Position numbers and translations under genes: made by a program. A stretch of 64,000 bases of DNA, taken from assembly GCA_015178975.1 (NCBI GenBank), contig WHVD01000046.1:248001-312000 (forward strand), given 5' to 3'. Numbering within the stretch: position 1 is the first letter of the stretch; each line of letters begins with the position of its first letter. The stretch is from Hysterangium stoloniferum (Eukaryota > Basidiomycota > Agaricomycetes > Hysterangiales > Hysterangiaceae). The notes beneath the pieces are model-generated. The model saw only the letters and a program-made list of their open reading frames with translations, was not told where the DNA came from and did no database searches. Shown in pieces: positions 1 to 64,000 of this stretch.

Positions 1-177
1 TTCTGTTTCGGAAGTTAATCAAATACCGACCTTTTGTAGATACACTTACTTTAGGACTTGAAGGTCCAGCCTCTCCCTCTACCTCCACCTCCACAGCTTT
101 TCACTGTACCCAATAGTTATTGGTTGGAACCACAGAAAAATTTATGGATCGAACTTACCTTTCCTTCCCTTATCTCC

Positions 178-491
178 TTAAGTTTTTCTGCTGCCTCCGA
201 CTCCCGCTGTAATCTTTCCACCTCTTCCTTCTTTTTCCGAGCCTCTGCCGCTTTCCGTATCCACGCTTCTTTTTCCGCCTTCGCTCACTCCAACTCCCAT
301 TTTTCCACCTCTTCCGCCTCTTTCAACTCCTGCATCAATGCCTTTTCCTCCTCCTCCTGTCGTCGCTTCAACTCCTCCATCCTTTGTCGTTTTTGTTGAA
401 GTTCTGCGACCTTTGACATTTTTTGAAGTACGGCAATTTCGGTATCTGAATCTTCCGGGGTAGTGATGAATAATGGCCGACAAATCAACAT
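178..491 (-). pseudogene. antisense accessory gene of Gypsy A, 5' part
   Basis: This minus-strand reading lies between the pol side and the 3' LTR of a plus-strand Gypsy element. It begins like the counterparts at 19613 and 59491, with an acidic start followed by a Glu/Lys/Arg-rich coiled-coil segment (motifs QQKRQRMEEL and KRRQEEEEKA). Only the first part is in the window. The function is unknown. It is part of the fossil element, not a host gene. Confidence 0.6.
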
Positions 492-675
492 GCAAGTTGT
501 GGATAAAGAAACAAAAACATTAATTCAAATATTTGGAGGTTTTTATACTCAGAACAACAGCCGAAACTCTCACCTCCAGAATTGCGTAAATTTGACGACA
601 CATAATAATCAGCCACCGCTTCAATCACTCAGTACCTAATTGCCTCTATGGGACTTTGGCCTAACAGAGGGGTAC

Positions 676-1219
676 TGTTACGACCCATTCCTGGATGTTT
701 CAATATCTGACTTCTGATCTCCGACTACAGAACATCATAGTTACCGTATCTTCCACATTCTTCCCTTGTTCTGCATTTGGTAATTTGTCCGCTGACAAGT
801 ATTCACTCATTTGTCTATTATATTCCAGTTTTGCAATATTGTCTCCCCGATATGTCTTATTGTATTTCCATTTTAAGAATACTTCCGTTTCCGTCTTATT
901 ATGGTCTTAGTTTGTAGTACAATAACGAGAAGACTTATATTAGTTTCCGTGAATTTGTACTTTACCTTAGATCTGATATCGACTTAGTTTCTTATTCCTT
1001 CTTCCATCTTTCTGTACGCTCGATATTCGGAACTCTTTGGAACTCTGAATATCCATATCTTCCATTGTAAGTCTCACTTCTGAAATTAAGGACTTTGAGC
1101 ATTTGCATAGAGGTGCAGCACATAAGCTGAAGCTGACGTCCTGACCCTATCCAATAGTTCCCGACTTCCCGGTGACTTTCCAATAGTTCCGGAATAAGTT
1201 CCCAACACGGCACTTAACA
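676..1219 (+). repeat. 3' LTR of Gypsy A3
   Basis: This 544-bp LTR starts TGTTACGACC and ends CTTAACA. It is closely related to the LTRs at 12940-13477, 19794-20336, 43375-43917 and 59670-60211. It directly follows the polypurine tract (gaggggtac). Confidence 0.9.
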
Positions 1220-1636
1220 GAATATGCTGGTGCCAATGAACAGAAACAAGCAGGTATGAACTGGTAAATCAGTAGAATATTAAGTCAGTGCTAAGTTTAT
1301 TCTCTGATCAGATCATGAGTACAAACAGATTCTCGACTATATAGAACTAACAGTTATTGTACTATTAATCTGGTAAGACAAAAAGATGAAAGGGGAAACA
1401 AGAACAATGCAGAGTTGACCATACTGAGGCTAAGGATCTTGATGGAATAGGAACAAATACAGGGGACATAATAAACCAGGTTCAAAAAGACTCAGGAATG
1501 GATTGGGGGAGGGAACTTCAAGTGTATAGAGGGGCCAAGATATCTGGTCAGAGTTTGATTGATGGGTTATCCTGAAAAAAGAGTGATAACTGCTTATAGG
1601 GTATGATTTGGGCCCAGCAGGTTTCCCAAACCTAAC
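1220..1636 (-). repeat. truncated Gypsy-type LTR in the Copia 3' LTR
   Basis: This segment is similar along its length to 5750-6155, but its left part is cut off by the Gypsy A3 LTR. Its right end, CCTAACA at 1636, interrupts a Copia LTR that begins (minus strand) at 1711. It is therefore younger than the Copia element and older than Gypsy A3. Confidence 0.65.
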
Positions 1637-4600
1637 AATGTGGCAGGCATTGTTCTTGACCTTTCAATAACTCTGAGTGCACTGGACTATAATGTCCTTG
1701 ATAATCCAACATTCCCCCTCAAGCTGTAGATAGTCCCAATTTGGAAGCAAAGTACTTGATAGTAGTGGAAGGGAGTGGCTTAGTGAGTGTATCAGCAACC
1801 ATGTCACCAGTTGGGCAGTAAATGAGGTGAATTGAACCATTTTTGATGATCAATGGATGAAGTGGAAATATATGTCAATATATTTTGTGCAAGCATGATA
1901 CTGATGATCCTTTGTGAGTGTGATTCCTGACTGATTGTCCAAAAATGAAGTTGTGGGTGCATTGTGTCCAAACATCTGGCTGATAGCCAAAGTACTTCTT
2001 TGGATGCATGGGTTACAGCCACATCCTTGCTCTCCATTGTTGACAGTGACACAATTTTCACTTCACACTGCATGATCTGGTTCCACCATTTAACATAAAT
2101 GATAGCTAGAAATAGCATGGCAATCACCATACTACCATTGGTGTCCATGTATCCAGTAAGAGGCTGTGAAGCACATTTTTTGCATTTGAAAGGTATTAAT
2201 GACTTGTGGTTAGTGTACAGAAGCATGTAAATAATGGAAAACCAGTGGGTGTGGCCAGGGTTGGTTAAGAATTATGAAATTTTGAGACCACTTGCACGGT
2301 GAGAGCAATGTTAGGATGAGTACCCAATATTGATAAAATAAACTGCAAGCCTGGGGATCACAGTATGAGGACTCTGTATGATGGTACTGAAAGTAGCTTA
2401 GGTAGAGTGGTGTAGATATAAACTGGTGGTATAACTAGGCTTCCAGTTGAGGGATCTACTACTCAACTGGACTAACTATATACTAGATTATATGGTCTGT
2501 GCACTTGGTCTGTGCGTACATGGAACTAGAACACATGATCTGTCTAATAATACTATCATGGAAGCCATGAACCAGTCAGATCCTATCAGTCACAAGATGA
2601 GATAATATGAAATCTTAACTAATTATACATTATCATATTATGTACATACATCAGGGAACCAACAGTCTCATGATAAGGTATGTTTATCACACATTTCAGC
2701 ACCTTCAAGTGTCATTGTAGGGCATTGTAAGGATGACAAATGCACATTAGGGTCCATGAGAGTGGAGATCACTTTAAGGTCCATGAGGTGATAAAAATGA
2801 AGAATGGACTTGATGTAGGAATGTTGTGATAATCATGAGGTGTGTTGTTCTCAGGCTCATACAATCTCTATTCCCAACAACCAATGGAGCTCTCCCAAGT
2901 TGCTTATTTCAATCCTATGAGTGATATCCTGCTTGAAGGCAACAATGGCATCTCTGAAGCAGAGACAATTGTACAATCATCAACATAGACCAGCACTACC
3001 TATGATCAGAATGTTATGCACCTTGCAGTAAAACACAGCCTGATCTACATCATTTCACATTAATCACAGCTGTAAGTGACATTTAATTGATTACCTATTC
3101 TTTCATAAATTCTTCTGACTGGTTTAACTTTAGAGGCTCTTTAATATTGTTCCTTGTAGTTTTCTCATATTTTCCTGATAGTTAGTACACCCTCGAAAAA
3201 CATTTCTAAGAAAGAGTAAATAATTAGTGCCCATTTGGAGTGAGCTGTCATTCAATTTTTAAACACCCCATATTTCAAAGTACCTAGCAGACATCAGGGA
3301 TTTGGGAATGTCTACACCCACTATGTAGACTCCCTAGCCTTGATCTATAGTAAGTTTTTATACTAACTAGTAAATAGGGATCTCACGAAAGTAGGGTGTC
3401 TAGCCGAGTCTAACCGAGCTAGCTAGCTCTCCTAGATGGCTCTAAACAATATAGATGGCATACTTACTGATCTTCCCACTTTCCTGATGGAGCCCCCCCC
3501 CTTATCCTTTTCTCTTTGCATATCCCTCTGCTAGGTGAGTAGTTTTTCATCCTATATATCCTAGCTACCTAATATACTTTGGATATACCTCTGCTAGCCT
3601 TGTGTGAGGTCCACAGGCCCTGTTTGTGGTTGCCCTTACAACAGCTTCTCCATGATCTCTACTAATTTTTGATACCACTAATGACCTGACTGTTTCATCC
3701 GTGGAATGTTTTCAGAAGGTGAAAAACCTGCCCTTTGGACTCTGGAGTATTGTATCCTGGGACTGTTTCAAGATTATCTCTTCATCATTGAGTTCACCCT
3801 TCAGATGTGCACCCTCTATGTCAATCTGATGTAATTTGAGGTCAAGTTTAGCTGCTATTGCCAACACAGTTTAGATCAAGGCAAGCTTTGCTATGGGTGC
3901 AAATGTATTGAAATAATCAATACCAGATACTTGAGAGAACCCTTGCACTACCAAACAAGCCTTATACCTGATAACATTTCCAGCAGTGTCTTTTTTAGCA
4001 TGGAAAACCCATTTTGATCTGATGATGCTGCACCTTCCAGAGGGTCAAGAAGCTCTCAGGTGCTTGAAGTCTGCAGTATTTATAACTCTTTGAGGATGAC
4101 CTGTTCCCACAATGGCCAATCAGGGTGACACTTGGCCTCTGTCAATGAATGCTTCATAGCACAATGGATGAGGTGGACAGCAATAGCTCCAATTTGAGTG
4201 AGCAACCTGAAGCAATCACATTTGACAACTGCACTAGAAAACCAAGCCAACACATTCAAGACATTTTACAGGGCACTGGTGTAAGCACCCATTGGCAATC
4301 TGACCCCAAAATTACTGCTGGTGTCCAACTGCCCACAAGTAAACCACTGAGCAGTATTATTGAAGTCTTGAAAGGGGAAGGAATGGCCAATTGCATGATT
4401 TTAAGTGAGATGCAAGATGAACATGTGCTAGCTCTTGAAATCAGTGATGCCAAGGTGATTGAACTGTTGCATGCAAGTGTCAGTGGGGTTTTGTGCCCTT
4501 TGTCAAGGGCTGATTGTTGTCTCCTGTACAGGTTCTTTTTTGACTTGGGTCTTTCTCCAACAATGTTGCCTACTGGATCTTGGATGATGCATTTACCACC

Positions 4601-5587
4601 ACTGAAGATTATGGTAAAGCCTTTTTGTCCAGTTGGCCAATGGATATCAATGTATATCCCACTTCAGGAGTGTACAGCACTTAAATAAGGTGCAATTGGA
4701 AGCATCAACACTGTTTGGTAAGGCCAGTATGTATAAGTTCTCCCATGCCAATGGCCTGAAAGCTCTCCTTATTTACCATGTGAAAAGCCTTTGGGGTAAT
4801 ATTGACAAAATTCAACAAATCATGATGGTATGGCATCATAGAACAAGAGCACCTAGAATAAACTAACTTGGTGCTTGTGTAGTCTCAGATTGCTCAACAT
4901 TGGATATGGTTGCAACAACTACATTTGGTGTCATCAGCACTCCCTCCTCATAAGTGTTTCTCTAGCACATCAGAGTTTCAGGCATTATCTCACACATCTT
5001 GGTAATCATCACTAGGCTGATGCATTGTCCACAAGGTCATCTTCATGACAGGAGGAGTTGGAGATGGACCAAATATCTGGTATGCCATCATCACAAGGCA
5101 TTCTGGTAAGTATCTCCAGGTTGAGCAAATTGTCACTTGACTCTGATATAGACTTGGTATCTGCAGCAAATATGCTCTCACTCTCAGAATCAGAGTCCAC
5201 AGTGGCATTGGCAGAACTGCTGGCTTTCTTAGGTGAGTTGTCTGTTTTCTTCTCATCTTTCTTGGGTTTGGGACAGCCATCCTGTTTATGACCCTTCTCA
5301 TTGCAGTTCCAGCACATGCAGTGGGATTTTCTTTGCTGTTTTTTGCCCTTCCCTTTGTCAGATGAACCTGCAAACAATGCCTCATCTTTCACATTGTCCT
5401 TTGGCTTTCCTGAACATCTGGCTTACAGCATTTTTTGGTGCTCAAAATCTTTGGAAATAAGCATGGTGAGCTTATCAGGTGAAATTGTCCCAGTTGAACT
5501 CCACATCCATGCTGTAGCTAACTGACTTGATGCAAAATTGTTAAGCTTGGGACTTATGGGCAGATATCCAGGGAATTTACCCATGGA
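1637..5587 (-). mobile_element. Copia element, decayed (copy E)
   Basis: A Ty1/Copia element read right to left. Visible parts are gag with a CCHC zinc knuckle (about 5012-5392, CWNCNEKGHKQDGC), reverse transcriptase (about 2700-4100, including an ITHRIEISNLGELHWLLGIE-type segment and a GIDYFNTFAPIAKLA-like segment) and RNase H (1804-2226, VSLSTMESK). A G-rich polypurine tract lies just before the 3' LTR start at 1711 (TGTTGGATTATC). I do not see the integrase core between gag and RT, so there is probably a large internal deletion. It is old, with many breaks. A MITE (3292-3489) sits inside pol. Confidence 0.8.
3292..3489 (+). mobile_element. short TIR MITE (CATCAGG...CCTGATG), in Copia pol
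   Basis: This 198-bp non-coding insert has ends CATCAGG and CCTGATG, which are inverted repeats. Flanks read GA|...|GA, suggesting a 2-bp target duplication. The empty site is visible in the related Copia sequence near 39760 (reverse strand). Its reverse complement is the same element as 26233-26423 and 36713-36903. There is no coding capacity, and the superfamily is not identified. Confidence 0.65.
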
Positions 5588-6155
5588 TGTTCTGGAAACA
5601 AATAGGACTTGGATTCAGCTTATGTGCTGCACCCTCACCCAATTATTGGGTCCAATTTCAGATGGAGGGGTATGAGAAACCTAGGGAGTGCAGGAATATG
5701 CAAAGTGATGGAGTCAGGTAACCCATGGGCTCTGGGAATACACTGGTGCAAAGAGCAGAAGAAAGCAGGTATCAAACTGGTAGGTAGATAGAGTGCTAAG
5801 TCAGTGCTAGGTTGATTTTCTGATCAGATCATGAGTGCAAACAGATCCTAGACTATACAGAACTAATGTTTATTGTACTATTAATCTGGTGAGACAATAA
5901 GATGAAAAGGTGAACAAGAATAATGCAGAGTTGACCCTACTGAGAATGAGGATCATGACAGAATAGGAACAAATACAGGGGATATAATAAACCAGATGTC
6001 AAACAGACTCAGGAACAGATCAGGGTGGGGATCTTCAAGTGTCTAGAGGGTCTGGGATATCTGGTTGGAGTCCAGTTGATGGGTCATCCTGTCAAAAGAA
6101 AGATAAGTGCTTATAAGGTAAGGTTAGGAGCCCAGCAGGTTTCCTGACGCTAACA
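5588..6155 (-). repeat. Gypsy-type LTR (LTR-B2), minus orientation
   Basis: A 568-bp segment bounded by TGTTCTGG and GCTAACA; its right three quarters match 1220-1636. Next to it (6156-6170) lies a pyrimidine-rich stretch that reads AAAGGGAGGGTACTG on the minus strand, the form of a Gypsy polypurine tract. It may therefore be a 3' LTR whose internal region has been lost. No matching target duplication is visible. Confidence 0.6.
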
Positions 6156-6227
6156 GTACCCTCCCTTTGAGGCGAGGCTATGCATAATCTGTAAGAGTTG
6201 AGTCGTCCTGTCCATTTAAGGAAGTTT

Positions 6228-6330
6228 AATTAGTTAACTAAATATTAAAATTGAATAATTAACTAAATATTAAAATTGAATAATTAACTAAATATTAAAA
6301 TTGAATAATTAACTAAATATTATAATGAAC
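6228..6330. repeat. AT-rich tandem repeat, about 25-bp unit
   Basis: About four copies of a unit reading roughly aattaactaaatattaaaa plus ttgaat lie in the outer part of the palindrome's left arm. The right arm has only about one copy near 10800-10850, so the expansion came after the inverted duplication. Confidence 0.8.
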
Positions 6331-6364
6331 TAAAATAATTACAGTAATAAAATAATTATATCAG

Positions 6365-7322
6365 TTATTGGTTAGAACAAAGATTGGGAGGGCAGGTGGC
6401 AGATGGAAACACAGGCTCAGAATTCGTGTACAGTCTAGATTGTTGGAGGTAAGATAAATGAACGTTATAAGAAGATGGAGGTGGCTCCAGTTCAGGAGGG
6501 AGTGATGTGTAGAAGGGCTCGGCGGATGTGGGATGATAAGACGAAGAGGGTAAGGATAGGGATGGGAAAGGGAAATTTTCCTTTTCGGTGGATATTGCAA
6601 CAGCTGGTGTTGGAAAGCCTCTCCCAGAAGCTTTGAGATTAATCTTCTTACCACCGGACACTTGTTTCTTCTCAGTTTGTAATTGATTCACGTTCTCTAT
6701 AGCTATCTTCTTTTCTTCTAGTGCTGCTGCCAATTTGATTTTGATATTTGTGACCTCCTTGCGTATGTGATCAGCCATGTCCACTCATTCAATACGCAGA
6801 GAAGTCCGATGATTATTTGAGATGAACTGGTGTGTGAGTGTGTTTCGATGGTTTGTCAAGATGCAGTTTTCCGATGCCAATTGAAGTTCCCATGAAATCT
6901 GTTTATTGTATTCAAATGCACGGTAGTAATGAGATTAGATATCTGTGATAATTATAAATCATTCATGTAACTCACCTGTCAATTGCCTCTGCAAGTGGGA
7001 TGTGGACACCTGTGGCACGATTTGTTGCTTGATGTGACTGTTCATTAAGATTTGTGTTGGTTGGTCCGAGATCCCAGTCAGCTGTGTATGGAACTTTTGA
7101 AAAATGGTGGCACAGTGCAGGGATGTACCATGGATATGCAAGCTTGTTCTGCCACCAGTCTGCAGAGACAAAATAAGTAATAATGGTGTAAGTGTTTTAG
7201 AAAAAGTGAATACCTCGGACTTTCGGTTGTTCATGCCCCAAGCACTAAGCTGTAAATTCATCCATCTTCTCCTGTGTCATGATATATTGAAAGTGGACAA
7301 TGCGGTTGTAATCTTCATGTGA
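6365..7322 (-). pseudogene. unrecognised broken gene, left palindrome arm
   Basis: I do not recognise this gene. Read on the minus strand, exon-like pieces lie at about 7214-7322, 6976-7159 and 6365-6920, with GT...AG introns between. The pieces encode an opening segment with GHEQPKVR, then DWWQNKLAYPW, then HSHQATNRATG-like text, a coiled-coil segment (AALEEKKIAIENVN) and a Pro/Ser-rich tail. The acceptor of the second intron reads CCG where the other arm has CAG. The 5' part is missing, cut at the MITE edge. W-rich genes of this general look are frequent near basidiomycete transposons, but I assign no function. Confidence 0.5.
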
Positions 7323-7344
7323 ACAAACTGCCTTTAGAGGCTCA

Positions 7345-7719
7345 CACTGGAGGCATCCCAAGGTTTTTGGAGTTGGAGAACCTTCTGAAAATCCTATGAT
7401 TTGGCCAAATTCTTTAAGAGTTCTTTGAACTGATAAATTGTTTAAAATTGTTTAGTTTTAGTAGGATTTTCTAAAGTGGAAAATCATATCTGAAACCTTT
7501 AAATATTTTTATCAGGAAACATGAGGAAACGTCATTAGTTAGAGTTTCTTGATACAAAATTTTAAAGTTTTCAGATATAGTTTTCCACTTTGGAAAACCC
7601 TACTAAAATTTTAAAATTTTAAACAATATATCAGTTCAAACAATTCTTAGAAAATTTGGCCAAATATTAGGATTTTTGGAAGGTTTTCAAACTCCAAAAA
7701 CCTTGGGATGCCTCCAGTG
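7345..7719. mobile_element. CACTA-like MITE 1
   Basis: A 375-bp element whose two halves are near-complete inverted repeats, with termini CACTGGAGGCATCCCAAGG and its complement. Direct 3-bp flanks TCA lie on both sides (7342-7344 and 7720-7722). The CACT(G/A) terminus and 3-bp duplication fit the CACTA/EnSpm superfamily. Non-coding. Confidence 0.7.
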
Positions 7720-7790
7720 TCAACCCCTCTAGAAAGCCAATTAGACCAAAGTCACAAGAAAAGTAAAGATGTACCGTTGGCAATGTATGT

Positions 7791-8890
7791 CACTGGAGGC
7801 ATCCCAAAATTTTTGGAGTTGGAAAACCTTCAGAAAATCTTGTTATTTGGCCAAATTTTCTAAGTGTTTTGTGAATCGAAAAACTCTTTGAAAATTCTGA
7901 GTTTTAGTAGGTTTTTCTGAGGCCAAAAATTGGATCTGAAAATTCTAAAAATTTGCATCAGGAAATTATGAGGAAATATTGTTGGAAATAGCCTATTCTT
8001 TATGGATTTTCTGAATAAGAAAACTTTTAGAAAACCCTGTATTTTGTTAGGATTTTTCCACCTAACAAAATCCTATGAAAACTGTAATAATGTGCCTAGG
8101 GAAATCAATTGAAAACCACATATTTCTACTTAATTTTGCCCCTGAGGGAATTCAGTGAAAACTATGGTTTTCTGCCTGAAAAAATCTTGAGCCAAGACAA
8201 AGTTTGTTTAATGTTTTGTCAAGGGGAAAACCATGAGGAAATTTACAATTTAATTATACATAAAATCATTGAATAATTATATATTTCAACAAAATTTTCC
8301 TTGGTCACAAACACTATTGAAATTCAAAAAATCTGTTTGTGAAATCATGAAGAAATTGATGATTTTCCATGAGTTTCTTAGAGGTTTTTCAAGGTGAGAA
8401 ACCCTGAACTGATGTTTTGCAATTCAGCACGATTTGCAAATATTCAAAAGGATACAGTGCGATTCAGTGCGATTCGCAAATATTTGAAAAGATACAGTGT
8501 GATTCATTACAATTGGCAAGTGTTCAGGAATATTCAATGCGATTTGCAAGTTTTCAGGAGACTAGAGTGCGACTTTTTTAGACTTTTTGCAACTATTCTA
8601 GACTCTTTGTGATTGTTTGCAACTGTTTGCAACTCTTTTGGACTTTTTGCAACTCTTTTGGACTTTTTGCAATTCTTTTGGACTTTTTGTGACTCTTATA
8701 GACTCGTTACAACTGTTATAGACTCTTTGTCACTCATGTAGACTCTTTGCGACTTTTTGTGACTCGTTTAGATTCTTTGCAACTCTTTTAGACTCTTTGC
8801 GACTTTTTTAGACTCTTTGCGACTTTTTTAGACTCTTTGCGACTTTTTTAGACTCTTTGCGACTTTTTTAGACTCTTTGCGACTTACTCC
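7791..8890. mobile_element. CACTA-like element with one visible terminus
   Basis: It starts with CACTGGAGGCATCCCAAAA at 7791, but no matching right terminus is seen before MITE 3 begins at 8891. Most of the interior is low-complexity: degenerate repeats of 30-40 bp (8394-8560, 'cagtgcgattcgcaaatat' type), then a gactttttgc-type tandem array. No gene was recognised. It forms the spacer of the palindrome. Confidence 0.45.
8566..8890. repeat. tandem repeat, 20-bp unit gactctttgcgactttttta
   Basis: About five near-perfect 20-bp units lie at 8791-8890, preceded from about 8566 by decayed units of the same sequence. They end at the left terminus of MITE 3. Confidence 0.9.
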
Positions 8891-9267
8891 CACTGGAGGC
8901 ATCCCAAGGTTTTTGGAGTTTGAAAACCTTCCAAAAATCCTAATATTTGGCCAAAATTTCTAAGAATTGTTTGAACTGATATATTGTTTAAAAATTTTAA
9001 GTTTTAGTAGAATTTTCCAAAGTGGAAAACTATATCTGAAAACTTTAAAAAATTTGTATCAAGAAACTCTAACTAATGGTGTTTCCTCAGATTTCCTGAT
9101 ACAAATATTTGAAAGTTTTCAGATATGATTTTCCACTTTAGAAAATCCTACTAAAACTAAACAATTTTAAACAATTTATCAGTTCAAAGAACTCTTAAAG
9201 AATTTGGCCAAATCATAGGATTTTCAGAAGGTTCTCCAACTCCAAAAACCTTGGGATGCCTCCAGTG
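8891..9267. mobile_element. CACTA-like MITE 3
   Basis: A 377-bp inverted-repeat element, the mirror copy of MITE 1 (7345-7719) in the palindrome's right arm. The right flank TGA (9268-9270) is the complement of the left-arm flank TCA, as inverted duplication predicts. The inner flank does not match, so the palindrome joint is here. Confidence 0.7.
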
Positions 9268-9288
9268 TGAGCCTCTAAAGGCAGTTTG

Positions 9289-10774
9289 TTCACATGAAGA
9301 TTACAACCACATTGTCCACTTTCAATATATCATGACACAGGAGAAGATGGATGAATTTACAGCTTGGTGCTTGGGGCATGAACAACCGAAAGTCCGAGGT
9401 ATTTACTTTTTCTAAAACACTTACACCATTATTACTTATTTTGTCTCTGCAGACTGGTGGCAGAACAAGCTTGCATATCCATGGTACATCCCTGCACTGT
9501 GCCGCCATTTTTCATAAATTCCATTAGCTGACTGGGATCTGGAACCAACCAACACAAATCTTAATGAGCAGTCACATCAAGCAACAAATCATGCAACAGG
9601 TATCCATATCCCACTTGCAGAGGCAATTGACAGGTGAGTTACACAATCTGTATAATCATCATGAATATCTAATCTCATTACTACAGTGCATTTGAATATG
9701 ATAAACAGATTGCAAGGAAACTTCAATTGGCATCAGAAAACTGCATTTTGAAGAATCATCAAAACACACTAACACACCATTTCACCTCAAATAATCATCA
9801 GACTTCTCTACATATTGAACAAGTGGAGGCTGATCACATATGCAAGGAGGTCACTGATCTTGAATTGAAATTGGCAGCAGCATTAGAAGAAAAGAAGATA
9901 GCAATAGAGAATGTGAATCAATCACAAACTGAGAAGAAACAAGTGTCCAGTGGTAAGAGGATTAATCTCAAAGCTTCTGGGAGAGGCTTGCCAACACCAG
10001 TTGTTGCAATATCCACCAAAAAGGAATATTTCTCCTACCCATCCCTATGGAGGATAGTTACAATTTATTGAATATACAACATTTTATGGAAAAGTCCTCA
10101 TATTGTTAAGTGAGACTATTTCCTCCAGCTATGACTACATGTTTTAGGAGTCTATATTTCATTACCCCAAAATTTCATCTTTAAGACTTGTATACTCTTT
10201 TAAAATATGCACAAATGTCATGGTTAAACAGGATTATTTGGATGACAACTTAATCTTTGGGATAAGATGCATTTTCTTATATATATGCAAAACTTTCAAA
10301 TATAGTTCATATAATTCAAATTTATTTTATTTAGAAACTTAACCAGAACTATCTGGCCTACCAATCCATGTTGTGGAATTTACCCCCAAAGGATAATCTA
10401 CATATGATTGTTTGACTATCTTTTATCAGATTGCAAGATAAATATTAATATTTCCCCATTCTCCAGAGTGTCACTTGATGGATTTAATTTGATGAAATAT
10501 TGATTCTACAGCAAAGAAAAGAAAAGAAAATATATATATATATACTTGAGTAGATATATAACTTTTAACTTTTTTGGTTATCTTCCTATCCTTACCCTCT
10601 TCATCCCATCATCCCACATCCAAGCCCTTCTACACACCACTCCCTCCTGAACTGGAGCCACCTCCATCTTCTTATAATGTTCATTTATCTTACTTCCAAT
10701 CTAGACTGTGCACCAATTCCAAGCCTGTGTTTCCACCTGCCACCTGCCCTCCCAATCTTGGTTCTAACCAATAG
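9289..10774 (+). pseudogene. unrecognised broken gene, right palindrome arm
   Basis: Inverted copy of the gene at 6365-7322. The first intron is intact (donor after 9398, acceptor before 9453), as is the GTGAGT...CAG intron near 9633-9687. The second exon is broken by a stop soon after the DWWQNKLAYPW motif. The last exon (coiled coil at about 9830-9950, Pro/Ser-rich tail ending at 10774) is split by a MITE at 10049-10586. Shared introns show the copies arose by DNA duplication, not reverse transcription. Function unknown. Confidence 0.5.
10049..10586 (+). mobile_element. Harbinger-like MITE, copy 1
   Basis: A 538-bp non-coding element starting GGAGGATAG and ending TATCTTCC, flanked by TAT (10046-10048 and 10587-10589). 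The palindrome's left arm preserves the empty site (cccatccctatcc, minus strand near 6560). A second copy lies at 63105-63823 with flanks TTA. The 3-bp T-rich duplication suggests PIF/Harbinger, but no transposase is present to prove it. Confidence 0.75.
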
Positions 10775-10882
10775 CCATTTTTATTTTTTTGTAATATTTA
10801 GTTACTGTAATTATTTTAGTTCTTTTTTAATATTTAGTTAATTATTGAAACTTCCTTAAATGGACAGGACAACTTGACTCTT

Positions 10883-11439
10883 TGTAGGACCGGGAAATCC
10901 ACTGGGACCCAGGACTCATCTTATAAGTATTTGACTCTCTATGTATATCACAAACTAACCACTGGACTCTGCCTGGATAACCTGGACTCCATTCTGTATG
11001 TGTCAAACACTCTGGATTGTATGAACAATGCATTGGACCCCACCTGGACATTCTGGATCCCCTTGTTCCCAATCCATCTTTGCCTGTTTGTCATCTGGTT
11101 CAGTTACCACTATGTTTCCCTATTTGCTTTACATCTGGTTTATTGTGTTATTGTACTCTTGATATGTCTTTTTGTATGTCTAAATTAGTAGTACAATAAT
11201 CTACTAGTCTATATAGTCCAGTAGCTAATTGTACATAGGATCCAATCAGAAAATCAACTTAGTTTCTACTTGTCTCTTGTACCTTGCATATTCTCAGAAC
11301 CCATGGGTTTCCCATCCACTCCTGTTTGAAGTTGGACAATGCGATCTGTGAAGGTGCAGCACATAAGCTGAAGCTGAGTCCTTTCCCAGAATTTCTGCAG
11401 GTTTCCCCAGAGACCCACCTGTGAGCCCCACACTTAACA
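10883..11439 (+). repeat. solo LTR, TSD CTCTT
   Basis: A 557-bp LTR, TGTAGGACC...CTTAACA, with exact 5-bp flanks CTCTT at 10878-10882 and 11440-11444. The palindrome's other arm shows the uninterrupted site. The Gypsy-type LTR signature 'ataagctgaag' lies near its 3' end. Confidence 0.9.
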
Positions 11440-11492
11440 CTCTTACAGATTATGTGCAGCCTCCCAGAATGCTAAGGGTCAAGAGGATATGT

Positions 11493-12352
11493 GTTAAGAG
11501 TTGTGTGTGGAGCTTATTGGAGGGTTTCCGGAGAAACCTGTGGGAAAGCCAGTAGGACTTGGCTTCAGCTTATAGGCTGCACCCTCACAAGATCATGTTG
11601 TCCAATTTCAGATGGGCAGACAGGAAGTCCGGGGAGTCTGGAGGGGTTTGTGGGTTGAGAGGTCGGGGAGTTGACTGCAGGAATCCCATGGAAGTCGAGG
11701 GCTCTGGCAGAGATGAGTTGGGGCTCGAGATAGATAGGTCAGGGGTCAAGTGATAGGGCTCTGACAAGGTAAAGCAGTGTGTTTCAAAGAGGAGATTTAG
11801 AGCAGAAAATGTACTTGAGGTTACTGGGGAGAATCTAAGCTGATTTTCTGACTGGATTGTATTGTATGTACAACATCTTCCAGACTATATAGACTGTGGA
11901 ATGTATAACATACCAAATCCAGTAATAATGAAAACTAAACTAGCAAACATGAAATGAGATAAGTAAACACCAAACTTGGTGTTAGGAATGGAATGGAGTG
12001 GAGTGGAGTCCAAATTGTGACAGGTCGTTAAACCATAATGGGAATGGGGTGGGAGTGGAGTCCAAAACGTGACAGGTCATTTTACCATAATGGGAATGGG
12101 GCTCAGTTAGAGGGCTGTCAGGTTTTCCGAGTGGGGTCTAGTGACTGGTGCGTGGGACAGAGTCAGAGATAGACAGGAGCAGATTCCAGTGGGTATTCCA
12201 GTGACTGATACATGAAGTAATGAAGGTCAAGCATGGACAGGTCTGATGTCCAGAGTCCAGTGGGTATTCCAGTAACCCGATAATTGGTGCATGTAGGGTG
12301 TGGGTGCATATAAGTTTGTGCTTGGAGTCTGGTGGGTTTTCCAGTCGTAACA
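11493..12352 (-). repeat. solo LTR of Gypsy family B, TSD ATATG
   Basis: An 860-bp LTR in minus orientation with exact flanks ATATG (11488-11492 and 12353-12357). It belongs with 21098-22026, 32043-32810 and the 5' LTR of Gypsy B at 52862-53686. Confidence 0.9.
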
Positions 12353-12357
12353 ATATG

Positions 12358-12939
12358 AACTTCAGCTGGTCAAAGGACTCCTTATCAAAGATTAAGTAAA
12401 GAGTAGGGGAACCTAAGTCAATATTTGAACTAAGGAACTGTAGAGCACAAGATGAGAGTTTTATATTATACTAAAGTGACACAGGTGATCAGGAGGCCAA
12501 TCACAGAGGTAAGAAGACAGATAGATCAAAGGAAGCAAAGCAATGGAACAGAGGAATAAAGGGAACTAAATGCAAGGTAATAGAATTATACTGTACTAAG
12601 GGGTTTTGAGGTGGCAAATGATGTGTATATGTAGAGTGGATGGTGGGAGAGTGTTAGGATGGGAGTGGAATGGAATGACTAAAAGGGTAATCTATAGTAT
12701 GTAAATGGTGTCAGGGTGCCACTGGCAGTGCTACCATGGTCAGGGGTATCAATTTCTAAATGCCAGAGGATTGCCAGAGTGCAAACCAGTTGCAGAGGCC
12801 CAAAAGTAAGAATCCTAATAGCCCTCCCCCATTTCCAGCATTTTAAAGCTTTCTACCCATCCTCCAAAATATCCATATATTGATCAGTACCCATTGTCCC
12901 CAAACCTCTACTAACCTTCCCCACACCATTCCATCCCAT
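12358..12939. repeat. old LTR-like repeat remains
   Basis: Non-coding. About 12450-12820 is similar to 62256-62635, including the shared stretch 'gaggtggcaaat' and the 'gtggtgccatggtcaggg' type sequence, so it is the decayed end of an LTR interrupted by the solo LTR to its left. From 12830 to 12939 there is pyrimidine-rich sequence with no recognised feature. Confidence 0.5.
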
Positions 12940-13477
12940 TGTTATGACCCGTTCCCGGATGTTTCAATATCCGACTTCCGATCTCCAACTACGGAACATC
13001 ATAGTTACCGTATCTTCTGCATTCTTCCCTTGTTCCGCATTTGGTAATTTGTCTGTTGACAAGTATTCACTCATTTGTCTGTTATATTCCTGTTTCAGAA
13101 TATTGTCTCCCCAATATGTCTTATTGTATTCCCATTTAAGAATACTTCCATTTCTGTCTTATTATGGTCTCAGTTTGTAGTACAATAAAGAGAAGACTTA
13201 TATTAGTTTCCGCGAATTTGTACTTTACCTTAGATCTGATATCGACTTAGTTTCTTATTCCTTCTTCCGTCTTTCTGTATGCTCAATATTCGGAACTCTT
13301 CGGAACTCTGAATATCCGTATCTTCCATTGTAAGTCTCACTTGTGAAATTAAGGACTTTGAGTGTTTGTGTAGAGGTGCAGCACATAAGCTGAAGCCCCT
13401 GACCCTATCTGATAGTTCCCGACTTTCCGGTGACTCTCTGATAGTTCTGGAATAAGTTCCTGACACGGTACTGAACA
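12940..13477 (+). repeat. 5' LTR of Gypsy A1
   Basis: A 538-bp LTR, TGTTATGACC...CTGAACA. The gag reading frame begins 34 bp after it, at 13512 (MGPKCKAAEG). Confidence 0.9.
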
Positions 13478-16400
13478 GTATATTAGATCTCAACTCTGCA
13501 ACTCGCTCATCATGGGTCCCAAATGCAAAGCTGCCGAAGGACCATCCCAACTTCAATCCCCATTGCAACTTTATACCACCCAACCCGAAACCCCAATTCA
13601 GCCGACAACATCAGCTTCTGTCGAAGAGGTTACCGAGGAAGTTACCAAGGTAACGAAGGATCCCAACATTCCCCACACTTCCAACAACGAAGCAGAAGAT
13701 CAGCCGGAGACATCGAAAAAGAAGTCTTCCGATGAACCAACTGAAATGTTGTTTATCAACTCCATTGTGAAATTCACTGATTATTTGAAATCCGCTGAGG
13801 ATAGTAAAGAATCATCCCGCACTGGAGTCAAACAACCCGAACCATTTACCGGCAAGGATCTGAAAAAATTGAAGAATTTCCTTCTCCAATGCCGTTTCAG
13901 TTTCCGTGATCGACCTGCTGCATTTAAATCTGACAGTCAAAAAGTCAATTTTGCGCTCTCTTATCTCAAGGATACCACTCAGGATTGGTTCGAACCCGGA
14001 CTATCTGGAATATCCAATGAGACACCTGTATGGCTTGATGACTGGGACACTTTTGTGGAAGAACTGGAAACTAATTTTGGACCTTACGATCAATCCGGTG
14101 AAGCGGAAAATGAATTAATGACGCTTAAGATGAAGGACAATCAATGAGTTTCCAATTATCTCGTCAAGTTCAATACCCTCGCCACATGATGTGCATGGGA
14201 TGATTCCACCCTCAGGCACCATTTCTATATGGGACTTCCATCATGCCTTAAAGACGAGATCTGCAAAGATGGGAAGCCGAAAACTCTCCAACTCATGTGG
14301 ATTAAAGCTCAGACATCTGATGCCCATTATTGGGAACAAAAAGCCGAGGTCTCTCGAGAAAACCCATCGGAACGTTCTCAGAACAACAAGGTGTCGTCTA
14401 GCAAGTCTTCCAGCAACAACTCAGGCAATAACACCGGCAACTCTGGCACTAATACTGGCAAATCAAACTCCGACCGGAAAAAAGACAAGAAATCCAACAA
14501 GGATAAACAGTCAACTTCCAACAAACCCGACATTTCCCATTTGTTGGGCACCGACGGTAAACTCACCCCAAAGGAGAAACAACGATGTATGGACAATGAC
14601 CTCTCCCTTTTCTGTGGGAAAGGCGGACACAAGGTTTCCGACTGTACTGTTAAATCTAACTCTTCCAAGGCCTGTGTGGCAACTTCCACTACGACTACAA
14701 CATCTATGGAAAAACCTGTCACAGAGTCGAAAAAAGAGTAAGCAACCCTCTGGAATCTGCACGGACAGAGGGTTGCATTGACTCTCTCCATGTTTCCGAG
14801 ATTATCCGTCTCAATGCATCCGCTCTCTCTAATCCTGATTGATTATTTGTAAAACTCGTCTCTGACCTTCTTGGAAATTTAGTGTTCCAAGCTCTGATAG
14901 ATTATGGCTCGACGCACTGTTTTGTAGATACCACCTTTGCCACGAAACATAATCTGAAACCCCATTCTGTTCCCACAATTTCTTTGCATTTGTTTGATGG
15001 CACTAGCAATATGGCAATTAGCCAAGCCTGCGACATGTCTATCTGGTTCCCTTGTGGAACATCCTAGACGGTTACCTTTTTCGTAACACAGTTGGACTCT
15101 AGCTGTTCGGTAGTTCTTGGATATAACTGGCTCACCTGATATATGCAATCCGTTGATTGACTGGGTATTGGGCAGTATTAATTTCCGAATTCCCGACACT
15201 TCAGTTCCTCCTGCAACATCTCTTCCGGCCAACGCCTTTTTGGCATCAACGGCATCTCCGGCTTCTATCAAAACCTCCACGCCTCCAAAAATCTCTCTCA
15301 TCAATGCTTCGGCATTTGTTAGGGTGAGTAAACTGCATGGTTCACAGTGTTTTTCGATCAGCTTAAAAGTTGATGAAGCATCTGGATGTTTTGTGACCCC
15401 AGAATTATCCGAGCTAAAAGCCGACCTGGAAGGAGTTCCTGAAAAATACCATGATTTCGCAGACATTTTCAGTAAGCAAAAAGCTGACCAGCTTGCACCA
15501 CACAGGCCCTACGACTTAAAAAATCAATATTGAGCCCAGTTCAAACCTCCATTAGGACCTATTTAACCATTATCCCAATCAGAACTTTCATCTATTCAGG
15601 AGTTCCTGGATGAACATCTGTCGATAGGTTTTATCCGTCCCTCAAAGTCTCTGTACAGAGCACCCATCCTTTTCGTCAGAAAGAAGGATGGCTCCCTTCA
15701 ACTCTGCGTCGATTTCAGAGGATTAAATTCCATCACACGGAAAGATAAGTATCCACTTCCACTCGTTACCAATTTACTCGATGCCCCACAAAAAGCTCAG
15801 ATCTACACCAAAATAGACCTCAAACACGCCTATCATTTGGTCTGAATTGCCGAGGGCGATGAATGGAAAACTGCTTTTCGGACTCGCTATGGATCCTTTG
15901 AATGGTTGGTTATGCTGTTCGGCCTTACCAATGCCCCTTCCGCCTTTCAACGTTTTGTTAATGATATATTTTCCGACATGCTTGACATATGTGTTATAGT
16001 CTATCTGGACAACATTTTGGTATTTTCCGAGGATCCTGCTCTTCATGATGAACAAGTCCATGAAGTTTTCCGAAGACTCCGCAAAAAAGGTCTTTTTGCC
16101 AAACATAAAAAATGTTACTTTGATGTGGATTCTATTGAATACTTAGGTTTCATTATCAGACCTGAGGGTCTCTGTATGGATGAAACCAAAGTTCAAGTTG
16201 TCTGTGATTGGCCCGAACCACAGAAAGTCAAGGATATTCAGTCATTTTTAGGTTTCACCAATTTTTACCATCATTTTATTTGGAATTACTTGGATATTAC
16301 AATACCACTTACCCATCTCACCCATAAAGCTCAACCATGGGTCTTTGATGACAAATGCTGCTCTGCTTTCCAGACTTTGCAAAATGCTTTCACTTCTGCC

Positions 16401-18472
16401 CCGATTCTTTCCCATTGGAAACCTGATGTTCCGATTATGCAATTGCTGTGATTCTTTCCATTCAAGATTCTGATGGTCACATTCATCTGGTCACATTCCT
16501 TTCTCGGACACTGAAAGTGTCCGAACTCAACTACGATGTTCATGATAAGCAACTTTTGCCAATTTTGAAGCTTTCAAACATTGGCGCCATTATCTCGAAG
16601 GTTCTGCAACTCCCGTTGTTGTTACCGATCACAAAAATCTTGAATATTTTTCTACCACTAAACTTTTAACCCACTGGCAAGCCCACTGGTCTGAATTCCT
16701 TTCCGCTTTCAACATGATTATCCATTTCTGACCCGGACGCCTTGGTGGAAAACCAGATGCCATGACTCGACAATAGGATGTCTATCCTAAAGAGGGGGAA
16801 AGTAACTACGCCGTTGTTAATCTGCATAACTTGAAACTGGTTTTTACAACACAACAACTTTCCACATCTATTCAAGCAACTTCCCTTCACTATCCAATTA
16901 TGCGTAGCATTATGATTATGGACATTGAGCAATTACATTAAGATATCCTTTCTGCACTCACTTCCGATGTGGCTCTCAAGCCACATCTAGAAATTCCTGA
17001 TAATCACAAGACTCTCAAGGTTTTATCCATCTCGATGGATGTATCTACATTCCAGATTCCAACAATCTCCGACTCCATGTACTTCAGTACAAACATGATC
17101 ATCCAATCTCTGGACATTACAGCATTAACAATACTCTTGGTCTAATCCGTAGAGAATATACTTGGCCCAACCTCTGAGATTTTGCAACCCAGTTCTGTAA
17201 GTCATGCACCACCTGCTTATGCTCTAAAACCCAGAGGCATAAGCCGTACGGCCTTCTCAAGCAACTCCCAATACCAGAAAAACCCTGGAACTCAATTTCC
17301 ATGGATTTTATCAAGCAACTTCCGATGTCTGAAGGCTTTACATCCATTCTAGTTGTTGTGGATCGATTCTCGAAACAAGGCATTTTCATACCTACTCATG
17401 ATACAATCACGTCCTTACAATTAGCGGAACTTTTCATTATTCACATATTTTCCAAACATGGTGTTCCATCTCATGTAACTTCCAATTGAGGCTCCAAGTT
17501 TGTCTCCCATTTCTTCCAGGCCCTCGGAAAAGCCCTCAACATGAAACTACACTTCACCTCGGGATATCACCCGGAAGGTGATGGACAAACGGAACGTGTT
17601 AATCAAACATTGGAACAATACCTCCACATCTATTGCAATTATCAACAGGACAACTGGAAATCCCTTCTTCTGATCGCGGAATTCACCTACAATAACTCTC
17701 CGAATGCAACTACCGGCGTATCTCCTTTTTTTGCTAACAAAGGCTATAATCCGAATCTCACAGTACATTCCGAACGAGATTTGGCTTCTGTCCGTGCTCA
17801 AGAATTTATTACTGACCTCGATGAATTACATCAAGAACTTCAGAAAGCTATTTCTTCCGCACAGGAATATTACCAACATTCCATGGACAAAAACAGGATC
17901 CCGCCTCCTAATTTTAAAATTGGTGATCAGGTTTTTGTAAAAGCTCAATTCTTCCATACCACCCGTCCTTCTAAAAAACTCGCTGAGAAATTCTTAGGCC
18001 CTTTTGAAATTATAGCACAAGCTGGTTCACTTTCATGGACTCTCCGACTTCCCGATAGTATGTGAGCAGTCCACCCCATCTTCCACATTTCCATGTTAGA
18101 ACCATGTGTTCCTAATAAAATCCCGGAACGTATTCAACCTCCGTCCCCTCCAGTCATCATTGACGGAGAGCCCGAATTTGAAGTTTCCGAAATTTTGGAT
18201 TCTAAAATCAATAATCGCCGACATACTTGTAAATTGCTCTATTTAGTCAAATGGGGAGGTTATGAAGGTACCAATGAGGAAACTTCATGGATATTGGCCA
18301 CAGAACTTGGACACACTATGGAAATTGTTACTGACTTCCACACAGCTTATCCGAGCAAACCCGGACCTTTATCATCACTCTGGCCTTTTTCCGTTTCCTT
18401 TCTGTTCAGTTTCCGTTACTTCCAATATCACTCTCGTTCTTGAAATCATACAAGTTAAAAATATATTTGCGA

Positions 18473-19613
18473 CTATTCCAATGTCTCTGACACCCCAAAT
18501 CCTCCTTCCACTTCAACTCCTGTATCATCCGCAATCTCCATACTTTCCACCATATCCTGTACCTCTTCATCTTCACTTTCCGGCCCTTTCCCCAACTCCC
18601 ATCTTTTCTCGACACACTCTGCCAACGGGTCATGTGGTTGTTCCCTTGCCTTATCGGAAAACCTCTCGGAAACTGCAATTACACTGATGCTAACCATTAC
18701 CTTCTCCAGAAACTCATTTTGCCTCCAGAAATTCCGGGTCAACGAACAGAAACCCTTTTCTTGGATATCATTGTGGTGATCCAGTGCATCCCACATTTTC
18801 ATAAGTTCCGTTCCAATAAAAACCAATGCGTCAACGGTGTCCTTGAGGAGTTCGACGCCCATACTATCTGTGTTCAGCACCTCAGTTCCTGCCATTTTGG
18901 CCACTCCTGAACTTTCCACATTGTTAGTTTTCTGAGCCTTCTCACCTTTCGGAACCCTCTTCACAGTGAGTGTGCACAGAAGTTTGAGGACCGCGCAGGG
19001 ATAGCAAGTTCCACCCCATTTTACCTTTTGTTTCCAGCATGTCATATTCTGAATTGAACATCGATAACATGGAATGTCGTGGACGACTTCCATCCATTCC
19101 GGAGCTTTGACCTTTTGCTTCTGTATTCGGAAGTTAATCAACTACCGACCTCTTGCAAATGGTAATTACTTTAGGACTTGAAGGCCCAGCCTCTCCCTCT
19201 ACCTCCACCTCCACGGCTTTTTGCTGTACCCAATAGTTATCGGATGGAACTACGGAAACCTATGGTTTGGACTTACCTTTCCTTCCCTTATCTCCTTACG
19301 TTTTTCCACCGCCTCAGACTCCCGCTGTAGTTTTTCCGCCTCTTCTTTCTTCTTCTGAACCTCCGCCACCTTCCATATCCACACCTCCTTTTCCACCTTC
19401 ACTCGCTCCAACTCCCGTTTTTCTGCCTCTTCCGCCGCTTTCAACTCTCGCATCAAAACCTTTTCCTCCTCCTCTTGTCGCCGCTTCAGCTCCTCCATCC
19501 TCTGTCGTTTTTGTTGAAGTTCTGCGACCTTCGACATTTTTTGAAGTACAGCAATTTCGGCGTCTGAATCTTCCGGGGTAGTGTTGAACAACGGTTGACG
19601 AATCAACATGCAA
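18473..19613 (-). pseudogene. antisense accessory gene of Gypsy A1
   Basis: It runs opposite to gag-pol between the chromodomain and the 3' LTR. Going along the minus strand there is a Glu/Lys/Arg-rich coiled coil (19250-19609), a Val/Glu-rich segment (about 19150-19215), then a cysteine cluster (CYRC ... C ... CYPC, about 18990-19080), a helical part (LLKDTVDALVFIGTELMKM) and an acidic tail (PESEDEEVQD). GT...AG-like boundaries suggest the gene is spliced. The same order is seen in copy A2 and, diverged, in Gypsy B. The Cys cluster could bind zinc, but no known domain was identified. Confidence 0.6.
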
Positions 19614-19793
19614 GTTGTGGATAAAGAAACAAAAACATTAATTTGAATATTTGGAGGTTTTTATACTCAGGACAGCAGCCGAAACTCTCACCTCCATAAT
19701 TGCGTAAATTTCACGACACATAACAATTAGCCGTCACTTCAATCACTCAGTACCTAATCGCCTCTATGGGATTTTGGCCTAACAGGGGGGTAC

Positions 19794-20336
19794 TGTTATG
19801 ACCCGTTCCCAGATGTTTCAATATCCAACTTCCAATCTCTGACTATGGAACATCATAGTTACTGTATCTTCCACATTCTTCCCTTGTTCCACATTTGGTA
19901 ATTTGTCTGTTGACAAGTATTCACTCATTTGTCTGTTATGTTCCCATTTTGAAATATTGTCTCCCTGATATGTCTTATTGTATTCCCGTTTAAGAATACT
20001 TCCATTTCCATCTTATTATGGTCTCAGTTTGTAGTACAATGACGAGAAGACTTATATTAGTTTCCACAAATTTGTACTTTACCTTAGATCTGATATCGAC
20101 TTAGTTTCTTATTCCTTCTTCCATCTTTCTGTACACTCAATATTCGGAACTCTTCGGAACTCTGAATATCCGTATCTTCCATTGTAAGTCTCACTTCTGA
20201 AATTAAGGACTTTGAGTGTTTGCATAGAGGTGCAGCACATAAGCTGAAGCCAATGTCCTGACCCTATCCCATAGTTCCCAACTTTCCGGTGACTCTCCAA
20301 TAGTTCTGGAATACGTTCCTGACACGGTACTTAACA
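19794..20336 (+). repeat. 3' LTR of Gypsy A1
   Basis: A 543-bp LTR, TGTTATGACC...CTTAACA, preceded by the purine tract acaggggggtac. Confidence 0.9.
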
Positions 20337-21097
20337 ACCTCCTTCAATAGCAATTTTCAAGTTGTATAATCTATGAGGTGCAAGCTGATCAGCTTTTTGC
20401 TTACTACAAACATCTGCAAAATCATGATATTTTTTTGGGACACCTTCTAGGTCCACAATAGGTTCAGACACTGGGGTTGCTAAACATCCAGTGGTTTTGT
20501 CAATCTTTAGGCCAATGGAAAATGCTCAGGATCCTTCCAGCTTGGTTGCTCTAATAAATGCTGTGGCATTAATAAGAGAGATGTAAGGAGATTCCTTTGA
20601 GCTTGGATTTGCCACAGGGGCCACATTTGCCTCAGGGACCAAAGTAGATGGAACAGTCATGTTGGATGCTGTGGTTGTCCAGAACATGATACTGCTCAAT
20701 ACCCAGTCAATCAACAGATTGAATCTGGTGAGCCAGTTGTGTCCTAGGACTACTGAGCAACTCAAGTCCAACTGTGTTACATAGAAAGTAACTGTCTGAA
20801 AAGTTCCACATGGAAACCGGAGTTGGAGATTGCATGCTTGGTAAATTATAGAGTTTGAGGTACCATCAAAAAGTCAGAGGGTGATTGGGTCTACAGAATG
20901 GGTTTTAATTTGTTGTTTTCAGAAAAGTTTGTATCTATAAAACAATGGGTTGAGCCAGAATCTACAAGAGCTCGAAAAATGAGGATCCCAAGGGGTTCTG
21001 ATGTAAGATCTATGAACAGAGAATTGGAATCATAAAGAGTGGATGCATTAAGTCAGAAAGTCTCTGGTGTGCAGAGAGATTCAACACAACTCCCTAT
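20337..21097 (-). mobile_element. Gypsy B-like fragment (protease region)
   Basis: A minus-strand remnant related to 50600-51230. The protease part includes VVLGHNWLTRF and LLIDWVL, and the sequence beyond it matches the pre-RT region of Gypsy B. It is truncated at both sides by other elements. Confidence 0.7.
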
Positions 21098-22026
21098 TGT
21101 TACGATTGGAAAATCTGCTGGACTATACACACCCACACCCTATACACACCCACACCCTATACACACCCACACCCTATACACACCCACACCCTATACACAC
21201 CCACACCCTATACACACCCACACCCTATACACACCCACACCCTATACACACCCACACCCTATACACACCCATTGTCAGTTTACCAGAATTCCTGCTGGAC
21301 TCCGTACATCAGACTTGTCTACATTCGACTTCGTTACATTGTGTATCAGTCACCGGAATACCCACCGGACTCCATCCCTGTCTATGTCCGACCTCGTCCC
21401 ACACATCAGTCACTGGACCCCACTTGGAAAACCCATCATCCCTCTAACAGAGCCCCGTTCCCATTTTAGTCAAATGACCTGTCACGATTTGGACTCCACT
21501 CCTGCTCCATTTCCCGTTATGGTTTATGATTTGTCACAATTCGGACTCTGCTCCATTCCGTCCCGTTCCTAACACCAAATTTGGTGTTTACTATTCCCAT
21601 TTTATGTTTTGCTAGTTTCATTTCATTATTACTGGATTTGGTATGTCATTCATTCCACTGTCTATATAGTCTGGCAGATGTTGTACATAGAATCCAGTCA
21701 GAAAATTGGCTTAGATTCCCCCCAGTAATCTAATACATTTTCCACTCTAAACTCCTACTTGAATCACACTGCTCATGCTAGTCAGAGCCAACAGGCTCTG
21801 GCACATCTATCTCTCCTATCTATCTCAACTCAAGACCTCTCAACCCACGACCTCCGACCTATGACCCCTTGACCCACGAACCCCACCTGGACTCCCCAGG
21901 ATTCCCGTCCACCTGTCTGAAATTGGACAACATGATCTCACGAGGGTGCAGCCTATAAGCTGAAGCCAAGTCCTACCAGATATTCCACAGGTTTCTCTGG
22001 AAACCCACCGTGTATGTACCCTAACA
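21098..22026 (+). repeat. LTR of Gypsy family B with internal minisatellite
   Basis: TGTTACGATT...CCCTAACA, plus orientation. The left flank is Gypsy remnant and the right flank is Copia. The 5-bp flanks CCTAT and CCAAT agree at four of five positions, so this may be a solo LTR at an altered site. It is lengthened by the tandem repeat at 21124-21270. Confidence 0.8.
21124..21270. repeat. minisatellite, 17-bp unit tatacacacccacaccc
   Basis: Eight full copies plus a partial ninth, perfect or nearly so, inside an LTR whose other copies carry the corresponding sequence once. Because 17 is not a multiple of three, it is open in several frames and creates spurious reading frames. Confidence 0.95.
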
Positions 22027-22379
22027 CCAATGGTAGTATGGCAGAGGATTGCCATGCTATTTCTGGCTACATGTTTATAGATGTTACATAGATGGTGGCA
22101 CCATATCATGGAGTGAAAAGTGACAAGAAATTGTGTCACTGTCAACAATGGAGAGCAAGTATGTGGCTGTAACCCATGCATCCAAAGAAGTACTTTGGCC
22201 ATGCTCACTGCTCAACTGTTTGGACCCAACAATGCACCCACAACTTCATTTTTGGACAATCAGTCAGCAATCACACTCACAAAGAATCATCAGTATCACA
22301 ATTGCACAAATATATTGACATACATTTCCACTTCATCCATTGGATTATTGAAAATGGTTCAGTTCACCTCATTTATTGC

Positions 22380-22673
22380 TGTTGGAATGTACATCATAGA
22401 CAACAGAGTCCAAAGACCACATCTATTTTTAGGACAACAAAGGAATCACGTCACTTGACCAACTTCCCTTTGTTGCACCCTTTTCTTTGTTCTGCTGCTT
22501 ATTGTTCTAACTATCTCATTGTTCTACCAAAGATATATAAGCAATAGATAATAGTTTACTTTACCTCAGTCCGTTATACTTCTTATATGAGACTGAGGTA
22601 AGCTTTCTGTTAGTATACATGGTATGCTTTATTCATGTATTTTATAGATGTTTTAGGGTCTTGATTTCTAACA
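22380..22673 (+). repeat. solo LTR in Copia G, TSD ATTGC
   Basis: A 294-bp LTR, TGTTGGAATG...TTCTAACA, with exact flanks ATTGC at 22375-22379 and 22674-22678. It interrupts the Copia pol sequence. It contains an AGATATATAAG TATA-like motif. Confidence 0.9.
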
Positions 22674-22763
22674 ATTGCTCAACTGGTGACATGGTTGCTG
22701 ATACACTCACTAAGCCACTCCCTTCCACTAAAGTCAAGCACCTTGCTTCCGAATTGAGACTAG

Positions 22764-23113
22764 TGTTGGATTATCAAGCACATTATAGTCCAAGAGCTAT
22801 TGCAGAGTCAAGAACAATGTCCTTAATCTTCCTTGTTCTTTTGTGCACTATTTCTTTTGTTACCAAATTCTCTTTTGTTCCTAGATAGTGAAAAAAACAA
22901 CCCATCCTAGCTAGCTTCACCTCAGCTGTTTGGCATCTACCGTGCAAATAATGGATGAGATACTTGCTATTGATTATTATTTAATTTCTTTACTTATTGC
23001 ATTTATCTAGTTATTATTTTGTATCTAGGTAAATCAATATACATATAGCTATTTGGCATCTACTGTAAAAATATTGAGCTATTATTTTGTATCAAGCACA
23101 CTTATTTCTCACA
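22764..23113 (+). repeat. Copia 3' LTR (copy G)
   Basis: A 350-bp LTR similar to 39311-39613, with a small internal duplication of the 'tatttggcatctac' segment. Confidence 0.85.
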
Positions 23114-23582
23114 ACATTTTCAACAATTTTATTCGTGGGACTGCCGATACCGTACCCCTTAAGTTTATGAAAATCATGCCTTCAATTCTTGGATTTTTGA
23201 AGAACCCAAGTATTTGGTCACCCGAACTCGGTGTTTTGTGGGGTCACGCCGAACGGCATTTAGGAAATTGTAGAAAGCTAGAATGGAGTAAGGCTATTGA
23301 TTAAATTGTTGACTACTTGAATGTTTAATAAATATTAATTATTGTGTACCAGTCATTACTAGAACCACTCGTCAAGCATGGTCCTCTATTTACGTCCATT
23401 TGCTTCTTCAACTGTTTGCACACTTGGATCAATACTTTTTGCCAATCTCGCATATTTAGTGACAATATCACTTATATAACCAACCATGTAGAGTTAACGT
23501 AGACAATAGCTACTACATAGCAGATGCACTGAATGCCCGCCCATAACTTGATTCACATACAAGGTATTAGAAACTGTAACGT

Positions 23583-24069
23583 TCAAAGAGAGATGGGGGA
23601 GCAGCCAATGTTGATCTATTATTATAGTAACATAAAAATCTTAAAACAGAATCATGTAATAAAAGAACTCACAAGTCCGTTAAACTCGTTGCCAGTGCAG
23701 CAGACGGGTTGTTGGGCACAGTTGACACCAGCACTGTCGAAATAATTATTGGTTAAATAATAGTAATAAAGGGAGTAACTGCTAAAAGACAGACACAATA
23801 TCGAGGCATCCTATTCCAACGATACCTGTGATTCCGTTAAGGAGCCCGGAGAGGACGCCAAGGGCATGGATGACATCGTAGCTGGAGGCGTCACCAACAG
23901 TGGTGCAGCACTGGGGAACTCCTACAATATTTCGAGGCAAATATGAGATTAAATACAGTCTGGATATTTAATTGGGCTTACCGGTGTCGCACTGGGATTC
24001 TGGGGGGTTGGGGGCGGCGACAGCGAGGATACTGAAGAATCCAAGGGCAACGATGGATTTAGCGAACAT
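23583..24069 (-). CDS. class I hydrophobin, copy 1
   Basis: A secreted, surface-active cell-wall protein that assembles into amphipathic layers on aerial hyphae and spores. Four exons on the minus strand: 23982-24069, 23795-23921, 23673-23733 and 23583-23615; introns of 60, 61 and 57 nt. The product is 102 residues: signal peptide 1-19 (MFAKSIVALGFFSILAVAA), then eight cysteines at 27, 34, 35, 68, 77, 83, 84 and 97. The spacing C-x6-CC-x32-C-x8-C-x5-CC-x12-C lies within the class I range, and the C-terminus is INIGCSPISL. A TATA box lies 86 bp upstream. The second donor (GTCTGT) is not consensus but is the only one keeping frame. It differs from copies 2 and 3 at seven residues, all between 31 and 48. 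An in-frame TAG after exon 2 is intronic, so the gene looks intact. Confidence 0.9.
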
Positions 24070-24154
24070 GTTGACTGTGAGTGTGAGCGAAGGAAAGTAG
24101 CTGAGTAGTTCAGTGAATGTTATTGAACTGCAGAAACAAGGTGCAGAGGTAGCT

Positions 24155-24161
24155 CTTTATA
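24155..24161 (-). promoter_or_regulatory. TATA box of hydrophobin 1
   Basis: TATAAAG on the minus strand, 86 bp upstream of the ATG and conserved in all three units at about the same distance. Confidence 0.7.
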
Positions 24162-24780
24162 GGTTCCAAATCCTGTACAGCTATCCGGTTTTTCACCCCT
24201 TTTTCGTGATTTACTTGATTTAGTTTCTTTTCCATATTGCATGTGTGCACTCCGGCGTAACATTTAACATGCAGCTCGTCACGAGGAAGAGTACCTGAGT
24301 AAGGAACAAACGACCTTTGACAGCCACGGATGCGTCTGTCTTCGCATAACGATAGAACCGAATAACGAATTGAGGATTAGGCTCAAAAGGATATAGAAGC
24401 CGACAAGTTCAACAAGCCATAGAGGCATTATTGCCTGTATTGGGTCATGACAGTACTGCATAATATTTAGCATAAAACTAGTCCTGCTCACATGTTTATG
24501 GAAATTTGATTTCGCCAAGAAACTCCCTTATACTTGAGAGAGACAAGATCAGCGGCTATTCTGAAATCAGAATAAGGAGAAGCCTTTCAGGTCAGGAGAT
24601 CGGATAATGTACTTCGAGAGGTCAGCCTGCATCGCGACAATATAATATAGAAGTTCGGTAAAACAACACTGAAATAATACCGTTGCCGGAAAACATGTGT
24701 TGCCATGTCCAAATACTGGTCCAGGTTGCCGGAGAAACATCATTTGTGTCCTGGTCTGCTTTTTGTACCCGAATCACACG

Positions 24781-25093
24781 ACTATTATTGGATTTCGTTC
24801 CCCAAGTAATCAACAGCTAATGCCTGGATCCACAAGTAAAATGTATTTCAAAACGTGGGGCAATTTTCCTAGGTGGCGACGAATTGATTGACTTGTGTAC
24901 ATTCTCTGTCGCTCTTCGACTAAACAAAGACGATCTAGGAAATTATGACCGCTTGACGCCTTTCCGACGTTTATGGAAGGACTTACACTAGTCATTGTGA
25001 ATCCAGTCTGGAGGTGTGGGTACTAGTCAATGATATTATTAGAATATGGTCGCGGCACCTTGTTCTAGACGACACTTGGCTATGTGGTCGGCT
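24781..25093. promoter_or_regulatory. near-invariant block upstream of hydrophobin 1
   Basis: A 313-bp segment about 0.7-1.0 kb upstream of the gene. It shows only two variable positions across the three units (others at 27789-28101 and 38268-38580), although the sequence next to it in unit 3 differs by about 7%. The minus strand contains a 61-codon reading frame (24810-24995) identical in all three, but no known domain. It could be a regulatory region, a small gene or a gene-conversion tract. Confidence 0.4.
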
Positions 25094-25747
25094 CCGAAGA
25101 TTTGATGCTGGCACTGTCAATTGAATTCGTTACATAATAATGGTGATTGTGCCGTTGAGGCACAGAACCGAAGAAGTATGCAACTGACAGATTCTGTGAA
25201 GAGAGCCATCAGCCGTTGCATACTTAAATCTTCTCCGTGTGAGTGGCCATCAGTGTCAACCAATCCAGTTCTTCCCGTATGGTGTTTTATTGGTGTTTTC
25301 TTTAGCGGCACGGGACAATAAGGCCAACCCGGCAATCGGGCGTTGCCTGGTACCTTCTTGCGGGTCGAGTCCAACATAACTTTGTTACTTGCTTCACTGC
25401 TGTAAGAATTATTATCAGGGCATGTGACCATATTTGCGCGTTAATCATGGGGCGAAATAATCGACCGATTACTGTACCAGTTGCGCATATTAGGCTTGCG
25501 ATGTTCAGAGAATGGGGACGGGGAGACAGTATTGCTTTTATCTCTGGAACTCACATTTTGAACAATTTTGTCCGTGGGACTGCCGATACCGTACCCCTTA
25601 TGTAAGTTTATGAAAATCATGCCTTCAATTCTTGGATTTTTAAAGAACCCAAGTACTTGGTCACCCGAGCTCGGGGTCATGCCGAACGGCATTTAGGACA
25701 TTGTAGAAAGTTAGAATTGAGTAAGGCTACCGATTAAATTGTTCACT
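25094..25747. other. rest of unit 1, no gene recognised
   Basis: Sequence shared with units 2 and 3 that joins the conserved block to the next unit. It includes the site (ctcACATTttg, about 25556) equivalent to the Copia insertion point seen at the array's ends. Reading frames here are short and do not resemble known proteins. Confidence 0.6.
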
Positions 25748-25785
25748 CCTTGTGTTAGATTGTGTAATGCTAGCACCGTTTCCCA

Positions 25786-25846
25786 GGGTCAGGTGGTAAT
25801 ATCTTTGCTATATGCAGAAGCCCTGGGTTCAATTCCCAGTCTGCCC
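25786..25846 (+). other. tRNA-like sequence in TRIM 5' LTR (copy 1)
   Basis: Shortened form of the tRNA-like module: the A-box region has lost some bases, but the B box GGTTCAATTCC (25826-25836) and the T-arm stem CTGGG/CCCAG are intact. See 35986-36057 for the complete form. Confidence 0.65.
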
Positions 25847-26023
25847 ATTTATTTTTCTACTTGTTTAACAGGTTATGGGCCCTGCCGTGTGCTATAGGGC
25901 ATAGTCTCTGTGTGTAGAGTGAACTACTATATTTTTGTATGGTATAGTCAACAAGTCTGGACAAAAGAGCCAGAGAGGACCTATATTTGCATATAATGTT
26001 GTTGAGTGCTAGCATGTTTCCCA

Positions 26024-26096
26024 GGGTCAGGTAGTGTAATTGATAACACCCTTGCTATATATGCAGAAGCCCTGGATTCAATTCCCAGTCTCACTA
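26024..26096 (+). other. tRNA-like sequence in TRIM 3' LTR (copy 1)
   Basis: Begins GGGTCAG with an A box TAGTGTAATTGA. A short D-stem (GTG/CAC), a TTGC/GCAG anticodon stem and a T arm CTGGATTCAATTCCCAG are recognisable. The 3' acceptor strand is decayed. Confidence 0.6.
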
Positions 26097-26232
26097 TTCA
26101 TTTCTACACATTTAACACCTTGAATGTTTAATAACTATTAACTATTGGTGTATCAGTCATGACCACTCGCGAGCATGGTCCTATATTAACGTCCATTTTC
26201 TTTTTGAACTTTTTGTTCTTTGCTGCACACTT

Positions 26233-26423
26233 CATTGGGAAAGTGGGAAGATCAGTAAGTATGACGTCTATATTGTCTAGAGCCATCTAGGAGAGCTAGC
26301 TAGCTCGGCTAGACACACTCCTTTCGCGAGATCCCTATTTACTTCTCGGTATACAAGCTTACCATAAATCTAGGGAGTCTAGGGAGTCTACATAATGGGT
26401 GTAGACATTCCCAAATCCCGACG
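26233..26423 (-). mobile_element. short TIR MITE in unit 2
   Basis: 191 bp, ends CATTGGGAAAGTGGGAAG and, inverted, CGTCGGGATTTGGGAATG; flanks TT|...|TT. Unit 1 keeps the empty site (gcacacttggatc near 23430). Same element as 3292-3489 (opposite strand) and 36713-36903. Confidence 0.7.
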
Positions 26424-26587
26424 TTGGATCAATACTTCCTGCGATTCTCGCATATTTAGTGGCAATATCATTTACATAAATCAATCATGTAGAGCTAACG
26501 TAGACAATAGCTACTACATAGCAGATACATACACTGAATGCCCGCCGATAACTTGATTCACATAGACGGTATGAGAAACCGTAACGT

Positions 26588-27074
26588 TCAAAGAGAGATG
26601 GGGGAGCAGCCAATGTTGATCTATTATTATAATAACATAAAAATTTTAAAACAGAACTATGTAATAAAGGAACTCACAAGTCCGTTAAACTCATTGCCAG
26701 TGCAGCAGACGGGTTGTTGGGCACAGTTGACACCAGCACTGTCGAAATAGTTATTGATTAAATAATAGTAATAAAGGGAGTAACTGCGAAAAGACAGACA
26801 CAATATCGAGGCATCCTATTCCAACGATACCTGTGATTCCGTTAAGGAGCCCGGAGAGGACGCCAAGGGCAGCGATGACGGCACTGTCGGAGGCGGCACC
26901 AACAGCGGTGCAGCACTGGGGAGCTCCTACAATATTGCGAGTCAAATATGAGGCTAAATACAGTCTGGATATTTAATTGGGCTTACCGGTGTCGCACTGG
27001 GATTCTGGGGGGTTGGGGGCGGCGACAGCGAGGATACTGAAGAATCCAAGGGCAACGATGGATTTAGCGAACAT
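26588..27074 (-). CDS. class I hydrophobin, copy 2
   Basis: Same role and structure as copy 1. Exons on the minus strand: 26987-27074, 26800-26926, 26678-26738 and 26588-26620, giving 102 residues with the same 19-residue signal peptide and the same eight-cysteine spacing. Compared with copy 1 the loop after the first CC pair reads APQCCTAVGAASDSAVIAAL, a composition more usual for hydrophobins, so copy 1 is the diverged one. It differs from copy 3 only at residue 100 (Ile against Val). A TATA box lies at 27161-27167. All splice signals match those of copy 1. Confidence 0.92.
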
Positions 27075-27160
27075 GTTGACTGTGAGTGTGAGCGAAGGAA
27101 AGTAGCTGAGTAGTTCAGTGAATGTTATTGAACTGCAGAAACAAGGTGCAGAGGTAGGCT

Positions 27161-27167
27161 CTTTATA
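27161..27167 (-). promoter_or_regulatory. TATA box of hydrophobin 2
   Basis: TATAAAG on the minus strand, 87 bp upstream of the ATG. Confidence 0.7.
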
Positions 27168-27788
27168 GGTTCCAAATCCTGTACAGCTATCCGGTTTTTC
27201 ACCCCTTTTTCATGATTTTCATAATTTAGTTTCTTTTCCATATTGCATGCGTGCACTCCGGCGTAACGTTTAACATGCAGCTCGTCACGAGGAAGAGTAC
27301 CTTAGTAAGGAACAAACGACCTTTGACAGCCACGGATGCGTCTGTCTTCGCATAACGATAGAACCGAATAACGAATTGAGGATTAGGCTCAACAGGATAT
27401 ACAAGCCGACAAGTTCAACAAGCCATAGAGGCATTATTATCTGTATTTGGACATGGCAGTACTGCATAATATTTAGCATAAAACTAGTTCTGCTCACATG
27501 TTTATAGAAATTTGATTTCGCTAAGAAACTCCCTTATACTTGAGAGAGACAAGATCAGCGGCTATTCTGAAATCAGAATAAGGAGAAGCCTTTCAGGTCA
27601 GGAGATCGGATAATGTACTTCGAGAGGTCAGCCTGCATCGCGACAATATAATATAGAAGTTCGGTAAAACAACACTGAAATAATACCGTTGCCGGAAAAC
27701 ATGTGTTGCCATGTCCAAATACTGGTCCAGGTTGCCGGAGAAACATCATTTTTGTGTCCTGGTCTGCTTTCCGTACCCGAATCACACG

Positions 27789-28101
27789 ACTATTATTGGA
27801 TTTCGTTCCCCAAGTAATCAACAGCTAATGCCTGGATCCACAAGTAAAATGTATTTCAAAACGTGGGGCAATTTTCCTAGATGGCGACGAATTGATTGAC
27901 TTGTGTACATTCTCTGTCGCTCTTCGACTAAACAAAGACGATCTAGGAAATTATGACCGCTTGACGCCTTTCCGACGTTTATGGAAGGACTTACACTAGT
28001 CATTGTGAATCCAGTCTGGAGGTGTGGGTACTAGTCAATGATATTATTAGAATATGGTCGCGGCACCTTGTTCTAGACGACACTTGGCTATGTGGTCGGC
28101 T
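27789..28101. promoter_or_regulatory. near-invariant block upstream of hydrophobin 2
   Basis: Counterpart of 24781-25093, with one difference from unit 1. Confidence 0.4.
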
Positions 28102-28744
28102 CTGAAGACTTGATGCTGGCACTGGCAATTGAATTCTTTACATAATAATGATGATTGTGCCGTTGAGGCACAGAACCGAAGAAGTATGCAACTGACAGAT
28201 TCTGTGAAGAGAGCCATCAGCCGTTGCATACTTAAATCTTCTCCGTGTGAGTGGCCATCAGTGTCAACCAATCCAGTTCTTCCCGATGGTGTTTTATTGG
28301 TGTTTTATTTAGCGGCACGGGACAATAGGGCCAACCCGGCAATCGGGCGTTGCCTGGTACCTTCCTGCGGGTCGAGTCTAACACAACTTTGTTACTTGCT
28401 TCAGCTGTAAGCCTTATTATCAGGGCATGTGACCATATTTGCGCGTTAATCATGGGACGAAATAATCGACCGATTACAGTGCCAAGTTGCGCATATTAGG
28501 CTTGCGACTGTCAGAGAATGGGGACGGGGAGACAGTATTGCTTTTATCTCTGGAACTCACATTTTGAACAATTTTGTCCGTGGGACTGCCGATACCGTAC
28601 CCCTTATGTAAGTTTATGAAAATCATGCCTTCAATTCTTGGATTTTTAGAGAACACTTGGAAGTACTTGGTCACCCAAGCTCGGTTTTTTGTGGGGTCAT
28701 GCCGAACGGCATTTAGGACATTGTAGAAAGTTAGACAGGTATCG

Positions 28745-28845
28745 AACGCGATTCAGGTTGTGGTGTACCTCCCAAACGGGCTGCGACGTGACACCCTTAC
28801 TAAGGGGTTCCCTTTTGGGCTAACCACAACGCGTCGAATCGCGTT
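28745..28845. repeat. 101-bp imperfect inverted repeat (hairpin-forming)
   Basis: Arms AACGCGATTC (28745-28754) and GAATCGCGTT (28836-28845), then TTGTGGT (28758-28764) and ACCACAA (28823-28829), with further short pairings (CCCAAA/TTTGGG) inside. It sits just inside the left edge of the 7.2-kb insert. It could be a MITE or a structured non-coding sequence. Confidence 0.6.
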
Positions 28846-29113
28846 GACTTCTACAATAATCAATCTACTCATACACAGTGACTAAATCAAAGGCATGTGG
28901 AGTTAATTCTAACTTCTTTTCATCTTTTCAATATTTATTGTCCTTGATCTAAGCAGAACTGCACCAACACATCACATCAAATCATGTTGACTTCTACAGC
29001 ACTCAATCTACTCATACACAGCTACTAGATCAAAGGTACGTAGAGTTAATTGTAACTTCTTTTCATCTTTTTGATATTTTAGTTACCCTTGATCTAGATA
29101 GAATCCCACCAAC
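28843..29113. repeat. two direct tandem copies of about 140 bp
   Basis: 28843-28984 and 28985-29113 both start gttgacttctaca and share 'aatctactcatacacag' and 'taacttcttttcatctttt'. They are diverged by roughly 15%. Non-coding. Confidence 0.8.
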
Positions 29114-31029
29114 TACTTGTAACTATGCAGCATCCTGAGATGATCATGAAGGCACCCAGAGTGAAACAGGTCTGTGTCTCATACTGAATTCTCTTATATA
29201 TATGTCATAATTATTTAGATTAAGCATTGTTGACATTGCTCAGGCTGGACAAGGATAATTATATCTTGCTGAGCACTCTTGTCTGTACAACCACAGATCC
29301 AAGGTATCCAAGGCGCCTGATGTTGTGAGGAGCCCTCTTTCAACATTAGCAAATGGACCCAAGACACAATCTGATGGTCTACCACCTAGGAGCCCTCCTA
29401 ACCTTGATTGTGTTTGTTTTGTCCCCTTACTGATGCCAGATGCTTGTCTTTCACCTGCACATGTATTTGAGACACAGAGTGCACAAATGTCAACTGAAGG
29501 TATGTATGAATTAGTTTTTGTTGTTAATAAAGTATCTGAATCGTAGTAACTGCTCCACCAGCTCATATTCACCCTTCATACACACCACCTTGTGTGTTGG
29601 CACCCTTCTCTTCCCTACCCACACCTAACATTGACCTGACCCTTATCTCTACTGACAATGGGACATTATCCCCTAGTTCTAGTAATTTCTATGTTTTATC
29701 TGCCATCTGAAATCACCCTCCTGCCCCCCCACCTTTCCAGGATCTTGCCTCTCAATTCCATGCAATCCTGAAATCTCTTTCCCCTCCTCAGTGGCTCTTC
29801 CAAACATCCAACAAATTTGTGGGAGGTATCCACATACACTCTGACAGTACTGGAAGCCAGAGGGGGACAACTCTGCCAGATAGGAAGATCTTAGAGAATC
29901 AACCATTGTAGGTCCTTTCAACCCTTCCAGTGAGTATTTCCCATTCCAAACATTAACAGGAGTCTCATACTTTGTTAATATCGCAGTAAAAGATGGTCAA
30001 TGAGTGAGTGCCTGTAGGTGCAGGAGAGCTTCTACTACCTCCAGAAAGCAGTGCACAAGTATCTATCAGCAGGGAGTTTTCTGTGGCCTCTGAAATCATT
30101 GGATCACCAGGTATGTTTGTATCCCAGTTATTCACTAATAATACTTATACTCCCTTTACAGTGGTTACTACAGGCTCCAGACATTCTTCTGTGCTACCTC
30201 GATGCACACCAGCCCCTCCAACTGGTGCATTTACATATCTCCTCCAACCATGAAATGATGTTTACATTCTTCAGCCAATACAAGCAATCCTCAGCTCCCC
30301 CTGCAGATGACAGAAAGCAAAAATGCATAGCAGATGAAGATGGGAAAATGCAGGCAACAGATGTGGGGCTTGCATTGAAAAAGAGGAAGGGTTTTATTGA
30401 TAAGAAAGGTATGAATCAATTGTACTCTTTCTTGCTCTTTCTGATTACCTTTTGTAGTCAATTTTATATTACAGTAAATGACTGAGATCAGACAAATGCT
30501 TACTACAAAAGAGCTGGAACAATCATATCAAAGGTACTAAACCATTATCCTTTCTTTAGTCCTTCTTAAACAGTTTGAAAGTGCTGAGAGCTTACAGAAG
30601 TCACAGGAGCATATGTAGTGACAATTATTTCCTAGTGAGTGATCTTAAATTCCTATTTTCAACTCTTCTAACATCAACTTACATAGTCCAGAGACACTGG
30701 GACAGGGGAATTCAAAGTTCTTAGTGTCTGATAATCTCAAAATTGATTAGGATATAGTTGAAGACATCAAAACTTCAATGAAACATTAGGAACAATATTT
30801 TTACAGGTCCAGGATGCTAGTCGGTCAGGCTCATTTCTGCAGATTGCTGAACAGCAGGAGAGAGCTGATCAGGCAGAAAGAGAAAGAGAGATGGCTAGAA
30901 AAGAGAAAGAAGAGGTAGAGGTTTCCTTGATGTGAGAGCAGGAGCTTTGAAAGGAGTTGGAATGGAAATTAGAACTTCTCTGCTCAAAATAAGATATATT
31001 TGATCTATTTATGTATGTACATATTCTAA
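29114..31029. other. unassigned stretch with coding-like patches
   Basis: Plus-strand patches look protein-like: a Pro/Ser-rich part around 29640-29880 (PPPFQDLASQFHAIL) and a Glu/Arg-rich coiled-coil part near 30804-30930 (QQERADQAERERE). They are split by stops and by possible introns. I recognise no family. It may be a decayed partner gene of the neighbouring transposon or an old host gene. Confidence 0.4.
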
Positions 31030-31677
31030 AATACTATTTTCTTTTCTTCTCTAAATAAATTGTTTGGTAACAATTCATAATATCTGTATATACTTTGATA
31101 TACTGGATAGCATGGCATTGAGTCATATAGCTGACACATTTTTTCAAAAATTTGAAGCTCCAGAATTCCCAACTTCAGTGGCACTGGTATTGATAGCTTG
31201 TAATTGGGGATCATACTGCATGACAAAACCAGCATGGGATGCTCTACTGCACTTGGTATGATCAGAAGCATGAAATTCATCAACCACAAAGCAGGTTTAT
31301 TTAAAATAACCAGGTTCATGAATAAGACAATATGATGCCAATTGACATGCAAAATCATATACAATTATTTTAGGAGCAACTGGCCAGTGAGTATAAATTG
31401 CTGAGAAGACATTATTGTGGCCCTCTGCCTTGGGCATACAGTGGGGGACAAAACCGTTCCAATGATTTTTTATATGTCAAAGAATGTTGAATAACTCAAT
31501 GAGTACTTGACCAATTGACCTGGAATTTTTAATTTGGGTAGTCATATATGTTAGCTATGCACCCTAAGCATCATATGACATCAGCATTATTTAACATCAA
31601 ACTATAAATCAAATACTAATGCAATCTCATTTGGAACAGTTTGTCCCTGGTATATAATCTAATACAAATCATATAAT

Positions 31678-33461
31678 CTAGTACTTGGTGTAACCCCCCT
31701 TGGCATCCAAAACAGCTGCAATCCTTCTAGGCATACTCTCTATCAAATTCTGACAAATAGAAGCTGGAATCCTGTCCCACTCTGTCTGAACCCTTTCCCA
31801 TAACTCCTGAATACTCCTAGGCTCCACTTCATACTCTAGTAGCTTCTTCTTGGGGTAATGCCAAAGGTGTTCAATTGGATTAAGATCAGCAGATTGAGGG
31901 GGCCATATAATGACATCAAAATCACTGCCATTAAGCCAATTGGTGGCCTTCTTGCTCTTGTGTTTGGGATCATTGCCTTGCTGAAAGACAATATCCCCAG
32001 TCTTCTTCTTGTAATGCTTGAGATATTCTTGAAGTTCATCCTTGTTAGGGTACATACATGGCGGGTTTCCGGAGAAACCCATGGGATATCTGGTAGGACT
32101 TGGCTTCAGCTTACAGGCTGTGCCCTCACGAGATTGTGTTGTCCAATTTCAGACAGGCAGACAGGAATCCTGGGGGGTCCAGGCGGGGTTTGTGGGTCAA
32201 GGGGTCATAGGTCGGAGGTCATGGGTTGAGGGGTCGTGAGTCGAGATAGATAAGATAGATGTGCTGGAGCCTGTGGGCTCCGACTAGCATGAGCGGTGTG
32301 ATTCAAGTAGGAGTTTAGAGCAGAAAATGTATTAGATTACTGGGGGGAATCTAAGCTGATTTTCTGACTGGATTGTATGTACAACATCTGCCAGACTATA
32401 TATATCATGGAATGAATGACATACCAAATCCAGTAATAATGAAACAAAACTAGCAAAACATAAAATGAGAATAGTAAACACCAAATTTGGTGTTAGGAAC
32501 GGGACAGAATGGAGTGGAGTCCGAATTGTGACAGGTCATTTGACTAAAATGGGAATGGGGCTCTGTTAGAGAGATGATGGGTTTTCCAAGTGGGGTCCAG
32601 TGACTGATGTGTGGGATGGGGTTGGACATAGACAGGGACAGAGTCTGGTGGGTATTCTGGTGACTGAAACACAATGTAACGAAGTCGAACGTAGACAGGT
32701 CTGATGTACAGAGTCTGGTGGGAATTCCAGTAAACTGACAATTGGTGCATATAGGGCACGAGTGCGTATAAGTTAGTGCCTGGAGTCCAGCAGGAATTCT
32801 GGTCATAACAATCCTTCAAAATGCTAACATAAAGTTCAACATCCATCCTCCCATCAATCTTGGTGGCATATCCTGGTCCTTCCCAGAACATACAACCCCA
32901 CAACATCAGATTCCCCCCTCCAAACTTGACTGTGCCCTCAACCAGCCTATCACTGACCCCCTCTCCTGATTTTTTCCACACCCACTTCCTCCCATCTGAC
33001 CCCAAATGATTGATTTTAGTCTCATCTAACCAAACAACCCTCTTCCAGTCCTCCAGAGACCTTGTGTGCCAGTGCAAAGTCCAGCCTCTCCCTTCTATGC
33101 CTTTTTGTAAGTTTAGGCTTTTCCTCTTCACCACAGCCTTCATTCCAGCTTTCTTGAGTTCCCTATGAATTTTTCTTGCAGAGATAGACTCCCCATTCAT
33201 ATCTTGTAGGACTTTAGAGGCCTGAGTGGCATGGTCAATCTTCTGGGAAGTGATTTGTTGGATGATGTAATGGGTATCAGAGGGGGAAAGTTTGTGTGGA
33301 TGACCTCTGGCTGCTTTGGAGAGGGAGGAAGAATGTTTAGAGTGAATTCTGGATATAGTAGAGACAGAACAACCAGTGGTAACAGCTACTTCATGTGCAG
33401 ACTTGCCCTTGTCATGTAGAGTAAGAACACGATCAAGTTGAGCAGGAGTGAGAGCTCTCAT
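31678..33461 (-). pseudogene. Tc1 transposase, interrupted by a solo LTR
   Basis: The Tc1/mariner DDE transposase cuts and pastes the element at TA sites. The N-terminal helix-turn-helix part starts at 33461 (MRALTPAQLDRVL) and the first catalytic Asp is in WLDETKI. A solo LTR (32043-32810) splits the gene. The C-terminal part (32037-31678) has QQGNDPKH, where the usual second catalytic Asp position (QQDN) is Gly, and the Glu in NPIEHLW at the 34-residue spacing. Without the LTR and its duplication the coding length is 1011 nt (336 residues), normal for Tc1, so the frame was open when the LTR arrived. The Gly suggests a weak or dead enzyme even then. Confidence 0.85.
32043..32810 (-). repeat. 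solo LTR of Gypsy family B, TSD ATCCT
   Basis: A 768-bp LTR, minus orientation, exact flanks ATCCT at 32038-32042 and 32811-32815, within the Tc1 transposase gene. Confidence 0.93.
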
Positions 33462-34952
33462 GATGTAAACTGATGGGTTGTTGGGATGCTATCACTTGGA
33501 AAAGTGAACAGTTGTATATATACACAATTTGAACAGGTCACATGATTTTATTTGCATTTATTTGTGGATAATCAATAAGGTTATGTGTTAATCATGTGAC
33601 AGGGACAAAACTGTTCCAATGAGATTGCATTAGTATTTGATTTATAGTTTGATGACAAATAATGCTTATGTCATAGAATTCTTAGGGTATATAGCCAACA
33701 TATATGACTACCTAAATTAAAAATTTCAGGTCAATTGGTCAAGTACTCATTGAGTTATTCAACATTCCTTGACATATAAAAAATCATTGGAACGGTTTTG
33801 TCCCCCACTGTAATATGAAAACCTAGCCCAATTGAATGGGTACACCAGAGAATCATCAGCCCTCCAGTTAAATGAGCCTTTTTGTATTGGCCATAATATT
33901 TTCCACATTCAGTCTCCTCCTTCATAATTTCTGCCTCTGTCAAACCATCTCTTGGTATCCCTGGATAAGATGGTCACACCTGAATTGGTGGGCCACCATA
34001 CCAGCTTCCAGAGACTCTCCAGTCTAGATGACTTGCTATATTTGTGGGAAAAGAGGGTGTGTGAAGTGAAAGGCTGCTATAAACCTGTTGTGCATGGTCA
34101 TAAAACCACTGAGCAACCTTGAACAAGGGTTCTGGAAACTGCTCCCCAGTGTATGACAATATAATGTTCTCCATTGCTGGACACCATAATTGTAAGTGTG
34201 GTGGGGGGATCTTTTTCACAGCTAATTCTTGTAGAAGAGAAACTGCTGTGAGAGGAACAAGCTGAAATATGATATCTTCTGCAGCAATCTTCAACTTGTC
34301 AGTTCATAGTATTTGTGCTAGAAACCATGAAAGAGACCCACATGGCATAATAGTTCCCTGACTGGAACAATTCTTTTAGAATCAGATAATGAGATGTAGA
34401 ATTTCAAAAATTCTGAAATAACAGGATATAACTCTTGTTGCTGGAATGTAAGGTTGACAGATGCTGAGGGGGTTTTGGTGGCAGTTAGCTCCTTTATGTA
34501 TTACTTTGTGAACACTGGGATTTGGAATTGCCATCCTGGATGGCTTTAAATTAACTCCAGATACTTTTGGAGAAGATTATGGTTCTCCTATTGATTCTTC
34601 TTCAACATCTTCTATCCCTGTTTCTGGTGAAATTAATTGGTGGGCTTCATTGATTATCCCTGCACTGTGAGCATATTCCTGAGCTAGTGGTTTGTGGTGA
34701 CAAAAGCACCTTGTTGTGCAGGAATGACAATGCCATGACCCATCTCTTGTTAATGACACAAAGACCCACTTGCCACCAGTTTGTGCTTCCCCAGTTGAAC
34801 CATGGATTGAGAAAATAAAGCAGTCCTTCCCCTTTGTCTCAGCTACAAGGTATGCAGTGGGGTAAGGTGCATTGGGCTCAAGCTCCATAGATAGAATGAA
34901 ATTTATGTGCTGAGAGAGAATAGTTGTATGGATACAATTATTGCCTGCACAG

Positions 34953-35427
34953 TGTGAAGAGTGGTGGAAGTTCTGACCATTCTATATATGAAGAAATGAG
35001 TAGAAAGGAAGAATATTGACCTATTTGGTGCAATATAAGAGAAAGTGAGAGAGAGAGCACGAGATGATGCAGTAGTCAAAGAGTGCAATGGATCGAGTGA
35101 AGGCCTCAACTGTTACAGTTCAAGGCCAGAAGTGTTAGATAGTTCAGATATTGCTACCTATGTAGTAGCTGACACGTTACCCTGATCACCACTTGTAGTA
35201 GACCTAGTTTATGTCTTACGAGTGGTGGTTCTTGGGTAAAAGTGTGTCTGAGTTCTATTTGGTGCCAAGTGCACCCACAAGTATACACAAAGCTTTGAAC
35301 TAATAAAATGGTGCAATATTCAAAGAATATAAAGGATAGAAAAATATGAATAAAATGTGTAAAATATAAATAAAATAAAAGGAGTGTTTTACCATAATGA
35401 AACTGTGGTAAAAGCATACTCCTCACA
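34953..35427 (-). repeat. solo LTR in the KDZ gene, TSD CACAG
   Basis: A 475-bp LTR with exact flanks CACAG (34948-34952 and 35428-35432), minus orientation, related to the LTR at 44891-45519 (shared 'agaatggt(c/t)agaacttcc' near the 3' end). Confidence 0.9.
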
Positions 35428-35985
35428 CACAGTCACAGGATAATGAGGCTTCTGATGCAGATATAGGTAAATATTGAACATGGAAGTATCTGTCAGTCTA
35501 AAAATTATTAATAAAACATTATACAGAATGGAAGACCATACCTTTAGCATTTCAAGTTTTGGGTCGCAGTCTTGGAGAATAAAAGTTGAATGATCTGACT
35601 GGCTCAATCCATCCTCTCCTAAGCAACACTCCCAATAAACAATATTCTGTTCCTGTAATTGAGAATTTTGGTTTAATTTTGAATTATTTTCTTTCCCATT
35701 TTTGAAGGGATTCAGTGTCACTGTGAAGATATCCTACGATTCTCCTATATCCCCACTGAGTTCTGTTTCTCCCCTCCATTTCCAATACTGGGGCTTTCCT
35801 TTTTTGCTTGGATGTAGTATTGTTGTCCTTAATTACTTCCTTTGGTTTTGAAGGATTCCTCAAAGTTGTTTTTGCTTCTTTGGCTGTATTTCATCATACA
35901 ATGCCTCAAGTTAGTATTAAGTAAGGCTCCTGATTAAATTGTTCACTCCTTGTGTTAGATTGTGTAATGCTAGCACTGTTTCCCA

Positions 35986-36057
35986 GGGTCAGGTGGTGTA
36001 TTTGGTAATGTCTTTGCTATATATGCAGAAGCCCTGGGTTCAATTCCCAGTCTGCCC
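35986..36057 (+). other. complete tRNA-like sequence in TRIM 5' LTR
   Basis: 72 nt. Acceptor arms GGGTCAG/TCTGCCC (five of seven pair, counting G-T), D arm GGTG...TGTC, anticodon stem TTTGC/GCAGA with a 7-nt loop TATATAT, and T stem CTGGG/CCCAG. The A box TGGTGTATTTGG and B box GGTTCAATTCC both fit Pol III consensus. The loop would give anticodon UAU (Ile), but the base before it is A instead of the universal U33, so this is a tRNA derivative, probably acting as a promoter. I do not call it a working tRNA gene. Confidence 0.65.
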
Positions 36058-36204
36058 ATTTATTTTCTACATGTTTAACAGGTTATGGGCCCTGACATGT
36101 GCTATAGTTTCTGTGTGTAGAGTGAACAGCTATATTTTTGTATGGTATAGTCAACAAGTCTGGACAAAAGAGCCAGAGAGGACCTATATTTGCATATACA
36201 TAAT

Positions 36205-36471
36205 TGTTGAAAAAAAGGAACCTCAAGAACCTAATAGTAGTTTAACTCAGTCATGTTGTAGGTAAGGTAACAGACTGATATATTATGTACCTAATAGTAG
36301 TTTAACTAATAAACAACTATTAGTTACAGTAAGGCGAGTAGCTTAGGACCTTAACTCACCTCAGTCACGTTGTAGGTAAGGTAACGGACTGAGGTGTTTC
36401 TACTATGGTCGACTACCTTATATAGCAACCGGTCGGCTCCGAGTGAGCGACGCGTAAGCCCAAATTCAACA
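36205..36471 (+). repeat. solo LTR inside TRIM copy 2, TSD ATAAT
   Basis: A 267-bp LTR, TGTTGAAAAA...AATTCAACA, exact flanks ATAAT (36200-36204 and 36472-36476). TRIM copy 1 shows the site without it. It contains 'ttatatagcaacc' as a possible TATA box and two related 'ggtaaggtaac(a/g)gactga' segments. Confidence 0.9.
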
Positions 36472-36502
36472 ATAATATTGTTCAGTACTAGCATGTTTCC
36501 CA

Positions 36503-36575
36503 GGGTCAGGTAGTGTAATTGATAACACCCTTGCTATATATGCAGAAGCCCTGGATTCAATTCCCAGTCTGACTA
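36503..36575 (+). other. tRNA-like sequence in TRIM 3' LTR (copy 2)
   Basis: A box TAGTGTAATTGA and near-B box GATTCAATTCC, D stem GTG/CAC. Almost identical to 26024-26096. Confidence 0.6.
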
Positions 36576-36712
36576 TTCATTTCTACACATTCAACACCCT
36601 GAATGTTTAATAACTATTAACTATTGGTGTATCAGTCATTACCACTCGCCAAGCATGGTCCTATATTAACGTCCATTTTCTTTTTGAACTTTTTGTTCTT
36701 TGCTGCACACTT

Positions 36713-36903
36713 CATCGGGAAAGTGGGAAGATTAGTAAGTATGACGTCTATATTGTCTACTAGGAGAGCTAGCTAGCTCGGCTAGACACGGCTAGACACA
36801 CACCTTTCGCGAGATCCTTTACTACTCGGTATACAAGCTTACCATAGATCTAGGGAGTCTAGGGAGTCTACATAATGGGTGTAGACATTCCCAAATCCCG
36901 ACG
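36713..36903 (-). mobile_element. short TIR MITE in unit 3
   Basis: 191 bp, ends CATCGGGAAAGTGGGAAG and (inverted) CGTCGGGATTTGGGAATG, flanks TT. Same insertion as in unit 2. Confidence 0.7.
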
Positions 36904-37066
36904 TTGGATCAATACTTCCTGCGATTCTCGCACATTTAGTGGCAATATCATTTATATAATCAATCATGTAGAGCTAACGTAGACAATAGCTACTACATAG
37001 CAGATACATACATTGAATGCCCACCGATAACTTGATTCACATAGAAGGTATGAGAAACCCCAACGT

Positions 37067-37553
37067 TCAAAGAGAGACAGGGGAGCAGCCAATGTTGATC
37101 TATTATTATAATAACATGAAAATCTTAAAACAGGACTATGTAATAAAGGAACTCACAAGTCCGTTAAACTCGTTGCCAGTGCAGCAGACGGGTTGTTGGG
37201 CACAGTTGACACCAGCACTGTCGAAATAGTTATTGGTTAAATAATAGTAATAAAGGGAGTAACTGCGAAAAGACAGACACAATATCGAGGCATCCTATTC
37301 CAACGATACCTGTGATTCCGTTAAGGAGCCCGGAGAGGACGCCAAGGGCAGCGATGACAGCACTGTCGGAGGCGGCACCAACAGCGGTGCAGCACTGGGG
37401 AGCTCCTACAATATTGCGAGTCAAATATGAGGCTAAATACAGTCTGGATATTTAATTGGGCTTACCGGTGTCGCACTGGGATTCTGGGGGGTTGGGGGCG
37501 GCGACAGCGAGGATACTGAAGAATCCAAGGGCAACGATGGATTTAGCGAACAT
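37067..37553 (-). CDS. class I hydrophobin, copy 3
   Basis: Exons on the minus strand: 37466-37553, 37279-37405, 37157-37217 and 37067-37099; 102 residues, same signal peptide and eight-cysteine pattern as copies 1 and 2. The protein equals copy 2 except Val for Ile at residue 100 (INIGCSPVSL at the end). A TATA box lies at 37640-37646. It looks intact and is probably expressed in the same way as copy 2, since the first ~150 bp upstream are almost the same. Confidence 0.92.
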
Positions 37554-37639
37554 GTTGACTGCGAGTGTGAGCGAAGGGAAGTAGCTGAGTAGTTCAGTGA
37601 ATGTTATTGAACTGCAGAAACAAGGTGCAGAGGTAGGCT

Positions 37640-37646
37640 CTTTATA
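37640..37646 (-). promoter_or_regulatory. TATA box of hydrophobin 3
   Basis: TATAAAG on the minus strand, 87 bp upstream of the ATG. Confidence 0.7.
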
Positions 37647-38267
37647 GGTTCCGAATCCTGTATAGCTATCCGGTTTTTCACCCCTTTTTTATGATTTTCA
37701 TAATTTAGTTTCTTTTCCATATTGCATGCGTGCACTCCGGCGTAACGTTTAACATGCAGCTCGTCACGAGGAAGAGTACCTGAGTAAGGAACAAACGACC
37801 TTTGACAGCCACGGATGCGTCTGTCTTCGCATAACGATAGAACCGAATAACGAATTGAGGATTAGGCTCAACAGGATATACAAGCCGACAAGTTCAACAA
37901 GCCATAGAGGCATTATTATCTGTATTCGGTCATGGCAGTACTGCATAATATTTACCATAAAACTATTTCTGCTCACATGTTTATGGAAATTTGATTTGGT
38001 CAAGAAACTCCCTTATACTTGAGAGAGAGAAGATCAACGGCTATTTTGCAATCAGAATAAGGAGAAGTCTTTCAGGTCATGAGATCGGATAATGTACTTT
38101 GACAGGTCAGCCTGCATCACGCCAATATAATATAGAAGTTCGGTAAAACAACACTGAAATAACATCGTTGCCGGAAAACATGTGTTGCCGTGTGCAAACA
38201 CTGGTCCAGGTTGCCGGAGAAGCATCATTTTTGTGTCCTGGTCTGCTTTCCGTAACCGGATCACACG

Positions 38268-38580
38268 ACTATTATTGGATTTCGTTCCCCAAGTAATCAA
38301 CAGCTAATGCCTGGATCCACAAGTAAAATGTATTTCAAAACGTGGGGCAATTTTCCTAGATGGCGACGAATTGATTGACTTGTGTACATTCTCTGTCGCT
38401 CTTCGACTAAACAAAGACGATCTAGGAAATTATGACCGCTTGACGCCTTTCCGACGTTTATGGAAGGACTTACACTAGTCATTGTGAATCCAGTCTGGAG
38501 GTGTGGGTACTAGTCAATGATATTATTAGAATATAGTCGCGGCACCTTGTTCTAGACGACACTTGGCTATGTGGTCGGCT
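38268..38580. promoter_or_regulatory. near-invariant block upstream of hydrophobin 3
   Basis: Counterpart of 24781-25093. One base differs from both other units and one from unit 1 only, while the preceding ~230 bp carry about 15-18 differences from unit 2. Confidence 0.4.
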
Positions 38581-39059
38581 CCGAAGATTTGATGCTGGTA
38601 CTGTCAATTGAATTCGTTACATAATAATGGTGATTGTGCCGTTCAGGCACAGAACCGAAGAAGGATGCAACTGAGAGATTGTGTGAAGAGAGCCATCAGC
38701 CGTTGCATACTTAAATCTTCTCCGTGTGAGTGGCTATCAGTGTCAACCAATGCAGTTTTCCCTGTATGGTGTTTTATTGGTGTTTTCTTTAGCGGCACGG
38801 GGCGATAGGGCCAACCCGGCAATCGGGCGTTGCCTGGTACCTTCTTGCGGGTCGAGTCCAACGCAACTTTTTACTTGCTTCACTGCTGCAAGCCTTATTA
38901 TCAGGGCATGTGACCATACTTACGTGTTAATCATGGCACGAAAAAATCCACCGATCACACGCTAAATTGCGCACATTAGGCTTGCCACTATCAGAGATTG
39001 GGGACGGGGAGACAGTATTGCTTTTATTTCTGGCACTCACATTTTAAACAATTTTGTTC

Positions 39060-39310
39060 GTATGGCTCTCACGATCATTTTTGCCCTCGGTTAGCATCTC
39101 AGCTCCATGTGCTGCAGTCAGAATGGCCACAACCTTGTTACTTGCTTCACCGCTGTAAGCCTTATTATAAGAGCATGTGACCATACTTACGCGTTAATCA
39201 TGGCAAGAAAAAATCGACCGATTACAGTGCCACATTGCGCGCATTAGGCTTGCGACTGTCAGAGAATGGAGACGGGGAGACAGTATCGCTTTATTTCTCG
39301 CACTCACATT
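39060..39310. repeat. partial repeat of the unit end
   Basis: After a 70-bp stretch of other sequence, 39131-39310 repeats the end of unit 3 (38875-39050) a second time. It stops exactly at ACATT, the target site of the Copia LTR that follows. Confidence 0.8.
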
Positions 39311-40080
39311 TGTTGGATTATCAAGCACGTTATAGTCCGGTACACTGGGAGCTATTGCAGGGTCAATACCAATGGCCACCACATATCCCTTGATCTTACT
39401 TGTCCTTTTGTGCATTGTTTCTTTAGTTACTAAATTCTCTTTTGTTCCTAGATAGCTAAAAAAACAAGCCATCCTAGTTAGCTTCACCTCAACTATTTGG
39501 CATCCACTATGTAAATACTGAGGTGAGATACTTGCTATTGACCCTTATTTAGTTCCTTTACCTATTGCATTTATCTAGTTATTATTTTGTATCTAGCAGT
39601 CTTATTTCTCACAGGTTGTTGGGCCCCACACTACACTACACATAGGTGATACTTCAAAATGACTACTACAGCTACTTCCCCATCCAACTCCCTGTAAGGG
39701 CCACCTCAACAGGACCTGTGGTACTCACACAAGGCTAGCAGAGGGATATCCAAAGAGAAAAGGATAAAGGGGAGGGCCTCTGCTGGGTGCTTCAAGATAT
39801 GGGGTGTCTAAAAATAGAATGACAGCTCACCCTAATGGGTACTAACTATTTACTCTACCTTGGACATATTCCTAGAAGCATCAGAAATTCACAGGAAAAT
39901 TACAAGAAATAATACTAATTAATCTCCTAGGGAATGGGTCAGTCAGGGGAATTTATGAGAGGACAAATAGTCCTAGGAGGGGATCTGAGACTATAAAATA
40001 ATGGAAAAGAGAGAGATTAAAATATATAGAAACAATACTGAAACAGCAAATACAAGGACTTAAATGTCCCCTTATATCAA
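39311..40080 (+). mobile_element. Copia 5' LTR and start (copy F)
   Basis: 5' LTR 39311-39613 (TGTTGGATTATC...TTTCTCACA), preceded by ACATT (39306-39310) and followed by a primer-site-like GGTTGTTGGGCCCC. About 39620-39900 matches, inverted, pol sequence of Copia E near 3200-3660, so a large internal part is missing. From 39900 to 40080 no clear feature is seen. Broken fossil. Confidence 0.75.
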
Positions 40081-40985
40081 CCCCTCTCTAAGACTTGTCA
40101 CCTTCACATGCTGAGTTCAGTGAAGGACTCAACAGAATGGCAAAGGTTCAAATTGCACAGCTCTGATGTGACATGTGGCCCCTGGGTTTTCCTGATAGAA
40201 TTTGGCAACTAGAGTTGGAGCATTGACATCCTGGAATCAGATCTTAGGGTGCTAGGCTCAGCATAACTACATTGAACACTGGATGAAGATGATGCAAGGA
40301 GTTGGGGAGTTGTAAATGATAAGCATTATGACCCACTTTGGCCTGCACAGTAAAGGACCCCAAATTGCAATGGTATAGTTTGACTGATAGTATAGTGGTT
40401 TTGATATCACTAGCATCTGAATACACTCTATCTCCAACCTTGTAATTAGGAGCAGGTGTTCAATGCTGATTGTAATACTGTACAATACCCTTCTTGGCCT
40501 TAGTGAAAGCTGCCTTTGCCTCTTCCAGTACATGGGCCATTCAATCTTTGAATTCATTAACAGATTCAAGATAGGAGGAAGTCTGGTGTGGTTCAAGTCC
40601 ATATGAGGGTGACTGCCTGTGTCTGGCATAAATGGGGTCTGCTACACATCTGGCATGAGGCACATTATTGTGACTAAATTAGCTAATGGGAGAAGCTCAT
40701 TGATCCAGACCCTCAGTACTGTTCCAACTCTTGGCTGACCCATTCAGTTTGACCATTAGCCTGAGGATGATATGCTGTAGTGGGGGACAATTTGATTGCC
40801 AGTAAATGAGACAGTTTTCAAGTGAACTTGGCCACAAATTGAGGGCCACAATGAGATACCACTTGTCTAGGTAATCCATGCAGCACCTAGTGCTGTGATT
40901 GTGGTGTTGGTTAAAGTGAAGTGAGCTCATTTACTTATAGAGTCCACTAACTGCACACCACTCCTTCTCCAATCAGGTCTGCAAA
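40081..40985 (-). mobile_element. Gypsy fragment D (integrase and pol end)
   Basis: Minus-strand remnant. The integrase core has GPQFVAKF and TAYHPQANGQTEWV (about 40735-40860), followed by the C-terminal region (LPPHLHPVFNVVML-like) near 40250. Very degraded. Confidence 0.75.
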
Positions 40986-41124
40986 AATATTATTCATCAA
41001 CCAATTCAGTTGTCATTCAACCTTGCAACCTACCTACCTATCTGGTTCCTGTGCAGAACATCTCAGATGGTCACTTTCTATGTGATGCAGTTGGACTCTG
41101 GTTGCTTAGTCATCCTAGGACATA
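40986..41124 (+). mobile_element. Gypsy protease fragment
   Basis: Short plus-strand piece resembling the Gypsy protease region (SQMVTFYV-like, then VILGH). It ends at the TA where Tc1 copy 2 begins. It may belong to Gypsy C at 42745. Confidence 0.5.
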
Positions 41125-42201
41125 CAGTGGCTCAAAGAATCATTCCAATATTTTGTTGTTTTGGAAAGATTAATTCAGAATACTGTTGAAACAGTTGAAT
41201 AACACTTTGCAGAACACCCCTGTGAGTGTGATTGGAAAGTAAACACTAAGGAGACTTTCCCACACCCACAGTGGACTATACTACTAGGTGCTTATCTAAG
41301 CACCTATACAGTAGTTACTGACCTAATATAACTCACTCAATACTGCACCTACAGTGCTGGGAAAAATACTACAAATATCAGAAAAATATAGAGATCATAA
41401 TAGACTATGTTAGAGCTGTAGTATCATTCTAACAAATGCAGTACTGGACATCAGACAATTCTTAAAATTACCCAATATAGTACAGCACCTTGGCTTGAAT
41501 TTGACACTCTGCTTATGTAATTTTTATCAAAATTGGTGGAATAATGAATAACACAAAATAATCACTTAAAATGATTTTTTTGACCCTCTATTATTTTGAA
41601 AGAAAAGCTATTTTGATACAAATATAAGTCTAAACTACTTGTGAGAATAATAGACATGTCATGTGACTTTCTTTATATCTGTTTGCCATGTTGACAGTTG
41701 GTTCAACCATTCCTTAGCCTTTACCATCACCATGAAAGCCATTTCTGCTTACTATTATCTCTCTTCTTCAAAAGGGGTATTCCCACTCAAATCCAAACTA
41801 AAACTGGTTTAGGAAGGTTACAATCAACAGGATCAAGGTTGAAGTGCTGGCAAATAAAGAAAACAACCCAGCTGGCTGTCCTTCCAAGCCTATCACTCAT
41901 GACAAACAGTCAGGAATGTACTCAAGAAAAATGGATTTTACTCTGCAATAATGAAGAAAGTACCCATGTTGAAGAAGACTCATTGTCAGAAGTGACTTGA
42001 GTTTGCTCAGTATCATGAAGACTGGACTGTGGAGGACTTCAAAAGGGTGTTGTGGACAGACAAGACTAAGATTAAACTGAATTGGATTTGATGGAAAGGT
42101 GTATATTTGGGAAGAATGGGGAGCCAATATCTAACTGAACAACAAACCAACTGTCAAGCATGGAGGAGGAAATAATATCATGATATGGGGGGCTGTATGG
42201 G
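41125..42201 (+). mobile_element. Tc1-type transposon copy 2, truncated
   Basis: Left terminus CAGTGGCTCAAAG after TA (41123-41124). The transposase remnant includes DWTVEDFKRVLWTDKTKI (about 42018-42075), containing the first catalytic Asp, and a GGCMG-type motif at the end. The 3' half is missing, cut by the LTR at 42202. Stops and shifts are present. It is a different lineage from the Tc1 at 31439. Confidence 0.75.
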
Positions 42202-42744
42202 TGTTAAGTACCATGTCGGGAACTTATTCCAGAACTATCGGAGAGTCACTGGAAAGTCAGGAACTATCGGATAGGGTCAGGACGTTGGCTTCAGCTTATG
42301 TGCTGCACCTCTACGCAAATGCTTGAAGTCCTTAATTTCAGAAGTGAGACTTACAATGGAAGATACAGATATTCAGAGTTCCGAAGAGTTTTGAATATCG
42401 AGCGTACAGAAAGACAGAAGAAGGAATAAGAAACTAAGTCGATATCAGATCTAAGGTAAAGCACAAATTCGTGGAAACTAATATAAGTCTTCTCATTATC
42501 GTACTACAAACTGAGACCATAATAAGATGGAAATGGAAGTATTCTTAAACGGGAATACAATAAGACATATCGGGGAGACAATATTCTGAAACGGGAATAT
42601 AACAGACAAACGAGTGAATACTTGTCAACAGACAAATTACCAAATCCAGAACAAGGGAAGAATGCGGAAGATACGGTAACTATGATGTTCCGTAGTCAGA
42701 GATCGGAAGTCGGATATTGAAACATCTGGGAATGGGTGATAACA
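42202..42744 (-). repeat. Gypsy A LTR, minus orientation
   Basis: A 543-bp LTR, TGTTAAGTACC...GATAACA. The flanks (ATGGG and GAGGT) differ, and the two sides belong to different elements (Tc1 and Gypsy C), so DNA was lost or exchanged here. Confidence 0.85.
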
Positions 42745-43374
42745 GAGGTACAAACCCACCCCTAGGCCCAGTCTATCCCCTTTTGCAATCTGAACTCTGA
42801 GGGAATATGGGATTTCCTCGATGAACATTTAGCTATAGGTTTTATCTGACCATCAAAGTCTCCTTATGGAGCCCCTGTCCTTTTTGTTTGGAAAAAAGAT
42901 GGATCATTACAACTTTGCATCAATTTCAGAGGTCTTAATGTGATCACTCAGAAAGATAAGTACCCACTACCATTGATTTCTGACTTACTCAATGCCCCTT
43001 GGAAAGCCTGAATCTACACCAAGATAAACTTGAAACATGCCTATCATTTAGTTTGGATTGCCACAGGTGATGAGTGGAAAACAGCATTCCAAACTCACTA
43101 TGGCTCTTTCAAATGGTTGGTTATGCCCTTCAGGCTTACTAACACACCCTTGGTTTTCCAATGTTTTGTCAATGACATATTTTCTGACCTACTTGATGTC
43201 TATGTCATTGTCTATCTTGACGACATCCTCATATTTTCTGAAGATCCCAAACTTCACAATGAACATGTCTGTGAAGTTTTCCAAAGACTCCTAAAAAATG
43301 GTCTTTTCATGAATGTTAAAAAATGTGCTTTTGATGTTGACACGGTTGAATATTTAGGCTTCATGATGGGTCCC
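42745..43374 (+). mobile_element. Gypsy C, left part (reverse transcriptase)
   Basis: RT of a third Gypsy family: [23 protein letters not shown]-like text and the [11 protein letters not shown] active site at about 43212-43245. It is interrupted after GFMMG by Gypsy A2; the continuation is at 60217-60667. The GTCCC at 43370-43374 is repeated at 60212-60216. Confidence 0.9.
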
Positions 43375-43917
43375 TGTTACAACCCGTTCCCAGATGTTTC
43401 AATATCCAACTTCTGACTTCTGACTACGGAACATCATAGTTACCATATCTTCTGTATTCTTCCCTTGTTCCACATTTGGTAATTTGTCTGTTGACAAGTA
43501 TTCACTCGTTTGTTTATTATATTCCCATTTCAGAATATTGTCTCCCCAATTTGTCTTATTGTATTCCCATTTCAGAATACTTCCATTTCTGTCTTATTGT
43601 GGTCTTAGTTTGTAGTACAATAACAAGAAGACTTATATTAGTTTCTGCAAATTTGTACTTTACTTTAGATCTGATATCGACTTAGTTTCTTATTCCCTCT
43701 TCCATCTTTCTGTATGCTCAATATTCGGAACTCTTCGGAACTCTGAATATCCATATCTTCCAGTGTAAGTCTCACCTTTGAAATTAAGGACTTCTGAGCA
43801 TTTGCATAGAGGCACAGCACATAAGCTGAAGTCAATGTCCTGACCCTATCTGATAGTTTCCAAATTCCCAGTGACTTTCTGATAGTTCCAGAATAAGTTC
43901 CAACACGGCACTTAACA
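43375..43917 (+). repeat. 5' LTR of Gypsy A2
   Basis: A 543-bp LTR, TGTTACAACC...CTTAACA, preceded by TSD GTCCC. Confidence 0.92.
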
Positions 43918-44239
43918 GTATATCAGATCTCAATTCTGTGACTTGCTCATCATGGGTCCCAAATGCAAAGCTGCCAAAGGACCACCTCAACTTTAATCCC
44001 CATTGCATCTTTATACCACCCAACCTGAAACTCCAATTCAGCCAACAGCATCAGCTTCAGTTGAAGAAGTTACTGAGGTAGTGAAGGATCTCAATGCTCC
44101 CAACACTTCCTCCCTTTATGCCAAAGTCCCAAAGAGGCTCTAGACCTCGATAAGGTTCTTGTCGGCTATGCACATGTGTCAAAAGTCATGTCGGTTACAT
44201 GTATGTGTCAAGGAGTCATGTGATCTGGAAGGTAAGGTT

Positions 44240-44313
44240 CAAACGCGATGAGCCTATATATAAATTTGAAAAAATAGAAATTCTTCTTCTTTATTACCCC
44301 CATCTTCGATGAA
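44240..44313 (+). promoter_or_regulatory. probable promoter of the Gypsy B accessory gene
   Basis: TATATATAAATTTG (about 44254-44267) lies roughly 50 bp before the first ATG of the accessory gene and points in its direction, opposite to gag-pol. Confidence 0.4.
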
Positions 44314-45924
44314 ATGGGACCAAAACCAACACCTGCAAGCCAATGCCAACTGCTGGGCCCTCCACGGGCAACCTGTATCAGGCACCGCTCACTGCTGCCC
44401 AAATTTTGGTGCAGTGGGAGGAACAATGCTGACAGCGAGAGGAGGTGGAAAAAGAAGCCAGGGAGGTCGAGGAGGCCCTGGATAGGGAATACCAGGCAGC
44501 TCTGGCTGCAGAAAAGGCAGCAGAGGAGAAGCGGAAGAAGGATGAGGAGGAGGCTGTGTGGGTTGCCGCGGAGAAAGCCCAGGTGATTGTGGAGAGGGCT
44601 GCAGTAGTTGTGGGCAAGGTAAGTCCCAGCATTTCGACTTATCATTTGTTTTTTTTTTTTGACTTGGCATTTTCAGCGCAAGGCAGCAGAAGTCGAATCG
44701 GAGTCCGAGGGGGAGGCAGAAAGCCCCAACAAGGTAAGTCTCGGGTCTGTGGGGATACCGTGGAGCTAACCATATCAACAGAAAGCAAGGAAAGTGGCTC
44801 CAGTCTGCCTACCGACTCGGAACGACCTGTGGTGTTCCGGTTGTAATGAAAGGAACACTGAGTGCAATCGGAAGTCTGGCCAGGGCCCGGTGTGAGAGGT
44901 ATGGTGAAATACACTCAGGAAATATAGTTGGATGAGCTCTTACTATATTTCCTTTATTATTTCTATTTTCTCTCTTTTATTATATCTATAATTAGTTCGA
45001 CGACCTATGTATGCAGTACATCAACTCTTGTGGGTGCACACATGCCAGACTTATGTATTCTAGCGCCCGTAGTTTAGAACTCAGACACTTTTTACACCGC
45101 AACCACGACTTACCCAGACACCCATTAGTGTCCTGTAAGTTGTGATTGGTGTATCATCTCGACCGTCACAGACAGGCTTTAGCTATCTACTTTATCAGAG
45201 TTTCGAACTGTACCAGTCGAAACTCAATCCTTATTGCAACTCGCGTGGACCACATCCACGCTATTCTATTATTCGACTCTCTAGTACTCTACTTTACTCT
45301 CAAGCAGTCGTTCAGAATCGCACTTGACTGTCAATTCTACTTATTCGTTTAGCTCTCTACCTTATTCTAGATAGCTACTTCCTTCTACCATATTGAACTA
45401 AGTAGTCAATACGCGTTCATTCTGTATTAGACTTCGACAGTCAATACATCTTAGTGTCGTACCTAAATGGTCGATATTCTTCGTATATAGAATGGTTAGA
45501 ACTTCCACTACTCTTTACACCTGGGGTGCTATCAGTGCATGCACCTCAAGGCAAGGTGCTCACTCGTTCATGAGCAGGCCGTGGGATCTGGCGTGCAGGA
45601 CAATGGTGGGTCGGATGGGTATTCTGGTCTGGAGGAGGCCTTGGGATGGATCGCTGAGGGCATTGAAGCCCAAAACGAGTTGCTCTGGAAGAGCAACAAG
45701 GTCAGCGTAGTCATGGCGAACGATCTCCATGCATGGACCATTATAGATTCCTGGTGGAGTATGCCGGCTTTGTATATGAGAAGCTGGAGGCCAGGAGTTC
45801 CGAGGATGCCAGTACAGATGAGGATGAGGTGCCCACAGAGGTAGTGGAGCTACCCAAGGAGATGGCTGAGGTGGGAAAACAGGAGGTGGGGAAAAAAGAT
45901 AGCCCCATCAATGTAGATGAATAG
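44314..45924 (+). pseudogene. antisense accessory gene of Gypsy B
   Basis: It lies beyond the chromodomain and runs against gag-pol, the same position and direction as in Gypsy A. Parts seen in order are a coiled coil rich in Glu, Lys and Ala (AALAAEKAAEEKRKKDEEE, about 44490-44550), an acidic Ser/Glu-rich piece, a cysteine cluster (CSGCNERNTEC, about 44830-44870), a helical part (EEALGWIAEGIEAQNELLW) and an acidic tail (STDEDEVPTE) ending at 45924. Several GT...AG boundaries suggest splicing. A solo LTR (44891-45519) interrupts it. Function unknown. Confidence 0.6.
44891..45519 (+). repeat. solo LTR inside the accessory gene
   Basis: A 629-bp LTR, TGTGAGAGG...CTTTACA, with flanks CCCGG and CCTGG (four of five bases), related to the solo LTR at 34953-35427. 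Confidence 0.75.
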
Positions 45925-47152
45925 AATAATAAAACTTGATAATAATTTTGAAAATAAAAGTAAAGTGTGAAAAACATAGAAATCAAAGTCTGCGGGAGAT
46001 CCGCTTAAGGACTTGAAAGACATGTCAGAACCTGTAAAAGCAAAGAGAGACATAGGGTGACAGGGAATAATAAAAATGAGTCCAAATGTAACACGGGGTC
46101 CACGGAGTGTGGTCAGAGAGAAGATAGTGGTCCAGGTTTGAGTGGGTAAGCTGTATGAAAGTCAGTAACAATTTCCGTGGCATTACCGAGTTCCATGGCA
46201 AAAATCCATGAGGTTTCTTCATCGGTGCCCTCGTGACCCACCCACTTGACCAAGTAAAGCAGTTTACAAGTGCATCGATGCTTGTCAATTTTTGAATCTA
46301 AAATCTGTGAGATTTCAAACTCGGGTTCTCTGTCAATAATGACTGGAGGAGGCGGAGATTGCACGTGATCTGGGATAGTGTTAGCAGTACAAGGTTCTAG
46401 CATAGAAACATGAAATACCGGGGGTACCGTGCACATACTATCTGGAAGCCGTAGGGTCCAAGAGACTGAACCTACTTGTGCAATAATTTCAAACAGACCT
46501 AAATATTTTTCAGCAAGCTTTTTTGATGGACCGGTTGTCTGGAAGAATTGAGCTTTGACAAAAACACGATTGCCAATTTTGAAGTTTGGTGGCGGGATCC
46601 AGTGTTTGTCCACTGAATGTTGATATTGCTCTTGGGTGGACAGTATTGCAGTCCAGAGTTCCTCGTGGAGGTCCGTGGTGAACTCATGAGCGCGAGCAGA
46701 GGCGAGATTTCATTCTGGATGTACTGTAATATTTGGATTATATCCTTTATTTGCAAAGAATGGGGAAATGCCAGTAGTGGCTGAAGGTGCATTGTTGTAA
46801 GCAAACTCTGCAAGTGGTAACAAGGATTTCCAATTGTCCTGTTGGTAGTTGCAATATATGCGGAGGTATTGTTCCAATGTCTGGTTGACGCATTCGGTTT
46901 GTCTGTCACCTTCCGGATGATGTCCAGACGTGAAATGTAATGTCATGTCCAAGGATTTCCCGAGGGATCTAAAGAAGTGAGAGATGAACTCTGATCCTCG
47001 ATCGGAAGTCACGTGGGACAGAACTCTGTGCCTGGAAAATATGTGGATAATGAAAAGTTCTGCTAACTGCATGGATGTAATTGTGTCATAAGTAGGGATG
47101 AATATACCTTGTTTTGAGAATCTGTCAACAACAACTAGAATGGTGGATGTTA

Positions 47153-48725
47153 TGTATTTTTAGGTTTTTCCGATTTTTATCCAATCTCCCCTAAACAAAT
47201 TGATAAAAACACATTTAAATGTACTTATATTGCGACGAAATTATTGTACAATAGTCTCTTGAAATTAACCTGATTTTTACAATTTATTTCATATTTTTAT
47301 CATTTATTTTGGGAGAGTTATCGAATTTCTACTGTTTATTCTTTTTTATCTAAATATCTTCTGAAGTTGGCCATCTGGCGCTTATTGCACAATGCGCAGG
47401 AAAATTCATCACAAAGGTGACATTCGTCACAACAAGTGACTGGTATCACAACAAGTGACTGGTATCACAACAAGTGACCGGTGTCACAACAAGTGACTGT
47501 TGTCACAAACGCCACTCAGCTGTCACAAAACGGCTGAATAATAATAACGTCACACATATGGAAACATTGTGACACGCACGGGAATATTATGTAATCAGCA
47601 TGTGCACAAAAATCAGCAACTTCGCAACGTGCGAGAACATTACATCAGCATATATGCTACAATGGAAAGTAGTAGAAACTCCTGGAATATTCCAGCAGAT
47701 TCCAGGTAAAATAGCTAAAAATAGGTAAAACAAGTAGCTAGAACATTCTCCCATGTCTCAGATTTTATTGTATATAAGGAGCTCTGCTCCACCACTGAAA
47801 TATAACTCATTTTAACCCATTTATCAGCCACATCAGTGTGCCACTGCAGCAGCAGTTATATTCCACCCCTAGTTAGGCTGTTGGATAAATATATATAAAC
47901 ACTTAGTCACCTCTAGTTGAGCTGCTGACCTAAGCTATCTCAGGATCCATTGTCACCTCTAGTTGAGCTTCTAACATAATAATCCTACCCCCTTGTCACC
48001 TCTAGTTGAGCTTCTGACATAATAATCCTACCCCCTTGTCACCTCTAGTTGAGCTTCTGACAAACAATCTTGTTCCCCTTTTGCCACCTCTTAGTTGAGT
48101 AGCTGGCTATCCTTTATTACTAATCCACCTCTAGTTGAGTAGTTGGTTATCAATTAAAGTAATAAATATTTTAGGTTATATTGAGATTAGAAATACATAT
48201 ATTCTAATTTCTACCCGGTTTTTGGCATAAATAAATACTGAGAATATTCTTGCAGAATCCTTAAGACTACATTAAGATCCTAATAAGTTAGTATCACAGT
48301 AGACCCTGTAGGTTAGTGTAAATAAAGCATATATTAGCCAAATAAGTGTTTTATTCTATATCTAATCTTTTGACCTGTTTATAAATATTTTTACTGTTTG
48401 ATAAATAGTATAAAATATATATAAACTAGCTAGAATCGAAGTCGAATTTAGTTTCGGAATCAGTGAATTGTTATTCATATTTTAGTAGTGTTTTTACAGA
48501 AAAAGAACAAGCTTGCACAAGCAGCTCTCAAAACCTTCTTTGTGAAGTAGGGTGCATATATTCAAGTAAACTCTTGACTTCAGGGGTTCTAAGTCTATTT
48601 AGGCTGCCACTGATTAATATCAAATACTTAAATTATTTTACCTTGCAATGAATCGAGTATTTGCACATTTTGATAGAGCATTGGACTCCTTTTTCAGAAA
48701 ATAGTATTAAAATAAGGCTAATACA
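47153..48725. repeat. long solo LTR with internal tandem repeats
   Basis: A 1.57-kb non-coding insert, TGTATTTTT...TAATACA, splitting the integrase of Gypsy B. It has a TATA-like TATATAAGG near 47770 and no protein motifs. Two internal repeat groups are present: about four copies of 'cacaacaagtgactggtat' (47427-47510) and six or more copies around 'cctctagttgag' (about 47860-48140). The target duplication is unclear (TGTTA and TCACA). Confidence 0.65.
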
Positions 48726-51614
48726 TCACAGTGGAAAAGCCTTCGGAATCCAGTAGGTGTTAAATGAAATCCATAGAGATAGAATTCCACGGATGTTCTG
48801 GTACTGGGAGTTGTTTCAAAAGGCCGTATGGCTTGTGTCGCTGAGATTTCGAGCGGGGACAAGTAGTGCAAGATTTGCAATAGTGCTTAACGAATCCACA
48901 GAGTCTGGGCCAAGTATATTCTCTTCTTATTAATGATAGAGTTTTGTTGTACCCGAAATGTCCTGAGAGTGGATGATCATGTTTGTATTGAAGGATCCTG
49001 AGGCAGAGGCCATTGGAGTCTAGTACATAGATTCGATCGTCAAGTCTAATGAAACCATGTTGATCAAGAGACCACTGAGGTTGATCGGGGTCCACGGGAT
49101 TGTCAAGGTGAGCTTTAGTTATCAGGTCTAGTGGAATTGCCGATAGAATATCTTGATGTAACTTCTCGATATCCATAATGATAATTCCACGGACAATGGG
49201 ATTGACGAGGAAAGTTGCATGGACTGATGCAGTAAGTTGCTGATTCATGAAAATAGGTTTCAGGTTGTGTGGATTTACTGTGGCATAGTCATTGCTCCCC
49301 TCTTTAGGATAGACATCCCATCTTCTAGTTAAAGTGTTGGGTTTGCCGCCGAGATGGCCAGGTCGAAAGCGGATAATCATGTTGAAGGCAGATAGATATT
49401 CAGACCAGCGGGCCTGCCGGCGGGTCAAAAGTTTTGTGGTAGAAAAGTATTCCAGGTTTTTGTGATCTGTTACAACGTCAATAGGAGTTCCTGAGCCTTC
49501 CAAATAGTGTCTCCACGCTTTGAAAGCTGAAAAGATGCCAGGAGTTCCTTATCATGAATGTCGTAGTTGAGCTCTGCTCCAGTAAAAGTCCAGGACAGAA
49601 AAGCCACAGGGTGGACTTCTCCATCGGAGTCCTGGATAGACAGAATGGCTCCAAGCACATAGTCCAAGGAGTCTGTTTCGACAATGAGCGGGAAGTCCAG
49701 TTTCCAATGTGACAGAATAGGAGCTGAAGAAAAAGAATTTTTTAAAAGATTGAAAGCTTTTTGACACTTATCGTTAAAATTCCACGGAGTATCCTTATGC
49801 GTAAGATGGGTAAGGGGTACCGTGATGTTGGAATATCCACGGATAAACCGTCTGTAAAAATTGGCAAAGCCGAGGAAGGATTGTATATCTTTAACTTTTC
49901 GGGGTTCAGGCCAATCTTTGATGACTTGCACTTTAGTTTCATCCATGCGGAGTCCGTCGGGTCCCATGATGAAACCCAGGTATTCCACAGAGTCCGTGTC
50001 AAAAGTACATTTTTTACCATTCGCGAATAAACCATGTTGTCTGAGTCTCTGGAGAACTTCATGGACTTGTTTGTTGTGTTCCATGGGATTCTCGGAGTAG
50101 ATAAGAATGTCATCCAAGTAAACAATGATGCATACATCAAGCATGTCAGAGAAATGTCATTGATAAAACATTGAAAAACAGACGGAGCATTGGTGAGTCC
50201 GAAGGGCATCACCAACCACTCGAAGGCCCCATAGTGGGTTCTAAAAGTGGTTTTCCATTTGTCACCCACGGCAATCCAGACCAAGTGATAGGCATGTTTG
50301 AGATCTATTTTGGTGTAAATCTGGGCATTCCGCAGAGCATCGAGCAGATCAGATATGAGTGGGAGTGGATACTTATCCTTTTTGGTGACAGCATTGAGTC
50401 CTCTAAAATCAACACAAAGTCGAAGGGATCCATCCTTTTTTCTGACAAACAGAACAGGTGCTCCAAAAGGAGACTTTGAGGGTCTGATAAAACCTATGGA
50501 CAAATGTTCATCCAGGAAATCATGAATCACGGAAAGTTCCATGGACAAGAGCGGGTAAATATGTCCTAGGGGTGGCTGGGCACTGTCTTCGAGATCAATT
50601 TTTAAGTCGTATTATCTGTGAGGTGGAAGCCGGTCAGCTTTCCACTTGCTAAAAACATCCGCGAAGTCATGATATTTTTCTGGGATGCCTTCTAGGTCAG
50701 CAGCTTGCTCAGATTCAGATACCAGGGTTGAAAAATGTCTAGTTGCTTCATCAATTTTTAAGTTGATAGTGAACACCTGGGACCCATCCATTTTTGTAGC
50801 CCTAATAAAAGCTGCAGCATTAATCAGAGAAATAGACGGAGGTGCTGTGGGTTCTGGGGAAGCCATGGGTGCCGTAGGGATCACAGGAGTCCTCAAGACT
50901 GCAGGTGCCAGGAAGGCCATGGGTGCCGTGGAGGCTGAGACAGGCACAGTTTCCTCGGCTGGCATGGGAATCCAGAATGTTATACTGTTAGCTATCCAGT
51001 CAATCAACGGATTGTAGTGGGTATTCCAGTTGTGTCCTAGGACCACCGAGCAACTTGAGTCTAACTGGGTCACATAGAAAGTGACCAATTGAGATGTTTC
51101 ACACGGGAAACAGATGGGTAAATCACAAGCTTGGGTAACAACCGAATTACTTGTGTCATTGAAGAGGTGGAGACCAACAGGATTTATCGAATAAGTTGAC
51201 AAAGAATTTTTTTGCGTGAACGCAACCCCCAACCCGTGCAGAGTCCATGGGGTTGCTTACTCTTTTTTCAAGTCGGAAGCCAGTTTGTCCTTCAACGGGG
51301 TTTCTGTGGAGGCCTTGGCTGTTTGACCCTTTGAAGAGTTTGCTTTTGCCAGCAGACATTCTGGGACTCGATGACTGGGTTTCCCGCACAAGAGACAGAG
51401 GTTATTGTCAATACGATGTTGTCTTTCCTGTCGGGTCAATTTGCCATCAGGTCCGAGTTTGCCTGAGAGGTTGGGTTTTCTGGCTTGCTTGCTGGACTGT
51501 TGACCCTTGTTATTGTCCTTGTTGTTATTGTTGTTGTTGTTGTTGTTAGAAGACTTTTTATCGTTCTTCTTGTCGGATTGCATGGAGTTTTGGTTGCTGG
51601 TTGACGAGTTGTTG

Positions 51615-52190
51615 TTGTTTTTATTGACTGTGGACTTGTTTACTTCATCCCTGGAGGTCTCACGGGCAACTTCCATGTGATGTTCCCAATAGTGTGTGTC
51701 CACATTTTGAGCTTTGAGGTGCATACGGGACAGGGTTTTTGGCTTGCCATCTTCTCCTTTCGAGACTTCGTCTTTAAGGCAGGATGGCAGACCAGCGTAG
51801 AATTGGTGGCGGAGAGCAGGATCGCCCACTGACAACGAGCTGCAAGATTATTGAATTGGACAATATAGTCTGTGATGCACTGCGTGTCCTTCATACAAAG
51901 ATTTGTTTTTATTGACTGTGGACTTGTTTACTTCATCCCTGGAGGTCTCACGGGCAACTTCCATGTGATGTTCCCAATAGTGTGTGTCCACATTTTGAGC
52001 TTTGAGGTGCATATGGGACAGGGTTTTTGGCTTGCCATCTTCTCCTTTCGAGACTTCGTCTTTAAGGCAGGATGGCAGACCAGCGTAGAATTGGTGGCAG
52101 AGAGCAGGATCGCCCCACTGACAACGAGCTGCAAGATTATTGAATTGGACAATATAGTCCGTGATGCACTGCGTGTCCTTCATACAAAGA
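51615..52190 (-). repeat. 288-bp tandem duplication within gag of Gypsy B
   Basis: 51615-51902 and 51903-52190 are almost identical direct copies, so the duplication is recent relative to the element. Confidence 0.85.
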
Positions 52191-52861
52191 TTTGTGAGAC
52201 TATTCTCAGCTTCTCCTGTTGGATCATACGGGCCAAAGTTGGTTTCAAGCTCCTCAACAAAAGCATCCCAATCTTCGAGCCAAAGTGGCTCTTCCTCAGA
52301 AATTCCGCTAAAAGCCGGTTTGAACCATTTCAACGCGGATCCCAACAAGTATGAAAGTGCATAGTTGACTTTTCGGGAGTCTGTGGAGAATGCAGCGGAT
52401 CAATCACGGAAATTGAAGCGATATTGCATGAGGAAAGTAGAGAGCTTGTTTGGGTTGGAACCCGTGAAGGGTTCTGGAGCATTGACATTTGACTGTGGAG
52501 GTTCTTGTTCCTTTTTCTTTTGTTCTTCGAGCAGGTGCATCATAAATGTATCTATAGTACCTGCTAAAAACTCAGAAGTAGGATCCCCCAAGTGCAGTCA
52601 TTGACTAGGTGGAGGATTTTCAACACCTTTGCCCTTGTCGGGGGCCACAGATTCATCCTTGTGCTCAGATTCATCCTGGTTTTCCAGGACTTCTTTGATA
52701 CGGGCTTCTTCTGTGGATTCCAACTGGTTTGCAAGTGTCTGACTGGTATACAAACTTAACGGGGAATGAAGAGTCGACGGTCCAGGTAATGATGCCTGTG
52801 TGCATGTATTTCTTCTTGGTGGCATAATGAAAACAATCTGCGAGTCTTAGTCAGAAAATAC

Positions 52862-53686
52862 TGTTAGGATATGTACAGGGTGGGTCTCTGGAGAAACCCG
52901 CGGAATATCTGGTAGGACTTGGATTCAGCTTATAGGCTGCACCCTCACTAGATCGTGTTGTCCAATTTCAGATGGACAGAAGGGAATCCCGGGGAGTCCG
53001 GGCGGGGGTCGTGGGTCGAGGGGTCGTAGGTCAGAGGTCATGGGTCGTGAGTCGAGATTGGTGAGTGAGATAGATGCACTGGAGCCCGTGGGCTCTGACT
53101 AGTGCGAGCGGTGTGAATCAAGTAGGTTTTAGAGTGGTAGAGTGGAAAATGTATTAGATTATTACTGGGGGGAATCTAAGCCAATTTTCTGACTGTATTG
53201 TATGTACAACATCTGCTAGTTTAAATAGACCGTGGAGTAAATGACATACTGAATCCAGTACTGATGAAACGAAACGAGCAAAACATAAAACGGGAATAGT
53301 AAACACCAAATTGGTGTTAGGAACGGAATGGAATGGAGTGGAGTCCAAATAGTGACAAATCATAAACCATAACGGGAAACGGAGTGGGAGTGGAGTCCAA
53401 ATTGTGACAGGTCATTTGACTAAAACAGGAACGGGGCTCGGTTAGAGGGAAGACGGGTATTCTGAGTGGTGTCTGGTGACTGATGTGCGGGACGAGGTCA
53501 GATATAGACAGAGACGGAGTCCAGTGGGTTTTCCGGTGACTGAAACACAACATAACGAAGATGGACATAGAGGAGTCTGAAGTACAGAGTCCGGTGGGAA
53601 TTCCGGTGAACTGATAACAGGTGCATATAGGGTGCGGGTGCGTATAAGTTAGTGCCTAGAGTCCGGCAGGATTTCCAGTTGTAACA
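52862..53686 (-). repeat. 5' LTR of Gypsy B
   Basis: An 825-bp LTR in minus orientation, TGTTAGGAT...GTTGTAACA. The gag start codon lies 37 bp beyond it. The right junction with gag of A2 (accagcaagg) is precise. Confidence 0.88.
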
Positions 53687-56600
53687 ACCAGCAAGGATCC
53701 AAAGAAATTGAAGAATTTCCTTCTCCAATGCCATTTCAGTTTCCATGATCAACCTGCTACTTTTAAATCCGACAGTCGAAAAGTCAATTTCATGTTTTCT
53801 TATCTCAAGGATACTGCTCAGGATTGGTTCGAACCTGGACTATCTGGAATATCTGACAAGACACCTGTATGGCTCAATGACTGGGACACATTTGTGGAAG
53901 AACTGGAAACTAATTTCAGACCTCATGATCAATCCAGCAAAGTGGAAAATGAATTAATGACACTTAAGATGAAGGACAATCAATGAGTCTCCAATTATCT
54001 TGTCAAGTTCAATACCCTCACCACTCAATGTGGTTGGGATGATTCCCCCCTCAGGCACCACTTCTATATGGGACTTCCATCACACCTTAAAGACGAGATC
54101 TGCAAAGATGGGGAGCCAAAAACTCTCCAACTCATGCAGATTAAAGCTCAGACATCCAATGCCCATTATTGGAAATGAAAAGCCAAGGTCTCCTGAGAGA
54201 ATCTGATGGAACATTCTCAAAACAACAAGGCATTGACTAGCAAGTCTTCCGGCAATAACTCAGGCAATAACACCAGCAACTCTGGCACTAATACTGGCAA
54301 ATCAAATTCCAATCGGAAAAAAGACAAGAAATCCAACAAAGAAAAACAGTCAACTTCCAATAAACCCAACATTTCCCACTTCTTGGATATTGATGGTAAA
54401 CTCACCCTGAAGGAGAAACATCAATGCATGGATAACGATCTCTGCCTTTTCTGTGGGAAAGGTGGACACAAGGTTTCCAACTGTACTGTTAAGTCTAACT
54501 CTTCCAAGGCCCAGGTGGCAACTTCCACTATGACTACAATGTCCAAGGAAAAACCCACCACAGAGTTGAAAAAAGAGTAAGCAACCCTCCAGAATCTGCA
54601 CGGACAGAGGGTTGTGTTGACTCTCTCTGTGTTTCCAAGATTATCTGTCTCAACATGTCCGCTCTCTCTAATCCTGACTCACTATTTGTAAAACTCGTCT
54701 CTGACCTTCTTGGAAATTTAGTGTTCCAAGCTCTGATAGATTCTGGCTCCACACACTGTTTTGTAGATACCACCTTTGCCATGAAACATAATCTGAAACT
54801 CCATTCTGTTCCCACAATTTCTTTGCATCTGTTTGATGGCACTAGCAATATGGCAATTACTCAAGCCTGCGACATCTCTATCCGGTTCCCATGTGGAACA
54901 TCCCAGACAGTTACTTTTTTTGTAACACAGTTGGACTCTAGCTGTTTGGTAGTTCTTGGATACAACTGGCTCACCCGATATAATCCATTGATTGACTGGG
55001 TATTGGACAGTATTAATTTCTGGATTCCTGACACTTCCATTCCTCCTGCAGCATCTTTTCTGGCCAGAGCCTCTTCAGCCTCGACGGCACTTCTGGCTTC
55101 TGCCGAAACCTCTGAACCTCCGAAAATCTCTCTCATCAACACTTTGGCATGTGTTAGGGCAAGTAAACTGGATGGATCGCAGTGTTTTTCAATCAGCTTA
55201 AAAGTTGATGAAGCATCTGGACATTTTGCGACTCCAGAATTATCTGAGCTAAAAGCCGACCTGGAAGGAGTTCCCAAAAAATACCATGATTTCACGGATA
55301 TTTTCAGTAAGCAAAAAGCTGACGGGCTTGCACCACACAGGCCCTACGACTTAAAAATTGATATTGAGCCCGGTTCAAACCCTCCATTAGGACCTATTTA
55401 CCTGTTATCCCAATCAGAACTTTTGTCTATTTGGGAGTTCTTGGATGAACATCTGTCGATAGGTTTTATCCATCCCTCAAAGTCTCCATATGGAGCACTC
55501 ATCCTTTTTGTCAAGAAGAAGGATGGTTCCCTTCGACTCTGTGTCGATTTCAGAGGATTAAATTCCATCACATGGAAAGATAAGTACCCACTTCCACTCG
55601 TTACTGACTTACTCAATGCCCCATGGAAAGCTCAGATCTATACCAAAATAGACCTTAAACACACCTATCATTTGGTCAAAATTGCTGAGGGTGACAAATG
55701 GAAAACTGCTTTTCAGACTTGCTATGGATCCTTTGAATGGTTGGTTATGCCATTCAGCCTTACCAACGCCCCTTCCACTCTTCAATGTTTTGTCAACGAT
55801 ATATTTTCTGACATGCTTGATGTATGTGTTATAGTCTATGTATCTGGATGACATTTTGGTATTTTCCAAGGATCCTGCTCTTCATGACAAACAAGTCTGT
55901 GAAGTTTTCCGAAGACTCCAAAAAAATGGTCTTTTCGCCAATGGTAAAAAATGCTATTTTGACATGGATTCTATTGAATACTTAGGTTTCATTATTGGAC
56001 CCGAGGGTCTCCGTATGGATGAAACCAAGGTTCAAGTTGTCCGTGATTGGCCCAAACCACAGAAAGTCAAAGACCTTCAATCATTTTTAGGTTTCACAAA
56101 CTTCTACTGTTGTTTCATTTGGAACTACTCGGATATTACAATACCACTCACTCACCTTACCCGTAAATCTCAACCATGGGTTTTTGATAACAAATGCTGC
56201 TCTGCTTTCCAGACTTTAAAAAATGCTTTCACTTCTGCCCTGATTCTTTCTCATTGGAAACCTGATGTTCCGATTATTGTGGAAACTGATGCTTCCAATT
56301 ACACAATTGCTGCAATTCTTTCCATTCAAGATTCCGATGGTGAAATTCATCCGGTCGCATTCCTTTCTCAGACACTGAAAGTGTCTGCACTCAACTACGA
56401 CATTCATGATAAGGAACTTTTGGCAATCTTTGAAGGTTTCAAACATTGGCATCATTACCTCAAAGGTTCTGCAACTCCCATTGATGTCGTTACCGATCAC
56501 AAAAATCTCAAATATTTTTCTACCACTAAACTTTTGACCCACTGGCAAGCCTGCTGGTCCAAATTTCTCTCCACTTTCAACATAATTATCCATTTCTGAC

Positions 56601-58351
56601 CTGGATGTCTTGGTGGAAAACCAGATGCCATGACCCGATGATGGGACGTCTATCCTAAAGAGGGGGAAAGTAACTACACCATTGTTAATCTGCATAACTT
56701 AAAACTGGTTTTTACAACACAGTAACTTTCCACATCTATTTGAGTGACTTCCCTCTACTATCCAATTATGTGTAGCATTATGATTATGGACATTGAGCAA
56801 TTACATCAAGATATCCTTTCTGCACTCACTTCTGACTGGCCCTCAAGCCACACCTAGAAGCTCCCAATAATCCTGACCAACCCTGATGGTCACAAGACTC
56901 TCAAGGTTTTATCTGTCTTGATGGACATATCTACATTCCAGATTCCAATAATCTCTGACTCCACATACTTCAGTACCAACACGATCATCCAATCTCCAGA
57001 CATTATGGCATTAACAATACTCTTGGTCTAATCCGAAGAGAATATACTTGGCCCAACCTCCAAGATTTCGTAACCCAGTTCTGTAAGTCATGCACCACCT
57101 GCTTATACTCTAAAACCCAGAGACATAAGCTGTACGGCCTTCTCAAGCAACTTCCGATACCAGAAAAACCCTGGAACTCAATTTCCATGGATTTTATCGA
57201 ACAACTTCTGACTTCTGAAGGCTTTACATCCATCCTAGTTGTTGTGGATTGATTCTCGAAACAAGGAATTTTCACACCCACTTATGATACAATCACATCC
57301 TTACAATTAGCAGAACTTTTCATTATTCACGTATTTTCCAAACATGGTGTTCCATCTCACATAACTTCTGATTGAGGCTCCAAGTTCATCTCCCATTTCT
57401 TCCAGGCCCTCAGAAAGCCCTCGACATCAAATTACACTTCACCTCAGGATATCATCCAGAAGGTGATGGACAAATGGAATGTGTTAATCAAACACTGGAA
57501 CAATATCTCCACATCTATTGCAACTACCAACAGGACAACTGGAAATCCCTTCTTCCGATCATGGAATTCGCCTACAATAACTCTCTGAATGCAACTACCA
57601 GCATCTATCCCTTTTTTGCCAACAAAGACTATAATCCAAATCTCACAGTACATTCTGAACGAGATTTGGCTTTGATCTATGCTCAAGAATTTATTACCAA
57701 TCTCGACGAGTTACATCAAGAACTTCGGAAAGCTATTTCTTCCACTCAGGAATATTATCAACATTCCACGGACAAAAACAGGATCCTGTCTCCTAACTTT
57801 AAAATTGGTGATCAGGTTCTTGTAAAAGCTCAATTCTTCTGAACTACCTGACCTTCTAAAAAACTTGCTGAGAAATTCTTAGGCCCTTTTGAAATTATAG
57901 CACAAGCCGGTTCACTTTCATGGACTCTCCGACTTCCTGATAGTATGCAAGCAGTCCATCCCATTTTCCATGTTAGAACCTTGTGTTCCTAACAATATCC
58001 CAGAACATATTCAACCTCTGCCCCCTCCGGTCATCATTGACAGAGAACCTGAATTTGAAGTTTCTGAGATTTTGGATTCTAAAATCAACAATCACTGATG
58101 TACTTGTAGATTGCTCTATTTAGTCAAATGGGCAGGTTATGAAGGTACCTACAAGGAAACTTCATGGATATTGGCCACGGAACTTGGACACACTATGGAA
58201 ATTGTTATCGACTTCCACACAGCTTAGCCGAGCAAACCCGGACCTTTATCATCACTCTGACCTTTTTCTGTTTTCTTTCTGTTCAGTTTCCGATACTTCC
58301 AATATCACACTCATTCTTCAAAATCATACAAGTCAAAAAATATATTTGCAA

Positions 58352-59491
58352 CTACTTTAATGTTTCTGACACCCCAAATCCTCCTTCCACTTCAACTCCT
58401 GTATCATCCACAACCTCTGCACTTTCCACCATATCCTGCACTTCATCATCCTCACTTTCTGGCCCCTTTCCTGACTCCCACCTTTTCCCAACACATTCCA
58501 CCAACAGATCATTTGGCTGGTCCCTTGCCGTATTGGAAAACCTTTTGGAAACTGCAGTAACGCCAATGCTAACCATTATCTTCTCCAGAAATTCATTTTG
58601 CCTCTGGAAATTCCAGGTCAACAACTGGAAACCTTTTTCCTGGATATTGTTATGGTTCTCCAGAGCATCCCGCATTTTCATAAGTTCTGTCCCAATAAAA
58701 ACTAATGCATCCACAGTGTCCTTGAGAAGCTCAATGCCAGAACTATCCAACTCAGCATTTCAGTCTCCACATTCTTGGCCATTCCCAGATTTTCCACATC
58801 ATCAGTTTTCTGAGCCTTCTCACCTTTTGGAACCCTCTTCATGGCGAGAGTGCACAGAAGTTTGAGAACCGTGCAGGGATAGCAAGTTCTACCCCATTTT
58901 ACCTTCTGTTTCCAACAAGTCAAATTCCAAATTGAACATTGATAACACAGACTGTCATGGATGACTTCCATCTGTTCCAGAGCCTTGACCTTTTGTTTCT
59001 GTTTTGGAAATTAGTCAACTTTCAACCTTTTACAAAGTCACTTACTTTGGGACTTGAAGGCCCAGCCTCTCCCTCTACCTCCACCTCCACGGCTTTTCGC
59101 TGCATTCAAATGTTATTGGATGAAACATGGAAAATTGTTGTTTTGACTTACCTTTCCCTCCCTTATCTCCTTCACTTTCTTTTCTGCTGCCTCAGACTCC
59201 CACTGCTTTTTCTCCACCTCATCCTTCTTCTTCCAATCCTCCACCATTTTCCACATCCACACCTCCTTTTCTGCCTTCACCTGCTCCAACTCACGTTTTT
59301 CCACCTCTTCCGCCTCCTTCAATTCCCACATCAACACCTTTTCCTCCTCCTCTTGTTGTCACTTCATCTCCTCCATCCTCTGTCATTTTCGTTGAAGTTA
59401 TTTGACCTTCGACATTTTTTGGAGCATGGAAATTTCGGCATCTGAGTCTTCTGGGGTAGTGATGAACAATGGTCGATGAATTGACATACAA
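58352..59491 (-). pseudogene. antisense accessory gene of Gypsy A2
   Basis: Close relative of 18473-19613: coiled coil (59113-59430), Cys cluster (CYQC...C...CYPC, about 58850-58960), LLKDTVDALVFIGTELMKM and the acidic ESEDDEVQD tail. The possible splice junctions are at the same places as in A1, which supports a real spliced gene in the ancestor. Confidence 0.6.
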
Positions 59492-59669
59492 GTTGTGGTT
59501 AAAGAAACAAAATCATTAATTCAAATATTTGGAAGTTTTTATACTCAGACCAGCAGCCAAAACTCTCACTTCTGAATTGTGTAAATTTCACAACACATAA
59601 CAATCAGCCGTCACTTCAATCACTCAGTACCTAATCGCCTCTATGGGACTTCAGCCTAACAGGGGGTAC

Positions 59670-60211
59670 TGTTACAACCCATTCCCAGATGTTTCTATAT
59701 CTGACTTCCAACTTCCAACTACGGAACATCATAGTTCTGTATCTTCTGTATTCTTCCCTTGTTCTGCATTTAGTAATTTGTCTGTTGACAAGTATTCACT
59801 CGTTTGTTTATTATATTCCCATTTTGGAATATTATCTCCCCAATTTGTCTTAGTGTATTCCCATTTCAGAATACTTCTGTTTCTGTCTTATTGTGGTCTT
59901 AGTTTGTAGTACAATAACAAGAAGACTTATATTAGTTTCCGTGAATTTGTACTTTACTTTAGATCTGATATCGACTTAGTTTCTTATTCCCTCTTCTGTC
60001 TTTCTGTATGCTCAATATTCGGAACTCTTCGGAACTCTGAATATCCATATCTTCCAGCGTAAGTCTCACCTTTGAAATTAAGGACTTCTGAGCATTTGCA
60101 TAGAGGTGCAGCACATAAGCTGAAGCCAACGTCCTGACCCTATCTGATAGTTTCCAAATTCCCGGTGACTTTCCAATAGTTCCAGAATAAGTTCCGACAT
60201 GGCACTTAACA
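59670..60211 (+). repeat. 3' LTR of Gypsy A2
   Basis: A 542-bp LTR, TGTTACAACC...CTTAACA, preceded by a purine tract and followed by TSD GTCCC. Confidence 0.92.
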
Positions 60212-60216
60212 GTCCC

Positions 60217-60667
60217 GATGGACTCTGCATGGACAACACTAAAATTCAAGTCATTCAAGACTGGCCAGAACCCCAAAAGGTTAAAGATATTCAATCTTTT
60301 CTCAGCTTTGCCAACTTTTATCAACATTTTATTCACAATTATTCAAAAATTACCATTCCTCTCACATGTCTTACCTGTAAAGACACCCCTTGGAATTTCT
60401 CCAAGGAATGCTGCACAGCATTCCACGATTTGAAAAGTGCATTCACATCCACTCCAATCTTGTCACACTGGAAACCTGACATTCAAATTGTTGTGGAAAC
60501 CAATGCCTTGGATTATGTGCTCACTGCTATTCTGTCCATTCTGGACACCAATGGTGAGGTCCACTTAGTTGCCTTTTTGTCCCAGACATTCTCAGCACCT
60601 GAACTCAATTACGATGTTCATGACAAAGAACTACTTGCAATTTTCGAAGCATTTAAGACATGGTGAC
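60217..60667 (+). mobile_element. Gypsy C, right part (RT end and RNase H)
   Basis: Continues the Gypsy C reverse transcriptase from 43374: DGLCMDNTKIQVI, then [14 protein letters not shown] and an RNase H start ([15 protein letters not shown]). The Gypsy match stops near 60667, so the rest of pol is gone. Confidence 0.88.
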
Positions 60668-61380
60668 ACTATCTTCATCTCTCCATGCATAAAGGGACAC
60701 CCAGGGCAACCATGGCACATCCCACTCCTTATACATACTGTCAGTTTACAAGGTACATGCAGTTGCATTGCAGTTGCCACAGAGAGTGACATGGAAACCC
60801 CTGGATGTGCCTGCACTGCCTGCATTGACCAACTTCTCATAACCCCTTGATGTATCTATGCCTGCATTGACCAACTGCCCATACCATCTCAATGCACCCA
60901 CATGCCCATGCACATCAACCAACCACCCACCCCCCCACTACAGGCACATGCTGCCCCATCCATTACAAGCACATATGCACATGCCCACATGTCCCCATCC
61001 CCTACATTGACCTCTTTGGTGCTCACATGCACTGATTGTGAAGATCTTGAAATGGTGTCCAAGACACTTCAGTGGGATGGCCATACATTTGCATCTAGTG
61101 ATTGAGAGGCTAAGGCACTGATTGGTGTAGCCAATACTCTTTTTAAACTGTCACTACTGATGAAATATATATTTCCAGAGGTTCATAACAATATATTACA
61201 AAATGCAGCCAGTGATGCTTGGTTTACTAGTCAATTAAACATTAAAAGGGAAGTCATGATTCCTAAATTCTCATTTCCTTTTTTTATGCTTTTATCTCAT
61301 GTAGCTTTGTAGAAGTGCTCATAGTCACTGCAATACCCCGTGTCAGGGATGATATCATCAGAACATCCAGTCTGCATGAG
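60668..61380. other. unassigned, non-coding or decayed
   Basis: A cysteine/histidine-rich, repeat-like stretch of 'catgcccatgcac' and 'accaaccaccc' words (60670-61000), then a plus-strand protein-like patch (about 61030-61260, FKLSLLMKYIFPEVH) with a stop. No family recognised. Confidence 0.5.
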
Positions 61381-61438
61381 TGTCACAAACATACAAGATC
61401 AAATTTGGATAATATTCAATTTGATATTCCGTCAACAT

Positions 61439-62635
61439 TGTTAAGATCTAAGCAAAGTGGTTAAGAGGGGGCTCTACAGTATGTCAGAGGGCTGATGATA
61501 GAGATCATACTAGTTGGGAGGTCTAACTCTATAAAATGGGTGGAGCTTAGCTTCAACTTATGTGTTGCACCCTCATATGAATTGTTAAGGTGCTCTAGTA
61601 TTTCAAACAGAGTGGATATGATAAGAACTGAAGACAACACTTAGCTCAATTGACTGGAGGGCCAATATACTAAGAGTCATAAGGTAGAGGATTGTGGCTT
61701 GCTGATGATGCCTTAGGGGTATTAGGGAGGGGGTAAGATGGCTGAAAACTAAATGGGGGTAATCTAAGTTGATATTGGAACTTGTCACGAACGTACAAAC
61801 TCAAATTTTGATAATATTCAATTTAATATTTCTTTGACATTCCTTCGACTTTCCAACTTGACTTCCAACTTGACTATTCTTTGACAATATCTTCAACAAT
61901 CTCAAATATCTTCGACTTGTCTCAGTTTGATGTCATTGATGATTTCACTTTGATATCATATTATCATCATAGGTAAATGATATATAGTATATAAGGGCAA
62001 TGATAGGAATGAAGGAAGTCAGTCAGAAAACCTGTACTATATTATATTATTTACTGTACATATTATATAATTGTCAAACTTTTTCCGAGCCTTTCTTCAA
62101 CTTATTTATTTGTGAGCCTCTGTGTCCTATCTTTGCCTCATGCTTTATCAACAGGATGAATTAATACTTTGTCGAATGAGGCATCTTTATTCGATATTGT
62201 TGAATATTCTTCAATTGTTTATTCGACTTTATTGAGTAAAATTCAATTCGTGACAGAACTGAGAAGTAGTAGCATACATGGTAGGAACTTTATACAAAGG
62301 TGTAATGGATGAGCGGAGGGCCAATCAAGGAAGTGAGAAGTAGTGATGGGTAGGAAGCATGGGAGGGTAGGGATCAGACTAGAACTATGTAAATATGATG
62401 TAGTAAAAGTATTATAGAGGGTATGAGGTGGCAAATAACATTTACAAGTAGAATGGGTGATGGGAGAGTATCAGGATGGAGACAGGATGGGATGACAAAA
62501 AGGGAAAACCATAGTGAAACAAATGTCAGTGTGCTGTGGGCAGTGACACCATGGTCAGGGTACTGATGGTGGGATGCCAGAGGGTGGGGAAGGTAAAACA
62601 AGGCTGTTGGGGGCTGAATGACTGGAATCCTGACA
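61439..62635 (-). repeat. LTR (middle level of the nest)
   Basis: TGTTAAGATC...ATCCTGACA, with flanks AACAT and GACAT (four of five). It carries the 'agcttcaacttatgtgttgcaccctc' type segment of the Gypsy LTRs in this window. It contains the inner LTR at 61783-62255; 62256-62635 resembles 12450-12820. Confidence 0.7.
61783..62255 (+). repeat. solo LTR (inner level), TSD GAACT
   Basis: A 473-bp LTR, TGTCACGAACG...AATTCGTGACA, with exact flanks GAACT at 61778-61782 and 62256-62260. Same family as the outer LTR it has landed in. Confidence 0.92.
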
Positions 62636-62938
62636 GACATTCCTTGACATTCCTTTGACTTCTGACTCAACTATTTTTTGACATTATTTGACTAACCTTT
62701 GACTTGTCTCAGGTTGCTATCATTGATGATTTTATTCTGATATCATATTATCATCATAGATAAATGATAAATAGCATAAAAGGGCAATGATAGGAGTGAG
62801 GGAAGTTAATCAGAAAACCTGTACCATAATCTGCATTCTTACTATTATATTACTAATTCAACTGCTATTCGAGATCTATTCAACATAATTATTCAAGAGC
62901 TTCTGTGTCCTATATTTGCCTCATACTTTATCATCAGG

Positions 62939-64000
62939 TGTTAAGCTCTGTGTTGGGGACTTATTCCAGAACTATCAGGAAATAACTGGGAACTCAGATA
63001 CTTCCAGGTAGGGTCAGGACTTGGCTTCAGCTTATGTGCTGCACCCCTTTGCAAACACTCAGATGTCCTTAATTTCAGAGAACTGAGAAGTGTCAGAGAG
63101 CTTAGGAGGATAGTCACAATTTATTGAATATATAAAATTTTATGGAAAAGTCCTCATAATTTAAGTGAGACTACTTCCTCTGGCTATGACTATATGTTTT
63201 AGGAGTTTATATTTCATTACCCCAAAATTTCATCTTTAAGACTTGTATACTCTTTTAAAATATGCACAAATGTCATGGTCAACAAGATTATCTGGGTTGT
63301 TACCTAATCTTTGGGATAACATGTATTCTCTAGTATCTCTGTGACTTTTAAAATATCCACAAATGACATGGTTAAATGAGATTATTTGGGTTATGACTTA
63401 ATATTTGGGATAAAATGCATTCCCTGGTATCTCTATGACTTTTAAAATATCCACAAATGTCATGGTTAAACAAGATTATTTGTGTTATGACTCAATCTTT
63501 GGGATAAGATGCATTCTCTTGTATATATGCAAACTTTCAAATATAGTCATATAATTTTAATTTATTTAATTTAGAAACTTATCCAGAACTATCTGGCCTA
63601 CCAATCCATGTTGTGGAATTTATCCCCAAAAGGATAATCTATATATGATTATTTGACTACCTTTTATCAGATTGCACAATAAATATTAATATTTCCCCAT
63701 TCTCCAGAGTGTCACCTAATGGACTGAATTTGATGAAATATTAATTCCATAGCAAACAATATATGTAAATATATATGTATACTTGAGTGGAAAAATAAAT
63801 TTTAAAGTTTTTGGTTATCCTCCTTACAGATATTCAGAGTTCCAAAGAGTTCTGAATATTGAGCATACAGAGTGAGAAAAGGGATAAGCTAACTAAGTCA
63901 ATATTAGATCTAAGGTGTAAGTACAAATGCACAGAAACTAATATAGACTCTCTGGCTACTGTACTACAAATTGAGATCACAATAAGAACAGATTAGGATA
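62939..64000 (-). repeat. Gypsy A LTR, minus orientation, runs off the window
   Basis: Starts TGTTAAGCTC and matches the Gypsy A LTR family read in reverse (ttattccagaactatc; gatattcagagttcc). It is interrupted by the MITE at 63105-63823 and continues beyond 64000. Confidence 0.85.
63105..63823 (+). mobile_element. Harbinger-like MITE, copy 2
   Basis: 719 bp, GGAGGATAG...TATCCTCC, exact flanks TTA (63102-63104 and 63824-63826). Longer than copy 1 (10049-10586) mainly through a tandem repetition of a roughly 90-bp internal part (63240-63510; 'cacaaatg(t/a)catggt' occurs three times). Non-coding. Confidence 0.8.

Follow-up and report, generated by a model that had tools for sequence, protein, structure and literature searches.

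Helenus and other small LTR elements

TRIMs whose LTRs contain tRNA-like sequences have been described from fungi, animals and plants under the name Helenus and grouped as TRIMp3 (Kojima 2024, PMC10886601). According to the main text of that paper, Helenus elements are 311-1263 bp in length and solo LTRs are known, while the fungal members feature 5-bp duplications, primer sites mostly directed to the anticodon half or loop of a tRNA, with the initiator tRNA-Met (iMet) as the dominant type, Copia-like primer regions and probable mobilisation by Copia. The fungal hosts named there are Pucciniales, Agaricus bisporus, Coprinopsis cinerea and Amylostereum areolatum.

Two plant systems treated in the same text are related in part (PMC10886601). 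The TRIM Cassandra carries a Pol III-type internal promoter in its LTRs, which is derived from 5S rRNA and whose transcripts have been demonstrated, whereas the promoter of the family described below is predicted from sequence. The SMARTs of grasses are very small non-coding LTR units, probably moved by Copia and with LTRs unlike those of the partner, and no tRNA-like LTR is reported for them in that text. The tRNA-derived SINEs (SINE2) possess tRNA-like A and B boxes as well, but lack the LTR pair, the primer site and the 5-bp duplication of integrase type.

The family reported here comes from the truffle-like fungus Hysterangium stoloniferum (Agaricomycetes, Phallomycetidae, Hysterangiales), an order absent from the fungi named in the main text of PMC10886601. 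Judged by its described features, the family is of the Helenus type: it shares with the published elements (in so far as that text describes them) the tRNA-like LTRs, the 5-bp duplications, the anticodon-half iMet primer site, the Copia-like primer region, the solo LTRs and a length within the reported range. The range of Helenus is thereby extended to Hysterangiales, an order new to the named hosts. A sequence-only reading of the locus had stated that no described fungal element of this kind was known to it, a statement overtaken by the description of Helenus (Kojima 2024, PMC10886601). The literature search, which did not extend to Repbase, found no paper on a Helenus-type element in Hysterangium or Hysterangiales, and the genus is mentioned once in PMC7550596.

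A decayed copy with a nested solo LTR

The window, that is the whole stretch of 64,000 nucleotides that was analysed, contains at 35953-36596 a pair of direct repeats that both include a tRNA-like stretch, the first being followed by a primer site. Taken jointly with the Pol III/iMet/Copia cycle proposed below, this feature is very probably a decayed Helenus-type TRIM (TRIMp3) of H. stoloniferum.

The 5' LTR (35953-36080, plus strand, 128 bp, TGTTAGATTG...TTTAACA) shares 88.3% identity across 128 nt with the LTR of the full-length copy L026, and is followed at once by the primer-binding site GGTTATGGGCCC (36081-36092, plus strand), exactly where it had been placed from the sequence. This site is complementary to the anticodon half of the host initiator tRNA-Met (gene L091), with 12 nt kept and departure thereafter. 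The 5' part of the internal region (36081-36199, plus strand) shares 84.8% identity with that of L026 across 125 alignment columns. The letters at 36472-36485 (plus strand) hold the duplication partner of a nested insertion and the end of the internal region, and only a remnant of the 3' LTR follows (36486-36596, plus strand), whose first ~15-24 nt are gone together with the PPT, the gap being flanked by TGCTAGCA repeats. The LTRs of 118-128 bp with TG...CA ends in the sequence-only reading thus hold for the 5' LTR, but the proposed 118-bp 3' LTR starting from TGTTCAG at 36479 begins within letters that are the end of the internal region. The two repeats are 88% identical over 89 nt.

The presence of a tRNA-like sequence within each LTR was confirmed by a covariance search with the Rfam tRNA model RF00005 (gathering score 29 bits), which gave 33.6 bits for the stretch in the 5' LTR (35987-36058, plus strand, with A-box-like TGGTGTATTTGG and B-box-like GGTTCAATTCC) and 38.7 bits for that in the 3' LTR (36504-36575, plus strand). 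ARAGORN called the first stretch as tRNA-Ile(tat) and did not call the second.

A twin of the insertion lies at 25753-26117 (plus strand) within the same flanks and without the nested solo LTR, the shared flanks extending over ~45 bp on the left and matching over 2.6 kb at 95% on the right. Relative to L026, the twin has a 35-nt gap between TGCTAGCA repeats, to which the PPT and ~15-24 nt at the start of the 3' LTR were lost; the latter is given as a range since the break falls inside the repeats, and the junction between internal region and 3' LTR in the window copy is the same. An Rfam tRNA search of the twin (L016) returned no match. The 5-bp flanking duplications that had been claimed are perfect in the twin (CCTTG/CCTTG), while the flanks of the window copy, read directly as CCTTG (35948-35952) and CCCTG (36597-36601), agree at four of five bases.

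The sequence separating the two parts of the internal region, 36205-36471 on the minus strand, is a 267-bp solo LTR that stems from a different LTR element, one whose primer site is of the same type, and is enclosed by the duplication ATAAT (36200-36204 and 36472-36476). The span of 644 bp first assigned to the element overstates its length, because this nested segment is a separate insertion. LTRs of the nested type showed a 5-bp duplication by eye in 10 of the 21 places displayed, including the one in the window; in L007, L017 and L019 the LTR is continued by a minus-strand GGTTATGGGCC primer site, and pairs of these LTRs lie ~4.1 kb apart on contigs C486 and C124. A MITE was considered for 36205-36471 and ruled out by the other copies, which have TGTTGAA...TTCAACA ends and 5-bp duplications. 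The window feature is a worn copy that has lost its PPT and the start of its 3' LTR and that harbours a foreign solo LTR.

Full-length copies in the genome

Searching the host assembly (111 Mb, 554 contigs) revealed many dispersed copies with a typical unit of ~411 bp, composed of a 128-bp LTR, a 155-bp internal part and a second 128-bp LTR. Among the matches listed (best 40 of 512 candidates scored), 43 of 45 covered the whole 411 bp at 98-100% identity. From 90 loci, 38 distinct two-LTR units of 409-413 bp with LTRs of ~128 bp were cut, and young copies are over-represented among them since they were picked as the best matches to one query. With an internal part of only ~155 bp, a total below 1 kb and two short TG...CA LTRs, the units have the dimensions of TRIMs.

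A perfect 5-bp target duplication surrounds the whole unit in 28 of the 32 non-tandem two-LTR units, so that the further TRIM-structured copies with flanks of their own, for which the sequence-only reading had proposed to search, do exist. The four units lacking the duplication are L039 and L050, whose flanks are common to both, L045, which has the end of another internal region on its left, and L090. The remaining 6 of the 38 belong to three-LTR arrays (L051, L064 and L088; LTR-internal-LTR-internal-LTR), in which the outer 5-bp duplications match in all three (GATTC, AATCT and CTATC, respectively). Tandem arrays are known for the zebrafish element LTR-11_DR according to the text of PMC10886601. 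Where the internal part meets the 3' LTR, a PPT-like AAGGGAGT is found in 38/38 units, shifted by one base in three of them.

These features bear on the explanation that the window feature consists of two independent tRNA-derived SINEs side by side. Each repeat alone does resemble a SINE head, but the 5-bp duplications are located around the two-LTR unit in 28/32 copies and outside all three arrays, and the primer site and the PPT-like AAGGGAGT occupy the inner borders. Because the duplications enclose the whole two-LTR unit, the repeats are not independent SINEs, and the explanation, ruled out by the position of the duplications in the other copies, retains practically no probability. An LTR pair, a primer site and a short fixed-length duplication, all three of which SINE2 elements are devoid of, are present here.

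No difference separates the 5' from the 3' LTR in 28 of the 38 units, indicating that those copies were recently active. A 23-nt LTR motif occurs 311 times in the genome and a 23-nt internal motif 80 times (at most two mismatches), and the reversed-pattern control of each motif gave 0 matches in the same genome. Two LTRs per internal part would amount to ~160 LTR motifs, so many solo LTRs are likely, and the excess of LTRs over internal parts is likely to represent them.

A primer site for the anticodon half of initiator tRNA-Met

The sequence GGTTATGGGCCC was found in 38/38 units, directly after the 128-bp LTR in 37 and with a one-base offset in one. The primer region reads GGTTATGGGCCCCGCT in 34 of the 38, and its first 15 nt, GGTTATGGGCCCCGC, are the exact complement of the host iMet gene L091. 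Three host loci fit the initiator-tRNA pattern with one mismatch each; L091, located on C112, is the one that was read, scoring 58.9 bits as a tRNA and featuring the anticodon arm CGGGG CCCATAA CCCCG with C33. It is intronless, which differs from the four anticodon-primed tRNA types presented in the text of PMC10886601, all of which have an intron.

The comparison sequence initially used for the iMet complement, GGTTATGAGCCC, is off by one base because it was drawn from an initiator tRNA with U33, whereas the host iMet with C33 matches exactly; the anticodon-half iMet primer site itself was borne out. From this complementarity, the anticodon half of initiator tRNA-Met is the probable primer. 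The 5-bp duplication and this type of primer site are both traits of fungal Helenus, and the tRNA-derived sequence in both LTRs, the trait of Helenus as a whole, is present in the window copy and in the full-length copies L026, L036, L041 and L053. The interpretation as a fungal TRIM with tRNA-like LTRs and a primer site for the iMet anticodon half is well supported by the genome copies.

A candidate Copia partner

The primer-site sequence CAGGTTATGGGCCC occurs 856 times in the genome and 0 times in the control. It is situated 2-5 kb upstream on the same strand for 9 of 19 Copia RT matches, with one case downstream and one on the opposite strand; the 19 are those, among 150 scored out of 1270 candidates, that lie on C1-C22, where the listing of primer sites (100 of the 856) is complete, and four RT matches on C24, the contig at which that listing stops, were left out. 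Five Copia starts were compared with the TRIM. Those of L095 and L096, which belong to one Copia family, are identical to it at 26/26 nt across the LTR end and the primer site (CACTTTTAACA followed by GGTTATGGGCCCCGC), while L092 and L093 showed 92% identity over 26 columns and L094 matched over 17 nt.

The best candidate for the mover, from these sequence matches, is the Copia family represented by C13:1332757-1337905, a 5149-bp coding element whose RT match falls within a 1384-aa open frame. Its 349-bp LTRs are identical to each other, end in TGTTA...TTTTAACA and are bordered by the duplication CTGTA on both sides. It resembles the TRIM in the TGTTA...TAACA ends, the 5-bp duplication and the identity of the last 11 nt of the LTR and the 15-nt primer site, but differs in its size, its coding capacity and its LTR without a tRNA match. 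No Rfam tRNA match above the cut-off was obtained in the Copia pieces L095, L097 and L098, which cover that LTR, or in the partial L092-L094, and apart from the 26-nt block and the second occurrence of the LTR end, no significant similarity between the candidate Copia and the TRIM was found. The primer site is common to other Copia families (L092, L093 and L094), which is why the C13 family is no more than a candidate partner. The suggestion that the element was possibly moved by a local Copia family becomes probable with the 26-nt block, the TGTTA...TAACA ends and the 5-bp duplications.

The tRNA-like stretch as a putative Pol III promoter

Both LTRs of the full-length copies L026, L036, L041 and L053 scored above the Rfam cut-off as tRNA, at 46.8-49.2 bits. 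At the gathering threshold tRNA is the only Rfam family reported in the LTRs, which distinguishes them from the 5S rRNA-derived LTRs of Cassandra. In the best-scoring young LTR, a single one of 21 model pairs is non-standard (a C-A pair in the anticodon stem), as would suit a working tRNA gene carried as cargo. The anticodon loop, however, reads UAUAUAU with A at position 33, where U33 is usual in a tRNA, making a decoding tRNA unlikely. The text of PMC10886601 credits no more than a minority of the Helenus families with the capacity to encode a tRNA, and functional cargo, rejected on the A33, is very improbable.

For the origin of the stretch, 16 host tRNA or tRNA-like sequences were compared, among which the iMet gene L091 was entered with flanks that spoil its score. 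The closest was L112, with 53 identical positions, and no parent tRNA is named since L112 is perhaps itself mobile-element sequence. L112 (C2:482011-482084) is tRNA-like at 42.7 bits and lies ~210 bp downstream of L115 (C2:481680-481850), a partner-type Copia LTR end with primer site that is 96% identical to L095 over 124 nt; the two may constitute a short Copia-derived element with an internal tRNA-like stretch, or a nested insertion.

Replacement of Pol II control by a tRNA-derived Pol III promoter, as the sequence-only reading had put forward, is plausible from these LTRs. The use of the stretch by Pol III is inferred, because its basis is the anatomy and the precedent of Cassandra. An ordinary Pol II-driven TRIM whose LTR holds a fossil piece of a SINE or tRNA, now inactive as a promoter, would be the competing explanation, and several observations are in line with it. 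Extra conservation of the A or B box, as a sign of selection, was looked for in 28 distinct LTRs and not found: within-family variation is 0.065 in the A box, 0.078 in the B box, 0.048 in the whole tRNA-like stretch and 0.036-0.041 at the LTR ends, and only in the stretch just before the tRNA-like part is it higher than in the boxes (0.084). The atypical A33 of the loop would likewise suit a fossil, as would the T4 runs, of which every one of the 38 5' LTRs contains one or two. T4 runs are Pol III stop signals, and some of the transcription by Pol III, if it occurs, should end before leaving the 5' LTR. The internal region is T4-free in 38/38 units, but so were 2187 of 5000 shuffles of one copy, and this absence therefore says nothing. 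Against a fossil, tRNA scores are higher in the four young copies tested (46.8-49.2 bits) than in the decayed copy of the window (33.6 and 38.7 bits), indicating that a cloverleaf that is almost intact and has box-like motifs was retained in the mobile lineage. On balance, a fossil piece in a Pol II-driven TRIM is considered unlikely.

In the preferred cycle, the 5' LTR would supply an internal Pol III promoter through its tRNA-like stretch, and transcription would proceed past the short T4 runs there and end in the 3' LTR. Minus-strand synthesis would be primed by a piece of initiator tRNA-Met whose end lies near nt 40, as the exact 15-nt match suggests, and Copia RT and integrase, with the C13:1332757-1337905 family as best candidate, would copy and insert the TRIM, in keeping with the 26-nt block of LTR end and primer site, the TGTTA...TAACA ends and the 5-bp duplications. 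A stronger version is advanced tentatively and is doubtful: the TRIM would be a Pol III-driven parasite accepted by the Copia machinery despite having little sequence in common with it, through its LTR tips and the 15-nt iMet primer site, the T4 runs would split the output into aborted tRNA-sized RNA and read-through genomic RNA, and copy number would be set by the leakiness of the terminators. With a recently active family having many identical LTR pairs and a named, coding Copia family with which it has LTR end and primer site in common, Pol III use and partner recognition, two questions of Helenus biology, become directly testable.

Other mobile elements in the window

One stretch of 2.2-2.6 kb is present three times in the window (23424-25575, 25993-28581 and 36472-39061) at 94-95% identity. 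A broken Tc1/mariner-type transposase is located at 31678-33488 on the minus strand, and for its ORF at 32544-33488 the best among the relatives listed has 79% identity across 69% of the query. Several broken Gypsy-type polyproteins were recognised by eye from ORF translations only, at 13464-18065, 46113-52399 and 54499-57842.
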